A stretch of 64,000 nt of DNA from Chloroflexia bacterium SDU3-3 (GTDB taxonomy: Bacteria; Chloroflexota; Chloroflexia; Chloroflexales; Roseiflexaceae): assembly GCA_009268125.1 (NCBI GenBank), contig WBOU01000001.1, forward strand, positions 248,001-312,000, read 5' to 3'. Shown here piece by piece: positions 1-64,000 of this stretch. The translations under genes were made by a program, and so were the position numbers. Each line of letters starts with the position of its first letter. The stretch's first letter is position 1. The notes under the pieces were generated by a model. The model was not told the DNA's origin, did not search any database, and saw only the letters and a list, made by a program, of their open reading frames with translations.

Positions 1-1
1 T

Positions 2-313
2 GTCACGCCACTCTACTGGTATAGCATGTCGGCCAGCGCCAAGCTCTACTTCGACTACTGGAGCAGCTGGCTGCGCGTGCCATCGGCCAGCTTCAAGCAG
101 CAGATGGCCGCCAAACGGCTGTGGGGCATCTCGGTGGACAGCAGCGGCGAAGAACGGTTCATACAGCCGCTGCTGGGGGCGCTGGTGCTAAGCGCCGAGT
201 ATATGGGCATGCGCTGGGGCGGCCTGCTGTGCGGCTACGGCAACCGCCCCGGCGAAGTGCTGGCCGACGCGGCCTCACTGTCGCGGGCGGGTGCGTTCTT
301 CGCCGAGGCGTAG
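2..313 (+). CDS. C-terminal part of an unrecognised protein
   Basis: The reading frame is open from the left edge of the window to a TAG stop at 311-313, so the true start lies outside. About 103 codons are visible. An internal ATG at 26 is possible but has no clear ribosome binding site. The visible part is rich in Trp, Tyr and Leu with moderately hydrophobic stretches and ends in an Ala-rich tail. Codon use fits the GC-rich neighbours. I do not recognise the family and assign no function. Confidence 0.55.
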   Translation, partial: VTPLYWYSMSASAKLYFDYWSSWLRVPSASFKQQMAAKRLWGISVDSSGEERFIQPLLGALVLSAEYMGMRWGGLLCGYGNRPGEVLADAASLSRAGAFFAEA

Positions 314-316
314 CGC

Positions 317-348
317 AAAAAAAGGCGGCGGGCACTACCCGCCGCCTT
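317..348 (-). terminator. Intrinsic terminator of the superoxide dismutase gene
   Basis: Two perfect 11-base arms (322-332 and 338-348) enclose a 5-base loop. On the minus strand the stem is followed by a run of seven T, the classic Rho-independent layout, just after the stop of the dismutase gene. The plus-strand side has no T-run. Confidence 0.8.
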
Positions 349-362
349 CGCATCGAAAAAGG

Positions 363-1112
<750 letters not shown>

Positions 1113-1175
1113 AGCGGTCTCCTCCTCTTGCAGAAATACGCACACCGATCACAGCACGCGCCGTGCCAGCGCATC

Positions 1176-1184
1176 TGGTACAAT
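1176..1184 (+). promoter_or_regulatory. Extended -10 promoter box upstream of the HAD gene
   Basis: TGG-TACAAT fits an extended -10 element for the main sigma factor. No convincing -35 box is seen. It leaves a leader of about 30 bases before the GTG at 1223. The same TGn-TAYAAT form recurs before several other genes in the window. Confidence 0.5.
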
Positions 1185-1222
1185 CCCTTTCGCTCGCCCC
1201 GAGATCGCTGGAGAAAATAACT

Positions 1223-1918
1223 GTGCCACACTTTGACATGATCGCGTTCGACGCCGACGACACGCTCTGGCATAACGAGCGGCTCTACACCGCCGCCCAG
1301 TCTACGCTGAAGCAGCTGCTAGCCCACTACCACCCGCCCGAGTGGGTCGAGCAGCGGCTCTACGCCACCGAGATGCGCAACCTGGCCCACTTCGGCTACG
1401 GCATCAAGAGCTTCGCGCTCTCCATGATCGAGACGGCGGTGGAGCTGACCGAGGGCCGGATCAGCGGCGGCGACATCCAGCAGATCATCGACACCGCCAA
1501 GGGCATGCTGGCCGCCGAGGTGGTGCTGCTAGACCACGTGCAGGATGCGCTGGAGGCCATCGCGCCGCAGCACACGCTTATGGTGATCACCAAGGGCGAT
1601 CTCTACGACCAGGAGCAGAAGATCGCGCGCTCGGGCCTGGGCCGATTCTTCGCCCACATCGAGATCGTGAGCGAGAAGCGGCCCGAGACCTACGCCGCCA
1701 TCCTGCGCCGCTACGACATCGCGCCCGAGCGCTTCCTGATGGTGGGGAACGCGCTGCGCTCGGATATCCTGCCCGTGCTGGCGGTAGGCGGGCACGCCGC
1801 CTACGTGCCCTACGCGCAGACATGGGCGCACGAGGCGGGCGAGCGGCCCGAGGGCAACCCGAGCTTCCACGAACTGGCCCACATCGGGCTGCTGCCCGCG
1901 CTGCTGGCCGCGCTTTAG
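1223..1918 (+). CDS. HAD-superfamily hydrolase
   Basis: A 231-residue haloacid-dehalogenase-type phosphatase. Motif I is DADDT near residue 6 (nucleophile and acid Asp), motif II is the Thr of VITKG, motif III is a Lys in EKRPE, and motif IV appears as GNALRSD, which keeps the second acidic residue. A helical cap insert between motifs I and II places it with cap type C1 (phosphoglycolate phosphatase-like or pyrimidine nucleotidase-like). The substrate cannot be told from sequence. A GTG start at 1223 is preferred because TGGAG precedes it and the methionine at the beginning of the HAD core is only six codons later. It stands alone between its promoter and a repeat-rich gap. Confidence 0.85.
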   Translation: MPHFDMIAFDADDTLWHNERLYTAAQSTLKQLLAHYHPPEWVEQRLYATEMRNLAHFGYGIKSFALSMIETAVELTEGRISGGDIQQIIDTAKGMLAAEVVLLDHVQDALEAIAPQHTLMVITKGDLYDQEQKIARSGLGRFFAHIEIVSEKRPETYAAILRRYDIAPERFLMVGNALRSDILPVLAVGGHAAYVPYAQTWAHEAGERPEGNPSFHELAHIGLLPALLAAL

Positions 1919-1940
1919 CGGCGGCAGCGGGGCACCGTTT

Positions 1941-2137
1941 TACCACCAAGACTCCAAGGCACCAAGAAGAACAACGGTCATAGAGCTTGGATGCGCAACC
2001 AAGCGCGCCTCATCCATTCTTTTGTCCGCTTGGAGTCCTCGTGTCTTGGTGGTGAACTGGTCTTCTCCCCTTCGTGTCTTCGCGTCTTCGTGGTCGTCGT
2101 TTCTTTTATTCCTTAGTGTCTTGGAGTCTTGGTGGTA
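1941..2137. repeat. Inverted repeat arms of a dispersed repeat
   Basis: The 17-base string TACCACCAAGACTCCAA (1941-1957) is the exact reverse complement of 2121-2137. Between the arms are further imperfect repeats of TCTTCGTG and GTCTTGG type. The stretch 1919-2191 has no gene. Confidence 0.8.
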
Positions 2138-2170
2138 GAAATGTTCTGCCGAACGAGGACGTATCGGCCC
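2112..2170 (+). repeat. Dispersed repeat, copy 1
   Basis: A stretch with GTCTTGGTGGTA, then CTGCCGAACGAGGACGTAT and CGGCCC. Similar order and wording are found at 24842-24900 and 60919-60970. All three copies lie between genes. Confidence 0.7.
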
Positions 2171-2191
2171 TGAACATCCGACCAGATCTGG

Positions 2192-2220
2192 TCGACGAAT
2201 GAACGCCAGCGTGGTACGAT
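2192..2220 (+). promoter_or_regulatory. Possible promoter of ilvD
   Basis: TCGACG (2192-2197) and TACGAT (2215-2220) are 17 bases apart, and TGG precedes the -10 box. Both hexamers match consensus in four or five positions. The ilvD start is about 60 bases further on. Confidence 0.4.
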
Positions 2221-2283
2221 ACAGAGTGCGTGTCGTGCCGTTTATCAACATTGCCGCTTTGTGCTGCTGAGGAGACCTGTGTT

Positions 2284-3969
2284 ATGCGTTCTGATATGAT
2301 TAAACGGGGTATCGAGCGCGCGCCCCACCGGAGCCTGCTGCGGGCGACCGGCCAGATCCGCGATGAGGCCGACTTCGGGAAGCCGTTTATCGCCATCTGC
2401 AACTCTTATGTCGACATCATCCCAGGCCATGTGCACCTGCAGGAATTTGGCCGGGTTGTCAAAGAGGCCGTGCGCGCCGCTGGCGGTATCCCGTTTGAGT
2501 TCAACACGATCGGCGTGGATGATGGCATCGTGATGGGGCACGAGGGCATGCGCTACTCGCTCCCCTCGCGCGAGCTGATCGCCGACAGCGTTGAGACCAT
2601 GGCCGCCGCGCACTGCTTCGATGCCATGATCTGCATCCCCAACTGCGACAAAATCACGCCGGGCATGCTGATGGGCGCCGCCCGCGTCAACATCCCCACC
2701 ATCTTTGTCTCGGGCGGCCCCATGCTGGCTGGCCGCGACGAGGAGGGCAACACCAGCGACCTGATCACCGTCTTCGAGGCGGTGGGCAAGCACGCAGCGG
2801 GCCAGATGAGCGACGAGCAGATCTTCAAGCTGGAGCAGATCGCCTGCCCGACCTGCGGCAGCTGCTCGGGCATGTTCACCGCCAACTCGATGAACTGCCT
2901 GTGCGAGGCGCTGGGCCTGGCGCTGCCGGGCAACGGCACCATCCCGGCGGTCTCGCCCGAGCGACACGAGCTGGCCCGCCGCGCCGCCGTACAGATCCTC
3001 GACCTGCTGGAGCGCGGCATCCGCTTCCGCGACATCGTCACCGCCGAGGCGATCGACAACGCCATGGCGCTAGATGTGGCCATGGGCGGCTCGACCAACA
3101 CCGTGCTGCACGTGCTGGCGCTCACCCGCGAGGCCGACCTCGACTACCCGATCAGCCGCTTCAACGACGTGTCCGACCGCGTGCCCCACCTGGCCAAGGT
3201 CTCGCCCGCGTGGGATGGCACGCGCCAGTGGCACATCCAGGATGTGAACGATGCGGGCGGCGTCTCGGCCATTCTGGCCGAGCTGGCCAAAAAGCCCGAC
3301 GCGCTGAACCTGGGGGTGCCGACTGTGACCGGCAAGACGCTGGGCGAGAATCTGGTCGACGCCACCAACCGCAACCCCGAGTGCCTGCGCTCGCTCGACA
3401 ACCCGCACTCGGCGCGTGGCGCGCTCAGCGTGCTGTTTGGCAACCTGGCCCCCGAGGGCGCGGTGATCAAGGTCGGCGCGGTCGACCAGCACGAGATGGC
3501 GTTCCGCGGCCCGGCCCGCGTCTTCGAAGGCGAGGATGCCGCCACCAACGCGGTGGTCAACCGCCGGATCAAGCCCGGCGATGTGATCGTGGTGCGCCAA
3601 GAGGGGCCACGCGGCGGGCCTGGCATGCGCGAGATGCTGGCGCTCACCAGCATGGTCAAGGGCATCCCCGAGCTCAGCAGCACCACCGCGCTGATCACCG
3701 ACGGGCGCTTCAGCGGCGGCACGCGCGGCCTGTGCATCGGCCACGTCTCGCCCGAGGCGGCGGAGGGCGGCCCGATCGGCCTCATCCGCGATGGCGACAT
3801 CATCAACATCGACCTGAGCGCACGGCGGCTGGAGGTCGAGATCTCCGCCGAGGAACTGGAGGCGCGCCGCGCGGACTGGAAGCCGACCACGCCGGCCTAC
3901 CGGCGCGGCTGGCTGGCCCGCTACACCCGCCTGGTCACCAACGCCAGCAACGGCGCGGTGCTTGAGTAG
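2284..3969 (+). CDS. ilvD: Dihydroxy-acid dehydratase
   Basis: Dehydrates 2,3-dihydroxy-3-methylbutanoate and 2,3-dihydroxy-3-methylpentanoate to the 2-oxo acids, the third common step of isoleucine and valine synthesis, in the cytoplasm. The product has 561 residues, normal for the family. The Fe-S cluster cysteines lie in [17 protein letters not shown] and [19 protein letters not shown], and the C-terminal half has the typical [12 protein letters not shown] and [11 protein letters not shown] segments. The ATG at 2284 is chosen because GAGGAG stands 9 bases before it; an upstream in-frame start would add 18 unrelated residues. No other branched-chain synthesis gene is adjacent, so it is transcribed alone and ends at a hairpin. 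Confidence 0.97.
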
Positions 3970-3993
3970 CACGTAGCCACACCATGATCGGCC

Positions 3994-4030
3994 AGCGGCA
4001 CCGCGCGGGATCTTCCTTCGCGGTGCCGCT
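3994..4030 (+). terminator. Hairpin after ilvD
   Basis: Perfect 12-base arms (AGCGGCACCGCG at 3994-4005 and its complement at 4019-4030) flank a 13-base loop 25 bases after the ilvD stop. No T-run follows, so termination is inferred from position and stem strength only. Confidence 0.5.
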
Positions 4031-4176
4031 ATGTCGCCCCAGCAACACCTCAGCCACATTCATCAGAGAGCCGCTCTACTGCAGCCTGCTTTATCTCAGC
4101 TTGGCATCATTTATGCGTCGTGGGGCGCATGGTATCGTTGGGAAAGCCGAATCTGTGAACGAAGAGGGACACGCTG

Positions 4177-5592
4177 GTGATCGCACCAAACCAAGCGCAC
4201 CTTCACCACACCACCACACGCTCACACCTCGCCCAGGCCGCGCTGCTCATCCTGGCGCTCATCCCGCCGCTGTATGTCATCATCCTCATCCTCACGCTCA
4301 CCGTCGATGTGCCTTTTGCCGACCAGTGGGCGCTGGTGCCGCTGCTGCAGCACGCCTACCAGGGGCGGCTGAACCTAGGCGAGCTGTGGGCACAGCACAA
4401 CGAGCACCGCCTGCTGTTCCCGCGCCTGCTGATGCTGGGGCTTGCTTGGCTCACCGGCTGGAGCACCCGCGCCGAGATGCTGGCCAACGTGGCGCTGGCC
4501 AGCGCCACATGCGGCCTGCTGCTGTGGCAGGTGCGCGCCAGCGCACGGCGGGCGGGCGGCGCAGCCCCGGCGCTGGCCCCTATCCTCTCGCTCATGATCT
4601 TCTCGCTCGGGCAGTCGGAGAACTGGTGGGGCGGCTGGAACATCCAGATCTTCCTAAACGTGCTGGGGGCGTGCGCCGCCATCCTGCTGCTGGGCGCAGG
4701 CGAGCAGCGCTGGGGCAGGCTGCTCCTCGCGGCAGGCTGCAGCGTGGTGGCTAGCTTCTCCTACAGCAACGGGCTGCTGCTGTGGCCGCTGGGCGCGGCG
4801 CTGCTGGCGGCGGGCGGAGGCTGGCGCAGGGGGCAGCGCCGCTATCTGGCGGCGTGGCTGGCATGTGGCGCGGCCACGGTCGGCGCGTTCTTCCACGGCT
4901 ACAGCTGGACCTCGCAGACACCCAGCGCGGACGCGGTGCTCGGCCAGATCGGCAGCTACGCGGGCTATGCGCTCACCTACTTGGGCGCGCCGCCCGTGCG
5001 CGGCGCGGTGGAGCTGGTGTTCAGCCTGGCCACCGGCGACCACCGCGCGATCTGCAACCTGGGCGACAGCGACCTGTGCAGCTATGTCAACACCGCCGCG
5101 ATCGGCGCGGGACTCGCCGGGCTGGCGCTGCTGCCGCTGGCCGCGTGGCTGGCGGCGCGGGCCATAGGCTGGCGCGGGCTGCTGCCCTACCTGGGGCTGG
5201 CGCTCTACGCGCTGGGCACGGGCGCATCCACCAGCCTTGGCCGCGCCAGCTACGGTATGCACCAGGCCATGGCCCAGCGCTACGCCACCACGGCCACGCT
5301 GTTCTGGGTGGCGCTGGTGGCGCTGCTGGCCCTGGGCGGGCGGCATGCGGGCCGCGCGTGGGCGCGCACGGCCTGCTATAGCATCGTTGGGGTCATAGCC
5401 GCAGCCACGCTGCTCTGCACCATCAAGGGCATCGATCACTTCCGCTGGCAGTACGAGTTCCTCGCCCCAGCCCGCCAGGCCCTGGCCACACTCGACGATG
5501 AGGCCATGCTGCAGCGGCTGTTCTTCGACACCGGCGTTGTGCGCCAGGGCGCGGCGGTGCTGCGCGAGTATCACCTGTCGATCTTCCGCTAG
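4177..5592 (+). CDS. Multi-pass membrane protein of unknown function
   Basis: About 471 residues with roughly ten hydrophobic segments spread over the whole length. The first loop after helix 1 holds an acidic, aromatic stretch (FADQW) followed by a conserved-looking QHNEHR and a Pro/Arg pair. This layout recalls membrane glycosyltransferases of the GT-C type, where an acidic residue in the first extracytoplasmic loop is catalytic, but I cannot prove it. The GTG start at 4177 has AGAGGG about 10 bases upstream. It sits alone. The last 60 residues are a soluble tail. Other options are a polysaccharide polymerase or an unclassified transporter. Confidence 0.7.
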   Translation: MIAPNQAHLHHTTTRSHLAQAALLILALIPPLYVIILILTLTVDVPFADQWALVPLLQHAYQGRLNLGELWAQHNEHRLLFPRLLMLGLAWLTGWSTRAEMLANVALASATCGLLLWQVRASARRAGGAAPALAPILSLMIFSLGQSENWWGGWNIQIFLNVLGACAAILLLGAGEQRWGRLLLAAGCSVVASFSYSNGLLLWPLGAALLAAGGGWRRGQRRYLAAWLACGAATVGAFFHGYSWTSQTPSADAVLGQIGSYAGYALTYLGAPPVRGAVELVFSLATGDHRAICNLGDSDLCSYVNTAAIGAGLAGLALLPLAAWLAARAIGWRGLLPYLGLALYALGTGASTSLGRASYGMHQAMAQRYATTATLFWVALVALLALGGRHAGRAWARTACYSIVGVIAAATLLCTIKGIDHFRWQYEFLAPARQALATLDDEAMLQRLFFDTGVVRQGAAVLREYHLSIFR

Positions 5593-5769
5593 GGAGTGGC
5601 GGGAGCGCTGCAGACTCCAGCTCGTTGGGCAAGTGTAATCTGGCCACATTCACCAACCTTCTATCATATATTCCAATGAAATGTATATATATCAATCGAA
5701 TTGAACCCAACAGAGTGCGCCAATATGGCGCACCCTGTATATAACGCTAGGCCGGTTGGCGCGGCGCTG

Positions 5770-6537
5770 CTACTTCGCCGCAGGCAGGATGGCGATGTGC
5801 TGGGCCGCTACACTGGTACCGCTGCGCTGGCCCGCGGCCCGGATCGTGGTGCCCACGGTCACATCGGCCAGGCTGGCGCTCACCTGCTGGTGCACGCTGC
5901 CGCCGCTGGCCAGCTTCACCGTGACGGTGCTGCCGTCGGCCTTGGTGACGGTCAGGCTGTCGGCGGATGCGGCGGTGACGGTGCCCATGAGGTGTCCAGC
6001 ATCCTTGGCCTTGGGCGTGGCGGTGGCCGTGGTGGTGGGCTTGGCCGCGCCGCCTCGCTGGCCCTGGCCCGCGCCGCGCTTGGGCTGACCCTGGCGCGGC
6101 GTGTCCTGCGCGGCCTTATCCATCACGTGGATCCTGGTAGCGGTGAAGGTGCTGCCATCTAGCGTGCCGACGGCCTGGATCTGCTTGCCCACGGGCACAT
6201 CGGCCAGCGCCACCGTGGCCTGCTTGCTAAACGTGGTGGTGCTGCTCACCGTCACGGTCACGCTCACGCTGTTCTTCCCGGCCAGCGTGATGGTGTTGCC
6301 GCTGATGGCCGTCACCGAGCCCACAGCGCCATGCATCGCGCCGCCGCGCTGCCCGCCGCCCTGCGGGCCGCCGCCCTTGCCGTGCTTGCCCTGCCCGGCA
6401 GCGGGCGTGGCCTGCGCCGCCACCACGCGGCCCGCACCATGCGCCACGCCGAGCGAGGCCAGCGACGCCACCGCGCCAACACCGAGGGCGAGAGCGACGC
6501 CGCCGATCAGGATGCGCTTGGAGAAAGAAGGCTTCAT
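5770..6537 (-). CDS. Secreted protein with two DUF5666-like repeats
   Basis: A 255-residue exported protein. Residues 1-35 are a signal peptide (Lys-rich start, then an Ala/Val/Gly core). A Gly/Gln/Lys-rich linker follows, then two beta-rich repeats of the DUF5666 kind (GSVTAISGNTITL and GTVTAASADSLTV), separated by a low-complexity Gly/Arg/Pro/Thr linker. Such repeats are thought to form small OB- or SH3-like barrels; the role is unknown. GGGAGGG lies 5 bases before the ATG. It faces no partner gene. The low-complexity parts suggest a flexible cell-surface protein. Confidence 0.8.
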   Translation of the reverse strand: MKPSFSKRILIGGVALALGVGAVASLASLGVAHGAGRVVAAQATPAAGQGKHGKGGGPQGGGQRGGAMHGAVGSVTAISGNTITLAGKNSVSVTVTVSSTTTFSKQATVALADVPVGKQIQAVGTLDGSTFTATRIHVMDKAAQDTPRQGQPKRGAGQGQRGGAAKPTTTATATPKAKDAGHLMGTVTAASADSLTVTKADGSTVTVKLASGGSVHQQVSASLADVTVGTTIRAAGQRSGTSVAAQHIAILPAAK

Positions 6538-6681
6538 CTTTTCCCTCCCATATGCTTACGGTTCGCATGGGAAAGCCATGCGAGCTATGCGGCAGCCAGA
6601 CAGCCGCCAGCATAGAGCAGCATACAAATGGCATATTTAGAAAATATGAAAAAGTCTGGGAGATCTTGCGCACATGTGCAG

Positions 6682-6706
6682 AAAAGCGGGGGCGCAGCGG
6701 CCCCGC
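6682..6706 (-). terminator. Intrinsic terminator after modB
   Basis: On the minus strand a GC-rich stem (arms 6686-6691 and 6701-6706) is followed by TTTT, 20 bases beyond the modB stop. Confidence 0.6.
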
Positions 6707-6726
6707 CTGCTACCCGAGTGAGCAGG

Positions 6727-7551
6727 CTAGACCGAGCGGTGGAAGATGCCCTTGACCACAAACAGCACCCCGAACGAGATCACCAGCAGGATGGCCGAGA
6801 GCGTGAGCGCCACGCTCAGATCCAGCTCGAAGCCGATGTAGATAGCCAGCGGCATCGTCTGCGTGCGTCCGGGGAAATTGCCCGCGAAGATAATCGTCGC
6901 GCCGAACTCGCCCAGCGCGCGTGCCCACATCAGCACCGCGCCCGTAATCAGGGCCGTGCGCGAGAGCGGCAGGGTGATCAGCCAGAACACGTGGCCAGGG
7001 CCTGCTCCATCCACCGCCGCGGCCTGCTCCAGGTCGCGGTCGATCTCCACAAAGCCCGCCGAGGCCGTCTTGATGTAGAGCGGCAGCGCGACAAACAGCT
7101 GGGCCATCACCACGGCCACCTGGGTGAAGGCGATATGCAGCCCCAGCGCCTCCAGCGGCGGCCCGAACAGGCCGCGCCGCCCGAAGGCCAGCAGCAGGGC
7201 GATGCCAGCCACCGAGGGCGGCAGCACCATGGGCAGGTCCATCAGCGTGTCGAGCGTGCGCCGCCCTGGGAAGCGCCGCCGCGCCAGCAGGTAGGCCAGC
7301 GGGGTGCCGATCGCCACGCCGATCAGCACGGTGATGCCGCTGGTGGTCAGGCTGAGCGTCACCGCCTGCATCACCGACGGCTCGCGCAGGTGCGAGACGA
7401 TCTGCAGCATATCCAGCCGCAGGATAAGCGCCACCAGCGGCACACACAGCACCAGCAGCGCCGGGATGCACAGCAGCAGCAGCCCCGCCGCCCTGCGCCG
7501 CCGCACCTTCACCATGGCCACCTGCGGGCGGGCCAGGCTGCGTTCTGCCAC
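6727..7551 (-). CDS. modB: Molybdate ABC transporter permease
   Basis: Inner-membrane channel subunit for molybdate (or tungstate) uptake. About 274 residues with five or six hydrophobic segments; the cytoplasmic EAA loop is visible around EIDRDLEQAAAVDGAG, which docks the ATPase. MDLPMVLPPSVAGIALL and ARALGEFGATIIFAGN are typical of ModB. The GTG at 7551 is chosen because it lies 16 bases after the modA stop with AAAGAGGA just upstream; an upstream extension would overlap modA. The ATPase gene modC is not found on either side, so the ATPase must come from elsewhere in the genome. Confidence 0.92.
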   Translation of the reverse strand: MAERSLARPQVAMVKVRRRRAAGLLLLCIPALLVLCVPLVALILRLDMLQIVSHLREPSVMQAVTLSLTTSGITVLIGVAIGTPLAYLLARRRFPGRRTLDTLMDLPMVLPPSVAGIALLLAFGRRGLFGPPLEALGLHIAFTQVAVVMAQLFVALPLYIKTASAGFVEIDRDLEQAAAVDGAGPGHVFWLITLPLSRTALITGAVLMWARALGEFGATIIFAGNFPGRTQTMPLAIYIGFELDLSVALTLSAILLVISFGVLFVVKGIFHRSV

Positions 7552-7567
7552 ATTGGTCCTCTTTCCC

Positions 7568-8482
7568 CTAGGGCTTGGCGGCCGGGATGAAGCCGTAGCC
7601 AGCCAGGATGCCCTGGCCCTCCTGCGAGAGCACATACGCCACAAACTGCTGCGCCAGATCGGCGTTTGCCGCATCCTTCACGGTGGCGATCGGGTAGGTG
7701 GCGATCGTATTCAGGTCGTCGGGGATCTCGATCCGCGCCACCTTATCTGCCGCGTCGCCGACGATATCGGTGGTGTAGACGATGCCCGCATCGCCCTCGC
7801 CCAGCGCGATCTTGCTGAGCACCGCGCGCACGTTCTCCTCGTAGGATACCACGTTCGCCAGCACCGTCGGGCTGAAGGCCTCGGTGTACTCGGGCAGCTT
7901 GGAGGCCTTGGCAAACACATCCAGCGCATACTGGCCCACCGGCACCGACCTATCGGCCAGGATGAGCTTGAGGCCAGGCCTGGCCAGATCGGCCAGCGCT
8001 GCGACACCCGCCGACGACTCTTTGGGCGTGATCAGCACCAACCGGTTGCGCACGAAGGTCTGCTGGGTGCCGCTGATCACCTGGCCCGCCGTGATCACGT
8101 TCTTCATCTGCGCGGTGTTGGCCGAAGCGAACACATCCACCGGCGCGCCCTGGGCGATCTGCTGCGCCAGCTGCTGCGAGCCAGCGAAGTTGAACACCAC
8201 CGTCACGCCTGGGTGGGCCTGCTCGAACTTCTTACCGATATCGCCAAACGACTCGGTGAGCGAGGCAGCGGCAAACACATTCAGCGTCACATGGTCGCCT
8301 GGGGCGCTGGCGGCAGCCTCGGCGGTCGCGGCCTCGGCGGTGGGCAGCGCGAAGGTGGGGATGGGCGCGGCGGTGGGCTTGGCGGTGGCCTCAACGACGG
8401 GCGCGGTGGCGCTGGGCTGCGCGGCACACGCGCACAGCACCATCAGCAGCGCCAAGGTGGAACATCTGCGAACCCAGCTCAT
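7568..8482 (-). CDS. modA: Molybdate-binding lipoprotein
   Basis: Captures molybdate outside the membrane and delivers it to the permease. 304 residues. The signal ends in a lipobox-like stretch (VLCAC), so the protein is probably lipid-anchored. An Ala/Thr/Pro linker (about 22-60) leads to the binding domain, where VFAAASLTESF, FNFAGSQQLAQQI and VDVFASANTAQM are the standard ModA ligand-loop sequences. AAAGGA precedes the ATG. It is followed by modB after 16 bases and preceded by a PadR gene after 47 bases, all on the same strand. Confidence 0.94.
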   Translation of the reverse strand: MSWVRRCSTLALLMVLCACAAQPSATAPVVEATAKPTAAPIPTFALPTAEAATAEAAASAPGDHVTLNVFAAASLTESFGDIGKKFEQAHPGVTVVFNFAGSQQLAQQIAQGAPVDVFASANTAQMKNVITAGQVISGTQQTFVRNRLVLITPKESSAGVAALADLARPGLKLILADRSVPVGQYALDVFAKASKLPEYTEAFSPTVLANVVSYEENVRAVLSKIALGEGDAGIVYTTDIVGDAADKVARIEIPDDLNTIATYPIATVKDAANADLAQQFVAYVLSQEGQGILAGYGFIPAAKP

Positions 8483-8529
8483 ACCGACAGTTCCTTTCAG
8501 GACAAAGCGGGCTTCTCCACGTGGCCTAT

Positions 8530-9084
8530 CTAGCAGAGCGCCGCAGGGGCGAGCGCCGAGCTACATGTGTCGAGCCAGACCAGCGTCGCCTCGATCTGAC
8601 CGATGCGAAAGCGCACCACCAGCCACTCGAACGAGCCTTCATCGAGCGCGGCGGACTGATCGCGCAGCGCGCCCAGCCAGCCCAGGCAGGCCTCGCGCTG
8701 GGTCGCCAGCAGCTGCGCGACCGCCCCGCTGCCAGCCTGGCGGGCAAAGTACAGCTTGGCCAAGAACTCAATGCGGAAATCGCGCCCGTGTTCGACCGGC
8801 GTGCTACGCCACTGGTCGAAGAACACCTGGCCTTGCTCGGTGAGGCTTAGCATCTTGCGCGGCGGGCGGTTGGCCTGCGGCTCCAGATCTGCCGCGATAT
8901 AGCCCGCGTCCTCCAGCTTGGTGAGCAGGGCGTAGAGCTGGCTCTGCTTGAGATGCCACACCAGGCCAAGCGCCTCGGCCTGCTGCATCTGCTGGTGCAT
9001 CTCGTAGGCGTGCACCGGGCGCTCGCGCAGAAACCCGAGCAGCGCGCACTCGACCGTAAGCGGGAGCTTGATCATAGGGCTCAT
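8530..9084 (-). CDS. PadR-family transcriptional regulator
   Basis: 184 residues. The N-terminal winged helix is clear: LLGFLRERPVHAYEMHQQM, then LKQSQLYALLTKLEDAGYI, the hallmark PadR recognition region. A C-terminal helical dimerisation arm follows. It is the first gene of a probable padR-modA-modB unit (47 bases to modA), so it may control molybdate uptake, which is unusual since ModE is the textbook regulator. That link is inferred only from position. The effector is unknown. Confidence 0.88.
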   Translation of the reverse strand: MSPMIKLPLTVECALLGFLRERPVHAYEMHQQMQQAEALGLVWHLKQSQLYALLTKLEDAGYIAADLEPQANRPPRKMLSLTEQGQVFFDQWRSTPVEHGRDFRIEFLAKLYFARQAGSGAVAQLLATQREACLGWLGALRDQSAALDEGSFEWLVVRFRIGQIEATLVWLDTCSSALAPAALC

Positions 9085-9416
9085 ACGAGACCTACCACAC
9101 TAGGGGAATGTGGGGGAAGACACGCCGCGGCAGAGGGGGCCTCGGAGCACAGAGCGCAACGGCAAGGCCGCTCAGGGGGAGCGCTTCTCCCACATCTCCA
9201 TCGAAGATTGGCCCGACGCGGCCTGATTGTACGGCTGTTTATTTAATAAGTAGCCCGATACGCTCTATACTAGTGGAACTATTGCATTTCGTCAACCTGG
9301 GAAAGATTCACGAAACCATAACGAACAGTTAACATCGCACAAGCATGGGAAGCAAGCAGCGGCGGGGCACCAAAAGAAGGCCGTTATGACATAGCACCGC
9401 ATACCGCAGAGCGCCA
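9085..9416. other. Divergent intergenic region
   Basis: About 330 bases between the start of the padR gene and the plus-strand gene at 9464. The part around 9228-9350 is markedly more AT-rich than its surroundings, as expected of a control region. I see no gene or RNA in it. Confidence 0.4.
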
Positions 9417-9425
9417 TGCTATAAT
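9417..9425 (+). promoter_or_regulatory. Extended -10 promoter box
   Basis: TGC-TATAAT is a perfect extended -10 element, 38 bases before the GTG at 9464. No good -35 box is placed 17 bases upstream. Confidence 0.6.
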
Positions 9426-9463
9426 ATGGCAACGCAAACACGCACTGATATACGGGATGCATC

Positions 9464-9952
9464 GTGGAGCCATTTATTCCGGAAGAGCCAAGCGACGAAC
9501 TTGAGCGGCTCGCCGACGAGCAGCTGAGCGACACCGAGAGCGAGAGCGTCGAGCGCATCCAGCGCGGCAAGCAGCGGCGCATGCGCGTGCTCGACCTCTA
9601 CAACCAGGGCGTCATCCTCTCCGCCGACGACCACTACCACGCCGCGCTGGTAATGCTGTACGGCGAGGAGGTGGCGCACTTCGAGCTGGCGCGCACCTTC
9701 GCGCGGCGGGCAGCCACGCTGGGCAGCGCGCGGGCATGGTCGATCATCGCCGCCGCATGGGATCGCTCGCTCATCCAGTGCGGTCGGGCGCAGCGCTTCG
9801 GCACGCAGTTTGTGCGCGAGCAGGGCCGCTGGACGCTGGGCCGCGTGGACCCGAGCGTGACCGACGCCGAGCGGGCGATGTATGGCGTGCCGCCGCTATG
9901 GGTGCAGCGCCAGGCGGTCGAGCGGCTCCAGCGCCGAGAGGAAGATTCCTAA
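9464..9952 (+). CDS. DUF6624-like protein
   Basis: 162 residues, soluble and charged. The central helical part (ARAWSIIAAAWDRSLIQCGR followed by AQRFGTQF) resembles the DUF6624 pattern, in which a His/Asp-bearing helix is followed by a YGTQ motif; here the usual Tyr is Phe. The function of the family is not established. The start is a GTG with a weak ribosome binding site. The next gene begins 3 bases after its stop, so the two are cotranscribed. Confidence 0.6.
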   Translation: MEPFIPEEPSDELERLADEQLSDTESESVERIQRGKQRRMRVLDLYNQGVILSADDHYHAALVMLYGEEVAHFELARTFARRAATLGSARAWSIIAAAWDRSLIQCGRAQRFGTQFVREQGRWTLGRVDPSVTDAERAMYGVPPLWVQRQAVERLQRREEDS

Positions 9953-9955
9953 GCT

Positions 9956-10639
9956 ATGACCGAGATTCTGCACGAGCGCTGCCCGATATGCCACGCCGAC
10001 GCGCCGCCGGGCGGGCGCTTCTGCATCGAGTGCGGTGCGCTTCTGGCCCGGCCAGCCGCCACCGGCGCGACCGAGCGGCTGCCCGACGCGCCCGAGGGAG
10101 CCATCTGCCGCGACTGTGGGGTCATGAACCCAGGGCATGCTACCTACTGCGTCAACTGCGGGCGGGCGCTCGCACCCGAGCGAGCGCCCGCGCCGAGGCC
10201 CGCTGTGGCCGCGCCCCAGCCCGCGCCACCTCGGATGAGCTACGCGCCCCGCCCTGCCGCCCGCACCGAGACCCCGCAGCTGACGCTGCCCACGGCCCCG
10301 GACCCGCTGGCCATCCCGCCGCAGCGCCGCGGCGCCCGCACTGCCTCGCGCCAGTGGCGCTACGGCAGGGCGCATGGGCACTCCCCGCTCGGGCTGATCA
10401 TCCCCATCGGCATCGTCTTCCTGATCGCCACCGACCACATGTGGCCGGGCATACTCATCCTGATCGGCATCGCAGTGGCGCTTGAGAGCGCTCGCAAGGG
10501 CAGGCCAGCCCAAGGGCTCATCCCGCTGGTCTGGCTGCTGGGGCTGGCCTTCCTCATCCCCTCCGGGCTGATCTGGCCGGGGGTGCTGGTGCTGATCGGC
10601 CTGACGATCTTCATCAGCAGCTTCGTGCACCGCCCATAA
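9956..10639 (+). CDS. Double zinc-ribbon protein with C-terminal membrane helices
   Basis: 227 residues. The N-terminus has two zinc ribbons (CPIC with CIEC, then CRDC with CVNC). A Pro/Ala-rich linker spans about residues 72-130. The C-terminus has four short hydrophobic segments arranged as two repeats containing MWPGILILIGI and IWPGVLVLIGL, as in LiaF-like or DUF5668 membrane hairpins. Such proteins are thought to sense or scaffold at the membrane; the exact role is unknown. It follows the DUF6624-like gene with a 3-base gap. Confidence 0.75.
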   Translation: MTEILHERCPICHADAPPGGRFCIECGALLARPAATGATERLPDAPEGAICRDCGVMNPGHATYCVNCGRALAPERAPAPRPAVAAPQPAPPRMSYAPRPAARTETPQLTLPTAPDPLAIPPQRRGARTASRQWRYGRAHGHSPLGLIIPIGIVFLIATDHMWPGILILIGIAVALESARKGRPAQGLIPLVWLLGLAFLIPSGLIWPGVLVLIGLTIFISSFVHRP

Positions 10640-10680
10640 AAAAGAAAGCGGGCAGGCATGGCACCGCCACACCTGCCCGC
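10638..10680 (-). terminator. Intrinsic terminator of the small glycine-rich gene
   Basis: Arms GCGGGCAGG (10648-10656) and its complement (10672-10680) are followed on the minus strand by TTTCTTTTTT. It separates two converging genes. Confidence 0.75.
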
Positions 10681-10701
10681 CCAGCGCGCCTCAGTCGGCG
10701 G

Positions 10702-10962
10702 CTAGATGCCCGTCTTGCGCGAGATGGCCAGCGCATCGCCGGCAGCGCCCACCGCGCCGCCCGCCACCGCCCCCACCAGCGCCCCCACCAGCGCCCCCGG
10801 CACCGCGCCGATGAACAGGCCCGCAGCGCCAATGGCCGACCCCACCGCCGCGCCAAAGCCCATGCCCGTGACCGTGCCGACCTTGCTGCTCAGCTCCCAG
10901 TTGTGGCGCATGGGGTTGTCGTGGTAGAGCTGCTCGGGTGCCTCGTGATCTGTGGTGCTCAT
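10702..10962 (-). CDS. Small glycine-zipper protein
   Basis: 86 residues. After a polar 28-residue N-terminus, the rest is an uninterrupted Gly/Ala/Val stretch with GxxxG-type spacing (VGALVGAVAGGAVGAAG), suited to tight helix packing in a membrane. GAAGAGGAGAAG precedes the ATG. Glycine-zipper proteins occur as envelope or stress proteins; no specific role can be given. Confidence 0.65.
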   Translation of the reverse strand: MSTTDHEAPEQLYHDNPMRHNWELSSKVGTVTGMGFGAAVGSAIGAAGLFIGAVPGALVGALVGAVAGGAVGAAGDALAISRKTGI

Positions 10963-11064
10963 CGTCTCTTCTCCTCTTCAGGCGGGCGCTGGGGCATCTC
11001 CCGACCTCAGCGCGACAGTTCCATAATAGCAGAAAACCGACCAGTATGCGGCAGCCATATGCAG

Positions 11065-11095
11065 AGCCGCCGCGTAGGTGTGCTACGCGGCGGCT
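11065..11095 (-). terminator. Strong hairpin after the tRNA-Lys array
   Basis: Perfect 13-base arms (11065-11077 and 11083-11095) with a 5-base loop begin 5 bases beyond the 3' end of the last tRNA-Lys on the minus strand. No T-run follows. It could end transcription or guide 3' trimming. Confidence 0.6.
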
Positions 11096-11099
11096 GCGG

Positions 11100-11175
11100 T
11101 GGTGGACCCCCTGGGACTCGAACCCAGAACCAATTGATTAAGAGTCAACTGCTCTGCCAGTTGAGCTAGAGGTCC
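11100..11175 (-). tRNA. tRNA-Lys(CTT), copy 4 (last transcribed)
   Basis: Complete cloverleaf with anticodon CTT in the loop of GTTGACTCTTAATCAAT, T-arm GGTTCGAGTCC, discriminator A and an encoded CCA (11100-11102). The acceptor stem is GGACCTC paired with GGGGTCC, as in the copy at 11298. Confidence 0.97.
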
Positions 11176-11197
11176 ATCGGGACGATGCGGATGTGAT

Positions 11198-11273
11198 TGG
11201 TGGGCCCCCTGGGACTCGAACCCAGAACCAATTGATTAAGAGTCAACTGCTCTGCCAGTTGAGCTAGAGGCCC
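11198..11273 (-). tRNA. tRNA-Lys(CTT), copy 3
   Basis: Same body as its neighbours, encoded CCA at 11198-11200. The acceptor stem differs: GGGCCTC paired with GGGGCCC, shared with the copy at 11399. Confidence 0.97.
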
Positions 11274-11297
11274 GAGAAACGCTATACAGTTTAAGAG

Positions 11298-11373
11298 TGG
11301 TGGACCCCCTGGGACTCGAACCCAGAACCGATTGATTAAGAGTCAACTGCTCTGCCAGTTGAGCTAGAGGTCC
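11298..11373 (-). tRNA. tRNA-Lys(CTT), copy 2
   Basis: Acceptor stem GGACCTC/GGGGTCC. It differs from the other copies by one base just after the anticodon stem (CGG instead of TGG on the tRNA strand). Encoded CCA. Confidence 0.97.
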
Positions 11374-11398
11374 ATCGAGACTGTATGTGATTGTTGGT

Positions 11399-11474
11399 TG
11401 GTGGGCCCCCTGGGACTCGAACCCAGAACCAATTGATTAAGAGTCAACTGCTCTGCCAGTTGAGCTAGAGGCCC
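11399..11474 (-). tRNA. tRNA-Lys(CTT), copy 1 (first transcribed)
   Basis: Acceptor stem GGGCCTC/GGGGCCC, anticodon CTT, encoded CCA. It lies closest to the promoter. Confidence 0.97.
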
Positions 11475-11490
11475 GTTTCCAACGCGGCGC

Positions 11491-11519
11491 AGTATAGCAC
11501 ACTCCCTTAAAACATGCAA
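11491..11519 (-). promoter_or_regulatory. Promoter of the tRNA-Lys array
   Basis: Read on the minus strand: TTGCAT (complement of 11514-11519), a 17-base spacer, TATACT (complement of 11491-11496), with TGC before the -10. Transcription would start about 10 bases before the first tRNA. Confidence 0.75.
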
Positions 11520-11560
11520 ATCGCCCCAGATCACCGCCCGCACACCCCCTGGGGAAACAC

Positions 11561-11589
11561 TTGACAACCGCCGCGCGGGGTGGTACAAT
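11561..11589 (+). promoter_or_regulatory. Promoter of tRNA-Arg
   Basis: TTGACA (11561-11566), a 17-base spacer, and TACAAT (11584-11589) with TGG before the -10. The tRNA begins 14 bases later. Confidence 0.85.
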
Positions 11590-11603
11590 CGCCAGCGTCT
11601 TGA

Positions 11604-11680
<77 letters not shown>

Positions 11681-11689
11681 ACAACACAC

Positions 11690-11720
11690 AACGCCCCAAG
11701 GACGTAATCCTTGGGGCGTT
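11690..11720 (+). terminator. Terminator of tRNA-Arg
   Basis: Perfect 13-base arms (11690-11702 and 11708-11720) with a 5-base loop start 10 bases after the tRNA. The tail is only GTTG. Confidence 0.7.
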
Positions 11721-11907
11721 GTTGCATGCACCTCTCGCCCTACAAATTGTACCTGCTCCACCAAAAGCCAGCACCCGGAACATACGCCAAACCTGCAAGC
11801 ATGTGACACACCCCCCGACCTCTCAGGGCAATCAATCCTTCCTATTGACACAGACTCTGCTAGCCTTTATGCTAGGTTTAAAAGTTATAGCTATTTCGAG
11901 AACATTT

Positions 11908-12609
11908 ATGACTAAGATCTTAGACTACTCTCAAAAGCTAAAGTTATGGACAGATTTCTGCGATGATAATGGCGTTTTACAAAAATCTGTACCTTTATTT
12001 TCCCAGCAAGATATGCGCGTTGAAACACAGCCATATGGATTAGATCATAGGCTCATTCTAAAGCGCTCCGAGGAAATGGAAGCATTGGTCATAGAACAAG
12101 CAGAGGAAGTCATAAACGACTACAAACATGAAATGCAAATTTATGATGGTCTTATTTACATGATGTATTGGTTAGATCAAGGAATTATTCAACCACTCTA
12201 TATTGGGAAAGCTGAGAAGATTGGTCGAAAAGGCGGACTTTCTATAAACATTGCTAATATCCGTCACAATAAATCTAATTTCTGCCGATGGGGTTCAAAC
12301 TATCAATATCATATAGGGGATCTCAGCGCAGCAACTATTTTTGGTCATAATCCTAAAAATGTGAATAGGAAATACTTGCAATGGGCCGAAAAACTTTTCT
12401 TAGATCATCCAACCTTTGAGCCAGTATTACGTCAACCAACATTTTTTTGGATGAAAGCGTGGCCTCGGCGTAAAATTGGAATCTGGAAAGAATATGGTAT
12501 TACTTCCCTTACATTTTTAGAATACCTGCTTATTGGTGTTGCCAGTGATATTTTCCCCACCTATTTGCTCAATACCGAAGGCGTTAATCGACGCTCTAGT
12601 GAGATCTGA
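11908..12609 (+). CDS. GIY-YIG-like nuclease
   Basis: 233 residues from the ATG at 11908. The stretch GLIYMMYW, then twelve residues later PLYIGKAEKIGRKGG, matches the two signature strands of the GIY-YIG nuclease fold, with basic residues following; an acidic residue in WAEKLFLDH is placed as the family's metal-binding Glu. It is probably a DNA endonuclease, perhaps a mobile or restriction enzyme. The gene is far richer in A+T than nearly all of the window and uses A/T-ending codons freely, which indicates recent transfer. It lies just after the tRNA-Arg gene, a common integration site. An upstream in-frame extension into the tRNA terminator is unlikely to be translated. Confidence 0.7.
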   Translation: MTKILDYSQKLKLWTDFCDDNGVLQKSVPLFSQQDMRVETQPYGLDHRLILKRSEEMEALVIEQAEEVINDYKHEMQIYDGLIYMMYWLDQGIIQPLYIGKAEKIGRKGGLSINIANIRHNKSNFCRWGSNYQYHIGDLSAATIFGHNPKNVNRKYLQWAEKLFLDHPTFEPVLRQPTFFWMKAWPRRKIGIWKEYGITSLTFLEYLLIGVASDIFPTYLLNTEGVNRRSSEI

Positions 12610-12798
12610 ACCTATAAGAGCAGCATCACACACCAAGGCAAACTACTGGCACATCACGGTTGACAATTTGGAGAAGTTCCTCACGGTTGTTTACCCTTTA
12701 GGGCGTTCTTCCAGGCGCGAAAACTGCCAGGAGGAACGCCCTCGTTTGAGCTGCTTTCGTTTGACGTTATCGCACACCTGTACTACACTTCATACGAT

Positions 12799-13884
12799 AT
12801 GAAACTCATTGCACAAATTCGATTGAATCCGTCTCCTGAGCAGCACGCGGCCCTACTCGCAACGCTTACCGAAGCGAACGCTGCGTGTGACGCGATCAGT
12901 TCGATTGCATGGCAAGAGCATGAGTTTCGCCGTATCCCCCTTCAAAAACTCGCCTATCACCACGTTAAGGACTCGTTTCAGATCGGTGCACAGGTCCTTA
13001 TTCGCTGCATTGCAAAAGTGGCAGACGCCTACAAGCTGGATCGGAAGGTACAACGCTCGTTCCGTCCGCACGGCGCTCTCGCATTTGACGACCGAAACCT
13101 GTCTTGGTACACCGCCAAGGAGGCCGTGACGATTTGGACGGTTGCAGGGCGACAATATATCCCCTACAGCCTAGGGGATCATCAGCGCGCACTGCTGCCG
13201 TACCGCAGGGGCGAGAGTGATCTAGTCTTTCACAACGGTGTGTTCTACCTGCTGGCGGTTTGTGACGTGCCGGAGCCGGACGAGCAGCAGATGAATGGCG
13301 TGCTCGGGATTGATCTAGGCATCGTTAATCTGGCAACTGACAGTGACAGCGAGGCGCACTTGGGCGCGCAGGTCGACCGCAAGCAGCAGTGGTACGTACA
13401 TCGCCGGTCGGCACTGCAAGCGGTCGGCACTAAGTCGGCCAAGCGGCGGCTGCGCCAATTGTCGGGGCAGCAGCGCCGATTTCAGAAGGATACCAACCAC
13501 CGCATCAGCAAGCAGCTGGTTGCGAAGGCTGAACGCACGAAGCGAGCGATTGCGTTAGAGGAACTGACGCATATTCGCCAGCGGACAAGGGTTAATGGGC
13601 CAACGCAACGGTCGCGACACAGCAACTGGGCCTTTGCCCAATTACGACAATTTATCAGCTACAAGGCACAGCGCATCGGGATAGCGGTACTCGCGGTAGA
13701 CCCGCGAAATACCAGCCGTACCTGTTCGGTCTGTGGCCACTGCGAGAAGGCCAACCGCTGCTCGCAGGCTATATTCTGTTGTGTCGTGTGTAGGCATCAG
13801 GCTACTGCCGATGTCAACGCTGCCATCAATATCCGTAATCGGGCCGAAAGTCAGACGGCCTATGGTGTCCAGCCTTCGGGTTGA
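12799..13884 (+). CDS. tnpB: TnpB-type RNA-guided nuclease
   Basis: 361 residues. The RuvC-like catalytic residues are all present: Asp in GIDLGIVN, Glu in ALEELTHIR, Asp in TADVNAAINI. The zinc finger reads CSVCGHC and CCVVC. TnpB proteins cut DNA guided by an RNA made from the right end of the element and help the element persist after excision. It appears intact. The N-terminal part is compact, like the IS1341/IS607-type group. It differs clearly from the second tnpB at 14172. Confidence 0.92.
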   Translation: MKLIAQIRLNPSPEQHAALLATLTEANAACDAISSIAWQEHEFRRIPLQKLAYHHVKDSFQIGAQVLIRCIAKVADAYKLDRKVQRSFRPHGALAFDDRNLSWYTAKEAVTIWTVAGRQYIPYSLGDHQRALLPYRRGESDLVFHNGVFYLLAVCDVPEPDEQQMNGVLGIDLGIVNLATDSDSEAHLGAQVDRKQQWYVHRRSALQAVGTKSAKRRLRQLSGQQRRFQKDTNHRISKQLVAKAERTKRAIALEELTHIRQRTRVNGPTQRSRHSNWAFAQLRQFISYKAQRIGIAVLAVDPRNTSRTCSVCGHCEKANRCSQAIFCCVVCRHQATADVNAAINIRNRAESQTAYGVQPSG

Positions 13885-13911
13885 GATACAAGCCCGGGTG
13901 CTTTAGCCCTG
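13800..13911 (+). ncRNA. Possible omega RNA of the lone tnpB element
   Basis: In TnpB elements the guide RNA covers the 3' end of tnpB and the right end of the element. Here the palindrome at 13891-13911, just after the stop, fits the scaffold end. The limits are inferred, not seen. Confidence 0.3.
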
Positions 13912-14171
13912 AGTTTCTGACAAAGGCGCTCCGAGATGTCGATATCTTGCTCAACCGATCCCTGTACCAACATCAGCCTGAGCTGATAGCCGAAGCAGAG
14001 CTATCGCCGCATCTATGGCGACACAACGACCGCGCGCAGCGCGCGACAAAGGCAAACCATCTCAGACAGCATATCTATCGGAGAAGCCAGAGCAATATTT
14101 CTCTGGGGATAGTGACGGCTCCCAAGCCCCAGGGCTTGGGCTTCTGCGTGTGCCGCCCCACACTCGTTCGG

Positions 14172-15281
14172 TTACAACTGGAGGATTTGAAGACCCCGAT
14201 GCAGAATGTTGAGCGCAGCATTGTGATCACGTCCCATCACCAACCCGCACTGCGGGCAGGTGTGGGTGCGGTCACGCAACGCTTTCTGCACGAGTTCGCC
14301 GCAGGACGAGCACCGCTTGGATGTGTTGCGGGGATTCACCAGCACCACGCGCCGTCCAGCTTCTTCCGCTTTGGCGACGGTCATGCTGATAAACTGGCTC
14401 CATGCCACGTCCAAAATGCTTTTTCGCATCCCACGGCTTCGCCCCATCTCCATTGGGGCAAGCTGCTCAAAGACGATCACCTGATAGCAATTCACCAGTT
14501 CACGGCTGCGCTTATGTGCGAAGTCGGAACGACGATTGGCAATTCGCTCGTGGATGTGTGCCAGAGCCTTCTTGCGGCGACGATGCTCATCCCACCGCTG
14601 CGCGTTTTTGGCGGCGTCCTTCAGCTTTTGCACGCGCTTCACGTCAGCCTCATCACGTCGGTAGAAGCGCGGATTGGCAAGCTCTGCACCATCCGAGAGC
14701 GTCGCAAACGAGGCCAACCCGACATCCACACCCACAACCTCGTTCGACACCGGAAGGGATTGGGCTTCCACCTCGCACGAGAAGCAGGCGTACCACTTGC
14801 CCGTGGGCGAACGGGACACGGTGACGGTTTTGGGCGTTCCTTCCAGCAGGCGATGCACAACAACACGCACCGCACCGACTTTCGAGAGGATGAGCCGGTC
14901 TCCATCAAGCCGCACGCCGTTGCCGTACTGCGGGTAGGTGATCGAATCGTAGCGCCCCTTGCCCTTGAAACGGGGATAGCCAACGTCCGCTTCGCCTGCC
15001 TTGAGGCGACGAAAGAATGCCTTGAACGCCAACTCGACGCGCTCGGTCACATTCTGCAAGACCTGGCTGTGAACGAGCTTCAACGATGGGCGCACGTCTT
15101 TCAGGAATGGCAATGCGCGCTTGGTCTCGTACCAATCAACATTGCGCTGTTCCTGTTCCCAGGCGTTTTTGCGCGTGGCAAGCGTTTCGTTATAGACCCA
15201 CCGGCATTCTTCAAGCTGGCGCTCAAGCATGCGCCGCTGGCCGTTCGTGAGATAGATGCGATATTTGAAGGCCTTACGCAT
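14172..15281 (-). CDS. tnpB: TnpB-type RNA-guided nuclease of the IS605 element
   Basis: 369 residues. RuvC residues: Asp in GVDVGLASFA, Glu in VFEQLAPME, Asp in GRDHNAALNIL. Zinc finger: CSSCG then CPQCG. The N-terminal helix-turn-helix region (MLERQLEECRWVYNETL) and the FKGKGRYDSITYPQ segment are canonical. The ATG at 15281 overlaps the tnpA stop in the form TGATG, so translation is coupled. Confidence 0.95.
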   Translation of the reverse strand: MRKAFKYRIYLTNGQRRMLERQLEECRWVYNETLATRKNAWEQEQRNVDWYETKRALPFLKDVRPSLKLVHSQVLQNVTERVELAFKAFFRRLKAGEADVGYPRFKGKGRYDSITYPQYGNGVRLDGDRLILSKVGAVRVVVHRLLEGTPKTVTVSRSPTGKWYACFSCEVEAQSLPVSNEVVGVDVGLASFATLSDGAELANPRFYRRDEADVKRVQKLKDAAKNAQRWDEHRRRKKALAHIHERIANRRSDFAHKRSRELVNCYQVIVFEQLAPMEMGRSRGMRKSILDVAWSQFISMTVAKAEEAGRRVVLVNPRNTSKRCSSCGELVQKALRDRTHTCPQCGLVMGRDHNAALNILHRGLQILQL

Positions 15282-15694
15282 CACACACCCTTCTGGCTTT
15301 CGATGTACTGCTGGACACTATCGAGTGTGACAGCTCCTACGGTTGAGATGAACTTGCTGCGTGTCCAGAGCGTCGGCAGGCGCTTCTTGAGCCAGGGGAA
15401 CTCATTCCGCAACTCGTGGGACGTGAAGCCTTTGATCTTGCCGACAACCACGTTGATACCCGCTCGTGGGTCAACATCAAGCAGAAGATGGACATGATCA
15501 GGCATCACATCCATCTCAATGACGCTGTAGCCATAGTCAGCCTGCTTGGAGAACACGAGTTCTTTCATCCGAGTCGCCACCCCATCAGTCAGCACCTTGC
15601 GGCGGTACTTTGGACAAAAGATAACGTGGTACTGGCAACTGTACACGATGCTGTGGTCAGTATGGTAGGGCTTGTTCGACTGGCGCAGTTCCAT
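15281..15694 (-). CDS. tnpA: IS200/IS605 transposase (Y1 HUH family)
   Basis: 137 residues. The metal-binding HUH motif is in PDHVHLLL and the catalytic tyrosine is in VQQYIESQKG near the C-terminus. It moves the element as single-stranded DNA. The full length is normal for the family, so the element may still be active. Confidence 0.95.
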   Translation of the reverse strand: MELRQSNKPYHTDHSIVYSCQYHVIFCPKYRRKVLTDGVATRMKELVFSKQADYGYSVIEMDVMPDHVHLLLDVDPRAGINVVVGKIKGFTSHELRNEFPWLKKRLPTLWTRSKFISTVGAVTLDSVQQYIESQKGV

Positions 15695-15958
15695 ATATCA
15701 CCCTTGATAGATAACTGCGCTCAATATATCATAGCACGCCTGTTCTGTCAACGACTAAAGCGGCTAAAGCGAGTGAAGGGCTTCTATCCCAGGGCTAAAG
15801 CTCCTGGGGTTTACGCCCTATTTTTCTAAATACGCCATCGTTATACCACCAGAAACTGTAGTAGCGCCCGCTGGCGGGCCACCGCCGCCTGCGCGAACAG
15901 CGCGGGCTGCTCCAGAGCAACCCGCCAACAGCCTTTGCCAAACCGACAAATTGAACCG

Positions 15959-18607
15959 CTAGACATTCTCCTGCTTGATCGCATCCACGATCGTGTCGTT
16001 GCGGATCATCGCGCCAGAGATCATCATGGTGGCGAAGACGATCGCCATCGTCCCAACGACGCAGGCCATGATCGCCCCCCAGGGCAGCGTGAACGCAAAG
16101 GCGCTGACGCCGTCGAACTGGTAGTAGATCAGCGCGCTCAGGGCGATGCCCAGCGGCAGCCCATAGAGCAGCGCGGTCAGGCCGTAGAACAGGCTCTCGT
16201 AGCGCAGCATGCGCCGGAGGCTGCCCGGCGTCAGCCCCGCCGACCGCAGCATGGCGATCTCGCGGCGGCGCAGCTTGATATTGGTGTCCAGCGTGTTGAT
16301 GATGTTCATCACCCCGATCAGCGTGATCAGCGTCAGGAAGCCGTAGAAGAGCAGGTTGGTCAGCAGCGTGCGCAGGCTCTGGCTGCGGTTGAAGTCCTTC
16401 ATCGACTGGTACGAGAACTCACCGCCGATGGTGGCCTGGTAGAGCCGCTCAATCGCCACCAGCGCCGCATCCGGGCTATCGCTCTGGATGACCATGTGGC
16501 CAAGGTTGATCGGGCCAAGCTCTAGCAGCCGGTCGCGCAGGCCGTCGAAGGTGGCATCCGAGACGATCAGCTCGGGCACCAGCGTCACCCCCATAAAGCC
16601 CAGCGGCGTCTCGCGCGTGACCGCACCGATCTTCCAGGTGAGGCTCTCGGGCGAGCCAGCGATGTTGGTGGCGGTGATCGTATCGCCTGGCCGCAGGTTG
16701 AACAGGTCGAAATCATACAGCTTGCCGCCCTGGCGCAGGCTGGTGTGGTTGATCAAGATGCCTGTGGGCACCGATGGGTCGGCGTACTGCTGCGGGTCGA
16801 GGCCCAGCTGCGCGGCGTAGTGCGCGAACTCATCCGGCCCCACCGCGCTCACCTCTAGCACGAACTTGTAGGTGCCGCCGTCGACGGCCTCGGGCAGGTT
16901 TTCAAACGCCAGGCCGTGCAGCTCGCGCAGCGCCTGGTGCGCCGGCTCGGTGATCGTCGCGCGCGCGGGGATGTACTGCTCGTAGGTGGAGCGGCGGTAG
17001 GCGGCCCGCTGCACCTCGGGCAGTTGGCCGACCAGCTCGGCAAAGCGGTTGGCGTGGCTCTCGCGATAGTCCAGGTCGATCATCAGGTCGAAGTTCATGG
17101 CCTGCACGGCCATGCTGGCGGTGGTGCTGGTGTACAGCATCAGCGAGTTGAACGACACAAACAGGATGATGCTGATCATCAGCGAGAGCAGCGTGGTGAG
17201 GTACTTCTTGCGGTCGCGCCGCAGCGACTTGAGCGCCAGCTCGCCCTCGAAGCCGAACACGCGCCGGATCAGCGGGCTGGCGCGCAGGCTGTGCGGGCCA
17301 GCATCCTGGATCTCGCCGCTCTGGCGGATAGCGTCGATCGGCGAGACCTGCGCGGCGCGGCGAGCGGGCCACCACGCCGAGAGCAGCGTGGTGACGGCGG
17401 CGAAGGCTGCTGTCAGGATAATGACCTGCGGCGAGACCAGCAGCGGTAGCCCCTCCTCGGCATCCAGGATTAGCTCGGCCACCAGGCCCTGGGTGAGCCG
17501 CATCAGGATGGCGGCCCCGGCGATCGCACTCAGGATGCCCAGCGGGATGCCAACCGCCGCGATCACCCCGGCCTCGGCCAGCACGATGCGGCGGATCTGC
17601 GCCGAGGTGGCACCCACGCTGGCGAACATGCCAAACTGCCTTTTGCGCTCGCCGGTCGAGATAGCGAAGGCGTTGTAGATCACCAGGGCCGAGCCGCCCA
17701 CAATCAGGGCGATCAGGATGGCCAGGGTGGCCAGGAAGAAGCGCACATACTCGGCGTGGCCGCTGCCACCCAGCCATGGCAGCAGATCCTCGTTGTAGGC
17801 GATGCTCTCCCTCAGCGGCTGGCCATCTGGCCCGCTGCGCACCACCAGGCCCACATCCTTGGCTATCTCGGGCGCGCTGGCGTTCACGCCACGCGGGTCG
17901 CGGGCCAGGATGGCGATATCCACGCTGTCCGAGGCTGCCAGCTGCGTCGGGTCGAGGTAGGTGAAGGCCGGGAAGGCGGCGGGCATGCTGGTCTCGTCGG
18001 CCAGCGGGGCCATCAGGCCCACCACCGTGTAGGTCTTGGCGGCGGCGGTGGTGAAGGTCTCCCCATCGGCCAGCGCCACGTACGCCTCGCCGCCCCAGGC
18101 CTTGACCATCGTATCGTAGTCGGGGATATTCCGCTGGCCAAACGAGAGCCGCACGGTCGAGCCAGGCCGCAGCTCTAGGCCGGAGTCCTGGCTCGCCACG
18201 GGCGAGATCAGCAGCTCATCATCCTTCTCGGGAAAGCGACCAGCCACCAGCCGGATGGGCTGATGTTTGAACATGAGCGCATCATAGGCGGCAACATAGA
18301 GATAGGGGCGCACCGCGCTGTGGCTGCCGTAGCTGGCGCTGCCGAGCGGCCTGCTGAGCATGGCGGCCTGGACAGCGCGGTGCTGGGCGACAGCGCCAGC
18401 CTTGGCGGCGGGCACGGCGTAAAACTGGGCGTGCCAGTTGCCCGCCATGAAGATCTCGTGGTCGATCATCACCTGCTGGAAGCTGGCCCCCAGCAGCAGC
18501 ACCCCGCAGATCAGGGCCGACGACAGCAGCACGCCCAGGATCGTCACCGCCGTGCGCTTCCGGTTCAGGCGCAGGTGCTTGAGGGTGTAGGTCGTCAGGA
18601 AGCTCAT
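15959..18607 (-). CDS. FtsX-like ABC transporter permease
   Basis: 882 residues in the layout of MacB/LolE-like large permeases with two FtsX modules: one N-terminal helix (about 15-40), a large extracytoplasmic domain (50-285), three helices (290-420), a second helix and extracytoplasmic domain (485-735), and three final helices (740-870). ASVGATSAQIRRIVLAEAG and LRSAGLTPGSLRRMLRYES are typical coupling segments. The start overlaps the ATPase stop by four bases. Such mechanotransmission transporters work on lipids, peptides or antibiotics outside the membrane. The substrate is unknown. Confidence 0.9.
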   Translation of the reverse strand: MSFLTTYTLKHLRLNRKRTAVTILGVLLSSALICGVLLLGASFQQVMIDHEIFMAGNWHAQFYAVPAAKAGAVAQHRAVQAAMLSRPLGSASYGSHSAVRPYLYVAAYDALMFKHQPIRLVAGRFPEKDDELLISPVASQDSGLELRPGSTVRLSFGQRNIPDYDTMVKAWGGEAYVALADGETFTTAAAKTYTVVGLMAPLADETSMPAAFPAFTYLDPTQLAASDSVDIAILARDPRGVNASAPEIAKDVGLVVRSGPDGQPLRESIAYNEDLLPWLGGSGHAEYVRFFLATLAILIALIVGGSALVIYNAFAISTGERKRQFGMFASVGATSAQIRRIVLAEAGVIAAVGIPLGILSAIAGAAILMRLTQGLVAELILDAEEGLPLLVSPQVIILTAAFAAVTTLLSAWWPARRAAQVSPIDAIRQSGEIQDAGPHSLRASPLIRRVFGFEGELALKSLRRDRKKYLTTLLSLMISIILFVSFNSLMLYTSTTASMAVQAMNFDLMIDLDYRESHANRFAELVGQLPEVQRAAYRRSTYEQYIPARATITEPAHQALRELHGLAFENLPEAVDGGTYKFVLEVSAVGPDEFAHYAAQLGLDPQQYADPSVPTGILINHTSLRQGGKLYDFDLFNLRPGDTITATNIAGSPESLTWKIGAVTRETPLGFMGVTLVPELIVSDATFDGLRDRLLELGPINLGHMVIQSDSPDAALVAIERLYQATIGGEFSYQSMKDFNRSQSLRTLLTNLLFYGFLTLITLIGVMNIINTLDTNIKLRRREIAMLRSAGLTPGSLRRMLRYESLFYGLTALLYGLPLGIALSALIYYQFDGVSAFAFTLPWGAIMACVVGTMAIVFATMMISGAMIRNDTIVDAIKQENV

Positions 18608-19287
18608 ACGTGCACCGCCTCGTCGCGCACGATCCGCCCGTCGCCAAAGGTGATGATGCGGTCGGCCTGCATGGCGATGTTGCGGTCGTGAGTCACGATG
18701 ATCAGCGTCTGCTGGTACAGCTGGTTGGAGAGCTTGAGCAGCGCGATGATATCTTTTGAGTTGGCGCTATCCAGGTTACCGGTCGGCTCGTCGGCCAGCA
18801 CCAGCGCGGGGTTGTTGACCAGCGCGCGCCCGATCGAGACGCGCTGCTGCTGCCCGCCGGAGAGCTGGCTCGGCAGGTGCGTGCGCCGCTCGCCCAGCCC
18901 CAGCGTGGCGACGATCTCCTGGAGCCGGGCGGGGTCCAGGCGGCGCTCATCCAGCAGCAGCGGTAGCGCGATGTTCTCCTCGACGTTGAGGATGGGGATC
19001 AGGTTGTAGAACTGGTAGATCAGCCCGATCTGGCGGCGGCGAAAGATCGCCAGCTTGGTCTGGTCGAGCGCGCAGATGTCGGTGTCGCCCACCAGCACCT
19101 GGCCAGAGCTGGGCGTATCCACCCCGCCCAGGATGTGCAGCAGGGTCGATTTCCCCGACCCCGAGGGGCCGACAATCGCGACAAACTCGCCCTTCGCCAC
19201 GCTGAAGCTGACATCATCCACGGCCTTAATCTGTGTGCCGCCCTTCCCGTACAGCTTGGAAAGGTTGCGCACCGTGAGAATATCCAT
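18604..19287 (-). CDS. ABC transporter ATPase (LolD/MacB type)
   Basis: 227 residues. Walker A GPSGSGKST, Q-loop in LIYQFYNLIP, signature LSGGQQQRVSIGRAL, Walker B VLADEPTGNLD, and switch His in VTHDR. The DEPTGNLDS form is usual for partners of FtsX-like permeases. The ATG at 19287 has GGAGGA 4 bases upstream; a more upstream TTG would sit on the ribosome binding site. It is the first gene of the two-gene exporter operon. Confidence 0.95.
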   Translation of the reverse strand: MDILTVRNLSKLYGKGGTQIKAVDDVSFSVAKGEFVAIVGPSGSGKSTLLHILGGVDTPSSGQVLVGDTDICALDQTKLAIFRRRQIGLIYQFYNLIPILNVEENIALPLLLDERRLDPARLQEIVATLGLGERRTHLPSQLSGGQQQRVSIGRALVNNPALVLADEPTGNLDSANSKDIIALLKLSNQLYQQTLIIVTHDRNIAMQADRIITFGDGRIVRDEAVHV

Positions 19288-19347
19288 GCGTTCCTCCAAA
19301 AAGTAGTGTCGCCGCTGACTCGCCTAACAACGATTCACAACTAAGCG

Positions 19348-20109
19348 CTACTGCATCCGTGGATCGTGCGTGGGGTCGGCATACATGGGCGGGCAGCCCT
19401 GCTGGGCCGCCTCGGGGCGCAGCTCGTAGTGCCAGGGCTCGTTGCCATAGATCTGGCACAGGCCGTACGCGCTGCCGTGCTGGGCCAGCCAGTCCATGGC
19501 GGCATAGGGGCCAACGTCAACCGCCTGGCCCGCCACGTGCGGCGAGGTGGCGGCAGTGGCAACCCAGCGGGCGGCCTCCTGCTCCGATCCGTACTGCGCC
19601 ACGGCCTCGCGCAGCAGCTGGCGCTGGTAGGCTGGCGAGCGCCAGCCGCTGGTGATGTGTATCACCAACTCGTCATCTGCGGCATCCGCCGAGGCCTGGC
19701 GCAGGGCATCGAGCAGCGCCGGGTCGAGCCGCTCAACCCCGGCCACCTGATCAAAGGCCGTGGTAACATCGGGCAGGATGCCATCGGCCTCGCCAAGCAC
19801 GCCAGGCAGCTCGCGGGGCGGGATGTCGGCGGGGAGCGCAGGGAGCGCAGGCTCGGCTGCCGCCTGCTGGGGTGGGGCGGGCGTGCTGCGCGGGGCGGCG
19901 GTGGGCGTGGCGGGCTCGGCTGCCGCCTGCTGCTGGGGCTGCTGCGAGGGCGGGGCGGGCGTGCTGCGGGGCGGCGCGCTGGGGCGCGGCGAGGAGGCCA
20001 GCAGCTGGAAGCCCAGCCCCGCTCCCACCGCAAGAGCGGCGACGAGCAGGGCGACGACAAGGGCTGGCGGAAGACGATGGGCGGTTGGTTTTGATTCGCT
20101 GTATCTCAT
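19348..20109 (-). CDS. VanY-like D-Ala-D-Ala carboxypeptidase (M15)
   Basis: 253 residues. An N-terminal membrane anchor (about 17-40) leads to a long Pro/Ala/Gln-rich spacer (42-95) and an M15B domain. The zinc and catalytic motifs are visible: SGWRSPAYQRQLL, then SPHVAGQAVDVGP (His and Asp ligands) and EPWHYE (catalytic Glu, ligand His). It trims the terminal D-Ala of peptidoglycan stems outside the membrane. The divergent two-component system next to it, as in vanRS-vanY arrangements, may control it; that is inference. Confidence 0.88.
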   Translation of the reverse strand: MRYSESKPTAHRLPPALVVALLVAALAVGAGLGFQLLASSPRPSAPPRSTPAPPSQQPQQQAAAEPATPTAAPRSTPAPPQQAAAEPALPALPADIPPRELPGVLGEADGILPDVTTAFDQVAGVERLDPALLDALRQASADAADDELVIHITSGWRSPAYQRQLLREAVAQYGSEQEAARWVATAATSPHVAGQAVDVGPYAAMDWLAQHGSAYGLCQIYGNEPWHYELRPEAAQQGCPPMYADPTHDPRMQ

Positions 20110-20180
20110 GCCGCCAGTCTAGGCGGCCATATGTTGCCAGCGCGTATGCGATTTTCAATACGCCGACAATATGCCCCAGC

Positions 20181-20189
20181 TGCTATAAT
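20181..20189 (+). promoter_or_regulatory. Promoter for a probably leaderless mRNA
   Basis: TGC-TATAAT ends only six bases before the ATG at 20196. Transcription normally starts six to seven bases after the -10 box, so the message would begin at or next to the start codon. No ribosome binding site is present upstream of this ATG. Confidence 0.7.
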
Positions 20190-20195
20190 CGGCCC

Positions 20196-20882
20196 ATGCG
20201 TGTACTGATTGTTGAAGATGAGCGTTATCTTGCCGAGGCCATCCGCGATGGACTGCGCCTACAGGCCATCGCCGCCGACATCGCCGCCGACGGCGACGCC
20301 GCGCTGGGGCTGCTGGGCGTCAACACCTACGATATCGCCGTGCTCGACCGCGACATCCCCGGCCCCTCCGGCGACGAGGTGGCCAGACATATCGTCGCAT
20401 CCGGCAGCGGCACGCCCATCCTCATGCTCACCGCCGCCGACCGCCTCGACGACAAGGTCAGCGGCTTCGAGCTGGGGGCCGACGACTACCTGACCAAGCC
20501 GTTCGAGCTGAAGGAGCTGGTGCTGCGGCTCAGGGCGCTCGACCGCAGGCGCGCCCACCGCAGGCCGCCGGTGCGCGAGATCGCGGGGCTGCGGCTGGAT
20601 GCGTTCCGCCGCGAGGTCTACCGCGACGGGCGCTACATCGCGCTCACCCGCAAGCAGTTCGCCGTGCTCGAAGTTCTGGTGGCCGCCGAGGGCGGCATCG
20701 TCAGCGCCGAGGATCTGCTGGAGCGCGCGTGGGATGAGAACGCCGACCCGTTCACCAACGCCGTGCGCATCACGGTCTCGGGGCTGCGCAAGCGGCTCGG
20801 CGAGCCGTGGCTGATCGCCACGGTGCCCGGCGTCGGCTACCGCATCGACACGGCAGCGAGCGAGGGGGGCGATGGTGGATAG
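20196..20882 (+). CDS. OmpR-family response regulator
   Basis: 228 residues. Receiver domain 1-115: acidic pair in VEDE, phospho-acceptor in AVLDRDIPGPSG, conserved Thr in LMLTAAD, Lys in TKPFE. A winged-helix DNA-binding domain follows (130-220: LTRKQFAVLEVLVAAEGGIVSAEDLLERAW and VRITVSGLRKRLG in short pieces). It is read as a leaderless message and overlaps the kinase gene by 11 bases. Likely targets are the divergent vanY-like gene and the exporter operon, by position only. Confidence 0.94.
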   Translation: MRVLIVEDERYLAEAIRDGLRLQAIAADIAADGDAALGLLGVNTYDIAVLDRDIPGPSGDEVARHIVASGSGTPILMLTAADRLDDKVSGFELGADDYLTKPFELKELVLRLRALDRRRAHRRPPVREIAGLRLDAFRREVYRDGRYIALTRKQFAVLEVLVAAEGGIVSAEDLLERAWDENADPFTNAVRITVSGLRKRLGEPWLIATVPGVGYRIDTAASEGGDGG

Positions 20883-21993
20883 AGCACCTGGGCCGAGCGT
20901 GCGCCTCAGGCTCACCCTCAGCTACGCCGGGTTCCTGCTGCTGGCGGGGGCCATGCTGCTCGCAGTCGTGTGGGTGTTCCTGCTGCGCTACGTACCCCAC
21001 GATGCGATCGTCCTCTCCGACCCCAGACAGATCGGCGATGCGACCAGCCCGCCCACCCTCTTCATCCCTGGTCGGTACGACCTCTGGCGCGCGTTTGCCC
21101 CAAAGGCGGCCATGGCGCTGCTGGGGCTGCTGGCCTGCGGCCTAGTGGGCGGGTGGGTTCTGGCCGGGCACATGCTCGCCCCGCTGACGCGCATCGCCGA
21201 GGCCACCCGCAAGGCCGCTGGCGGGTCGCTCGCCCACCGCATCCGGCTGCCGGGCCGCCGCGACGAGTTCCGCGAGCTGGCCGACGCCTTCGACACCATG
21301 CTGGCGCGGCTTGAGGCCCACGTGGCCGAGCAGCAGCGGTTCGCCGCCAACGCATCCCACGAGCTGCGCACGCCGCTCGCGATCACCCAGACCCTGCTAG
21401 AGGTGGCCCGCAGCGATCCGGGCCACGACGCCAGCGCGCTGATCGAGCGCCTCGGCGAGGTCAACGCCCGCGCGATCGGCCTCACCGAGGCGCTGCTCCT
21501 GCTCAGCCGCGCCGACCAGCGGTCGTTCGCCCGCGAGCGCGTCGACCTGTCGCTGATCGCCGAGCAGGCTAGCGAGACGCTGCTGCCCCTGGCGGAAAAG
21601 CGCGGCCTCACCATCGAGACATCCGGCGACATGGCCGCCGCCATCGGCTCGCACGCGCTCCTGCTGCAGCTGGCCACCAACCTCGTGCACAACGCGATCA
21701 TCCACAACCTGCCCGAGCAGGGCAGCGTGTGGGTCACGACCAGCGTTCAGGGCGCGAGTGTGGCGCTCACCATCGAGAACACCGGCGAGCAGCTCACGCC
21801 GCAGCTTGTCGCCACGCTCGCCGAGCCGTTTCGGCGCGGCACCGGGCGCATACGCGGCGACCACGCGGGCGTGGGCCTGGGCCTGGCCATCGTCAAGAGC
21901 ATCGCCCAAGCCCACGACGGCGCGCTCGACCTCGCACCGCGCGCGGGCGGCGGGCTGCGCGCCACGGTGCGACTGCCCGCGGCGCAAAGCTGA
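20872..21993 (+). CDS. Sensor histidine kinase
   Basis: 373 residues: helix 1 (15-38), a short outer loop of about 40 residues, helix 2 (78-100), HAMP linker, HisKA with phospho-His in ASHELRTPLA, and an ATPase domain with N-box in NLVHNAIIHNL and G-box in AGVGLGLAIV. The short sensing loop suggests it senses within the membrane or through a partner, perhaps the ABC exporter, as in cell-wall antibiotic sensors. It overlaps the regulator gene. Confidence 0.94.
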   Translation: MVDRAPGPSVRLRLTLSYAGFLLLAGAMLLAVVWVFLLRYVPHDAIVLSDPRQIGDATSPPTLFIPGRYDLWRAFAPKAAMALLGLLACGLVGGWVLAGHMLAPLTRIAEATRKAAGGSLAHRIRLPGRRDEFRELADAFDTMLARLEAHVAEQQRFAANASHELRTPLAITQTLLEVARSDPGHDASALIERLGEVNARAIGLTEALLLLSRADQRSFARERVDLSLIAEQASETLLPLAEKRGLTIETSGDMAAAIGSHALLLQLATNLVHNAIIHNLPEQGSVWVTTSVQGASVALTIENTGEQLTPQLVATLAEPFRRGTGRIRGDHAGVGLGLAIVKSIAQAHDGALDLAPRAGGGLRATVRLPAAQS

Positions 21994-22031
21994 TCGATCA
22001 GGGCTATGAGGACGGCAGGGCCCATTCAGGC

Positions 22032-24320
22032 CTAGCGCAGCTTCAGCACACCCAGAATGCTGGAGTAGTCGTCGGTCCACAGCGGCGCGCCGGGGATCTG
22101 CAGCCGGTACCAGCGCGGATCATCCGCCAGCGCGCCCAGATCCCCCACGCTGCGGGCCATCACCACCCACTGCGACCCGTGCTTGCCCGCAGCGCTCTCC
22201 TCCGCCGACACGGCCAGATCATCCTGGGCCAGCGCAACCAGCCCGGCATCATCCGCCAGAGCCGAGAGCACCGGATGCAGATCGAAAAACTGATTCGAAA
22301 TGTGGAAAGCCAGCACGCCGCCAGACGCCAGCTTACTCGTATACATGGCCAGGGCCTCGCGCGTGAGCAGGTGGATCGGCACCGAGTCCGAGGTGTAGGC
22401 ATCCATCACCAACAGATCGTAGGACTGCGGCGAGGCCTCCCCAAGCGTCAGGCGCGCATCGCCCAGCCGCACAGGCGTATCGCCTGCGCAGTCCGCCAGG
22501 AAGGTGAAAAACTGCGGGTCGCGCGCTATCCGCTCGACCGCCGCATCGATCTCGTAAAAGGTCCATGCCTGGCCGGGCTGGCGGTAGCAGGCCAGCGACC
22601 CCACGCCCAGGCCCACCACCGCCACGCTCCGACGCGTCGGCCCAAGCGTGCCAAACAGCTGCCCGGCAGGCCCGCTGGCGTAGTAGTAGCTCAGCGGCGT
22701 GTCGCGCCGCGCGGGGTCCAGGCTCTGGGTGCCGTGGAGCGTGGGGCCATGCGCCAGCTGGTGAAACTGGCCATTCTGGCTCAGCAGCACGCGGTGGGTG
22801 CCAAAGAAGGTGCGCTCGACATGCAGCAGCTGGCCCTGCGTGTTCACATACAGCCCCGCTGCCAGCAGGATGGCGGCCACCCCCAGCGCAAAGCGCAGCG
22901 GCCTGCGCGAGAGCAGAAAGCACAGCAGCGCTGGCACCCCAAACATCACCCCCACGCCAGCCTGCGTGGCCCCAAATGCCAGCCGCTGGGTGCCCAGCAC
23001 CAGCACGGCGGTCAGCAGGCCCAGCCCGAGCGGCAGAATCATGTCCCAGGCGCTCACCGCGATTCCATTCAGCCGGAACAGGGGCCGCCCAACCATGGCG
23101 AGCCGCTCCCGCCACGGCAGCGCTCGGCGCGGGCTGACCGCTGCAGCCGCCTGCGGCGCAGCGCGTTGCAGGTTCGCATTGAGCATGCAGGCCAGCACCA
23201 GCACCAGCGGGTACTCAAGCACTGTGCGGAACACCAGCGGCGCCACCAGCGAGTTGAACACCCCGCCCAGCGCCCCGCCCACCGACATCCACAGGTAGAA
23301 CTCGGTCAGGTGCCGCGCCTCCGGGCGGTCGAGCGCCATCTGGCCATGGCAGACCATGGCCACCACGAAGAACACCAGCAGGTGCAGCGGCAGCAGCAGC
23401 AGCAGCGGTCCGGTGGCCTGCGCGGCCAGCGTAAACACCAGCGGGAGCATGAGGATCGGCAGCGCCCGCGCTATGATCTGGTGCGGGATCGTGCGGCCCC
23501 CAAACAGCAGAATAAAGGTCAGCAGATACAGCGCCAGCGGGATCGTCCACAGCAGCGGCACCGGGGCGATATTGGTCGAGAGATAGGCGGTCACGCTCAG
23601 CATCAGGCTGGATGGCACGAAGGCCAGCAGCACCCAGCGCGCTCGCCTCAGCATGGTGATCGGCTGGCGGCTGGAGGTATCGCGTTCGGGTGCATCTGCG
23701 GGGGGCACCACAACGCCCGCACCGCGCCACACCACCAGCGCGCAGGCCAGCGTCAGCCCGGCCAGCAGCACATAGCCGCCCGCCCAGATCCGGCTCTGAT
23801 CGCCGAGGCGCAGCGCAGGCTCGATCAGCGTGGGGTAGGCCAGCAGCGCCAGCATGCTGCCCACATTGCTCGCGGCGTAGAGCGGGTACGGGTCGGCGGC
23901 GAGCGGGTGGCTGGTGCGCGCGAACCACGCCTGCAGCAGCGGACTGGTGGTGGAGACCACGAAAAATGGCAGGCCCACGGCGACCGCAAGCAGGCCAAGC
24001 AGCCACCACACCGGGCTGGTATCGGTGGGCGGCTGCCAACCAGCGGGCACAGCCAGCGGCAGCACGACCAGCGGCAGCAGCAGTAGCGCGCCGTGCAGCA
24101 GCACCTGGCTGCGCGCTGCTAGGCGGCGCGTGATCAGGTGCGCGTAGCCGTAGCCAGCCAGCAGCGCGACCTGGTAGAACAGCATAGCCGTATTCCACAC
24201 CGCCGGCGAGCCGCCCAGCAGCGGCAGCACCATGCGCGCGAACATAGGCTGCACCATGAACAGCAGGGTTGCGCCGAGAAACATGGTGGCAGCGTAGAGC
24301 ATCAGCACTATTGTCTTCAT
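22032..24320 (-). CDS. Membrane protein fused to a spermidine-synthase-like domain
   Basis: 762 residues. The first 500 residues hold about a dozen or more hydrophobic segments (MFS-like). The C-terminal part (about 555-762) is a Rossmann methyltransferase fold of the spermidine synthase type, with VAVVGLGVGSLA as nucleotide loop and YDLLVMDAYTSDSVPIHLLT as catalytic region. Fused proteins of this kind are widespread but poorly understood; several lack polyamine synthesis activity. The ATG at 24320 has GGAG 5 bases upstream. No polyamine gene is adjacent. Confidence 0.85.
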   Translation of the reverse strand: MKTIVLMLYAATMFLGATLLFMVQPMFARMVLPLLGGSPAVWNTAMLFYQVALLAGYGYAHLITRRLAARSQVLLHGALLLLPLVVLPLAVPAGWQPPTDTSPVWWLLGLLAVAVGLPFFVVSTTSPLLQAWFARTSHPLAADPYPLYAASNVGSMLALLAYPTLIEPALRLGDQSRIWAGGYVLLAGLTLACALVVWRGAGVVVPPADAPERDTSSRQPITMLRRARWVLLAFVPSSLMLSVTAYLSTNIAPVPLLWTIPLALYLLTFILLFGGRTIPHQIIARALPILMLPLVFTLAAQATGPLLLLLPLHLLVFFVVAMVCHGQMALDRPEARHLTEFYLWMSVGGALGGVFNSLVAPLVFRTVLEYPLVLVLACMLNANLQRAAPQAAAAVSPRRALPWRERLAMVGRPLFRLNGIAVSAWDMILPLGLGLLTAVLVLGTQRLAFGATQAGVGVMFGVPALLCFLLSRRPLRFALGVAAILLAAGLYVNTQGQLLHVERTFFGTHRVLLSQNGQFHQLAHGPTLHGTQSLDPARRDTPLSYYYASGPAGQLFGTLGPTRRSVAVVGLGVGSLACYRQPGQAWTFYEIDAAVERIARDPQFFTFLADCAGDTPVRLGDARLTLGEASPQSYDLLVMDAYTSDSVPIHLLTREALAMYTSKLASGGVLAFHISNQFFDLHPVLSALADDAGLVALAQDDLAVSAEESAAGKHGSQWVVMARSVGDLGALADDPRWYRLQIPGAPLWTDDYSSILGVLKLR

Positions 24321-24841
24321 AGAACTCCATTGGTATACCATATTGCTGTCAATCCAACATAGCAGCACTTGCGGCGCTGGTGCCGCCCATCCACGAGCTG
24401 ACATACGCGGCCTTGTCGAGCACCCAATTGCAAGCAGTGGCCAGCGCCGCCACGCGACAGCGCATACCTCGCAGATTCGGGCGAGCTGGCCGCTGCGGTG
24501 GCAGCGGAATACCGCTGTAGCTACAATCGCCACACCTGCTGAGATCAACTCTTTTCAGACGCATCATGTGCTCGGCGCAGGGGCGATCCTGTCCGCCTAT
24601 GCTATTGGGCAGGCCAGTGTATCACAAAAAGAGGGCAGAGAGCGCTACATAGCATGCCGCCACAGTGCGCGTGATGGCATAGTGGTGTGATGTCGTGGTG
24701 GTTGAAATCTTCTGTGCATCGAGAACCCCCCAGGGACTGCATGAGGCTGCCGGGTCTACGCGTTCTTTCCGATGCCTTTTTGCGCCTTGGTGGCAAATGG
24801 CTTTTTCCTTCGCGTCTTCATGGTGAATCAGCCTTTGCGCT
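24321..24841. other. Gene-poor stretch before the defence island
   Basis: About 520 bases without a supportable gene. From about 24770 on it carries fragments with CTTCGCGTCTTCATGGTGAA and TTGGTGG that belong to the same dispersed repeat family as 2112-2170. Confidence 0.5.
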
Positions 24842-24900
24842 CCTTGGTGTCTTGGCGTCTTGGTGGTACAAGATACTGCCAAACGAGAACGTATAGGCCT
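24842..24900 (+). repeat. Dispersed repeat, copy 2
   Basis: Contains GCGTCTTGGTGGTA, then CTGCCAAACGAGAACGTAT and GGCC, aligning with 2112-2170 base for base over most of its length. Confidence 0.7.
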
Positions 24901-24920
24901 TACATAAAGCAGTTTGGCAC

Positions 24921-24949
24921 TTCCAAAATGCTTTAGGTTATACTATAAT
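24921..24949 (+). promoter_or_regulatory. Possible promoter of the DISARM operon
   Basis: TATAAT at 24944-24949 and a poor -35 (TTCCAA at 24921-24926), 17 bases apart. The implied leader to the first methylase codon is about 260 bases, AT-rich and without any gene, with a possible stem between GAGCTAT and ATAGCTC around 25031-25093. A long leader could hold regulation. Confidence 0.45.
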
Positions 24950-25218
24950 CTGTCGTATGCTGATAGAGCGTGTTACAGACTCCTATGAGCGAACATTTGA
25001 TCTAGCTCTGGAACGATATTAAATCGGCCTATGAGAGCTATTTCTTGGTCTATACGAACATATATTCGATATTTGTAATAGATAGCTCGCGGTTTATCGA
25101 CTGATCAAAAATAGCACATATTTCCTAACATATTACTGAAGCCAAAGCATCTTCCCCGGCATACCCAGGTTCCCGCGAGGCCGCGCTGGCCTCACCTTGA
25201 ACGGTACCGAGGACGCCT

Positions 25219-30336
<5,118 letters not shown>

Positions 30337-30414
30337 GATGCGCAACGCTCGCCACCCGATCAGCCGCATAGTGCCTATATCGACTCGCCTGCGCGCCAGA
30401 TAGGAGAACCCGCC

Positions 30415-33400
30415 ATGATCGCAGCCAGCCTGCCCGAGCAGGGCCAGCTTGTCGAGGTGCGCCGCCGCCGCTACGTGGTGGCCGAGGTGCAGGGCAGCCA
30501 GCAGCCCGTGGGCGCGCTGGCCCCCGAGGCGCTGCGCCCGCAGCACATGGTCACGCTGGCATCCATCGAGGATGACGCGCTGGGCGAGGAGCTTCAGGTG
30601 ATCTGGGAGCTTGAGCCGGGCGCGCGCGTGCTCGATCAGCAGGCCCTGCCCGCCCCCGAGGGCTTCGACGACCCGGCGCGGCTGGACGCCTTCCTGCACG
30701 CGGTGCGCTGGGGCGCGGCCTCCTCCGCCGATGTGCGGGCCTTGCAGTCGCCCTTCCGCAGCGGCATCGCCATCGAGGACTACCAGCTCGACCCGGTGGT
30801 GCGCGCCATCCAGATGCCCCGCGCCAACCTGCTGATCGCCGACGACGTGGGCCTGGGCAAGACTATCGAGGCCGGGCTGGTGGCCCAGGAGCTGATCATC
30901 CGCCACCGCGCCCGCCGCATCCTGATCATCTGCCCGTCGGCGCTCCAGATCCAGTGGCGCGACCAGATGCGCGAGAAGTTCGGCCTGGAGTTTCGGATCG
31001 TCGACAGCGAGCTGATGCGCACGCTGCGGCGCTCGCGCGGCATCCACGTGAACCCGTGGGGCCACTTCCCGCGCCTGATCACCTCGATCGACTACCTCAA
31101 GCGCGACCAGCCGATGCGCCTGTTTCGCGAGACGCTGCCGGTGGGCGGCCACACCTACCCGCGCACCTACGACCTGCTGATCGTCGACGAGGCCCACAAC
31201 GTCGCGCCTTCGGGCGTGGGTCGCTACGCCAAGGACTCGCTGCGCACCGAGGCCATCCGCACGCTCGCGCCGCACTTCGAGCACAAGCTGTTCCTCACCG
31301 CCACGCCGCACAACGGCTACGCCGAGAGCTTCTCGTCGCTGCTGGAGCTGCTGGACAACCAGCGCTTCGCGCGCGGGGTGCCGCCCGACCGCAGCGTGCT
31401 CCGGCGCGTGATGGTGCGCCGCCTCAAATCCGAGCTGAAGGTGCACTGGAGCGGGCGCGCGCTGTTCCCCGCTCGCGAGCTTCAGCATATCGAGGTGGCC
31501 TACGCCGAGGCCGAGCGCGCCGCCCACCGCCAGCTCCAAGCCTACACCGCGCTGCGCCAGCAGGACAGCCAGGACGCCGCCGAGCGCACCGCCACCGAGT
31601 TCGTGCTCAAGCTGCTCAAGAAGCGGCTGCTCTCCTCGCCCGCCGCCTTCGCCGCCACGCTGGAGAAGCACCTGGCCTCGCTGGAGGGGGCGCAGCACCC
31701 CGAGCGGCGGGCCGCGCGCCGCACGCCGCTGGGCATCCTGCGGGCCATGGTGGCCGACATCGAGGATGCGGCGGGCGACGGCGAGAGCGACGAGCGGCTG
31801 GAGGAGGTCGTGCACACCAGCTCGCGGCTGTTTCGGCCCACCACCGCGCAGGAGCAGGCCCTGCTCGATGCGCTGCGCACCTGGGCCGAGGGGGCGCGGC
31901 GCAGGCCCGACGCCAAGGCCCGCACGCTGCTGGACTGGCTGGGCCAGATCGTGCGCCCCGGCGGCGCGTGGTCGGACGAGCGCGTGATCATCTTCACCGA
32001 GTACCGCGACACCCAGAACTGGCTGTTCGACCTGCTGGCCGCCGAGGGCCTCACCGCCAGCGGGCGCACCATGCGGCTCTCCGGCGGCATGGCCGACGAC
32101 GAGCGCGAGCGGGTCAAGGCCGCGTTCCAGGCCAGCCCGGATGAGAGCGCGGTGCGCATCCTGCTGGCCACCGACGCCGCATCCGAGGGCATCGACCTCC
32201 AGCGCCACTGCTACCGGCTGGTGCACTACGAGATCCCCTGGAACCCCAACCGCATGGAGCAGCGCAACGGGCGTATCGACCGCCACGGCCAGCAGCACAA
32301 CCCGCAGATCTTCCACTTCGCGCCGCAGGGCTTCGACGCGGCCAGCATCCGCCCCGATGTGGCGGTGGGCCAGCTGGAGGGCGATCTGGAGTTCCTGATG
32401 CGGGCGGTGCAGAAGGTCGAGCAGATCCGCGAGGATCTGGGCAAGGTCGGCCCGGTGATCGCAGATCAGGTGACGGATGCGATGCTGGGGCGGCGGCAGC
32501 GGCTCGACACCGCCCAGGCCGAGCGCGACGCCGAGCCGACGCGGCGCATGCTGGTGTTCGAACGCAAGCTGGATGACCAGATCCGCAAGCTCTACGAGCA
32601 GCTCCAGGAGAGCCGCCACACGCTCCAGCTCACGCCCGAGCACGTGCAGGCGGTGGTGGAGATCGCGCTGGATCTGGCGGGCCAGCCGCCGCTGCGCGAG
32701 GCGGCGCTGCCCGGCGTGTGGCCCGACCCCGGCGGCGCGCGGCGGCGCTGCCCGGTGTTCCACCTGCCGCCGCTCCAGGGCAGCTGGGCGGCCTGCGCCG
32801 AGGGCCTGGAGCACCCCCACACCCGCGCCCTGCGCCCGATCGTGTTCGACCACGAGCTGGCCAAGGGCCGCGACGATGTGGTGCTGGCCCACCTCAACCA
32901 CCGCCTGGTGCAGATGGCGCTGCGCCTGCTGCGCGCCGAGGTCTGGAACACCGCCAGCCACCAGCGCCACCTGCACCGCGTGGCCGCCCGCACCATCCCC
33001 GACCACCTGGCCAGTGCGCCGCTGGCCCTGATCTACGGGCGGCTGGTGGTGATCGGCGGCGACAGCGCCCGCCTGCACGAGGAGATCATCGTGGCGGGCG
33101 GCGAGATCCAGCAGGGGCGGCTGCGCAGGCTGAACGTGGGCCAGGTGCAGGAGACGCTGGACGCGATGGGCGACGCCCAGCCCGCGCCCGCCGTGCGCGA
33201 CGACCTGGCCCGCGCGTGGCCCGCCGTGGCCGACGCGGCGCGGGCCGCGCTGGACGCCCGCGCCGAGGACCGCGCCGCCAGCCTGCTGCGCCTGCTCGCC
33301 GAGCGCCGCGCCAAGGAGGCCGCCGACATCCAGCAGGTGCTGGATGAGCTAGATCGGGCTATCCGCGCCGAGCTGGATGACGAGCATCGCCCGGTGCAGC

Positions 33401-33594
33401 TGGCGCTGGACCTGTTCAACGAGAGCGAGCGCGAGCAGTACCGGCGCGATATCGACGCGCTGGAGGCCCGCCTGGCCCAGATCCCCGCCGAGCGCGCGCA
33501 GGAGACCGAGGCCATCGAGCGGCGCTACGCGGGCATCCAGCACCGGCTGTTCCCGCTCGCGGTGGTATTCCTAGTGCCTCGGCGGATGGCGTAG
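30415..33594 (+). CDS. drmD: DISARM SNF2-like helicase DrmD
   Basis: 1059 residues. An SF2 Snf2/RapA-like translocase: motif I DDVGLGKTIEAG near 142, motif II DEAHN near 258, motif III LTATPHNG near 293, then the C-terminal RecA lobe with FTEYRDTQNWL near 527, ATDAASEGIDLQ near 586 and QRNGRIDRHGQ near 615. The last 300 residues are Ala/Arg/Glu-rich and helical. In class 1 DISARM this gene goes with the adenine methylase, as here. The spacing to drmMI (78 bases) fits one operon. About 340 bases with palindromic repeats follow it, a likely break in the operon. Confidence 0.88.
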   Translation: MIAASLPEQGQLVEVRRRRYVVAEVQGSQQPVGALAPEALRPQHMVTLASIEDDALGEELQVIWELEPGARVLDQQALPAPEGFDDPARLDAFLHAVRWGAASSADVRALQSPFRSGIAIEDYQLDPVVRAIQMPRANLLIADDVGLGKTIEAGLVAQELIIRHRARRILIICPSALQIQWRDQMREKFGLEFRIVDSELMRTLRRSRGIHVNPWGHFPRLITSIDYLKRDQPMRLFRETLPVGGHTYPRTYDLLIVDEAHNVAPSGVGRYAKDSLRTEAIRTLAPHFEHKLFLTATPHNGYAESFSSLLELLDNQRFARGVPPDRSVLRRVMVRRLKSELKVHWSGRALFPARELQHIEVAYAEAERAAHRQLQAYTALRQQDSQDAAERTATEFVLKLLKKRLLSSPAAFAATLEKHLASLEGAQHPERRAARRTPLGILRAMVADIEDAAGDGESDERLEEVVHTSSRLFRPTTAQEQALLDALRTWAEGARRRPDAKARTLLDWLGQIVRPGGAWSDERVIIFTEYRDTQNWLFDLLAAEGLTASGRTMRLSGGMADDERERVKAAFQASPDESAVRILLATDAASEGIDLQRHCYRLVHYEIPWNPNRMEQRNGRIDRHGQQHNPQIFHFAPQGFDAASIRPDVAVGQLEGDLEFLMRAVQKVEQIREDLGKVGPVIADQVTDAMLGRRQRLDTAQAERDAEPTRRMLVFERKLDDQIRKLYEQLQESRHTLQLTPEHVQAVVEIALDLAGQPPLREAALPGVWPDPGGARRRCPVFHLPPLQGSWAACAEGLEHPHTRALRPIVFDHELAKGRDDVVLAHLNHRLVQMALRLLRAEVWNTASHQRHLHRVAARTIPDHLASAPLALIYGRLVVIGGDSARLHEEIIVAGGEIQQGRLRRLNVGQVQETLDAMGDAQPAPAVRDDLARAWPAVADAARAALDARAEDRAASLLRLLAERRAKEAADIQQVLDELDRAIRAELDDEHRPVQLALDLFNESEREQYRRDIDALEARLAQIPAERAQETEAIERRYAGIQHRLFPLAVVFLVPRRMA

Positions 33595-33628
33595 GGAGGA
33601 GGATTGCCCAACCCTGAAACCCCACACC

Positions 33629-33763
33629 GTAGGGGCAGGTTTATGCCCGCCCACGATAAAAACGATGCGTCACGCTGTAGGGGCGGCTTTATGCCCGCCC
33701 GCGATGAAAAACCACGTGCAGCTATGACCCACCACGCCGCCAGGGCGGATCTCGTGTCCGCCC
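33629..33763. repeat. Three copies of a palindromic repeat
   Basis: Copies at 33629-33652, 33677-33700 and 33742-33763 share GGGGCGG...TGCCCGCCC (or GTCCGCCC) and can fold into hairpins. Further copies are at 37107-37131 and 60801-60828. They fill the gap between drmD and rmuC; no gene is seen in 33595-33933. Confidence 0.75.
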
Positions 33764-33933
33764 GCACCGTATCGCGCACCCGCACACGGCTGAAACACGA
33801 TAATGACCAATGCGCCCACACCGAATAAAACCAATGCCCGCGACCGCCGCCGCAGCCCGCCCACATATGCGCCCACGCCCATCGCTATACTGAAGAGGCA
33901 GATCAGCCAAGCCGACACGAAAGCGCACAACCC

Positions 33934-35396
33934 ATGGATGCCACCACCCAGATCATCATCATCGCCGCCGCCAGCGCCGCCGGAGCAGCCATCCTGATCA
34001 CCGCCCTGATCGCATGGGCCATCGCCGCCGCCCGAGGCCGCCGCCTGCGCGCCCAGATCGCCCAGCAGACCGAGCGCGCCACCCAGGCCGAGACCGCCCT
34101 AGCCGAGGCCACAGCCAGCATCGCCACGCTCACCGAGCGTGCATCCGCCAGCGCCGAGCGCGCCGACAAAGCCGAGGCCACCCTGAGCGAGCCCAGCAGA
34201 GCATCACCGCCCACGCCGAGCGCGCCGCCAAGGCCGAGACCGCGCTGGAGCGCGAGCAGACCGCCCTGGCCGAGGCCCAGCGGAACGAGCAGCGCATGGC
34301 CGACACCTTCGCCCGCCTGAGCGGCGAGGCCCTGCGCGCCAGCGCCGACCAGCTCTTCCAGCGCGCCGAGCAGCAGTTCCGCAGCCACCAGCAGCTCGCC
34401 CACAGCGACCTCAGCGCCCTGATCGACCCCATGCGCCAGCAGCTCGCCCAGCAGGAGCAGAGCATCCAGGCGCTGGAGGCCAGCCGCCAGCAGGCCTACG
34501 GCAGCATCGAGGCCCAGCTGCGCCAGATGGCCGATGGGCAGCAGAGCCTGACCGCCGCCACCCACAGCCTGACCACCGCCCTGCGCCACCCCGGCGTGCG
34601 CGGGCGCTGGGGCGAGCTCCAGCTGCGCCAGGTGGTCGAGGCCGCTGGCATGAGCGACCTGTGCGACTTCAGCGAGCAGCAGACCATCACCACCGACGAT
34701 GGCACGCGCCAGCGGCCCGACATGGTGATCAAGCTGCCCAACGGGCGCGCGGTCATCGTCGACGCCAAGGTTCCGCTCGACGCCTACCTCGCCGCGCTCG
34801 ACGAGCCAGACGAGGCCAAGCGCCCCGCACTGCTGGCCCGCCACGCCGCCCAGGTGCGCGCGCACGTGGACGCCATGGGCAGCCGCGACTACCAGCGCAG
34901 CCTCGATAGCTCGCACGACTTCGTGGTGCTGTTCATCCCCGGCGAGGTCTTCTACAGCGCCGCGCTGGAGCACGACAGCACGCTGCTGGAGCATGCCATG
35001 GCCAAGAGCGTCATCCTGGCCAACCCCGCCACCCTGATCGGCCTGCTCAAGGCCGTGGCCACCGGCTGGCGCGAGGCCCGGCTCTCCGAAGAGGCCCACA
35101 CCATCAAGACCGAGGGCGAAAACATCTACAAGGCACTCAAGACCGTGGCCGAGCACATGGGCAAGGTCGGCAAGGGGCTGCAAAAATCCGTCGAGGCGTA
35201 CAATAGCGCCATCGGCAGCCTTGAGGGGCGGCTGCTGCCCAGCGCCCGCCGCATGCAGGCGCTCAAGATCAGCGACGAGCAGATCGCCACGCCAGCCCCC
35301 ATCGAGCAGCACCCCCGCCCCATCACCCGCGCCGAGCTGCTGCCCGCCCCCGAGGCTACGCCCAACGATGAGGATGGGCAGGCGCTCACCGCCTAG
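33934..35396 (+). pseudogene. rmuC: RmuC-family protein, frameshifted
   Basis: RmuC-type protein (restricts DNA rearrangement; PD-(D/E)xK-like fold). An N-terminal membrane helix (about 8-30) and a long Ala/Glu/Arg coiled coil are read in one frame from 33934. From about 34185-34200 the sensible frame is one base earlier, where ERAAKAETALEREQTALAEA and the RmuC domain continue (RGRWGELQLRQVVEAAGM, DMVIKLPNGRAVIVDAKVPL) to the stop at 35396. One missing base near 34190 explains this. No slippery heptamer is seen, so real decay or a sequence error is likelier than programmed frameshifting. Without the shift the product would be about 487 residues, normal for RmuC. Confidence 0.85.
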
Positions 35397-35436
35397 TCAT
35401 CACGCTGAATAGAATCTCATCAGGGTGACTGATCCC

Positions 35437-35484
35437 AGGGCTGTTGCCTAGGGCTTGCCCCAAGAAGCCCTAGGCAACAGCCCT
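35437..35484. repeat. Perfect 20-base inverted repeat
   Basis: Arms 35437-35456 and 35465-35484 are exact complements with an 8-base loop (core GTTGCCTAGGGC). It overlaps the 3' end of the tnpB remnant, where a right-end transposon hairpin is expected. Confidence 0.85.
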
Positions 35485-35640
35485 ACAGCCAGAATAGTCA
35501 CGGCGGCGTTTTCGTCACGATCAATAACGAGGCCACATCCCGGACACTAATGCACACCAACGCTCATATCCTTTTCGACCACCTGCCCACAAGGCGAACA
35601 GCGCTTCCTGGTGGACAAAGTTCTGGCGATGGTATGTATA
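35447..35640 (-). pseudogene. Remnant of a tnpB gene (C-terminal part)
   Basis: On the minus strand a degenerate frame reads KRCSPCGQVVEKDMSVGVH, a stop, then CPGCGLVIDRDENAAVTIL. This is the zinc finger and last RuvC Asp motif of TnpB with an internal stop. It continues to a stop inside the 20-base palindrome. Only the last 60 or so codons are left; the rest is gone. Confidence 0.75.
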
Positions 35641-35745
35641 ATAGCGAGGCAATAGGGAGCATAGGGTTAGGGACTGGGCAGTATATTTGCTCGCAGCACA
35701 GTCATCGCCGTTAGGGGTCTATATTCGCAAAAATCACACCCACCC

Positions 35746-35761
35746 GTCCACAAATGTGGAC
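35746..35761. promoter_or_regulatory. Palindrome, possible operator
   Basis: GTCCAC-AAAT-GTGGAC is a perfect 16-base palindrome covering the -35 position of the TATAAT box at 35773. That position suits a repressor site. Confidence 0.5.
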
Positions 35762-35772
35762 TTATTTTCGTG

Positions 35773-35778
35773 TATAAT
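35773..35778 (+). promoter_or_regulatory. Promoter -10 box of the unknown island gene
   Basis: TATAAT, about 98 bases before the ATG at 35876. The -35 position is taken by the palindrome at 35746-35761 and matches consensus poorly, so an activator or repressor may act here. Confidence 0.5.
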
Positions 35779-35875
35779 GGTTGGGTCGTAGGAAATAAGG
35801 GTCGAAAAACGTCTCTCTCAACGATCCTGGGGTTTGGTGGCATATCCATCTACTCCTTTGTATGAGGACACCACA

Positions 35876-37066
35876 ATGCTTGGATCACTGTTTGGCATGA
35901 CCGTCACCCGCGAGATCCCAGCCGCCGTGCTGCACGGCCTGGTGCGCGGGCAATACACCCTCCACGGCGGCGTCATCCGCTGGGCCGCCGGGACCGCCCA
36001 GGCCGGGCAGATCGTCTGCCACCTGCTGCCAGCAGCCAACCTGCTCGCCCCGGTGGCCATGAGCGGCGCAGGCATCCTGGCCGGGGCCATCCCCGTGGTC
36101 GGCGCGATCGGCTCGGTGGTCGCCGCAGGCAGCGGCATCCTGTCGGCCATCAACACCTTCCGCATCCTCAAGGACACCAAAAACATCCTCAAGCTCTCCG
36201 AGCTGAATCTGGCCGTCACCCAGTCGGGGTTCGCCTCGATCGAGCAGCGGCTGGACAGCCTCGACCAGAAGCTCAGCGAGATCAAAGCCAGCGTCGACGC
36301 CATCCAGCGGCTGATGCAGATCGAGCAGCGCTCGGAGCTGCGGGCCGCCCTGGACGAGCTGCGCGGCATCAGCGACGTGCGCGACCCCGAGGTGCGGATC
36401 AAGGCCCTGGTGGCAGCGGCGGGCCAGCTGGCCAAGGCCGGCCTGATCTTCGAGGAGCGCGCCGCTGCCGCCGCCACCCTGCCCGTGGCCATGGCCTGCG
36501 AGGAGTACTTCTGCATCGCCGTGCTGGCCCGCGCCCGCTGCTACGCCGAGCTGCGCGAGCCGACCCGCGCCCTGGGCATCGTGCGCGACCTGGAAAAGCG
36601 CTGGCTCACGCTGGCGCGCGGCATCTCCAAGAAGTTCCTGATCGGCAGCACGCCGGGGCGGCTGTTCTACAGCGACTTCGCCAAGCTGGCCAGCGTGCCC
36701 GAGATCATCAGCTGGCTCGACTTCACCGAAGGCACCGAGAAGGGCATCGGCTGGATCGACGAGCTGCGCACCGCGATGGAGCCGTGGTACTATACCCGCA
36801 CGCCCGAGACCTACGCCTCGTGGCGGCGCATCCGCAACCAGGCCGATATCGACGAGCACCTCCAGCTCCACGAGGCGATCATCCTGCCCGCGCTGCGCAA
36901 GCTGACCGCCCGCGCCGAGGTGCTGTGCAACTACATCGGCCAGTTCGAGCTGATGGAGGCCCACCGCCTGACCGCGCAGGAGTTCGAGGACGCGCTGCGC
37001 AGCGTGGACAAAGCCGACACGGTGGATGACTTTATCATCCTGCGCTCGCCCACGCTGGCGGTGTAG
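35876..37066 (+). CDS. Unrecognised protein with hydrophobic hairpin and coiled coil
   Basis: 396 residues. Residues about 45-100 are a Gly/Ala/Val-rich hydrophobic stretch with two segments (ANLLAPVAMSGAGILAG and AIPVVGAIGSVVAAGSGI) that could insert in a membrane as a hairpin. Residues about 115-150 form a strong coiled coil (IEQRLDSLDQKLSEIKASV). The remainder is helical and charged. GAGGA precedes the ATG at 35876. It has its own promoter and palindrome inside the DISARM island, and lies between the rmuC remnant and the DUF262 gene. A membrane-acting effector is an attractive guess, but no family is recognised and no enzyme motif is visible. Confidence 0.7.
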   Translation: MLGSLFGMTVTREIPAAVLHGLVRGQYTLHGGVIRWAAGTAQAGQIVCHLLPAANLLAPVAMSGAGILAGAIPVVGAIGSVVAAGSGILSAINTFRILKDTKNILKLSELNLAVTQSGFASIEQRLDSLDQKLSEIKASVDAIQRLMQIEQRSELRAALDELRGISDVRDPEVRIKALVAAAGQLAKAGLIFEERAAAAATLPVAMACEEYFCIAVLARARCYAELREPTRALGIVRDLEKRWLTLARGISKKFLIGSTPGRLFYSDFAKLASVPEIISWLDFTEGTEKGIGWIDELRTAMEPWYYTRTPETYASWRRIRNQADIDEHLQLHEAIILPALRKLTARAEVLCNYIGQFELMEAHRLTAQEFEDALRSVDKADTVDDFIILRSPTLAV

Positions 37067-37106
37067 CGGCGCGTCACGCCCGCGCCGAGGGGCAATGCAT
37101 CACACC

Positions 37107-37131
37107 GTCGGGGCGGGCTTTATGCCCGCCC
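37107..37131. repeat. Palindromic repeat, copy 4
   Basis: Contains GGGGCGGGC and GCCCGCCC around TTTAT, followed by GCGATGAAA as in the copy at 33677. It sits between the unknown gene and the DUF262 gene; the gap 37067-37395 holds nothing else I can name. Confidence 0.75.
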
Positions 37132-37395
37132 GCGATGAAAAGCGCTGCGCAGCCAGCGCACACCGCCGCGCCGCAACGCCCAGCCGATACCAAGCGGCGC
37201 ACGCATGGCCGAGGAAATCGGTGGCGATGTCCGCAAATGCGCACGATGCCGTGGGTATAATGGTTAGGAAAGCATCAAGCTGGGTACCATCCAGCCGCAT
37301 GCAGCGCCCGCGCTGGGCGAGCAGGAATAAAACGCGCACCTAACGCCGTTTGTGTCACTCATTGCACTATCTCTGTTGTCAAAGGAACCCGTCTC

Positions 37396-39489
37396 ATGAT
37401 TACCTCGCAGGATCGAGAGATCCAGTCACTCATCAACGACATCCGCGATGGCAAGCTGCTGCTGCCCGAGATGCAGCGCGGGTACGTGTGGAAAGCGCCG
37501 CAGGTGCGCAACCTCTTCGACTCGCTGTATCGCAACTACCCTAGCGGTCAACTACTTGTGTGGGAGACCGATGACCTGCCGTTCTCGCGCCAGGTGAGCG
37601 TGGAAGAGGTCGAGCATGCGCAGCGTAGGCCACAGCTCCTGCTGGATGGCCAGCAGCGGCTCACCTCGCTGGCCGCCGTGATGCTGGGAAGGCCCCTAAT
37701 AGTGCGCGACACCAAGCGCCCGATCGACATTGTATTCAACGTCTTTACCGAGCGCTTCGAGGTGGCTGGCGTGCGGCAGCGCGGCGAGACAGGCTGGATC
37801 TCAGTCTCGAAGCTGTTCACTAGCGGCCCTATGCGCGCGTTGCGCGAGGTGCGTGACGGACTGAGCGACGACGAGGAGGACAAGGTGCTGGAGCGGCTCA
37901 CGCGGCTGGATAACATCAAGAGCTACAAATACCGCGTGAACGTACTGGAAGGGATCAACTACGAAGAAGTAACCGATATTTTCGTACGTATCAACTCCGG
38001 CGGCACCATACTTAACAACGCCGATCTGGCCCTGGCTCAGATCTCGGCCCGCTGGCGCGGCGTCACGGACGAGTTCCACAAGTTCCAGTGGGGCATCTAC
38101 ACCAAGCATAGCCTCTGGCTCGACAACGGCGTCATGCTGCGCACTATGTCGCTGCTCCTCTCGAACCAGAGCAGGCTGAGCCAGTTCTTCCGTGGCGACC
38201 AGCGGCGCGTGGCTGTCGAGGACATCCCCGACGCATGGAATCGCGCCCGCAGCGGCCTGCTGACCGCCATTGAATTCCTCATCCACAACTGCAAGATCGA
38301 CCGGCTGAGCCTGCTGCCCACCAGCTACATCCTGATCACGCTCGCCGCCTTCTTCGACCGCTTCCAGCAGCAGATCACCACCGAGCAATCGCGCGACCTT
38401 CAGCGCTGGGTCTACCTGGCGCTGGCGTGGAGCCGCTACAGCAACGCCAGCGAGACCGCGCTCGATCAGGACTACGCTGCGCTCAACAAACCCAACCCAG
38501 CCAAGGCAATGATCGAGAGCCTTGAGGACAAGGTCGGGCGCGGGCGCAGCATCAGCGAGCGCGAGCTGCGCGACCAGCGCAAAAACTCGCCCTTTATGGT
38601 GCTGAGCTACGTGCTGGCGCGCGAGGCCGAGGCCCAGGACTGGTTCAACAGTGTCAAACTGGGCGGCAGCCAGCCGCTAGAGCTTCACCACATCTTCCCC
38701 AAGGCCGTGCTGGCAAAGAAATACAACCTGCGCGCCGACACGCTGATCATCGATCAGGTGGCAAATCTGGCCTTCCTCTCCAGCAAGGCAAATAATAGCA
38801 TCAGCTCGCGGCAGCCAGCGGAGTATCTTCCCAAGATCGAAGAGCGGCGGCTGCGGGCGCAGCACGTGCCAATGGACCCGGCGCTCTGGACGCTCGACCA
38901 GTTCGAGGCATTTGCGCTCCAGCGGCGCACCATGCTCGCCGATGCGCTCAACACGCTGATCGACTCGCTCTCTGATGCGCCCTCGCTAGTACGCGGGAGC
39001 GAGAAGGCCCAGCTTGAATCGCGCATCGAGGCGCTGGAGCACCAGCTGCGCGACCTGGTGGCCGACCGCCTGACCGAGGCGCGGGGCGAGGGCGCGCTGG
39101 AGCACTGCATTCCGCAGAACACGCGCCGTGGCATCGAGAGCCGCCTGCGGCAGCGCGTGGGCAAAAACCCCTTCGAGGCCGACGAGTTCCGCACGCTGGG
39201 CGATCTGCTCCAGTTCTGCCAGTTCAGCGACTACGCGCGGATCATGCGCGACAACTGGGTGCTGTTCAGCGACACGTTTGGCGAGGGCAAGAGCTTCGAC
39301 CAGCACATCGCGGCGGTGACGACGGCGCGCAACGCCTTCGCCCACAACAACCCGATCGGCAAGGCCGACCTGCTGAGCGCCGAGGCCGGGCTGATCTGGA
39401 TGGAGGACTGCCTGCGCGCCCTGGCCGACCGCGAGGAGCCGGAGGCCGAGGACGAAGACATCCTGGCCGAGGCCGCCGAAGTGGCGTAG
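37396..39489 (+). CDS. DUF262/HNH protein with C-terminal HEPN-like domain
   Basis: 697 residues. The N-terminal DUF262 domain (GmrS-like, ParB-like nucleotide-binding fold) shows QRGYVW near 28, LDGQQRLTSL near 84 and FVRINSGG near 195. A DUF1524-type HNH nuclease lies near 430-465 (LHHIFPKAVL, then NLAFLSSKANNSI). After a coiled segment (535-560), the last 120 residues look like a Swt1/HEPN domain with ARNAFAHNN near 645, which fits the R-x4-H RNase signature. DUF262/HNH proteins of the GmrSD group cut modified phage DNA. Having an RNase-like tail too suggests a two-way effector. It lies 87 bases before the next defence gene. Confidence 0.85.
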   Translation: MITSQDREIQSLINDIRDGKLLLPEMQRGYVWKAPQVRNLFDSLYRNYPSGQLLVWETDDLPFSRQVSVEEVEHAQRRPQLLLDGQQRLTSLAAVMLGRPLIVRDTKRPIDIVFNVFTERFEVAGVRQRGETGWISVSKLFTSGPMRALREVRDGLSDDEEDKVLERLTRLDNIKSYKYRVNVLEGINYEEVTDIFVRINSGGTILNNADLALAQISARWRGVTDEFHKFQWGIYTKHSLWLDNGVMLRTMSLLLSNQSRLSQFFRGDQRRVAVEDIPDAWNRARSGLLTAIEFLIHNCKIDRLSLLPTSYILITLAAFFDRFQQQITTEQSRDLQRWVYLALAWSRYSNASETALDQDYAALNKPNPAKAMIESLEDKVGRGRSISERELRDQRKNSPFMVLSYVLAREAEAQDWFNSVKLGGSQPLELHHIFPKAVLAKKYNLRADTLIIDQVANLAFLSSKANNSISSRQPAEYLPKIEERRLRAQHVPMDPALWTLDQFEAFALQRRTMLADALNTLIDSLSDAPSLVRGSEKAQLESRIEALEHQLRDLVADRLTEARGEGALEHCIPQNTRRGIESRLRQRVGKNPFEADEFRTLGDLLQFCQFSDYARIMRDNWVLFSDTFGEGKSFDQHIAAVTTARNAFAHNNPIGKADLLSAEAGLIWMEDCLRALADREEPEAEDEDILAEAAEVA

Positions 39490-39576
39490 CGCGACAAACC
39501 GCGCGGGGCGGCAAGCGGCGATGCCTCCCCGCGCGCATCCCACCATTCGCACGCATGCTGGCTGGGGAATTAGCTC

Positions 39577-42500
39577 ATGGAAACAGGAACCATAGCCACC
39601 GACCAAATCATAGCCAACCGCATCGAAGATACCCGCCGACGGCTCCTCGACCTTACACGGCGAAACCGCCTGCTTAACCACCGCACCAAAGGCCGCGCAA
39701 CCCTTGGCATCACCAAGGAAATCTCGGCGGAAATCTTCCGGCTCCTCGTTGCCGAGGCCCAGACACTCCAGTTTCTGTCCCGCGAAGAGGCACCCAAGGG
39801 TGTTCTGATCGCCCAGGATGATGACTACGCAGTGAGCGATGATTCTGCGGCCAGCTTCAAGCTTGCGCCTATCGACGCCAAACAGCGCGCCAGCTACCAC
39901 ACCGACAGAAACCTCCAGACCGCGCTGAGCGGCGAATATCTCCAGGCGCGACTGCTCTACCTCGCTCGACAGGCTGAGAGCGCCCGCGAGGAGCAGGGGT
40001 GCAACGTGCTGTTCCTCACGCTGGGCATGGTCGAGTGGCGCGAGCGCGAGCAGAGCGAGCCTTCGCGCGCGCCGCTGATCTTCATCCCGGTCGATCTTCA
40101 ACGCCGCACGGTGCGGAACCGCCACCACATCCAGCGCTATGAGGATGATATCCTGATCAACCCCTGCCTGATCGAGCTGTGCCGCCGTGTGTTCCACTTC
40201 GATCTTCCCACGGTCGAGATCGACGAGACGCTGGATGTGGGAGGATACTTCAGGCAGATCGAAGCGGCACTCGCAGGAATTCCCGGCTGGAACGTGCTGC
40301 CCAATGAGATCCACGTGGGTATCTTCAGCTTCGCCAAACTGCTGATGTACCGCGACCTCGACCACACCACATGGCCCACCCAGCAGGTGCTCACCGCGCA
40401 TCCGCTCATCCGCCAGCTGCTCGGCTGCGGTGACCGGGATTCCCAGCCCGCAGCCTTCCCCTATGCCAACATGCTGGATGAGACCATCCCGCCCGCCCAA
40501 AACTACCAGGTGCTTGACGCCGACTCAAGCCAGCAGGTCGCCATCCAGGCGGTAAAGCAGGGTCTGAGTATGGTGATCGAGGGTCCGCCCGGCACCGGCA
40601 AATCGCAAACGATCACCAATATCATCGCCGAGTGCCTAGCTATAGGCAAAAGCGTGCTGTTCGTCGCCGAGAAATCGGCGGCGCTCTCGGTGGTGAAACG
40701 GCGGCTTGAGGCGGTGGGACTGGGGGCCTATGTGCTGGAGCTACATAGCAACAAGACCAGCAAGCGCATTGTGCTGGATGAGCTACAGCGCACCCTAGAG
40801 AGCTACGAGGACAATATCAGTGTGCCGCGAGCCGACCCGCAGCAGCTCGCCGAGCGGCGAGCGCGGCTTAACGCCTATGCCCAAGCGCTCCACCAGCCGC
40901 TCGGTGCACTGGGCATCACGCCGCACGAGGCCACGCTACACTGCATCGCGCTGCGCGATGTGCCCGAGGCCAGCATCCGCATCGATACGCCGCTCCAATG
41001 GGATCGAGCCGCGCTTGATATGGCCCGCGAGCGCATCACTACCTTCGACCGCTGGCGGCGGCGGGTGGGCGACCCCAGCACCCACCAGTGGCGGCATATT
41101 GGCCTCGACCACATCGACACACTCGCCCGCCAAGAACTACAGCAGCTGCTTGCCGAGATTGTCGCTAGCGTCACCTCGCTGCAAGCCGTGCTGGGGCAGG
41201 CGAGTGCTCTGCTGGCGCTGCCGCTTGCGCCAAGCGGGGCCAGCGCACGGGTCGCGCTCGACCGCCTCACGTTGCTGCTCGCCCTACCCGATCTAGACGT
41301 AGGCATGATTGAGGATGAACGATGGGAAGGATCTGCTGAGGCACTCGATAGCTGGGTGGCGCAGGGGCAGCAATACCAGCAGCAGCGCACCCACCTGATG
41401 GAGGCGTTCATCCCCGAGGCGCTGGAGCAGGACTGGAGCCACATGCTGCTGCGCCGCCAGCAGCACGCCGCATCGCTCGGGCATCGGCTCCTCCCCGACC
41501 CATTTGAAGATAGCATCCTCCAGTGGCTCTTCCCCGACTGGCGGGCCGATTCCGAGCAGCTGCGCCGCTTCCTGAAGCCCGACATCGCCCCAAGCATCGA
41601 GGAGCAGATCGCGCTGCTGACTCAAATAGGCGAACATGTGGCTGAGGGCCAGCAGATCCAAGCGCGCAGCGCAGATCTGGCCCCGCTGTTCCGCAGCCAC
41701 TGGCAGGGGATCGACGCAAGCTGGGAAACCATCAACGCGACGCTCCAGGCGGTACGCACGGCGCGCGCATATGTCCGCGCTGGCACGCTGGATGTGCGGG
41801 TCGCCGCCTTGGTTCTTTCTGGCGGTGGTCGCGCGCAGGCCACAACCCTGTGCGAGGCGCTTCAGCACGCGCTAGGCCGTACCGATGCTGCGTTCTGCGC
41901 ATGGTGTGAGCGCACCAGCACCAGTGACCGCGACTGGCTCGGCGGCTACTGGGAGCAGGGCGCGCTGGGCGATACCCACGCGCAGTTCGCCCATCTGCTC
42001 GGCGCATTCCCAGCGCTCGATGACTGGGTCGCCTACCGCCACGCCCAGGGGCAGCTCGCGCAGCACCTGCCCGCCTTCCTCGCCTGGGCCGAGCGCGCCG
42101 CGCCCGCAGCCGAGGTTGATCTGGCCGATTGCTTCGAGCGCCAGTTCTACCACATCTGGCTCGATGCGGCGCGACAGGAGCGCCCCGCGCTCGCAGGGTT
42201 CCGTGGCGAGGAGCATGAGACGCAGATCCAGGCGTTTATCGGCGACGACCAGCGCTGGATCGCGATCAACCGCCAGCGCGTCGCGGCGGCTGTGCATAGC
42301 CGTAAGCCAAATGTGCTTCAGGCGCTCCACCCGCAGTCCAAGCTCGGCATCCTCAAGACCGAGATAAAAAAGAAGCGGCGCAATATGGCGCTGCGCGCGC
42401 TCTTCACCAAGACGAACGACGCGCTCCAGTCGCTCAAACCGTGCTTTATGATGAGCCCGATCTCCATCGCCCAATATCTCGCGCCGGGCACGATCAGCTT

Positions 42501-44388
42501 CGACGTGGTAATTTTCGATGAGGCCAGCCAGGTCGAGCCTGCCGACGCCTATGGCGCGATCGCGCGCGGTCGCCAGCTTATCCTGGTGGGCGACGAGAAG
42601 CAGCTTCCTCCCACCAGCTTCTTCTCGAAGATCGAGAGCGACGACGGGCGCGAGAGCGAGGAGAACGAGAGCGCCGATCTGGAAAGCGTGCTCTCGCTCG
42701 GGATGGTGCAGCTGCCCCACCAGTGCTCGCTGCGCTGGCACTACCGCAGCCGCCACCAGAGCCTGATCGAGTTCTCAAATCAGCAGTTCTATGATGGGAA
42801 ACTTCAGGTCTTCCCCGGCCCTTACACCAGCACCAGCACCTATGGGCTGAGTTTCTGCCATGTCGCCGACGGCGTCTATATGCGCGGCGCAGGCCAGAAC
42901 AACCCAGCCGAGGCCCGCGCCATTGCGGCGGCAGTGCGCGAGCACGCGCTTGCAAGCCCCGAGCTGAGCCTGGGAATCGGCGCATTCAGCGTGGCGCAGC
43001 AGCGCGCCATTGAGGACGAAATTGAGCAGATGCGGCTGGATGCCACCGACCCGCGCATCGAGAGATTCTTCCTTCAGCAGACCCACGAGCCATTCTTTGT
43101 CAAGAACTTAGAAACTATTCAGGGCGACGAGCGCGATGTTATCCTGCTGAGTGTGGGCTATGGGCCAGACAGCACAGGCAGGGTGGCCATGAACTTTGGC
43201 CCGCTCAATCGAGATGGCGGTTGGCGACGGCTCAACGTGCTGGTCACCCGCGCCCGCCAGCGCTGCATCCTGTTCAGCTCCATCCGGGCCGAGCAGATCA
43301 ACCTCGACGCCACACGGGCGCGCGGCGTAGCCGCCCTAAAAAGCTACCTGGCCCTCGCCGAGCACGGCGAGCACCGCAGCCAGCGCGCCGCAGCCGAGCC
43401 GCACCCGCTCTACGCGGTCATTCGGCAGGCGCTCGAATCGCACGGCTGGCAGAGCCACGAGCAGGTGGGCACCAGCAGATCGTATGTCGATATCGCCGTC
43501 ATCGACCCCATAGCACCCGACCGCTATGTGCTGGGGATCGAGACCGATGGTGAGATCTATGGCCGCTCCGCCACCGCACGCGACCGCGAGCGGCTGCGCG
43601 ATAGCGTGCTGGCCCAGCTTGGCTGGCGGCTCTGCCGCACCTGGGCGATGGATTGGCTCTACCGCCCCGAGCACGCCCAGAAGCAGATCCTTGCAATCCT
43701 AACGGGTGAAGCTACCGTACCAAGCCAGCCTACCACCGAAGGCGCAAAACCCGAGCCAGATCTACCACCCAACGAAACAAACTCGGCGGGAATTGCCACC
43801 ACGCGCCTCACGATAGACGACACATCAAGCGGCGCGGTGCATGTCATCCCCTACGCCAGCTCTTCATTCCGCCAGCCCTCGTGGTCACACACCTTCGAGC
43901 TGACCCCGACAGCAGCATTAGCCGATATCATCGTCCAGATCGTGCTGGATGAGTCACCAATCCACGAGGAAGAGGTGCAGCGTGTGGTCGCAGCATTCTT
44001 CCACACTCGCGCCTCTAAGCGCATCCAGGATGTGTGTAGCCGCATTCTCCCCGCCCTAGCCCGCGATGGCCGCATTCGACAGCAGGGGCTATTCCTTTGG
44101 GCACCTGCCATGGAGGATGCGCCGATTCGGGCCAGAGCCGACACATGCCCCGTGCTCAAGCCCGAGCTGATTGCGCCCGAGGAGCTACAGGCAGCCGTGC
44201 GCCAAGTGCTGCGCGAGCAATTTGGCCTTCAGCGCGACGCACTGATCACCAGCACCTCGCGCCTGCTCGGCTTCCGGCGCTGCGGGTCGGCGCTTGAGCA
44301 GGCCATCAGCACTGCGGTTGAAGCCTTGATCGCCAACGGCTCGCTTGTACGCGATGGGCAGGGGTTTCTGACCCTCACCTCATCATAA
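39577..44388 (+). CDS. DUF4011 / SF1 helicase / nuclease / DUF3320 protein
   Basis: 1603 residues. Order: DUF4011 N-terminus (RRLLDLTRRNRLLNHR), split SF1 helicase with Walker A GPPGTGKSQT near 336, Walker B FDEASQ near 979, VGDEKQLPPTSFF near 1005, HYRSRHQSLIEFSN near 1050, GDERDVILLS near 1183 and LVTRARQRC near 1221. Residues about 1280-1370 form a Vsr/MTES_1575-like nuclease with YVDIAVI and GIETDG as acidic motifs. A DUF3320-like segment ends the protein (ESPIHEEEVQRVVAAFF). Single proteins of this build have been reported as antiphage genes (Hhe type, from memory). Only 12 bases separate it from the next gene of the run leading into drmA. Confidence 0.87.
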   Translation: METGTIATDQIIANRIEDTRRRLLDLTRRNRLLNHRTKGRATLGITKEISAEIFRLLVAEAQTLQFLSREEAPKGVLIAQDDDYAVSDDSAASFKLAPIDAKQRASYHTDRNLQTALSGEYLQARLLYLARQAESAREEQGCNVLFLTLGMVEWREREQSEPSRAPLIFIPVDLQRRTVRNRHHIQRYEDDILINPCLIELCRRVFHFDLPTVEIDETLDVGGYFRQIEAALAGIPGWNVLPNEIHVGIFSFAKLLMYRDLDHTTWPTQQVLTAHPLIRQLLGCGDRDSQPAAFPYANMLDETIPPAQNYQVLDADSSQQVAIQAVKQGLSMVIEGPPGTGKSQTITNIIAECLAIGKSVLFVAEKSAALSVVKRRLEAVGLGAYVLELHSNKTSKRIVLDELQRTLESYEDNISVPRADPQQLAERRARLNAYAQALHQPLGALGITPHEATLHCIALRDVPEASIRIDTPLQWDRAALDMARERITTFDRWRRRVGDPSTHQWRHIGLDHIDTLARQELQQLLAEIVASVTSLQAVLGQASALLALPLAPSGASARVALDRLTLLLALPDLDVGMIEDERWEGSAEALDSWVAQGQQYQQQRTHLMEAFIPEALEQDWSHMLLRRQQHAASLGHRLLPDPFEDSILQWLFPDWRADSEQLRRFLKPDIAPSIEEQIALLTQIGEHVAEGQQIQARSADLAPLFRSHWQGIDASWETINATLQAVRTARAYVRAGTLDVRVAALVLSGGGRAQATTLCEALQHALGRTDAAFCAWCERTSTSDRDWLGGYWEQGALGDTHAQFAHLLGAFPALDDWVAYRHAQGQLAQHLPAFLAWAERAAPAAEVDLADCFERQFYHIWLDAARQERPALAGFRGEEHETQIQAFIGDDQRWIAINRQRVAAAVHSRKPNVLQALHPQSKLGILKTEIKKKRRNMALRALFTKTNDALQSLKPCFMMSPISIAQYLAPGTISFDVVIFDEASQVEPADAYGAIARGRQLILVGDEKQLPPTSFFSKIESDDGRESEENESADLESVLSLGMVQLPHQCSLRWHYRSRHQSLIEFSNQQFYDGKLQVFPGPYTSTSTYGLSFCHVADGVYMRGAGQNNPAEARAIAAAVREHALASPELSLGIGAFSVAQQRAIEDEIEQMRLDATDPRIERFFLQQTHEPFFVKNLETIQGDERDVILLSVGYGPDSTGRVAMNFGPLNRDGGWRRLNVLVTRARQRCILFSSIRAEQINLDATRARGVAALKSYLALAEHGEHRSQRAAAEPHPLYAVIRQALESHGWQSHEQVGTSRSYVDIAVIDPIAPDRYVLGIETDGEIYGRSATARDRERLRDSVLAQLGWRLCRTWAMDWLYRPEHAQKQILAILTGEATVPSQPTTEGAKPEPDLPPNETNSAGIATTRLTIDDTSSGAVHVIPYASSSFRQPSWSHTFELTPTAALADIIVQIVLDESPIHEEEVQRVVAAFFHTRASKRIQDVCSRILPALARDGRIRQQGLFLWAPAMEDAPIRARADTCPVLKPELIAPEELQAAVRQVLREQFGLQRDALITSTSRLLGFRRCGSALEQAISTAVEALIANGSLVRDGQGFLTLTSS

Positions 44389-44400
44389 CGAGAACCCACT

Positions 44401-46485
44401 ATGGCCGCATACGAGCTCTCATTCACGCCCACCTTCTACAACGAGTCGCTCAACGTGCCACGGCACGTGAGCAAGAGCATCACGCAGAAGCTCAAAGTGC
44501 TGGAGGGCGACCCGATCTCAGCCCTGGGCGACGCCAAGAAGATCAAGGGCTACGCCAATGTCTACCGCGTGCGCGTGGGCGACTACCGTGTGTTCTACAG
44601 CGTGGGCCAGGGCTGGGTGAAGCTGCTGAGCGTGCGCAAGCGCGACGAGCGCACCTACGCCGACGAGCTGCCCGCCGCGCCCGCGCCCGCCGCTGCCCCC
44701 GATGCGGCGGCGCTGGCCCCCCACGCCGAGGCCGCGCCGCCCGTCTACACGCCGCCCGCCTATGTGCCGCCGCCTGCGGCCAGCGCCCCGCTGCCCTACG
44801 CCCTCACCCCCGAGCTGCTGGCCCAGTGGCGCATCCCCGAGGATCACTGGCCCGCCGTGCTGCGGGTGCGCACCGAGGACGACCTGCTCGATCTGTCCAT
44901 CCCCGAGCGCTACGTCAGCCGCCTGCTCGACACCATGTTCCCGCGCGCCCTGGAGGCCATCGCCACCCAGCCCGAATACCGGCTGGCCCAGGCCGAGGAT
45001 GTGGCGCTGTTCGAGACCGAGGATCTGGGCGCGTTCCTGCTCAAGCTCTCGCCCGAGCAGGCCGCGCTGGTGGCCCAGCAGCGGCGCGGCCCCACGCTGG
45101 TGAAGGGCGGCCCCGGCACAGGCAAATCGACCCTGGCGCTCTACCGCGTGCGCCATCTGATCGAGCGCGGCGTCGGCCCCATCCTGTTCACCACCTACAC
45201 CAACGCGCTGGTCAGCTACTCCGAGCAGCTGCTGGCCCAGCTGCTGGGCCGCGACCCCGCCGCGTGCGGCGTGAAGGTCGGCACCGTCGACGCGCAGGCC
45301 ATGCACTACTACGCCAAGGCGCACGGCTGGGCCAACTTTGCCACCGACGGCCAGATCGAGGCCTGCCTGACCACGGCGCTCGCAGAGGCCGAGATCCCGG
45401 CGGCCAACGTCTTCGACCGCCAGGTGCGCCAGCAGGCCCTGGCGCGGCTGGGCAGCGCCTACATCCTGCAAGAGTTCAATGATGTGCTGCTGGCCTGGGG
45501 CGTGGAGCGAGCCGACGACTACGTGGCCATGGAGCGGCGCGGGCGGCGCACCCCGCTCAAGGCCAGCACCCGCGAGGCGCTGTGGGCCGTCTACACGCGC
45601 TGGCGCGAGCTGATGGCAGCGCAGCGGCTCGTCACCACCGCCATCGTGCGGCTGGAGGCGCTGGCCGTGGCCCGCGCGCTGCCCGCCAAGCCCTACCAGG
45701 CCCTGATCATCGACGAGGCCCAGGATCTGCCGCCGGTGGCCATCCGCCTGCTGTGCGCCCTGGTCGCCACCCCCGACCACCTCTACCTCACCGCCGACGC
45801 CGCCCAGTCGATCTACCAGCGCGGCTTCAGCTGGCGGCAGATCCACGCCGACCTGACCATGGCCGGGCGCACCCTAGTGCTGCGCAAGAACTACCGCAAC
45901 ACCGCCCAGATCGCCGCCGCCTGCGCCAGCATCCTCGACGCCGAGGTAGCGGGCGACGCCGAGAGCATCCAGCAGGAGCTGTCGCCCATCCTGGGCGAGC
46001 CGCCGCGCATCCAGCTGGTGGCCAGCGAGCGCGAGGAGGTCGAGGCCGTGCGGGCCTTTCTGGTGGATGCGGCCCGCCACTACCGCCTGCCGATCTTCAC
46101 CGGCGCAGTGCTGTGCCAGGGCCAGCGCACCGGACAGCAGCTGGCCCAGCGCCTCACCGCGCTCGGCATCCCCGCCGTGTTTCAGAGCGGCAAGCAGATC
46201 GACATCACCGTCCGCCAGGTCAAAGTGCTGACCATCCACTCGGCCAAGGGGCTGGAGTTCCCCTTTGTGGCCGTGGTGGGGCTGGATGCCGGGCGGCTGC
46301 CCCGCCAAGACGACGACCTGCCCGCCGAGGAGCAGGCCGCCGCCGACGAGGCCCAGCGCCGCCTGTTCTTCGTGGGCAGCTCGCGGGCCATGCGGGCGCT
46401 GCTGATATGCGGCAGCCGCCAGACACCCTCGCCCTTCCTCGACGCGCTCACGCCGCCGCTCTGGGAGCGAAAGGACCACCTATGA
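44401..46485 (+). CDS. RelE-like domain fused to a UvrD-like helicase
   Basis: 694 residues. Residues 1-88 look like a RelE/ParE toxin fold (FYNESLNVPRHVSKSITQKL, then KIKGYANVYRVRVGDYRVFY and LLSVRKRDERTY). A Pro/Ala-rich linker (90-135) joins it to an SF1A helicase: GGPGTGKST near 237, IIDEAQDLPP near 437, LRKNYRNT near 497, TIHSAKGLEF near 615, and FVGSSRAMRALL near the end. The stop overlaps the drmA start as ATGA, so the two are translated together. The helicase may unwind or load on phage DNA with DISARM; the role of the toxin-like part is open. Confidence 0.87.
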   Translation: MAAYELSFTPTFYNESLNVPRHVSKSITQKLKVLEGDPISALGDAKKIKGYANVYRVRVGDYRVFYSVGQGWVKLLSVRKRDERTYADELPAAPAPAAAPDAAALAPHAEAAPPVYTPPAYVPPPAASAPLPYALTPELLAQWRIPEDHWPAVLRVRTEDDLLDLSIPERYVSRLLDTMFPRALEAIATQPEYRLAQAEDVALFETEDLGAFLLKLSPEQAALVAQQRRGPTLVKGGPGTGKSTLALYRVRHLIERGVGPILFTTYTNALVSYSEQLLAQLLGRDPAACGVKVGTVDAQAMHYYAKAHGWANFATDGQIEACLTTALAEAEIPAANVFDRQVRQQALARLGSAYILQEFNDVLLAWGVERADDYVAMERRGRRTPLKASTREALWAVYTRWRELMAAQRLVTTAIVRLEALAVARALPAKPYQALIIDEAQDLPPVAIRLLCALVATPDHLYLTADAAQSIYQRGFSWRQIHADLTMAGRTLVLRKNYRNTAQIAAACASILDAEVAGDAESIQQELSPILGEPPRIQLVASEREEVEAVRAFLVDAARHYRLPIFTGAVLCQGQRTGQQLAQRLTALGIPAVFQSGKQIDITVRQVKVLTIHSAKGLEFPFVAVVGLDAGRLPRQDDDLPAEEQAAADEAQRRLFFVGSSRAMRALLICGSRQTPSPFLDALTPPLWERKDHL

Positions 46486-49400
46486 TCGCCACCATGAGGC
46501 TCGCCGCCATCCTCCCGCAGGGCCAGGGCGCGCTCAACACCATCGGCGTGCAGCTGGCCCAGCGCCGCGTGCGGCTGGACTGCAGCGATGTGCCGGAGCT
46601 TGACCCGGCCCAGCTCGAATTTCTGCTGGCCGCCATCCCCGCCGACTGGGACTTTCTCGAACTCGATGAGGTGATCGATACCCAAACGCTTAGCCCTGGG
46701 CTGGCCGCGCAGCTCTTGTCCTGGGTGCACCGCCGCGCCGGTCGCGCCCTGCCCGCAACGCCCCTGCCGCCCAGCCCGCCCACCCAGCCGCCCCACCCAG
46801 CCCCGCCCGTCGCCATCCTGCGCGAGCGCCTAGAGCAGCTGGTGATCGCCGACCTGCTCGGCCCCAGCGGCGGCCCCGAGGAGATCATCGACGAGCGCAC
46901 GGTGCGCGGGCGCTACATGGTGGGCATCCTAGCCCCGCGCAGCCAGAGCCGCCTGCCCGAGGAGCACGATGAGGATGCCCCCGCCGAGGACGGCGGCGAG
47001 GACGGACAGCCCGAGGCCGCGCCATCCAAGGCCAGCACCGCCGCCATGCTGCCCTCCTCCATCGGCATGACCTTCACCATCGACGAGCAGGCCAGCGCCA
47101 TCCAGGTAGCGGCCAGCTGGGGCCGCTACGAGCGCGCCAGCATCGAGGAGGATCGCTTCCGCAACAAGGACGGCAGCTACCGGCGCGTCTGGCGGCGCGT
47201 GCCCATGGCAGGCCGCTCGGGGCGCATCCCGCTGCGCGAGGGCAAGATCGAGACATGGACGCCGCACCCCGACGCGCCGCAGGTGGTAGTCGAGGGCCGC
47301 ATGCGCCGCCGTGGCGGAAACTGGATCGTCACGCTGTTCCTGGTGAACGGGCAGGATGAGCCAGCCAAGCAGAAAGATAGCGCCTGGGTATTTCAGCCCG
47401 AGCTGCGCGTGGCCGCCCCCGATGGCGCGGCCATCTTCCAGCGCCGCCAGACGCCGCCCGCCCCCAGCGACGCGGCGGAGCGCCAGGAGGAGCGCCAGAT
47501 GGCCATGCGCTACCGCAACTATGTCGAGTTCGCCGTTGGGCATGGTGTCTCGGTCGACGCCCAGCTGGCCGAGGGCGCGGTCGACCGCGCCACCGCCGTG
47601 TGGACCAGCGTGGTGCCCGCCTACGAGGTGCCGCAGACCACCCCGCCCACCGCCAAGGACATCCCTGCGCTGGCCACGCTCACGCTCGACATGCAGGCCC
47701 TGGCCGATCTGCCCAACGGCGCGTTCAGCGCCCACCTCGCGCCCCTGGCCGACGCCTACGAGGCCTGGATCGCGCAGCAGGATCAGCGGCGGCACTTTCC
47801 CACATCCGACCTCGCAAACTACACCGCTGAAGCGGCGGCAGCCCTACGCGACTGCCGCACCGCGCTGGAGCGCATCCGGGCGGGCATCGCGCTGCTGGAT
47901 AGCAACCCCCAGGCCGCCGACGCCTTCCGCTTCGCCAACCGCGCCATGGCGCTCCAGCGCACCCGCACGCGCTACGCCGCCGAGCGGCGGCGCGGCAGCA
48001 CCGCCGAGGTGGCCAGCTTCGATACGCCCGACACCCACTCGTGGCGCGCCTTCCAGCTCGGCTTCATCCTGATCAACCTGCCCGGACTCACCGACCCCAC
48101 CCACCCCGACCGCGCCACCCCGCAGGGCGCGCAAGCCAACCCCGCCGACGCCCTGGCCGACCTGCTGTGGTTCCCCACCGGCGGCGGCAAGACCGAGGCC
48201 TACCTGGGCCTGACCGCCTACACGCTGGGCATCCGCCGCCTGCAGGGCGTGGTGGCCGGGCGCAGCGGCCTGAGCGGCGTGGCTGTGCTGATGCGCTACA
48301 CGCTGCGCCTGCTCACGCTCCAGCAGTTCCAGCGCGCCGCCGCCCTGATCTGCGCCTGCGAGGTCATCCGCCGCGAGGCCCCCAGCCGCTGGGGCGACGA
48401 GCCGTTCCGCGTGGGGCTGTGGGTCGGCCAGCGCTCCACGCCCAACAGCATCGAGCAGGCCGAGGAGGCGGTGAAAGAGCTGAAGAAGAGCGGGCGGGCC
48501 AGCGGCAGCACGCCCCACCAGCTCACCCACTGCCCGTGGTGCGGCGAGGCCATCGTGGCCGGGCGCGACCTAGTGGTGGAATCGGCCAAGCAGGGCCGCG
48601 CCCGCGTGCTGACCTACTGCGGCAGCCTGCTCGACCAGTGCGCCTTCAACCAGCGCAGCGCCCCGGGCGAGGGCCTGCCGGTGATGGTGGTGGATGAGGA
48701 GATCTACCACCGCCTGCCATCGCTGCTGATCGCCACGGTCGACAAGTTCGCCCAGATGCCCTGGAACGGGCGCACCGCCGCGCTGTTCGGCCACGTGAGC
48801 GGCCACTGCGAGCGCCACGGCTACCTCACCCCCGACATGGAGCACGCCGAGCAGCGCCACCCGCCCGTGCGCGGCGGCCTGCCCGCCGCCCTGGTGCGCG
48901 AGGCCGCCCCGCTGCGCCCGCCGGACCTGATCATCCAGGACGAGCTGCACCTGATCAGCGGGCCGCTGGGCACCCTGGTGGGCCTCTACGAGACCGCCAT
49001 CGACCACCTGGCGAGCTGGGAGGTGGGCGGCATGCGCGTGCGGCCCAAGGTCATCGCCTCCACCGCCACCATCCGCCGCGCCGCCCAGCAGGTGCACAGC
49101 CTGTTCCTGCGCCGCGTGCAGGTCTTCCCGCCGCAGGGGCTGGATGCGGGCGACACCTTCTTCTCGATGCAGCGAGCCCCCAGCCCCGAGACGCCCGGGC
49201 GGCGCTACCTGGGCATCTGCGCCCCCGGCATCCGCCACAAGACCGCGCTCATCCAGGCCTACGTGGCCTTCCTTGCCTCGGCCCAGCAGATCGCCGAGCA
49301 GGCCGAGGCCGCCGAGGCCGACCCGTGGATGACGCTGGTGGGCTACTTCAACGCCCTGCGCGAGCTGGCCGCCATGCGCCGCGCCGTGGATGACAGCGTG

Positions 49401-50315
49401 AGCACTCGCCTGCGCCGCATGGAGCAGCGCGGCCTCACCAAGCGCTTCCTCAACCCCTGGAGCGTGCGCGAGCTGACCTCGCGCATGAGCGCCGCCGACA
49501 TCCCCGACGTGCTCAACCTGCTGGAGCTGCCCTTCACCGCCGCGCCCAAGGCGGGCAAGCCCACCCGCGCCGCCGCCGAGGGCAGGCCCATCGACGTGCT
49601 GCTGGCCACCAACATGATCTCGGTGGGCGTGGATGTCGAGCGGCTGGGCCTGATGGTGGTGGCCGGGCAGCCCAAGTCGACCGCCGAGTATATCCAGGCC
49701 ACCAGCCGCGTCGGGCGGCAGCGCCCCGGCCTGGTGGCTACCATCTACAACTGGACGCGCCCGCGCGACATGAGCCACTACGAGCGCTTTAAGCACTACC
49801 ACGCCACCTTCTACCAGTACGTCGAGGCCCTGTCGGTCACGCCCTTCTCCGCCCGCGCGCTCGACCGGGGCCTGTCGGCGGTGCTGGTGGCTATGGCGCG
49901 GCTGGGCGAGCCGCGCTACAATCCCAACGGCGGCGCGGGGCTGCTGGATGCCACACACCCCGCCGTCGCCGCCGCCCAGCAGGCGCTGGCCACGCGGGCC
50001 GCCCATATCGTGGACACGCCCGCCGGCGACCAGGTGCAGGCCGCTGCCGCCACCCGCATCGACCAGTGGCTCGACCGCATCACCCGCAGCCGGGGCGCGC
50101 GGCTCGGCTACAAGCAGCAGGGAAAAGAGGAAGTTGCCTTGCTCGGCAAGCCTGGTGGCGACTGGAATCTCTTTACCTGCCTGATGTCGCTGCGCGATGT
50201 CGAGCCGACGGTCAATCTCATTCTTGACGATGGGGGAATGGATAGATTAGATGAGCAGGCCTGGACCTTCAGCGCCAGCGACGACCCCGCCCCCGCCGAT
50301 GAGGAGGACGCCTAA
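46482..50315 (+). CDS. drmA: DISARM helicase DrmA
   Basis: 1277 residues. A large SF2-type helicase with Walker A FPTGGGKTEAYL near 563, an unusual DExH-like motif IIQDELHLI near 817, STATIRRA near 860, and a C-terminal lobe with LLATNMISVGVDVERLG near 1040 and TSRVGRQRPG near 1073. Four cysteines near 683-720 (CPWC and CGSLLDQC) may hold zinc. The N-terminal 450 residues are the long family-specific part. The start overlaps the previous stop by four bases and drmB follows after one base. DrmA with DrmB is the DISARM core that recognises and blocks incoming DNA. Confidence 0.9.
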   Translation: MIATMRLAAILPQGQGALNTIGVQLAQRRVRLDCSDVPELDPAQLEFLLAAIPADWDFLELDEVIDTQTLSPGLAAQLLSWVHRRAGRALPATPLPPSPPTQPPHPAPPVAILRERLEQLVIADLLGPSGGPEEIIDERTVRGRYMVGILAPRSQSRLPEEHDEDAPAEDGGEDGQPEAAPSKASTAAMLPSSIGMTFTIDEQASAIQVAASWGRYERASIEEDRFRNKDGSYRRVWRRVPMAGRSGRIPLREGKIETWTPHPDAPQVVVEGRMRRRGGNWIVTLFLVNGQDEPAKQKDSAWVFQPELRVAAPDGAAIFQRRQTPPAPSDAAERQEERQMAMRYRNYVEFAVGHGVSVDAQLAEGAVDRATAVWTSVVPAYEVPQTTPPTAKDIPALATLTLDMQALADLPNGAFSAHLAPLADAYEAWIAQQDQRRHFPTSDLANYTAEAAAALRDCRTALERIRAGIALLDSNPQAADAFRFANRAMALQRTRTRYAAERRRGSTAEVASFDTPDTHSWRAFQLGFILINLPGLTDPTHPDRATPQGAQANPADALADLLWFPTGGGKTEAYLGLTAYTLGIRRLQGVVAGRSGLSGVAVLMRYTLRLLTLQQFQRAAALICACEVIRREAPSRWGDEPFRVGLWVGQRSTPNSIEQAEEAVKELKKSGRASGSTPHQLTHCPWCGEAIVAGRDLVVESAKQGRARVLTYCGSLLDQCAFNQRSAPGEGLPVMVVDEEIYHRLPSLLIATVDKFAQMPWNGRTAALFGHVSGHCERHGYLTPDMEHAEQRHPPVRGGLPAALVREAAPLRPPDLIIQDELHLISGPLGTLVGLYETAIDHLASWEVGGMRVRPKVIASTATIRRAAQQVHSLFLRRVQVFPPQGLDAGDTFFSMQRAPSPETPGRRYLGICAPGIRHKTALIQAYVAFLASAQQIAEQAEAAEADPWMTLVGYFNALRELAAMRRAVDDSVSTRLRRMEQRGLTKRFLNPWSVRELTSRMSAADIPDVLNLLELPFTAAPKAGKPTRAAAEGRPIDVLLATNMISVGVDVERLGLMVVAGQPKSTAEYIQATSRVGRQRPGLVATIYNWTRPRDMSHYERFKHYHATFYQYVEALSVTPFSARALDRGLSAVLVAMARLGEPRYNPNGGAGLLDATHPAVAAAQQALATRAAHIVDTPAGDQVQAAAATRIDQWLDRITRSRGARLGYKQQGKEEVALLGKPGGDWNLFTCLMSLRDVEPTVNLILDDGGMDRLDEQAWTFSASDDPAPADEEDA

Positions 50316-50316
50316 C

Positions 50317-52221
50317 ATGGCAACACTCAAACACCCATGCGTCGGTGACGTGCGCCCCAGCCAAGTCATCTTCAGCTACGGCGTGGGCGCACTAATCGAC
50401 CTGCCCCATATTTCTGTACTGGTGATGGGGCTGAATGATTGGAATGTCGGTGGTCAAGTCTCACAGGTTATTGAGGAGGAAAGACTGCTCGAAACCATAC
50501 GTGTGCAGCTTGGCCCACAGGTCAAACAGCTCCTTGGCCCACCCGCGCTCTCACCCGAGGACGAGCAGATAGCCTTCGCCAATTCGCAAAATCACGTTGG
50601 TATTCCTGTCGCGCTCTTCCCTCGGTGGCTTGTCTGCCCACGCTGCCAACGCCTTGCGCCGCTGAGCGTCGGTCTATTCAAGCGCATCGACGATCTCTAT
50701 CACCCCGAACGTACGCGCTATGTACATGAGGGATGCGACGCATCCAAGGAGAAAAATCCTGTTGCCGTGCCCGCCCGCTTCCTGGTCGCCTGCGAGCACG
50801 GCCACCTCGACGATTTTCCGTGGATCGAGTTTGCCCACCGTGGCCCGACAAATTGCCGTCCAAAACTCCGTCTGATTGAGTACGGCCCCAGCGGTGAAGC
50901 CCGTGACCTGGAGGTGCGCTGCGAAACCTGTAAAGCATCACGCCGCCTCTCCGACGCCTTCGGCGACGAGGGGCGCAAACACATGCCGCAGTGTCGCGGG
51001 CGGCGGCCCCACCTGCGTGACACAGACCCCACACCCTGCGACCAGCACGCCAAGACCATCCTGCTGGGCGCGTCCAACCTGTGGTTCGCCAGCGCCATCA
51101 CCGCGCTGGCTATCCCCACCGAGCCGGTGCGGCTGGCCCAGCTGGTGGCCGAGAAGTGGAGCACGCTGGCCAACGCCAAAACCAGCGAGTTTCTCACCTT
51201 CGCGCGGCAGATGTCGCCCGATGCCTTCCGCGACTTTATCGGCTACACCGACGCGCAGATCTGGGATGCCATCGAGCGCAAGCGCGCCGCCGACGCGGCA
51301 GGCGAGCGCCCCAGCGACATCCCCGACCTCAAGCGCAGCGAGTGGGAGCAGCTCGCGCAGCCCGCCAGCCACACGCCGACCAAAGACTTTCGCCTGCGCG
51401 AGACCGCCGTGCCCAGCGGCTTTGCCGACACGCTGGCGCGCGTGGTGCTGGTCGAGCGGCTGCGCGAGGTGCGCGCCCTGATCGGCTTCACGCGCATCGA
51501 CGCCCCCGGCGAGTTCGGCGAGGAGCTGGCCGCCGCCGAGGTGCGCCGCGCCCCCATCAGCCGCCAGCCGCCCGCCTGGGTGCCCGCTGCCGAGGTGCGC
51601 GGCGAGGGCATCTTCATCCAGTTCCGCGAGGATGCGCTGGCCGCGTGGCTGCGCCAGGGCGCGGTGCAGCAGCGCGACGGCCAGTTCTCCAATGCCCACA
51701 TGCGCTGGCGGCAGTCGCGCCACCTCACCCCGCCGGAGGCGTTCTACCCCACCATGCGCTACGTGCTGCTGCACAGCTTCGCCCACGCGCTGATGCGCCA
51801 GCTCGTGCTGGAGTGCGGCTACACCGCCGCCAGCCTGCGCGAGCGCATCTACGCCAGCGCGCCCACGCCTGACCAGCCCGCCGACCCCATGGCGGGCGTG
51901 CTGATCTACACCGCCGCCCCCGACAGCGAGGGCACGCTGGGCGGCCTGGTGAGCCTGGGCGAGACCGCCGCGCTGGCCCGCCACCTGCGGGCGGCCCTGC
52001 GCGACGCCGAGCTGTGCGCATCCGACCCGCTCTGCGCCGAGCACGAGCCGGGACTGCGCGGCACCACCGTGCACGCCGCCGCCTGCCACGCCTGCCTGTT
52101 TGCGCCCGAGACCTCGTGCGAGCGCGGCAACAAATACCTCGACCGCGCGGCGCTCATCCCAACAATGGAGCAGAGCACTATCGCCTTCTTCCCACCAGAC
52201 CTTAAGATAGGTTTGCTCTAG
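50317..52221 (+). CDS. drmB: DISARM DUF1998 protein DrmB
   Basis: 634 residues. The DUF1998 region is C-terminal (LLHSFAHALMRQL, then GVLIYTAAPDSEGTLGGLV). Cysteine clusters occur early (CPRCQRL near 107; CRGRRPH) and at the end (CHACLFAPETSC with CERGNKYLDRA), suggesting zinc sites. GAGGAGG precedes the ATG. It forms the DISARM core complex with DrmA. The gene for DrmC, which often follows, is missing; a VOC gene with its own promoter comes next. The middle (bases about 50320-50760) is less GC-rich than the rest of the gene. Confidence 0.9.
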   Translation: MATLKHPCVGDVRPSQVIFSYGVGALIDLPHISVLVMGLNDWNVGGQVSQVIEEERLLETIRVQLGPQVKQLLGPPALSPEDEQIAFANSQNHVGIPVALFPRWLVCPRCQRLAPLSVGLFKRIDDLYHPERTRYVHEGCDASKEKNPVAVPARFLVACEHGHLDDFPWIEFAHRGPTNCRPKLRLIEYGPSGEARDLEVRCETCKASRRLSDAFGDEGRKHMPQCRGRRPHLRDTDPTPCDQHAKTILLGASNLWFASAITALAIPTEPVRLAQLVAEKWSTLANAKTSEFLTFARQMSPDAFRDFIGYTDAQIWDAIERKRAADAAGERPSDIPDLKRSEWEQLAQPASHTPTKDFRLRETAVPSGFADTLARVVLVERLREVRALIGFTRIDAPGEFGEELAAAEVRRAPISRQPPAWVPAAEVRGEGIFIQFREDALAAWLRQGAVQQRDGQFSNAHMRWRQSRHLTPPEAFYPTMRYVLLHSFAHALMRQLVLECGYTAASLRERIYASAPTPDQPADPMAGVLIYTAAPDSEGTLGGLVSLGETAALARHLRAALRDAELCASDPLCAEHEPGLRGTTVHAAACHACLFAPETSCERGNKYLDRAALIPTMEQSTIAFFPPDLKIGLL

Positions 52222-52263
52222 CCCGGTGCGCATAGGGCCGCCTGATTCACACACGCTCATCTG

Positions 52264-52272
52264 TGCTACAAT
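52264..52272 (+). promoter_or_regulatory. Extended -10 promoter box of the VOC gene
   Basis: TGC-TACAAT, 37 bases before the ATG at 52310. It marks the end of the DISARM transcription unit. Confidence 0.6.
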
Positions 52273-52309
52273 ACTCCCGTTGGGATGGGGCATAGATCAG
52301 GATAGCAAC

Positions 52310-52699
52310 ATGAAAATCGGCTTCCAGCTCTACCTGCGCGATAGCGCCAAGGCGGTGGCGCTCTACCAGCGGGCCTTCGGCGCGACGCTGGGCCACCACG
52401 TCTACAGCCCGGACGGCACATTCATGCACGCCGAGCTGTACGTCGATGGTACACTGCTGCTGGCTGTGAGCGAGGCCAACAACACCCATGCCCAGCAGGA
52501 CATGGCGCGCTACTCTGCGACCACCTACCCGGCGATGAACTTCTGCGTGACGCTGGAGAGCGAGCAGGCCGTCAGGCATGCCTACGCGGCGCTGGCCGAG
52601 GGTGCCAACATCCTCTACCCGCTGGGGCCGCTGCCATGGAGCGCGTGCTGCGCCAATGTGGTCGACCGCTTCGGGGTGTTCTGGTACCTGACGGTGTAG
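52310..52699 (+). CDS. VOC-fold protein (PhnB/glyoxalase-like)
   Basis: 129 residues with the beta-alpha-beta-beta-beta repeat of the VOC fold: MKIGFQLYLRDSAKAVALYQRAFGA, then FMHAELYVDG, and a C-terminal NVVDRFGVFWYLTV, in the PhnB-like style (short pieces quoted). Members act as dioxygenases, glyoxalases or drug-binding proteins; the substrate is unknown. The ATG at 52310 is favoured over an upstream start, which would lie ahead of the promoter. Confidence 0.82.
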   Translation: MKIGFQLYLRDSAKAVALYQRAFGATLGHHVYSPDGTFMHAELYVDGTLLLAVSEANNTHAQQDMARYSATTYPAMNFCVTLESEQAVRHAYAALAEGANILYPLGPLPWSACCANVVDRFGVFWYLTV

Positions 52700-52742
52700 G
52701 GCAGGGGCATCGTGGGCAAAAGCCGCACACGCGATGGGGGTT

Positions 52743-53167
52743 ATGAGCGCACACCAGCACACGCTGGCCCAAAGCCAGCGCTACCGCATCTACCACGAGT
52801 TTGAGGCGGTGTTTCTCGACACGCCCGACCGCAAGAGCATTGTCATCGGCGATTTCTACGGCGGCCCAACGGCGGCGATCATCGATCGCGACGAGCGGTG
52901 TTGCGAGGTCGTCGGCTGCGGCATCACGCTCTACTACCTGCGAAGCCCATTCCAGCCATACCAGATCGATGCGCGCTCGCCGCAGTGGGCCACATTTCAC
53001 AGCGGTGCAACCGACACGCGTGGTGGGTGATCAGCCTTGAGCAGACCGGCCCTTGCCACGTGCGCTTTTCGCTCGACCCATATGGCGAGGTGGTGGGGAC
53101 ATACGAGCTACACACGCAGACTCAAACGATCAGCGCAATCGCAACAGCCCACCCAAACGCATTCTAA
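52743..53167 (+). pseudogene. Unrecognised gene with one frameshift
   Basis: From the ATG at 52743 (GGGGG just upstream) the frame codes a compact beta-rich protein (YRIYHEFEAVFLDTPDRK, IVIGDFYGG, CGITLYYLRSPFQPY) and hits a stop at 53030. The frame one base back continues in the same style from about 53017 (WWVISLEQTGPCHVRF, DPYGEVVGTYEL) to 53167. One missing base near 53015 would restore a protein of about 141 residues. It lies 12 bases before the Imm5-type gene and may be cotranscribed with it. The family is unknown to me. Confidence 0.6.
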
Positions 53168-53179
53168 AGGCGCTATTCT

Positions 53180-54273
53180 ATGCAGCAAAAGCCGCAACCT
53201 GATCAGAGTATGCTTCCCGCGCCCCGCAGCGCAACCGAGCTAGAGCGCCTACTGCGCCGTGAGCTTGAGATGGTCGCACAGCACCCCGAGCACACCCTCG
53301 ACCCGCGTCGACGGCTGCTCATCTACGATGCGCTCGGGCCGACCTACGCATTCCCGAGTAGCCAGCAGCGGGCGGAGCAGATCCGGCAGGGGGCGCTCCT
53401 CCTCACACGAGGTGACCGCGTACGAGCGCGGGTCGCCCTGCTGGCAGCGCGGCGCGTCCTGCCGATCTGGGATAGCGAGATCGCGCAGTCGCCTGTCGCC
53501 ACGCCCGCCGAGACCGAGCAGGATATCCGCTACATGCTGGAGATCATCACCCAATACGATCTGCCAGCGCCGATCCAGCCGCTGTTCCAAGCGCTGCTGC
53601 CAGAGCGGCCCCGGCCCGTGAACTACCAGCAGCTCCGCCTTCTGGCGCAAGCGCACCGAGCGCATCTGGAAGCTGCGCAGGCGCTCATGCTGCATGAGCT
53701 GATCGGCGGTGCCGTCCAGGCGCAGGCCGCGCAGGCCGACAGGCAGCTTCGCATCCCACTCGACCCGCACCTGACTGCGCGGCGGCTCATCGCTGGACGC
53801 ACCTTTTTGGAGCATTCCGCACCGAGCTGCCGCAGTATGCCTGCGATCTGGCCGAGGCTGTGCTACGGGAGGATGCTGCCCCCAGCGCGAGTATGGAGGA
53901 GAGCGGCACATTTCAGGAGGCTCTCGGGAATACGTTCGGGTGGGATGAGGAGATCTCCACACGCGCGCTGGATAGCGCGGCGGCGGCGGGCGAGGCGCTG
54001 CGCCAGGCCTTGGGCTTCCACCCGTTCTCTGGCATCGGCGCGGCGGCGACGCCTGCGGCCCGCGCCAGCGCAGGCGAGATCGCGCTATCAGACGAGGGGA
54101 TCTCCTTCTCCCTCAGCCCGCAGCGCCAGCTCCGCTTCTGGGCGTGGTGGCTGACCGAGGCCATCCCCCAGGCGTGGGCGGCTGAGGCGCTGGCCGAGGA
54201 TGCCGCCATGCCGACGGTGGCTTTTATCCAAACCGTGCGAGCCTTGCCCCCAGCCTCAACAACATACGCTTGA
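53180..54273 (+). pseudogene. Imm5-family immunity protein, frameshifted
   Basis: The first part (to about 53805) has RRRLLIYDALGPTY and ARVALLAARRVLPIWD, and the second part, one base back, has EALRQALGFHPFSGI and LRFWAWWLTEAIPQAW, both as in Imm5 immunity proteins of polymorphic toxin systems. The break falls in a run of five T (53803-53807): adding one T joins TFFGAFRTELPQYACDLAEA in one frame. The joined product would have about 364 residues. No cognate toxin is seen nearby, so this would be an orphan immunity gene. Confidence 0.7.
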
Positions 54274-54747
54274 CACCGATAGTACGATAGGGACATCTGC
54301 CCAACGAGCAAAGTAGCACAGCAATACCATACAAGCATCATTCACCGCGCCCAGCGCACTGACGCCGCAGGGCGACCGCCTGCTGTGGCACCCGCCAACA
54401 GAGCTGTGATCGATAGGCGCATCGCCGCCAGCATATGAAGGAGCGCCGCCCTGGCATGGACCGAATTTCCGCTGACGCCCGATGAGCGAGAGGAGATGGC
54501 CGAGCTGATCGCCGAAGGGCTGACAACCCTGCATGTCGAGGCATCAGCCGCGCCGCTGGCGATCGTCGAGGCGATCAGCGCGCACGTGGATGGGCAGCGC
54601 AGCGCCGCCCAGGCCGACGAGGACGACTACGCCCTGTTCATCCTGAACAGATGTCACTTTTTTGTGCGGGGCTTCTCGATGCGGCACATGACGAGAGAAC
54701 ACGTGCCAAGCTATGCACCACATGAGAGATTGAGAATCTCATCCACC

Positions 54748-54862
54748 CGGCCCATGCGGCGAAGGTGCTGCTCACGCAAACTGGCCATATGCACGAACGA
54801 TAGCAGCCTGATTTCCAGCGCGGGAACGCCCAAAATTGGGGGTTCGAAGGGGGCATCGCCCT
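54748..54862 (+). repeat. Direct repeat, copy 1
   Basis: Contains CGGCCCATGCGGCGAAGGTG, GGCCATATGCACGAACGATA and CAAAATTGGGGG; the same order recurs 245 bases downstream. Confidence 0.8.
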
Positions 54863-54992
54863 CACATGGTGTCACTTTCATGAGCGCGGCATTGGAAAGC
54901 AGCACAGGACGCAAAACCGCGTGCCGGACCATGCACAGCAACCATCGCATGCAAACCAACCTCAAAACAAGCACCGCCCAGCCCTACCCACT

Positions 54993-55104
54993 CGGCCCAT
55001 GCGGCGAAGGTGCCACTTATGTTTTGATGGCCATATGCACGAACGATAGCAGCCTGTTTGCAGCACAGGAACGCTCAAAATTGGGGGTCGAAGGGGGCAT
55101 CGCC
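54993..55104 (+). repeat. Direct repeat, copy 2
   Basis: Second copy of the block at 54748-54862, with small differences in the linkers between the conserved strings. Confidence 0.8.
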
Positions 55105-55287
55105 CCCTCGCGGGGTCGCTAGGGGCTGGCCCCTAGCCGCCGCCCGCGCAGGGCACACACCCACCGAACAACAACCACCATCACCATCGAAGCCGCAGCC
55201 GGTCGCCCCAACCGCGCAACGCTGCAAGCATTGCCTACGGTCGGCCCGGCCCGAAAGCGCCCATGCGAGGCGCTCTCCCCCCAGGCG

Positions 55288-55650
55288 CTAGGGCTTATCG
55301 TGCATCGTGATGACATAGCCATCAAGATCCTTGAAGCGGAAGGTCATGCCAAACGGGCCAGGCGCTGGCTCATCCAGCAGCTCCACACCGTGCGCCTTGA
55401 GCCGCGCATACAGCTCGGGCGCGCTGTCGCAGCGGAACCAGAGCGCCACACCGTGGCCCAGCGGGGCGTTGCCGAGCGGCCCCTGCGGCACGCGCACGGC
55501 GAACGGCACCGGCGATGTCTGGAACAGCACCGCGCCGGGCGGCGACTGCGGCGCGCGCTGAAGCCCCACCACCTCGCTGTAGAAGGCGGCGGCGCGGTCG
55601 AGGTCGGGCACGTTCAGCGCGAGAAAATCGGGGCCGTGGATGGTTGTCAT
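55288..55650 (-). CDS. VOC-family protein (glyoxalase/bleomycin-resistance type)
   Basis: 120 residues with two beta-alpha modules: DFLALNVPDLDRAAAFYSEV and ALWFRCDSAPELYARLKAHG, ending FRFKDLDGYVITMHD, where a metal-binding Asp/Glu is usually placed. It is divergent from the MarR gene, and the shared control region carries a clear palindrome, so it is a likely target of that regulator. Confidence 0.88.
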   Translation of the reverse strand: MTTIHGPDFLALNVPDLDRAAAFYSEVVGLQRAPQSPPGAVLFQTSPVPFAVRVPQGPLGNAPLGHGVALWFRCDSAPELYARLKAHGVELLDEPAPGPFGMTFRFKDLDGYVITMHDKP

Positions 55651-55669
55651 CGCTCTCTCCTCGTGATAT

Positions 55670-55711
55670 CATATCAGCACACTGATACTATAGTATAAGC
55701 ATGCTGATATG
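55670..55711. promoter_or_regulatory. Palindromic control region between VOC and MarR genes
   Basis: CATATCAGCA (55670-55679) and its exact complement TGCTGATATG (55702-55711) flank an AT-rich centre with ACTATAGT, itself a palindrome and a source of -10-like hexamers. This is a typical MarR site over divergent promoters. Confidence 0.65.
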
Positions 55712-55726
55712 TCAAGGGCGGCACCT

Positions 55727-56152
55727 ATGACGACCAATGGAATGAGCCATGAGCTAGGCTACCTGATCAAGGAGGCCCAGCAGACGATCCGAAACAAGAT
55801 GGACAAAGACCTCGCGGAGCTTGGGCTGACCACGCCGCAGTACTCGGTGCTCTCCGAGCTAGAAGAGTTCCCCGGCCTCTCCAGCGCCGATCTGGCGCGC
55901 AAGAGCTTTGTGACGCCGCAGACCATGAACCTGATCGTGCAGAAGCTGGAGGAGCGCCAGCTGGTGCGGCGCTACGAGTCCAAGACCCACGGCAAGATCA
56001 TTAGCACCGAGATCACCGCCGAGGGTGCCGAGCTGCTGGCCCTGGCGCACCAGCGGGTGCGCGAGGTGCAGGCGCAGATCTTCGGCAGCCTCTCGGCGGG
56101 CGAGGTAGCCACGCTCTCCAGCCTGCTGAAGAAGCTGCGGGGGCGCGGCTGA
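55727..56152 (+). CDS. MarR-family transcriptional regulator
   Basis: About 141 residues. Winged helix: LTTPQYSVLSELEEFPGLSS, ADLARKSFVTPQTMNLIVQK (recognition helix), LEERQLVRRYES, then the wing KIISTEITAEG. The ATG at 55727 is favoured over one at 55709, which lies inside the operator palindrome; GGGCGG precedes it weakly. It probably represses itself and the divergent VOC gene, released by a small ligand. Confidence 0.9.
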   Translation: MTTNGMSHELGYLIKEAQQTIRNKMDKDLAELGLTTPQYSVLSELEEFPGLSSADLARKSFVTPQTMNLIVQKLEERQLVRRYESKTHGKIISTEITAEGAELLALAHQRVREVQAQIFGSLSAGEVATLSSLLKKLRGRG

Positions 56153-56171
56153 ATAGCCGTTGGGCAACACC

Positions 56172-56786
56172 ATGAACTACCTAGCCCACCTGCTGCTCTC
56201 GCCCGACGACGACCTGGTGCGCCTGGGCAACCTCTCCGGCGACTTCCTGCGGGGCGTCGACGAGGCCGCGCTGCCCGCCGCGCTGCGGCGCGGCCTGGCC
56301 CTGCACCGCGAGATCGACCGCTTCACCGACGCGCACCCCGTGGTGGCCGCAAGCCGCGCGCGGGTGCGCCCGCCGCACCCGCGCTTCGCGGGCGTGCGGG
56401 TCGACGTGTTCTACGACCACCTGCTGGCCTGCCGCTGGGAGGAGTACGCGCCCGTGCCGCTGGCCGCATTCACCCGCGCCGCCGAGGCCACGCTGGCCCA
56501 GCACCACGCGCTGCTGCCGCCCGCGCTCCAGCAGATCGCCCCGGCCATGGCCACCGAGGGCTGGCTCGGCTCGTACCAGACAATGGCGGGCGTCGAGCGG
56601 GCGCTCGGGCGCATCCAGGCGCGCATGCGCCGCCCCGCCGATCTGGCCGCCGCCGCCCACGAGCTGCGCGACCAGCGCGCCGCGTTCGAGCGCGATTTCC
56701 AGCGCTTCTTCCCCGCGCTACAGCGCCACATGGCCCAGCGCTGGGCGCAGGGGGGCGCTACATCCGGCGAGACATGCCATATATAG
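56172..56786 (+). CDS. acpH: ACP phosphodiesterase-like protein (DUF479)
   Basis: 204 residues. MNYLAHLLLS, GNLSGDFLRG, LHREIDRFTDAHPVV and RVDVFYDHLLA match the AcpH/YajB family, an HD-like metal hydrolase that removes phosphopantetheine from acyl carrier protein. The His and Asp residues in these pieces are the likely metal ligands. The ATG at 56172 begins the conserved core. Whether the enzyme acts on ACP here is unproven. It lies 19 bases after marR and may be cotranscribed. Confidence 0.87.
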   Translation: MNYLAHLLLSPDDDLVRLGNLSGDFLRGVDEAALPAALRRGLALHREIDRFTDAHPVVAASRARVRPPHPRFAGVRVDVFYDHLLACRWEEYAPVPLAAFTRAAEATLAQHHALLPPALQQIAPAMATEGWLGSYQTMAGVERALGRIQARMRRPADLAAAAHELRDQRAAFERDFQRFFPALQRHMAQRWAQGGATSGETCHI

Positions 56787-56869
56787 AACCAAAAGCATCG
56801 CTGCCAAACATAGATTATTAGGCAAGCAGCCTAACCATCGCTCGGCAGATCGACGAGCTTCCCCAGCGC

Positions 56870-57118
56870 GTGTTCGACATGCTCCTGTGGCACATGGTCG
56901 ATGCCGATGACGCGCAGGCGAGGGCCATCGTGGCTCTGGGGCATCCGTGCATCCTGCTGGTACACAGAGAGCAGCTCGATGATCGGCTGGGGAGCGGGCA
57001 GCGCTTCAGGACGCCGCTCCCCAGCCTGCCCGAGCCGGTGTGGTACATCATCCTGCCGTTCCTAGACGATGAGCTAGAGCTGCTGATCAGCACCATCGCG
57101 CGGCGGCTTGGGATCTAG
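56870..57118 (+). CDS. Small uncertain gene
   Basis: 82 codons from a GTG; the frame is open back to about 56821 with no better start. The product has a plausible hydrophobic and acidic composition (WYIILPFLDDELELLI). No family is recognised and no ribosome binding site is clear. It adjoins the HxlR remnant and may itself be debris. Confidence 0.3.
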   Translation: MFDMLLWHMVDADDAQARAIVALGHPCILLVHREQLDDRLGSGQRFRTPLPSLPEPVWYIILPFLDDELELLISTIARRLGI

Positions 57119-57141
57119 CACGCGCTTGGCCAGGAGGGCTG

Positions 57142-57304
57142 GCGCAGGACATCAGCCCGAGGACGCTGGCCGAAAAGCTGCACCAGCTGGAGGAGCAGGG
57201 CCTAGTGCAGCGCAATCTACCCCGAGGTGCACCCGCGCGTGGAGCACGCCCTCACCGAGCATGGCCGCACGCCCCAGCCGATCTTCAAGGCCATGCGCGA
57301 CTGA
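57142..57304 (+). pseudogene. Remnant of an HxlR-family regulator
   Basis: Reads DISPRTLAEKLHQLEEQGLV in one frame and, after a shift near 57212, IYPEVHPRVEHALTEHGRT and FKAMRD to the stop at 57304. These are the recognition helix and wing of HxlR regulators. The N-terminal half is missing. Confidence 0.7.
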
Positions 57305-57332
57305 GCAGACGCTGGATGGATGCGGGCGGAGC

Positions 57333-57815
57333 CTAACGCTGCGGCTGGGCGAGCGGCTCCGGCACCACATCCTCGTTGAGCCACGTATGAATGAGCGTGG
57401 TGGTGAGGTAGAGCAGGCCGATACTGCCCCAGATACCAGCCAGCACGCCCTCGCCGCTGCCCGAGGCGCTGGCGTAGACCATCACGGTCAGCGGCCAGCG
57501 CGCGAAGCCAAGCAGCGCATAGATAATGCCACGCAGCCTATCGGCGGGGGCGACCGCCGCCATGCCAAACACGGGCACGAGCAGCACCATCTGCGGCAGC
57601 GTAACCAGAAACGGGTGCGCCACAGGCAGGCCCGATGCGGCCACAATCAGGCCGATCAGCAGCGTGTTCACCAGCGGCTCCCAGAGCATCAGCGCCAGCA
57701 GGTACAGCAGCTTGGATCGCCCAGGCTCGCGGGCCGCCCTTCCGCCAAGGCGGTGTGCGATCACCGCCGCATAGATAACAACCCCAATAGAAACCAGTGG
57801 AATTAACAGCAACAT
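57333..57815 (-). CDS. Small membrane protein of unknown function
   Basis: 160 residues with four or five hydrophobic segments (starting LLLIPLVSIGVVIYAAVIA) and a short polar C-terminus. The ATG at 57815 has GAGGC about 6 bases upstream. It is convergent with the HxlR remnant. No family is recognised. Confidence 0.7.
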   Translation of the reverse strand: MLLLIPLVSIGVVIYAAVIAHRLGGRAAREPGRSKLLYLLALMLWEPLVNTLLIGLIVAASGLPVAHPFLVTLPQMVLLVPVFGMAAVAPADRLRGIIYALLGFARWPLTVMVYASASGSGEGVLAGIWGSIGLLYLTTTLIHTWLNEDVVPEPLAQPQR

Positions 57816-57981
57816 AGTGTGCCTCTTTGATTTGATATGATCTGGTAGCGCTCGCAGGCATATCGTAGCCAGCACAAGCTGCCAAAATCAGGGGTAAAGC
57901 TGCCAGCTACTGCCAGTATCGACACATATTCAGGCGCAACAGCAGCAGCCGATGACAACCTGCACAAACGCACTCCAAGTA

Positions 57982-57990
57982 TGCTACAAT
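57982..57990 (+). promoter_or_regulatory. Extended -10 promoter box of the macro-domain gene
   Basis: TGC-TACAAT, 53 bases before the ATG at 58044. Confidence 0.55.
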
Positions 57991-58043
57991 CCCGCCGCAG
58001 CGCCTTCCCGCACGGGTAGGCCACACAAGAAAGCGAGGGCCGC

Positions 58044-58610
58044 ATGTCCACACTCCACGCCGAGCGACACCTGCCCACGGGGCAGCTCGTCCAGGTGCGC
58101 CTGGGCAACCTGACCGAGGAGGACACCGACGCCATCGTCAACGCCGCAAACGAGCTGCTGCTCAACGGCGCGGGCGTGGCCGGGGCCATCCTGCGGCGCG
58201 GCGGCGACATCATCCAGGATGAGTGCGACGCCTACACCGAGGCCCACGGCCCCGTGCCGACCGGGCGGGCGGTGGCCACCGGCGCGGGCGCGCTGGCGGC
58301 GCGCTACGTCATCCACGCCGTCGGCCCGATCTGGGACGGTGGCCAGCGCCACGAGCCGGAGCTGCTGCGCTCGGCCATCCGCAGCAGCCTGGAGATCGCC
58401 AGCGAGCTGGGGTTGGCCAGCGTGGCCTTCCCGGCCATCTCCAGCGGCATCTTCGGCTTCCCCAAGGGCCAGTGCGCCCAGGTATTTCTGGAGACGCTAC
58501 CGGCGTTCTTCGCCGAGCAGCCGGGCAGCAGCGTGCGCGAAGTGCGCCTGACCAACATCGACCAGGAGACCACCGAGATCTTCGCACAGGCGCTGCGGGC
58601 GCTAGAATGA
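58044..58610 (+). CDS. Macro-domain protein
   Basis: 188 residues covering one complete macro domain: GNLTEEDTDAIVNAANELLL, GAGVAGAILRRGGDII (ligand loop), YVIHAVGPIW, and AFPAISSGIFGFPKG (second loop). Such proteins bind ADP-ribose or hydrolyse O-acetyl-ADP-ribose and ADP-ribosyl groups. The Asn in VNAAN and the Gly-rich loops are intact, so an active hydrolase is plausible. It could reverse ADP-ribosylation by a toxin. The SUFU-like gene follows after 36 bases. Confidence 0.92.
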   Translation: MSTLHAERHLPTGQLVQVRLGNLTEEDTDAIVNAANELLLNGAGVAGAILRRGGDIIQDECDAYTEAHGPVPTGRAVATGAGALAARYVIHAVGPIWDGGQRHEPELLRSAIRSSLEIASELGLASVAFPAISSGIFGFPKGQCAQVFLETLPAFFAEQPGSSVREVRLTNIDQETTEIFAQALRALE

Positions 58611-58646
58611 ACGCACAAGCACAATCTCAGGAAGAAGACGGTATCT

Positions 58647-59270
58647 ATGGCACATAACGATCCGCGCTCGCGCGTCTTGGAAAACTATGTCCGCTGGATG
58701 GGAGAGCCAGAAGAGGTATTCGCTCCTGATGAGCTGCCGCCGCACCTCTCGCCCAAACTCGGCGTGCTGCGCTACCCCCACGAGCACTTCTCGGTCTACT
58801 GCACCGCAGGCGCAAGCATGGCGATTCTGCCGCACTCAAAAGAGGTCTATGGGGACAATCGTGGGGTGCGCTTCGAGTATCTTTTTCACGGCCCCAATCA
58901 GCAGCACCAGCGCATCTGCGAACTGCTGATCATGCTGGCAAGCTACCCCTACACCCAGCACATCATCTACGATTCTGGGTTCATCATCCCTATTGGCACT
59001 CCTGTGGCACCTCACTCCAACCTTCGCTATCTCTACCTCACCTACCCCTATCAAGATGACCCGCATATCTTCACCGACACACCGTTTGGCCAGATCTCAA
59101 CCCCGGATCTGCTCATTCAGACTTGGTGGGCGTTCCCCATCTCGCATGAAGAGGCGCTCTTTGTACGCAGCCATGGGCCTACAGCCTTCGATCAGCAGTG
59201 CTACCAGCGGCTGAGCCAGCAGTATGATATCTACAACTTCACACGCCCATCGCTCCTTAGCGAACGATAG
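58647..59270 (+). CDS. Suppressor-of-fused-like (SUFU) domain protein
   Basis: 207 residues. YPHEHFSVYCTAGAS, then ELLIMLASYP, and a late WWAFPISHEEALFVRSHG fit the SUFU family, which in bacteria is often an immunity protein of polymorphic toxins. The ATG follows GAAGAAG. It is 36 bases after the macro-domain gene. No toxin gene is near. Confidence 0.75.
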   Translation: MAHNDPRSRVLENYVRWMGEPEEVFAPDELPPHLSPKLGVLRYPHEHFSVYCTAGASMAILPHSKEVYGDNRGVRFEYLFHGPNQQHQRICELLIMLASYPYTQHIIYDSGFIIPIGTPVAPHSNLRYLYLTYPYQDDPHIFTDTPFGQISTPDLLIQTWWAFPISHEEALFVRSHGPTAFDQQCYQRLSQQYDIYNFTRPSLLSER

Positions 59271-59303
59271 CTACAAGAATCATCACAAAAAAGAAGGTTA
59301 ACA

Positions 59304-59660
59304 GTGGACCACGAGACGATCATCCAGGGCCAGCTTGACGCGTACAATGCGAAGGACATCGAGCGCTTTATGTCATATTGGGATGCGGATGCAGAGTACT
59401 ACGCCCACCCCAACGACCTGCTGGCCAAGGGCGCAGATGCCATCCGGCAGCGCCACATCGCGCGCTTCCAAGAGCCGGACCTCTTTGGGCAGCTTGAGCG
59501 CCGCGATGTGCTGGGCGGCTTCGTCATCGACCACGAGCTGGTGACGCGCAATTTCCCCGGGGGCAAGGCCCAGGTCAAGGTGGTGGCCATCTACGAGCTG
59601 CGCCACGGCAAGATCGCACGGGCCTGGTTTATTGTGGGCGCACCGACGCCGGTGGAGTAA
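59304..59660 (+). CDS. NTF2-like (SnoaL/steroid isomerase-type) protein
   Basis: 118 residues: IIQGQLDAYNAKDIERFMSY, WDADAEYYAHPND, then RQRHIARF and VKVVAIYELRHGKIARAWFI describe the cone-shaped NTF2 fold. The substrate is unknown. A GTG start with AAGAAGG 7 bases upstream. It lies 33 bases after the SUFU-like gene. Confidence 0.85.
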   Translation: MDHETIIQGQLDAYNAKDIERFMSYWDADAEYYAHPNDLLAKGADAIRQRHIARFQEPDLFGQLERRDVLGGFVIDHELVTRNFPGGKAQVKVVAIYELRHGKIARAWFIVGAPTPVE

Positions 59661-59710
59661 GCGCGCCGCGCCGCACCCTTACGACCGCCTAACTAATATC
59701 GGTCAAAGCA

Positions 59711-59739
59711 TTGACAGACATCTTCGGCTTTGCTACACT
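59711..59739 (+). promoter_or_regulatory. Promoter of the alpha/beta hydrolase gene
   Basis: TTGACA (59711-59716), a 17-base spacer and TACACT (59734-59739) with TGC before the -10. The leader is about 85 bases. Confidence 0.75.
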
Positions 59740-59829
59740 CGCACCGCATACCCAACCAACGAGGCGCGATCTTCCCCCAAGAACTGGCCAACCGCCCAGC
59801 AGAAGACATCAACAGCACAAAGGCCGCCG

Positions 59830-60657
59830 ATGACCCAAGCACAGCGATCAACCTATCTTCAAGACGGCATTGAGTGGGTGCATGTGAAGCCCGCCACGCC
59901 AAAGTTCGCCCGCCCGCTCCTCTTCCAGCACGGCATGTGGCACGGTGCGTGGTGCTGGGACTACTGGCAGCAGCTCTTCGCCGAGTGGGGCTGGGAATCG
60001 TACGCCATCAGCCTGCCGGGGCACGGCGGCGCGCCCCGCCAGCGGCCAGCGCGCTGGTGCACGCTGGGCTACTACCTGGGCTTCCTGGCCAGCGCCATCG
60101 AGCGGCTGCCAACACCGCCGATCCTGTTCGCGCACAGCATGGGCGGGGCGCTGGCGCAGTGGTATCTCAAATACCATGGCGACCTGCCTGCTGCGGTGAT
60201 GGTGGCCCCGTGGCCATCGCATATGCTGCTTCCGGCCTTCTGGGGGGCGCTCAGGCGCGACCCGCTCGGCGGGCTGATCAACCAGATCACGCTCACATCC
60301 AACGGCAGCATCCGCACCCCGGCCAGCGCGGCCTCGCTGCTGATCACCAAGGGCGCACGCTACACCCCCGAGGAGCTACACCGCCAGCTCAGCCCCGAGT
60401 CGGGCATCATCCTCTACCAGCACAACCCGCCGTTCTGGTCGCCGCCGCGCCAGGTGCACACGCCCATGCTGTGGTGCGCTGGCGCAGACGATGCGGTCAT
60501 CCCCGAGCCGATGGAGCGGCGCTCTGCCGCGCACTATGGCGCGGAGTACCTGCGCATCCCCAGCGCCGGCCACAACCTGATGATGGAGCACAACGCCCTG
60601 GAGACGGCCCAGAGCATCCAGGCGTGGCTCGCCGAGCGTGATTGGTCAGCCGACTAA
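59830..60657 (+). CDS. Alpha/beta hydrolase
   Basis: 275 residues. Oxyanion region FQHGMWHGAW, nucleophile Ser in AHSMGG, acid Asp in GADDAVIP and His in SAGHNLMME are all in order. The substrate is unknown; it could be an esterase or a hydrolase for lactones. The ATG at 59830 is the only methionine downstream of the promoter before the core. It is a single-gene unit. Confidence 0.9.
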   Translation: MTQAQRSTYLQDGIEWVHVKPATPKFARPLLFQHGMWHGAWCWDYWQQLFAEWGWESYAISLPGHGGAPRQRPARWCTLGYYLGFLASAIERLPTPPILFAHSMGGALAQWYLKYHGDLPAAVMVAPWPSHMLLPAFWGALRRDPLGGLINQITLTSNGSIRTPASAASLLITKGARYTPEELHRQLSPESGIILYQHNPPFWSPPRQVHTPMLWCAGADDAVIPEPMERRSAAHYGAEYLRIPSAGHNLMMEHNALETAQSIQAWLAERDWSAD

Positions 60658-60800
60658 GAGCACAAGCAATAAATGCGTTAGTTGAACCAATGGCTAATAC
60701 CGAAAAGGTCTGTGCGCTTCCCATCCCATAGCTTGACCTTGCCACCGAATATGCAACCGCCAGATGATGTGGCACTCTCGCCAACGATGCGATCATCGCT

Positions 60801-60828
60801 GTAGGGGCGGGCCTCGTGTCCGCCCACG
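60801..60828. repeat. Palindromic repeat, copy 5
   Basis: GTAGGGGCGGGCCTCGTGTC followed by CGCCCACG, the same family as 33629-33763 and 37107-37131. The gap 60658-60992 otherwise holds only the dispersed repeat at 60919. Confidence 0.7.
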
Positions 60829-60918
60829 CCGCATTTCATCGCGTTCATCGCAGGGGCGTTCGATGTTTGCGATGAGATGCGGCGCGGAGAGCATCGGAAC
60901 GCGCCGAAATCATCTCGT

Positions 60919-60970
60919 TCCTTGAAGTCTTAGTGCTAAAACGTGCTGCCGAACAAGAGTGCATCGGCCC
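60919..60970 (+). repeat. Dispersed repeat, copy 3
   Basis: CTTGAAGTCTTAGTGCTAAA, then GTGCTGCCGAACAAGAGTGC and ATCGGCCC align with the copies at 2112 and 24842 but are more diverged. Confidence 0.65.
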
Positions 60971-60992
60971 AACAGCCCGAGGTAGCGCGATC

Positions 60993-61047
60993 TTGACAAC
61001 CGTCCACTTGGACGGTACACTCCTCCATACCGTCCACTTGGACGGTA
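60993..61047 (+). promoter_or_regulatory. tetR promoter with two operators
   Basis: TTGACA (60993-60998), 17-base spacer, TACACT (61016-61021). The spacer is filled by the palindrome ACCGTCCACTTGGACGGT (60999-61016). A second copy, with one more base on each side, is at 61028-61047, over the transcription start. The centres are 30 bases apart, about three helical turns, so two dimers could bind on one face. Confidence 0.85.
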
Positions 61048-61059
61048 TGGAGGAACTCT

Positions 61060-61608
61060 ATGACCAAAAAAGCACCCGAGGAGACGCGCGCCAAGCTCAT
61101 CCAGGCCGCCGTCGCTATTATTGTTGGGCAGGGCGTGGCGCAGCTCAGCCTCAGCGCGGTGGCCCAGGCCGCCCAGGTGAGCAAGGGCGGGCTACTGCAC
61201 CACTTCCCCACCAAAGAAGCCCTGCTCAACGGCATCGACGACCGCTCGACCCAGATCTGGCGGCAGCGCCTCGACGAGGCCCTGGCCAAGGAGCCGGAGG
61301 GCCAGCCGGGCCGCTGGTCGCGAGCCTACATCCACGCCTGCTTCGAGCGCGACCCCGAAGAGCAAGAGCTGCTGCGAGCCATCGCGCGCATCATGAGCAT
61401 CTACCCACCGCTGATCGAGCGCTGGCGCACTATCTACGACCAGATGTGGGCCGAAGTCGGCGACGACGGGCTGCCCCCAGGCCGCGCGCTCAGCATCCAG
61501 GCCGCCTGCGACGGTATCTGGATCGGCGATCTGATCGAGGTAGCCGTCATCCCCGCATCGCAGCTCGCCGCCGTGCGCGCCGACCTCATGAGGCTCAGCT
61601 ATGTCTGA
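61060..61608 (+). CDS. TetR-family repressor
   Basis: 182 residues. Helix-turn-helix: LIQAAVAIIVGQGVAQLSLS, AVAQAAQVSKGGLLHHFPTK, ALLNGI. The C-terminal ligand domain is helical. GGAGGA lies 5 bases before the ATG. It overlaps the MFS gene by 8 bases. Two palindromes over its own promoter indicate autorepression; release by a drug or metabolite would also turn on the pump. Confidence 0.93.
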   Translation: MTKKAPEETRAKLIQAAVAIIVGQGVAQLSLSAVAQAAQVSKGGLLHHFPTKEALLNGIDDRSTQIWRQRLDEALAKEPEGQPGRWSRAYIHACFERDPEEQELLRAIARIMSIYPPLIERWRTIYDQMWAEVGDDGLPPGRALSIQAACDGIWIGDLIEVAVIPASQLAAVRADLMRLSYV

Positions 61609-62875
61609 GCATATCACCCCAACGACCGGGATGCACGGCGATCTGCAGGGCTGGGATACGATCCGCTGGCGGGCGCGCTTCTTCACCATCTGGTCAGGGC
61701 AGGCGCTCTCGCTCACGGGCAGCGCGCTCACGCAGTTTGTGCTGCTCTGGTGGATCACGCAGACCACCGGCTCGGCCAGCGCCCTAACGATCGCCGGAAT
61801 GATGGCGCTGCTGCCGCTGGCGCTATTCGGGCCGCTGGGCGGAACCCTGGCCGACCGCTGGAGCCGCCGCGCGATCATGATCGTGGCCGACCTGATCACC
61901 GCGCTGTGCATGGTGGTGCTCATCCTACTGTTTGAATCGGAGCAGGTGCAGCTCTGGCACGTGTACTGCCTGGTGTTCATCCGCAGCACCATGCAGGCGT
62001 TCCAGAACCCTGCGGCGGCGGCCAGCACCAGCATGCTGGTGCCGCCCACATGGCTCACCCGCGCCTCGGGGATGAACCAGACCCTGCAGGGCCTGATGAG
62101 CGTGGCCGCCGCCCCGCTGGGCGCGGTGGCGCTGGGCGTGATGCCGCTGCAGGGCGCGCTGATGATCGACGTGGTCACGGCCATCCTAGGCATTACGCCG
62201 CTGCTGTTCTACCGCATCCCGCAGCCATCGCGCGGCGGCAGTGCGCACACCGGCATCTGGCAGGATTTCCGCCAGGGCCTGCGCATGCTGGGCCGCAGCC
62301 GTGGCCTGCTGTGGCTGTACGGCCTGATGATGCTGATGATCGGCGTACTGATGCCCTCGTTCATGCTGCTGCCGCTGCTGGTGCGCAACGACTTCGGCGG
62401 CGGCGCGGGGCACGTGGCCTTTATGGAAAGCCTGAGCGGCGCGGGCATGCTGCTGGGCGGGCTGCTGATCAGCGCCGTGGCCCTGCCGTGGAAGCGTATC
62501 CACGTGGTGCTGGTGGGCTACGCGCTCTCGAACCTAGCGGTAGTGCTGACCGGCCTTGTGCCAAACGACATGTTCTGGCTGGCGGTGCTGTGGTGGTTCC
62601 TCAGCAGCGTGCTGTATGTGGTGGGCAACGCGCCGATCATCGCGATCATCCAGACCATTGTGCCCAACCAGCTGCAGGGCCGCGCGCTGGCGCTCTCATC
62701 CACCATGGTGGGTCTGGCGGGGCCGCTGGGGCTGGCGCTGGCCGCGCCGCTCACCACCGCGCTCGGCCCGCGCGGGCTGCTGGTGGGCGGCGGGGTGCTG
62801 GCCACACTGATCACGCTGGTGGGCTTTCTCTCGCCCAGCCTGATGCGTATTGAGGAGCAGCGCATCCAAGAATAA
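61601..62875 (+). CDS. MFS efflux transporter
   Basis: 424 residues, about 12 hydrophobic segments. The loop between helices 2 and 3 reads GPLGGTLADRWSRR, the standard MFS motif. The overall pattern resembles the macrolide-efflux and enterobactin-exporter type (MefA/EntS). It probably exports a toxic compound. It is coupled to tetR by overlap and ends at a terminator that overlaps its stop. Confidence 0.9.
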   Translation: MSEHITPTTGMHGDLQGWDTIRWRARFFTIWSGQALSLTGSALTQFVLLWWITQTTGSASALTIAGMMALLPLALFGPLGGTLADRWSRRAIMIVADLITALCMVVLILLFESEQVQLWHVYCLVFIRSTMQAFQNPAAAASTSMLVPPTWLTRASGMNQTLQGLMSVAAAPLGAVALGVMPLQGALMIDVVTAILGITPLLFYRIPQPSRGGSAHTGIWQDFRQGLRMLGRSRGLLWLYGLMMLMIGVLMPSFMLLPLLVRNDFGGGAGHVAFMESLSGAGMLLGGLLISAVALPWKRIHVVLVGYALSNLAVVLTGLVPNDMFWLAVLWWFLSSVLYVVGNAPIIAIIQTIVPNQLQGRALALSSTMVGLAGPLGLALAAPLTTALGPRGLLVGGGVLATLITLVGFLSPSLMRIEEQRIQE

Positions 62876-62896
62876 AAGCGCGAACCTCGCTTTTTC
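62874..62896 (+). terminator. Terminator of the tetR-MFS unit
   Basis: AAAAGCG (62874-62880) pairs with CGCTTTT (62888-62894) around a 7-base loop and runs into T. Confidence 0.65.
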
Positions 62897-62953
62897 CTGA
62901 TGATTTTGTCAGCTTGGCACATGAAAGCGCCTCTGTAACCGATAGAGAAAGAA

Positions 62954-62962
62954 TGATATAAT
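62954..62962 (+). promoter_or_regulatory. Extended -10 promoter box of the glycosyltransferase genes
   Basis: TGA-TATAAT, about 77 bases before the ATG at 63040. Confidence 0.6.
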
Positions 62963-63039
62963 CTCCCTCAAAATCGTGTGCAAACAGAATAGGTACCGAT
63001 CGCCCAGATTCTGCGGGCATGTGCCGGTATGAGGGATAG

Positions 63040-63951
63040 ATGCCAGATATAGCCACGCTCCCAACGATAGCAGAACCCGCACGATCCACACCACTGGTGG
63101 CGATCATCACGCTGAACTGGAACCGCCCGCGCGAGACACTAGCCTTCCTGGCCTCGTGCGCGCAGCTCGACTACCCCAGCCTGATCACGCTGGTGGTGGA
63201 CAACGCATCGCAGGATGACTCGGTAGCGCAGGTGGCCGCCCACTTCCCCCGCGCCGAGCTGGTGGTGAACGAGCGCAACCTGGGCTTCGCCGCAGGCATG
63301 AACGTGGGCATGCGCCGCGCCATGGCGCTGGGTGCCGACTACGTGTTCTTGGCCAACAACGACACCGTGATCGCCCCCGACGCCATCGGACAGCTGGTCG
63401 AGGCCGCCCAGGCCGCCCAGGCCGACATCGCCACGCCCGCGATCTACTACGCCCAGGGGCCAGCCCGCATCTGGTGGACGGGCGGCTACCGGCGCTGGCC
63501 CACGCTGGAGATACGGCCCTGCGCCGAGGGCGAGCTGGGCGCGGGGCCGCTGGCGGTGGATTTTGTGACCGGCTGCGGGATGCTGCTCTCGCGGCGCTGC
63601 ATCGAGCAGGTCGGCCTGTTCGACGAGCGCTTCTTCATGTACTACGAGGACTCCGACTACTGCCTGCGCGCCCGCGCCGCTGGCTGCACGGCAATTGTGG
63701 TGCCTGGCGCGCGCATGTGGCATCGGGTGGCCACCTCGCTGGGCGGCAGCGACTCGCCGGGCGAGCGCTACCACATCGCGCGCAGCAGCGTGCAGTTCTT
63801 CCGCAAGCACACACGCGGCTGGGCTTGGCTGGTGGTGGCCCCCTACCGCAGCGCCAGCGCCCTGCGCACGCTGCTGCGGCTGCTGCGCCGCCGCCAGCCC
63901 AGCGCCGCCGCCGCCCACCTGCGCGGCCTGTGGCACGGGGCCACCCAATGA
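63040..63951 (+). CDS. Glycosyltransferase family 2
   Basis: 303 residues, GT-A fold. LVAIITLNWNRP (donor loop), LVVDNASQDDS, NERNLGFAAGMNVGMRRAM and FLANNDT (DxD-like position) mark the rhamnosyltransferase-like GT2 group; FFMYYEDSDYCLRARAAG holds the acceptor-side acid. It adds a sugar to a lipid-linked or surface glycan, on the cytoplasmic face. The stop overlaps the next start as ATGA. Confidence 0.93.
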   Translation: MPDIATLPTIAEPARSTPLVAIITLNWNRPRETLAFLASCAQLDYPSLITLVVDNASQDDSVAQVAAHFPRAELVVNERNLGFAAGMNVGMRRAMALGADYVFLANNDTVIAPDAIGQLVEAAQAAQADIATPAIYYAQGPARIWWTGGYRRWPTLEIRPCAEGELGAGPLAVDFVTGCGMLLSRRCIEQVGLFDERFFMYYEDSDYCLRARAAGCTAIVVPGARMWHRVATSLGGSDSPGERYHIARSSVQFFRKHTRGWAWLVVAPYRSASALRTLLRLLRRRQPSAAAAHLRGLWHGATQ

Positions 63952-64000
63952 GCAGGCCGCTGCGCATCCTGATGATCGTGTTCAATCCGGTGGGCAAGGG
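63948..64000 (+). CDS. Start of a glycosyltransferase-like gene (cut by the window)
   Basis: Only 17 codons are seen (SRPLRILMIVFNPVGKG). This opening is typical of GT-B (family 4) glycosyltransferases. It is translationally coupled to the GT2 gene. Confidence 0.55.
   Translation, partial: MSRPLRILMIVFNPVGK

What the first reader, a model, noticed from the sequence alone, without database searches (positions are those of the whole stretch)
44401..46485. RelE-like toxin fold fused to a UvrD-like helicase, coupled to drmA
Residues 1-88 resemble RelE/ParE and are joined by a Pro-rich linker to an SF1A helicase; the stop overlaps drmA as ATGA. A ribonuclease or gyrase-poison-like head on a helicase, in phase with DISARM, could be an abortive branch of the defence or a simple DNA-binding adaptor.
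Basis: partly seen in the sequence, partly recalled or inferred. Interest (0 to 1): 0.65.

Follow-up and report, generated by a model that had tools for sequence, protein, structure and literature searches.

The report
RelE-headed helicase in a DISARM variant
A bacterial DNA helicase carries at its front an RNA-cutting "RelE" domain whose catalytic residues have been kept across several phyla, and in many genomes it is wired into the phage-defence system DISARM, which suggests that some DISARM systems can attack RNA or translation as well as DNA.

Summary
ORF 44401-46485 (694 aa) is a RelE-type head (1-88), a Pro/Ala linker and a UvrD-type SF1A helicase, overlapping drmA by ATGA. It lies in a DISARM class 1 cluster (drmMI-like MTase, drmD, drmA, drmB; no drmC). 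The head is RelE-like, not ParE-like: its profile matches solved RelE, aRelE, RelG and YoeB toxins but no ParE, and R56, R63, R81 and Y86 (RelE catalytic positions) are the only invariant residues in 28 diverse heads. The fusion is a widespread family, with solo copies and an ARMADA II relative (ArmD, published 2025). In DISARM it recurs in four phyla, directly upstream of drmA in 13 of 25 assessable Chloroflexota loci. Every DrmA or YprA helicase just downstream (33 of 33 loci) carries an acidic ~85-residue STAS-like N-terminal domain, absent from 12 of 12 Chloroflexota DrmA without RelE-UvrD but present in four loci elsewhere without it. Best reading: an undescribed accessory subunit of a DISARM class 1 variant, in which a helicase docked on DrmA delivers a RelE-type mRNase to invaded DNA. 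RNase chemistry and docking are inferred. The gyrase-poison reading is disfavoured; the abortive reading is neither shown nor favoured.

The parts
44401..44664 (+). RelE-type head (residues 1-88); R56, R58, R63, R81, Y86 at the RelE active-site positions
   Evidence: PF05016; PDB profile hits RelE/aRelE/RelG/YoeB, no ParE; invariance; AlphaFold2 topology
44665..44805 (+). Pro/Ala-rich disordered linker (residues about 89-135)
   Evidence: composition 14 Pro + 18 Ala of 47; pLDDT below 50 over residues 84-96 and 105-125
44806..46485 (+). UvrD-type SF1A helicase: Walker A GGPGTGKS 236-243, DEAQ box 437-442, motif III 465, motif IV 494, motif V 611, motif VI 658; motif IV to V only 119 residues (compact 2B region)
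46482..46485 (+). ATGA overlap of the RelE-UvrD stop and the drmA start (possible translational coupling)
   Evidence: sequence
46482..46745 (+). NT domain: acidic ~85-residue STAS-like N-terminal domain of DrmA, shared with the YprA helicases of ARMADA-like loci that follow a RelE-UvrD gene
46482..50315 (+). drmA (1277 aa)
   Evidence: NF038325 1389 bits, cut-off 950; PADLOC DrmA 1059 bits
50251..52221 (+). drmB (DUF1998/MZB); an in-frame ATG directly after the drmA stop (about 50317) is an alternative start
   Evidence: NF038324 697 bits, cut-off 240; PF09369; sequence
25219..30336 (+). MmeI/Eco57I-type adenine methyltransferase (drmMI position)
   Evidence: PF07669, PF20473, PF20466
30415..33594 (+). 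drmD (SNF2-like helicase)
   Evidence: NF038317 1346 bits, cut-off 610
37396..39489 (+). GmrSD-type DUF262 protein with a HEPN-like C-terminus, inside the cluster
   Evidence: PF03235, PF07510, weak PF18731
39577..44388 (+). DUF4011 SF1 helicase with MTES_1575 nuclease (PADLOC PDC-S37; near NCBIfam ProA), 12 bp upstream of RelE-UvrD

Best explanation
Shown: the gene belongs to a widespread RelE-UvrD helicase family and is a recurrent, co-directional component of a DISARM class 1 variant, usually in the order drmD - drmMI - RelE-UvrD - drmA - drmB. Shown: the head keeps the RelE catalytic constellation, and the DrmA it precedes carries a special acidic STAS-like N-terminal domain. Inferred mechanism: DrmAB (with DrmD) loads on phage DNA. 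RelE-UvrD, made coupled to DrmA, docks on DrmA through that N-terminal domain and translocates on the exposed single strand. It thereby brings its RelE head to phage DNA that is being transcribed, where the head cuts nascent or ribosome-bound phage mRNA in place, stopping phage gene expression without first poisoning the whole cell. Docking, translocation and RNA cleavage are inferred; none is shown here.
For: Recurrence: RelE-UvrD of the window's subfamily lies next to drmA in Chloroflexota, Cyanobacteriota and Myxococcota (upstream) and in Paenibacillus (shortly after drmC). It lies directly upstream of drmA in 13 of 25 assessable Chloroflexota loci. Active site: R56, R63, R81, Y86 are the only invariant columns of 28 heads that are mostly 25-40% identical to the window's, matching E. 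coli RelE K52/R61/R81/Y87. A toxic Streptomyces RelE has the same R,R,R,R,Y set and loses toxicity as Y85H (PMC4989188). Head and helicase are equally conserved (mean entropy 1.69 and 1.68). Docking: all 33 loci with DrmA or YprA just downstream carry the NT domain; in Chloroflexota DISARM 13 have both, 12 have neither, 0 are mixed. The NT domain is acidic in 23 of 24 (mean -6.6); heads are basic in 27 of 28 (mean +6.6). The fold is UvrD with all motifs. Relative: deletion or Walker A mutation of ArmD abolishes ARMADA II defence, which is non-abortive (PMC12458937).
Against: No activity is measured. The NT domain also occurs in four loci without a nearby RelE-UvrD (L221, L223, L224, L225), and Paenibacillus DrmA lacks it, so docking is a hypothesis. 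Solo RelE-UvrD genes without any NT domain in the genome keep the same active site, so the head works without DrmA in those species. In ArmD the R81 position is His and the K52 position is Ser, so the ARMADA phenotype may not carry over. GajB, a UvrD-like defence protein, showed no helicase activity (PMC10681800), and the short motif IV-V distance may mean weak unwinding. RelE classically cuts mRNA only in the ribosomal A site; how it would be kept to phage mRNA is unproven.
Confidence: 0.45

Rival explanations
1. Abortive branch: the helicase part (or DrmA) senses phage DNA and releases an otherwise silenced RelE head, which cuts mRNA throughout the cell and stops growth. The acidic NT domain of DrmA is the antitoxin-like silencer.
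For: Intact RelE active site; acidic NT domain encoded in a coupled downstream gene, as in toxin-antitoxin pairs; no separate antitoxin gene (12-bp gap and 4-bp overlap).
Against: The tested relative ARMADA II is non-abortive with viable cells (PMC12458937). Solo copies live without any NT domain, so a free antitoxin is not needed.
Confidence: 0.2
2. Adaptor: the RelE fold is no longer an enzyme and serves as a DNA-, RNA- or protein-binding handle that couples the helicase to DrmA.
For: Opposite charges of head and NT domain; BECR folds are known without RNase activity (ParE; PMC11980606).
Against: Exactly the catalytic residues, not a surface patch, are invariant, also in solo genes lacking the NT partner.
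Confidence: 0.2
3. A general host helicase (with an RNase head, acting on transcription-replication conflicts or repair) that has been picked up repeatedly by defence islands without a DISARM-specific role.
For: Solo copies in housekeeping neighbourhoods of several species; wide family in Actinomycetota and Alphaproteobacteria.
Against: 13 of 25 DISARM loci share one fixed position and strand; NT domain on the next gene in 33 of 33; two separate DISARM clades plus an ARMADA-like one.
Confidence: 0.12
4. ParE-like gyrase poison carried by a helicase.
For: Pfam files the head under ParE_toxin PF05016, but that family also holds E. coli RelE (PMC11980606).
Against: Family profile hits only RelE/aRelE/RelG/YoeB-type structures; RNase residues, which ParE lacks (PMC11980606), are invariant.
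Confidence: 0.03

Closest known systems
ArmD of ARMADA Type II (PMC12458937; here L150:15284-17398, E. coli plasmid pPSJ-12_1)
   Same: RelE-like head fused to a UvrD/GajB-like helicase, its gene overlapping a YprA-family helicase gene by 4 bp; essential for defence in the published system
   Different: A separate clade (branch support 99); head with Ser for K52 and His for R81, HDxAYxWA motif; placed after, not before, the YprA gene; partner lacks the NT domain
DISARM class 1 (drmD, drmMI, drmA, drmB, drmC)
   Same: drmD, MmeI-type MTase, drmA, drmB in one co-directional cluster
   Different: Extra RelE-UvrD subunit and NT domain on DrmA; drmC absent; GmrSD, DUF4011 helicase-nuclease, RmuC and JukB-like genes inserted
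RelE / aRelE mRNA interferases (1wmi, 3bpq, 4v7k)
   Same: Fold, catalytic residue set
   Different: Fused to a helicase; no adjacent antitoxin gene; activity untested
GajB of Gabija
   Same: UvrD-like defence helicase; best PADLOC profile for the helicase part
   Different: No RelE head; no GajA-like partner seen in the cluster; GajB has no detected helicase activity
Schlafen group III (SLFN11, SLFN14)
   Same: Antiviral RNase head plus SF1 helicase; VIA-align lists SLFN11/14 helicases (Z about 24-27); SLFN11 senses ssDNA and hits translation (PMC11615386 abstract)
   Different: Unrelated RNase fold (general knowledge); eukaryotic; analogy of architecture only

Membership tests
DISARM class 1 | drmA helicase and drmB DUF1998 protein | tested here: met
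   NF038325 1389 bits (cut-off 950), NF038324 697 bits (cut-off 240)
DISARM class 1 | drmD SNF2 helicase | tested here: met
   NF038317 1346 bits, cut-off 610, at 30415-33594
DISARM class 1 | adenine methyltransferase drmMI | tested here: met
   Eco57I/MmeI MTase at 25219-30336; the same kind of gene stands there in annotated DISARM loci
DISARM class 1 | drmC PLD nuclease | tested here: not met
   No PLD gene seen after drmB; the next ORFs are a short glyoxalase-like protein and others (read by eye). PMC9142583 calls drmC dispensable and often missing
RelE mRNA interferase family (head) | BECR fold, b-a-a-b-b-b-a | tested here: met
   AlphaFold2 secondary structure; PDB profile hits
RelE mRNA interferase family (head) | catalytic R/K52, R/K54, R61, R81, Y87 | tested here: met
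   R56, R58, R63, R81, Y86
RelE mRNA interferase family (head) | ribosome-dependent mRNA cleavage / toxicity | not testable with these tools
   needs experiment
RelE mRNA interferase family (head) | adjacent antitoxin gene of a type II TA pair | tested here: not met
   12-bp gap upstream, 4-bp overlap downstream, no room for a small ORF between
ParE gyrase inhibitors | closer to ParE than to RelE structures | tested here: not met
   13 PDB hits at E 0.01 or better, RelE/aRelE/RelG/YoeB-type or unnamed RelE-like, none named ParE
ARMADA Type II (ArmD) | operon ArmA-ArmB-ArmC-ArmD with a YprA-type ArmC | tested here: not met
   Window has DrmA and DrmB as separate genes and drmD; helicase tree separates it from ArmD
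Gabija | GajA OLD/TOPRIM partner next to GajB | tested here: not met
   No such domain in the cluster genes

The most novel reading that the evidence does not exclude
A DNA-guided RelE: SF2 helicases of two defence systems (DISARM and an ARMADA-like one) carry the same small STAS-like dock for a helicase-borne, catalytically intact RelE mRNase, so that translation of invading DNA is cut locally. This would be a bacterial counterpart of Schlafen proteins and an RNA-targeting arm of DISARM.
Probability: 0.25. Interest if true: 0.82.

Novelty: new variant of a known kind. Interest (0 to 1): 0.55.

Why it matters
How DISARM stops phage is unsettled: its nuclease DrmC is dispensable and often missing (PMC9142583). 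A conserved RelE-type RNase on a helicase, tied by gene order and by a DrmA-borne domain to many DISARM loci, would give one branch of DISARM a concrete effector and make RNA or translation a target. The same module in ARMADA-like loci, and solo, makes the idea testable by domain swaps and point mutants.

Tried and rejected
ParE/gyrase poison: rejected on profile hits and active site. "The window protein is ArmD": rejected; the helicase tree splits the families (support 99) and the head motif differs. "NT domain strictly tied to RelE-UvrD": first supported, then weakened by L221, L223, L224 and L225, now stated as a one-way rule. A first tblastn with a mis-framed UvrD query was discarded and redone. 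Foldseek and VIA on the whole model list only helicases; that says nothing about the head, for which sequence profiles and topology were used. NT domain: no PDB fold match, weak STAS_2 only. Phage records hold no full-length homologue. Literature: among the papers found, only PMC12458937 describes a RelE-UvrD helicase.

Full report
WHAT IS THERE. The ORF at 44401-46485 (+) encodes 694 aa and overlaps drmA by ATGA. Residues 1-88 are a RelE-type domain: PF05016 at 8.5e-5, solved RelE3 3bpq at 4.4e-7. A profile of 28 family heads finds archaeal aRelE 1wmi at 6.6e-13, RelG, E. coli RelE in its ribosome complexes and YoeB, and no ParE. A Pro/Ala linker (14 P and 18 A in 47 residues; pLDDT mostly below 50) leads to a UvrD-type SF1A helicase with all motifs (Foldseek 4c2t 2e-22; VIA Z 36 to 2is6). 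Motif IV to V spans only 119 residues, so the 2B region is compact. The first-stage observation is confirmed.

SURROUNDINGS. The gene sits in one co-directional cluster of about 27 kb: MmeI/Eco57I MTase (25219-30336), drmD (30415-33594; NF038317 1346 bits), RmuC, a JukB-like gene, a GmrSD/HEPN gene, a DUF4011 helicase-nuclease (PADLOC PDC-S37), RelE-UvrD, drmA (NF038325 1389 bits) and drmB (NF038324 697 bits). That is DISARM class 1 without drmC. The GmrSD and DUF4011 genes have lower G+C (0.635 and 0.639) than drmD, RelE-UvrD and drmA (0.713-0.725), which fits a later insertion, although the MTase is also low (0.649).

IS THE LINK TO DISARM REAL? A 400-genome survey of Chloroflexota found 30 genomes with a DrmA over the cut-off. 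In 25 loci where the upstream side could be judged, 13 have RelE-UvrD directly upstream of drmA, on the same strand and usually after the MTase. The same pair occurs in cyanobacteria (L055, L057, L061, L066), Ktedonobacteria (L059, L064) and a Myxococcota/deltaproteobacterial genome (L060). In Paenibacillus it comes right after drmC (L054, L056, L058). A second context is ARMADA-like: SNF2 - MTase - RelE-UvrD - YprA helicase, as in L044, L048 and the Pseudanabaena plasmid L149, the last again with ATGA overlap. A third is solo: Chloroflexus-type genomes with lipoprotein, VWA and kinase neighbours, Roseiflexus-type genomes, and others.

FAMILY TREE. The helicase cores split into type A (E. coli ArmD, mycobacteria, Streptomyces, rhizobia) and type B (window) with 99 support. 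Within B one clade is DISARM in every member with a known context; the other mixes ARMADA-like, solo and the window's DISARM loci, so the module changed partner more than once (quick search, SH-aLRT only). Nearly all type A proteins also have a RelE-like head (hhalign 96.9%, E 1.8e-10), but with His at the R81 position and an HDxAYxWA motif. The ARMADA II protein ArmD is of this type (identified here as the fourth gene of an ARMADA II-like operon on an E. coli plasmid).

IS THE HEAD AN ENZYME? Among 28 heads that are mostly 25-40% identical to the window's, only R56, R63, R81 and Y86 are invariant, and R58 is nearly so. They align with K52, R61, R81, Y87 and K54 of E. coli RelE (E. coli roles from general knowledge, Tyr87 as catalytic residue also in PMC4989188). 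A toxic Streptomyces RelE carries the same Arg, Arg, Arg, Arg, Tyr set, and Y85H abolishes its toxicity (PMC4989188). Three DISARM loci of the Oscillochloris group (L021, L022, L040), which were not among those 28, have Phe for Y86, so a weakened head in that small group is possible. Head and helicase are equally constrained. Solo genes keep the set although their genomes have no NT domain, which speaks for catalysis rather than docking as the reason for conservation.

A DOMAIN ON THE PARTNER. DrmA residues 1-86 form a small domain not in the standard DrmA model (whose match starts at residue 114). The same domain heads the YprA helicase of the ARMADA-like loci. A profile search of all fetched DNA found it at the start of the gene just downstream of a type B RelE-UvrD in 33 of 33 loci (18 were seeds, 15 held out; counted by hand over non-redundant loci; in one, G057:C158, it is a separate small ORF). 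It is absent from the 12 Chloroflexota DrmA without RelE-UvrD (Fisher 1.9e-7, not corrected for kinship). It is STAS-like at best (PF13466 in 9 of 24 members, best 6e-5), predicted b-a-a-b-a-a-a, with no PDB fold match. It is acidic (mean -6.6) while heads are basic (mean +6.6). Exceptions: three cyanobacterial plasmid DISARM loci and one CHAT/WD40/papain cassette have the domain without RelE-UvrD nearby. The rule is therefore one-way, and the domain may dock other subunits too. Other DISARM DrmA proteins carry a different, EVE-looking N-terminus or none (by eye).

MECHANISM. Known: DrmAB loads on DNA with a 5' overhang and is autoinhibited by a trigger loop; how DISARM kills phage is open and DrmC is dispensable (PMC9142583). 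ARMADA II needs ArmD and its Walker A lysine and is non-abortive (PMC12458937). Inferred: RelE-UvrD is recruited by DrmA's N-terminal domain, moves on phage single strands and presents a RelE RNase to coupled transcription-translation there. The abortive version (silenced toxin, released on infection) remains a serious rival. The adaptor version is less likely because the catalytic residues are kept.

NOVELTY. The fusion as such is known from ARMADA II (2025 preprint). A catalytically canonical RelE-UvrD as a recurrent subunit of a DISARM class 1 variant, with a matching domain on DrmA, was not found in the open literature searched. The library held is incomplete. Rated a new variant of a known kind.

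Noticed in passing
window 37396-44388: GmrSD/HEPN gene and DUF4011-helicase-MTES_1575 nuclease inserted between drmD and RelE-UvrD, with lower G+C than drmD, RelE-UvrD and drmA; the DUF4011 protein scores 1398 bits to NCBIfam ProA, just under its cut-off of 1500.
   Followed up: partly
L071, L072, L085, L099, L114, L102 (shortly after the helicase): Type A RelE-UvrD directly followed by a GmrSD-type gene in Actinomycetota and in Herpetosiphon giganteus (716 bits to the window's GmrSD): a recurrent two-gene pair.
   Followed up: no
L221:2644-14230 (G057:C20): Cassette of CHAT-SIR2, WD40 repeats, a DEAD helicase with the NT domain, and a papain-like protease: the NT domain without RelE-UvrD.
   Followed up: partly
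L210 and L211, 6365-19999: Ktedonobacteria with RelE-UvrD divergent from a YprA - SNF2 - MTase (ARMADA I-like) operon.
   Followed up: no
L197:5692-7779: DISARM locus without RelE-UvrD in which a 695-aa protein with weak Schlafen-g3-like helicase matches takes the place directly upstream of drmA.
   Followed up: no
L226:9584 and L227:9632: DrmA of Deinococcus and Microvirga plasmids has an EVE-looking N-terminal extension where other loci have the NT domain or none: a variable slot.
   Followed up: no
window 34014-35396 and 35834-37066: RmuC and a JukB-like protein (PADLOC JukB 1.2e-17) inside the same co-directional cluster.
   Followed up: no
L034:8719-10103 (G052): Remnant of a RelE-UvrD DISARM locus: a RelE fragment, a drmB C-terminal fragment and a PLD fragment.
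   Followed up: no
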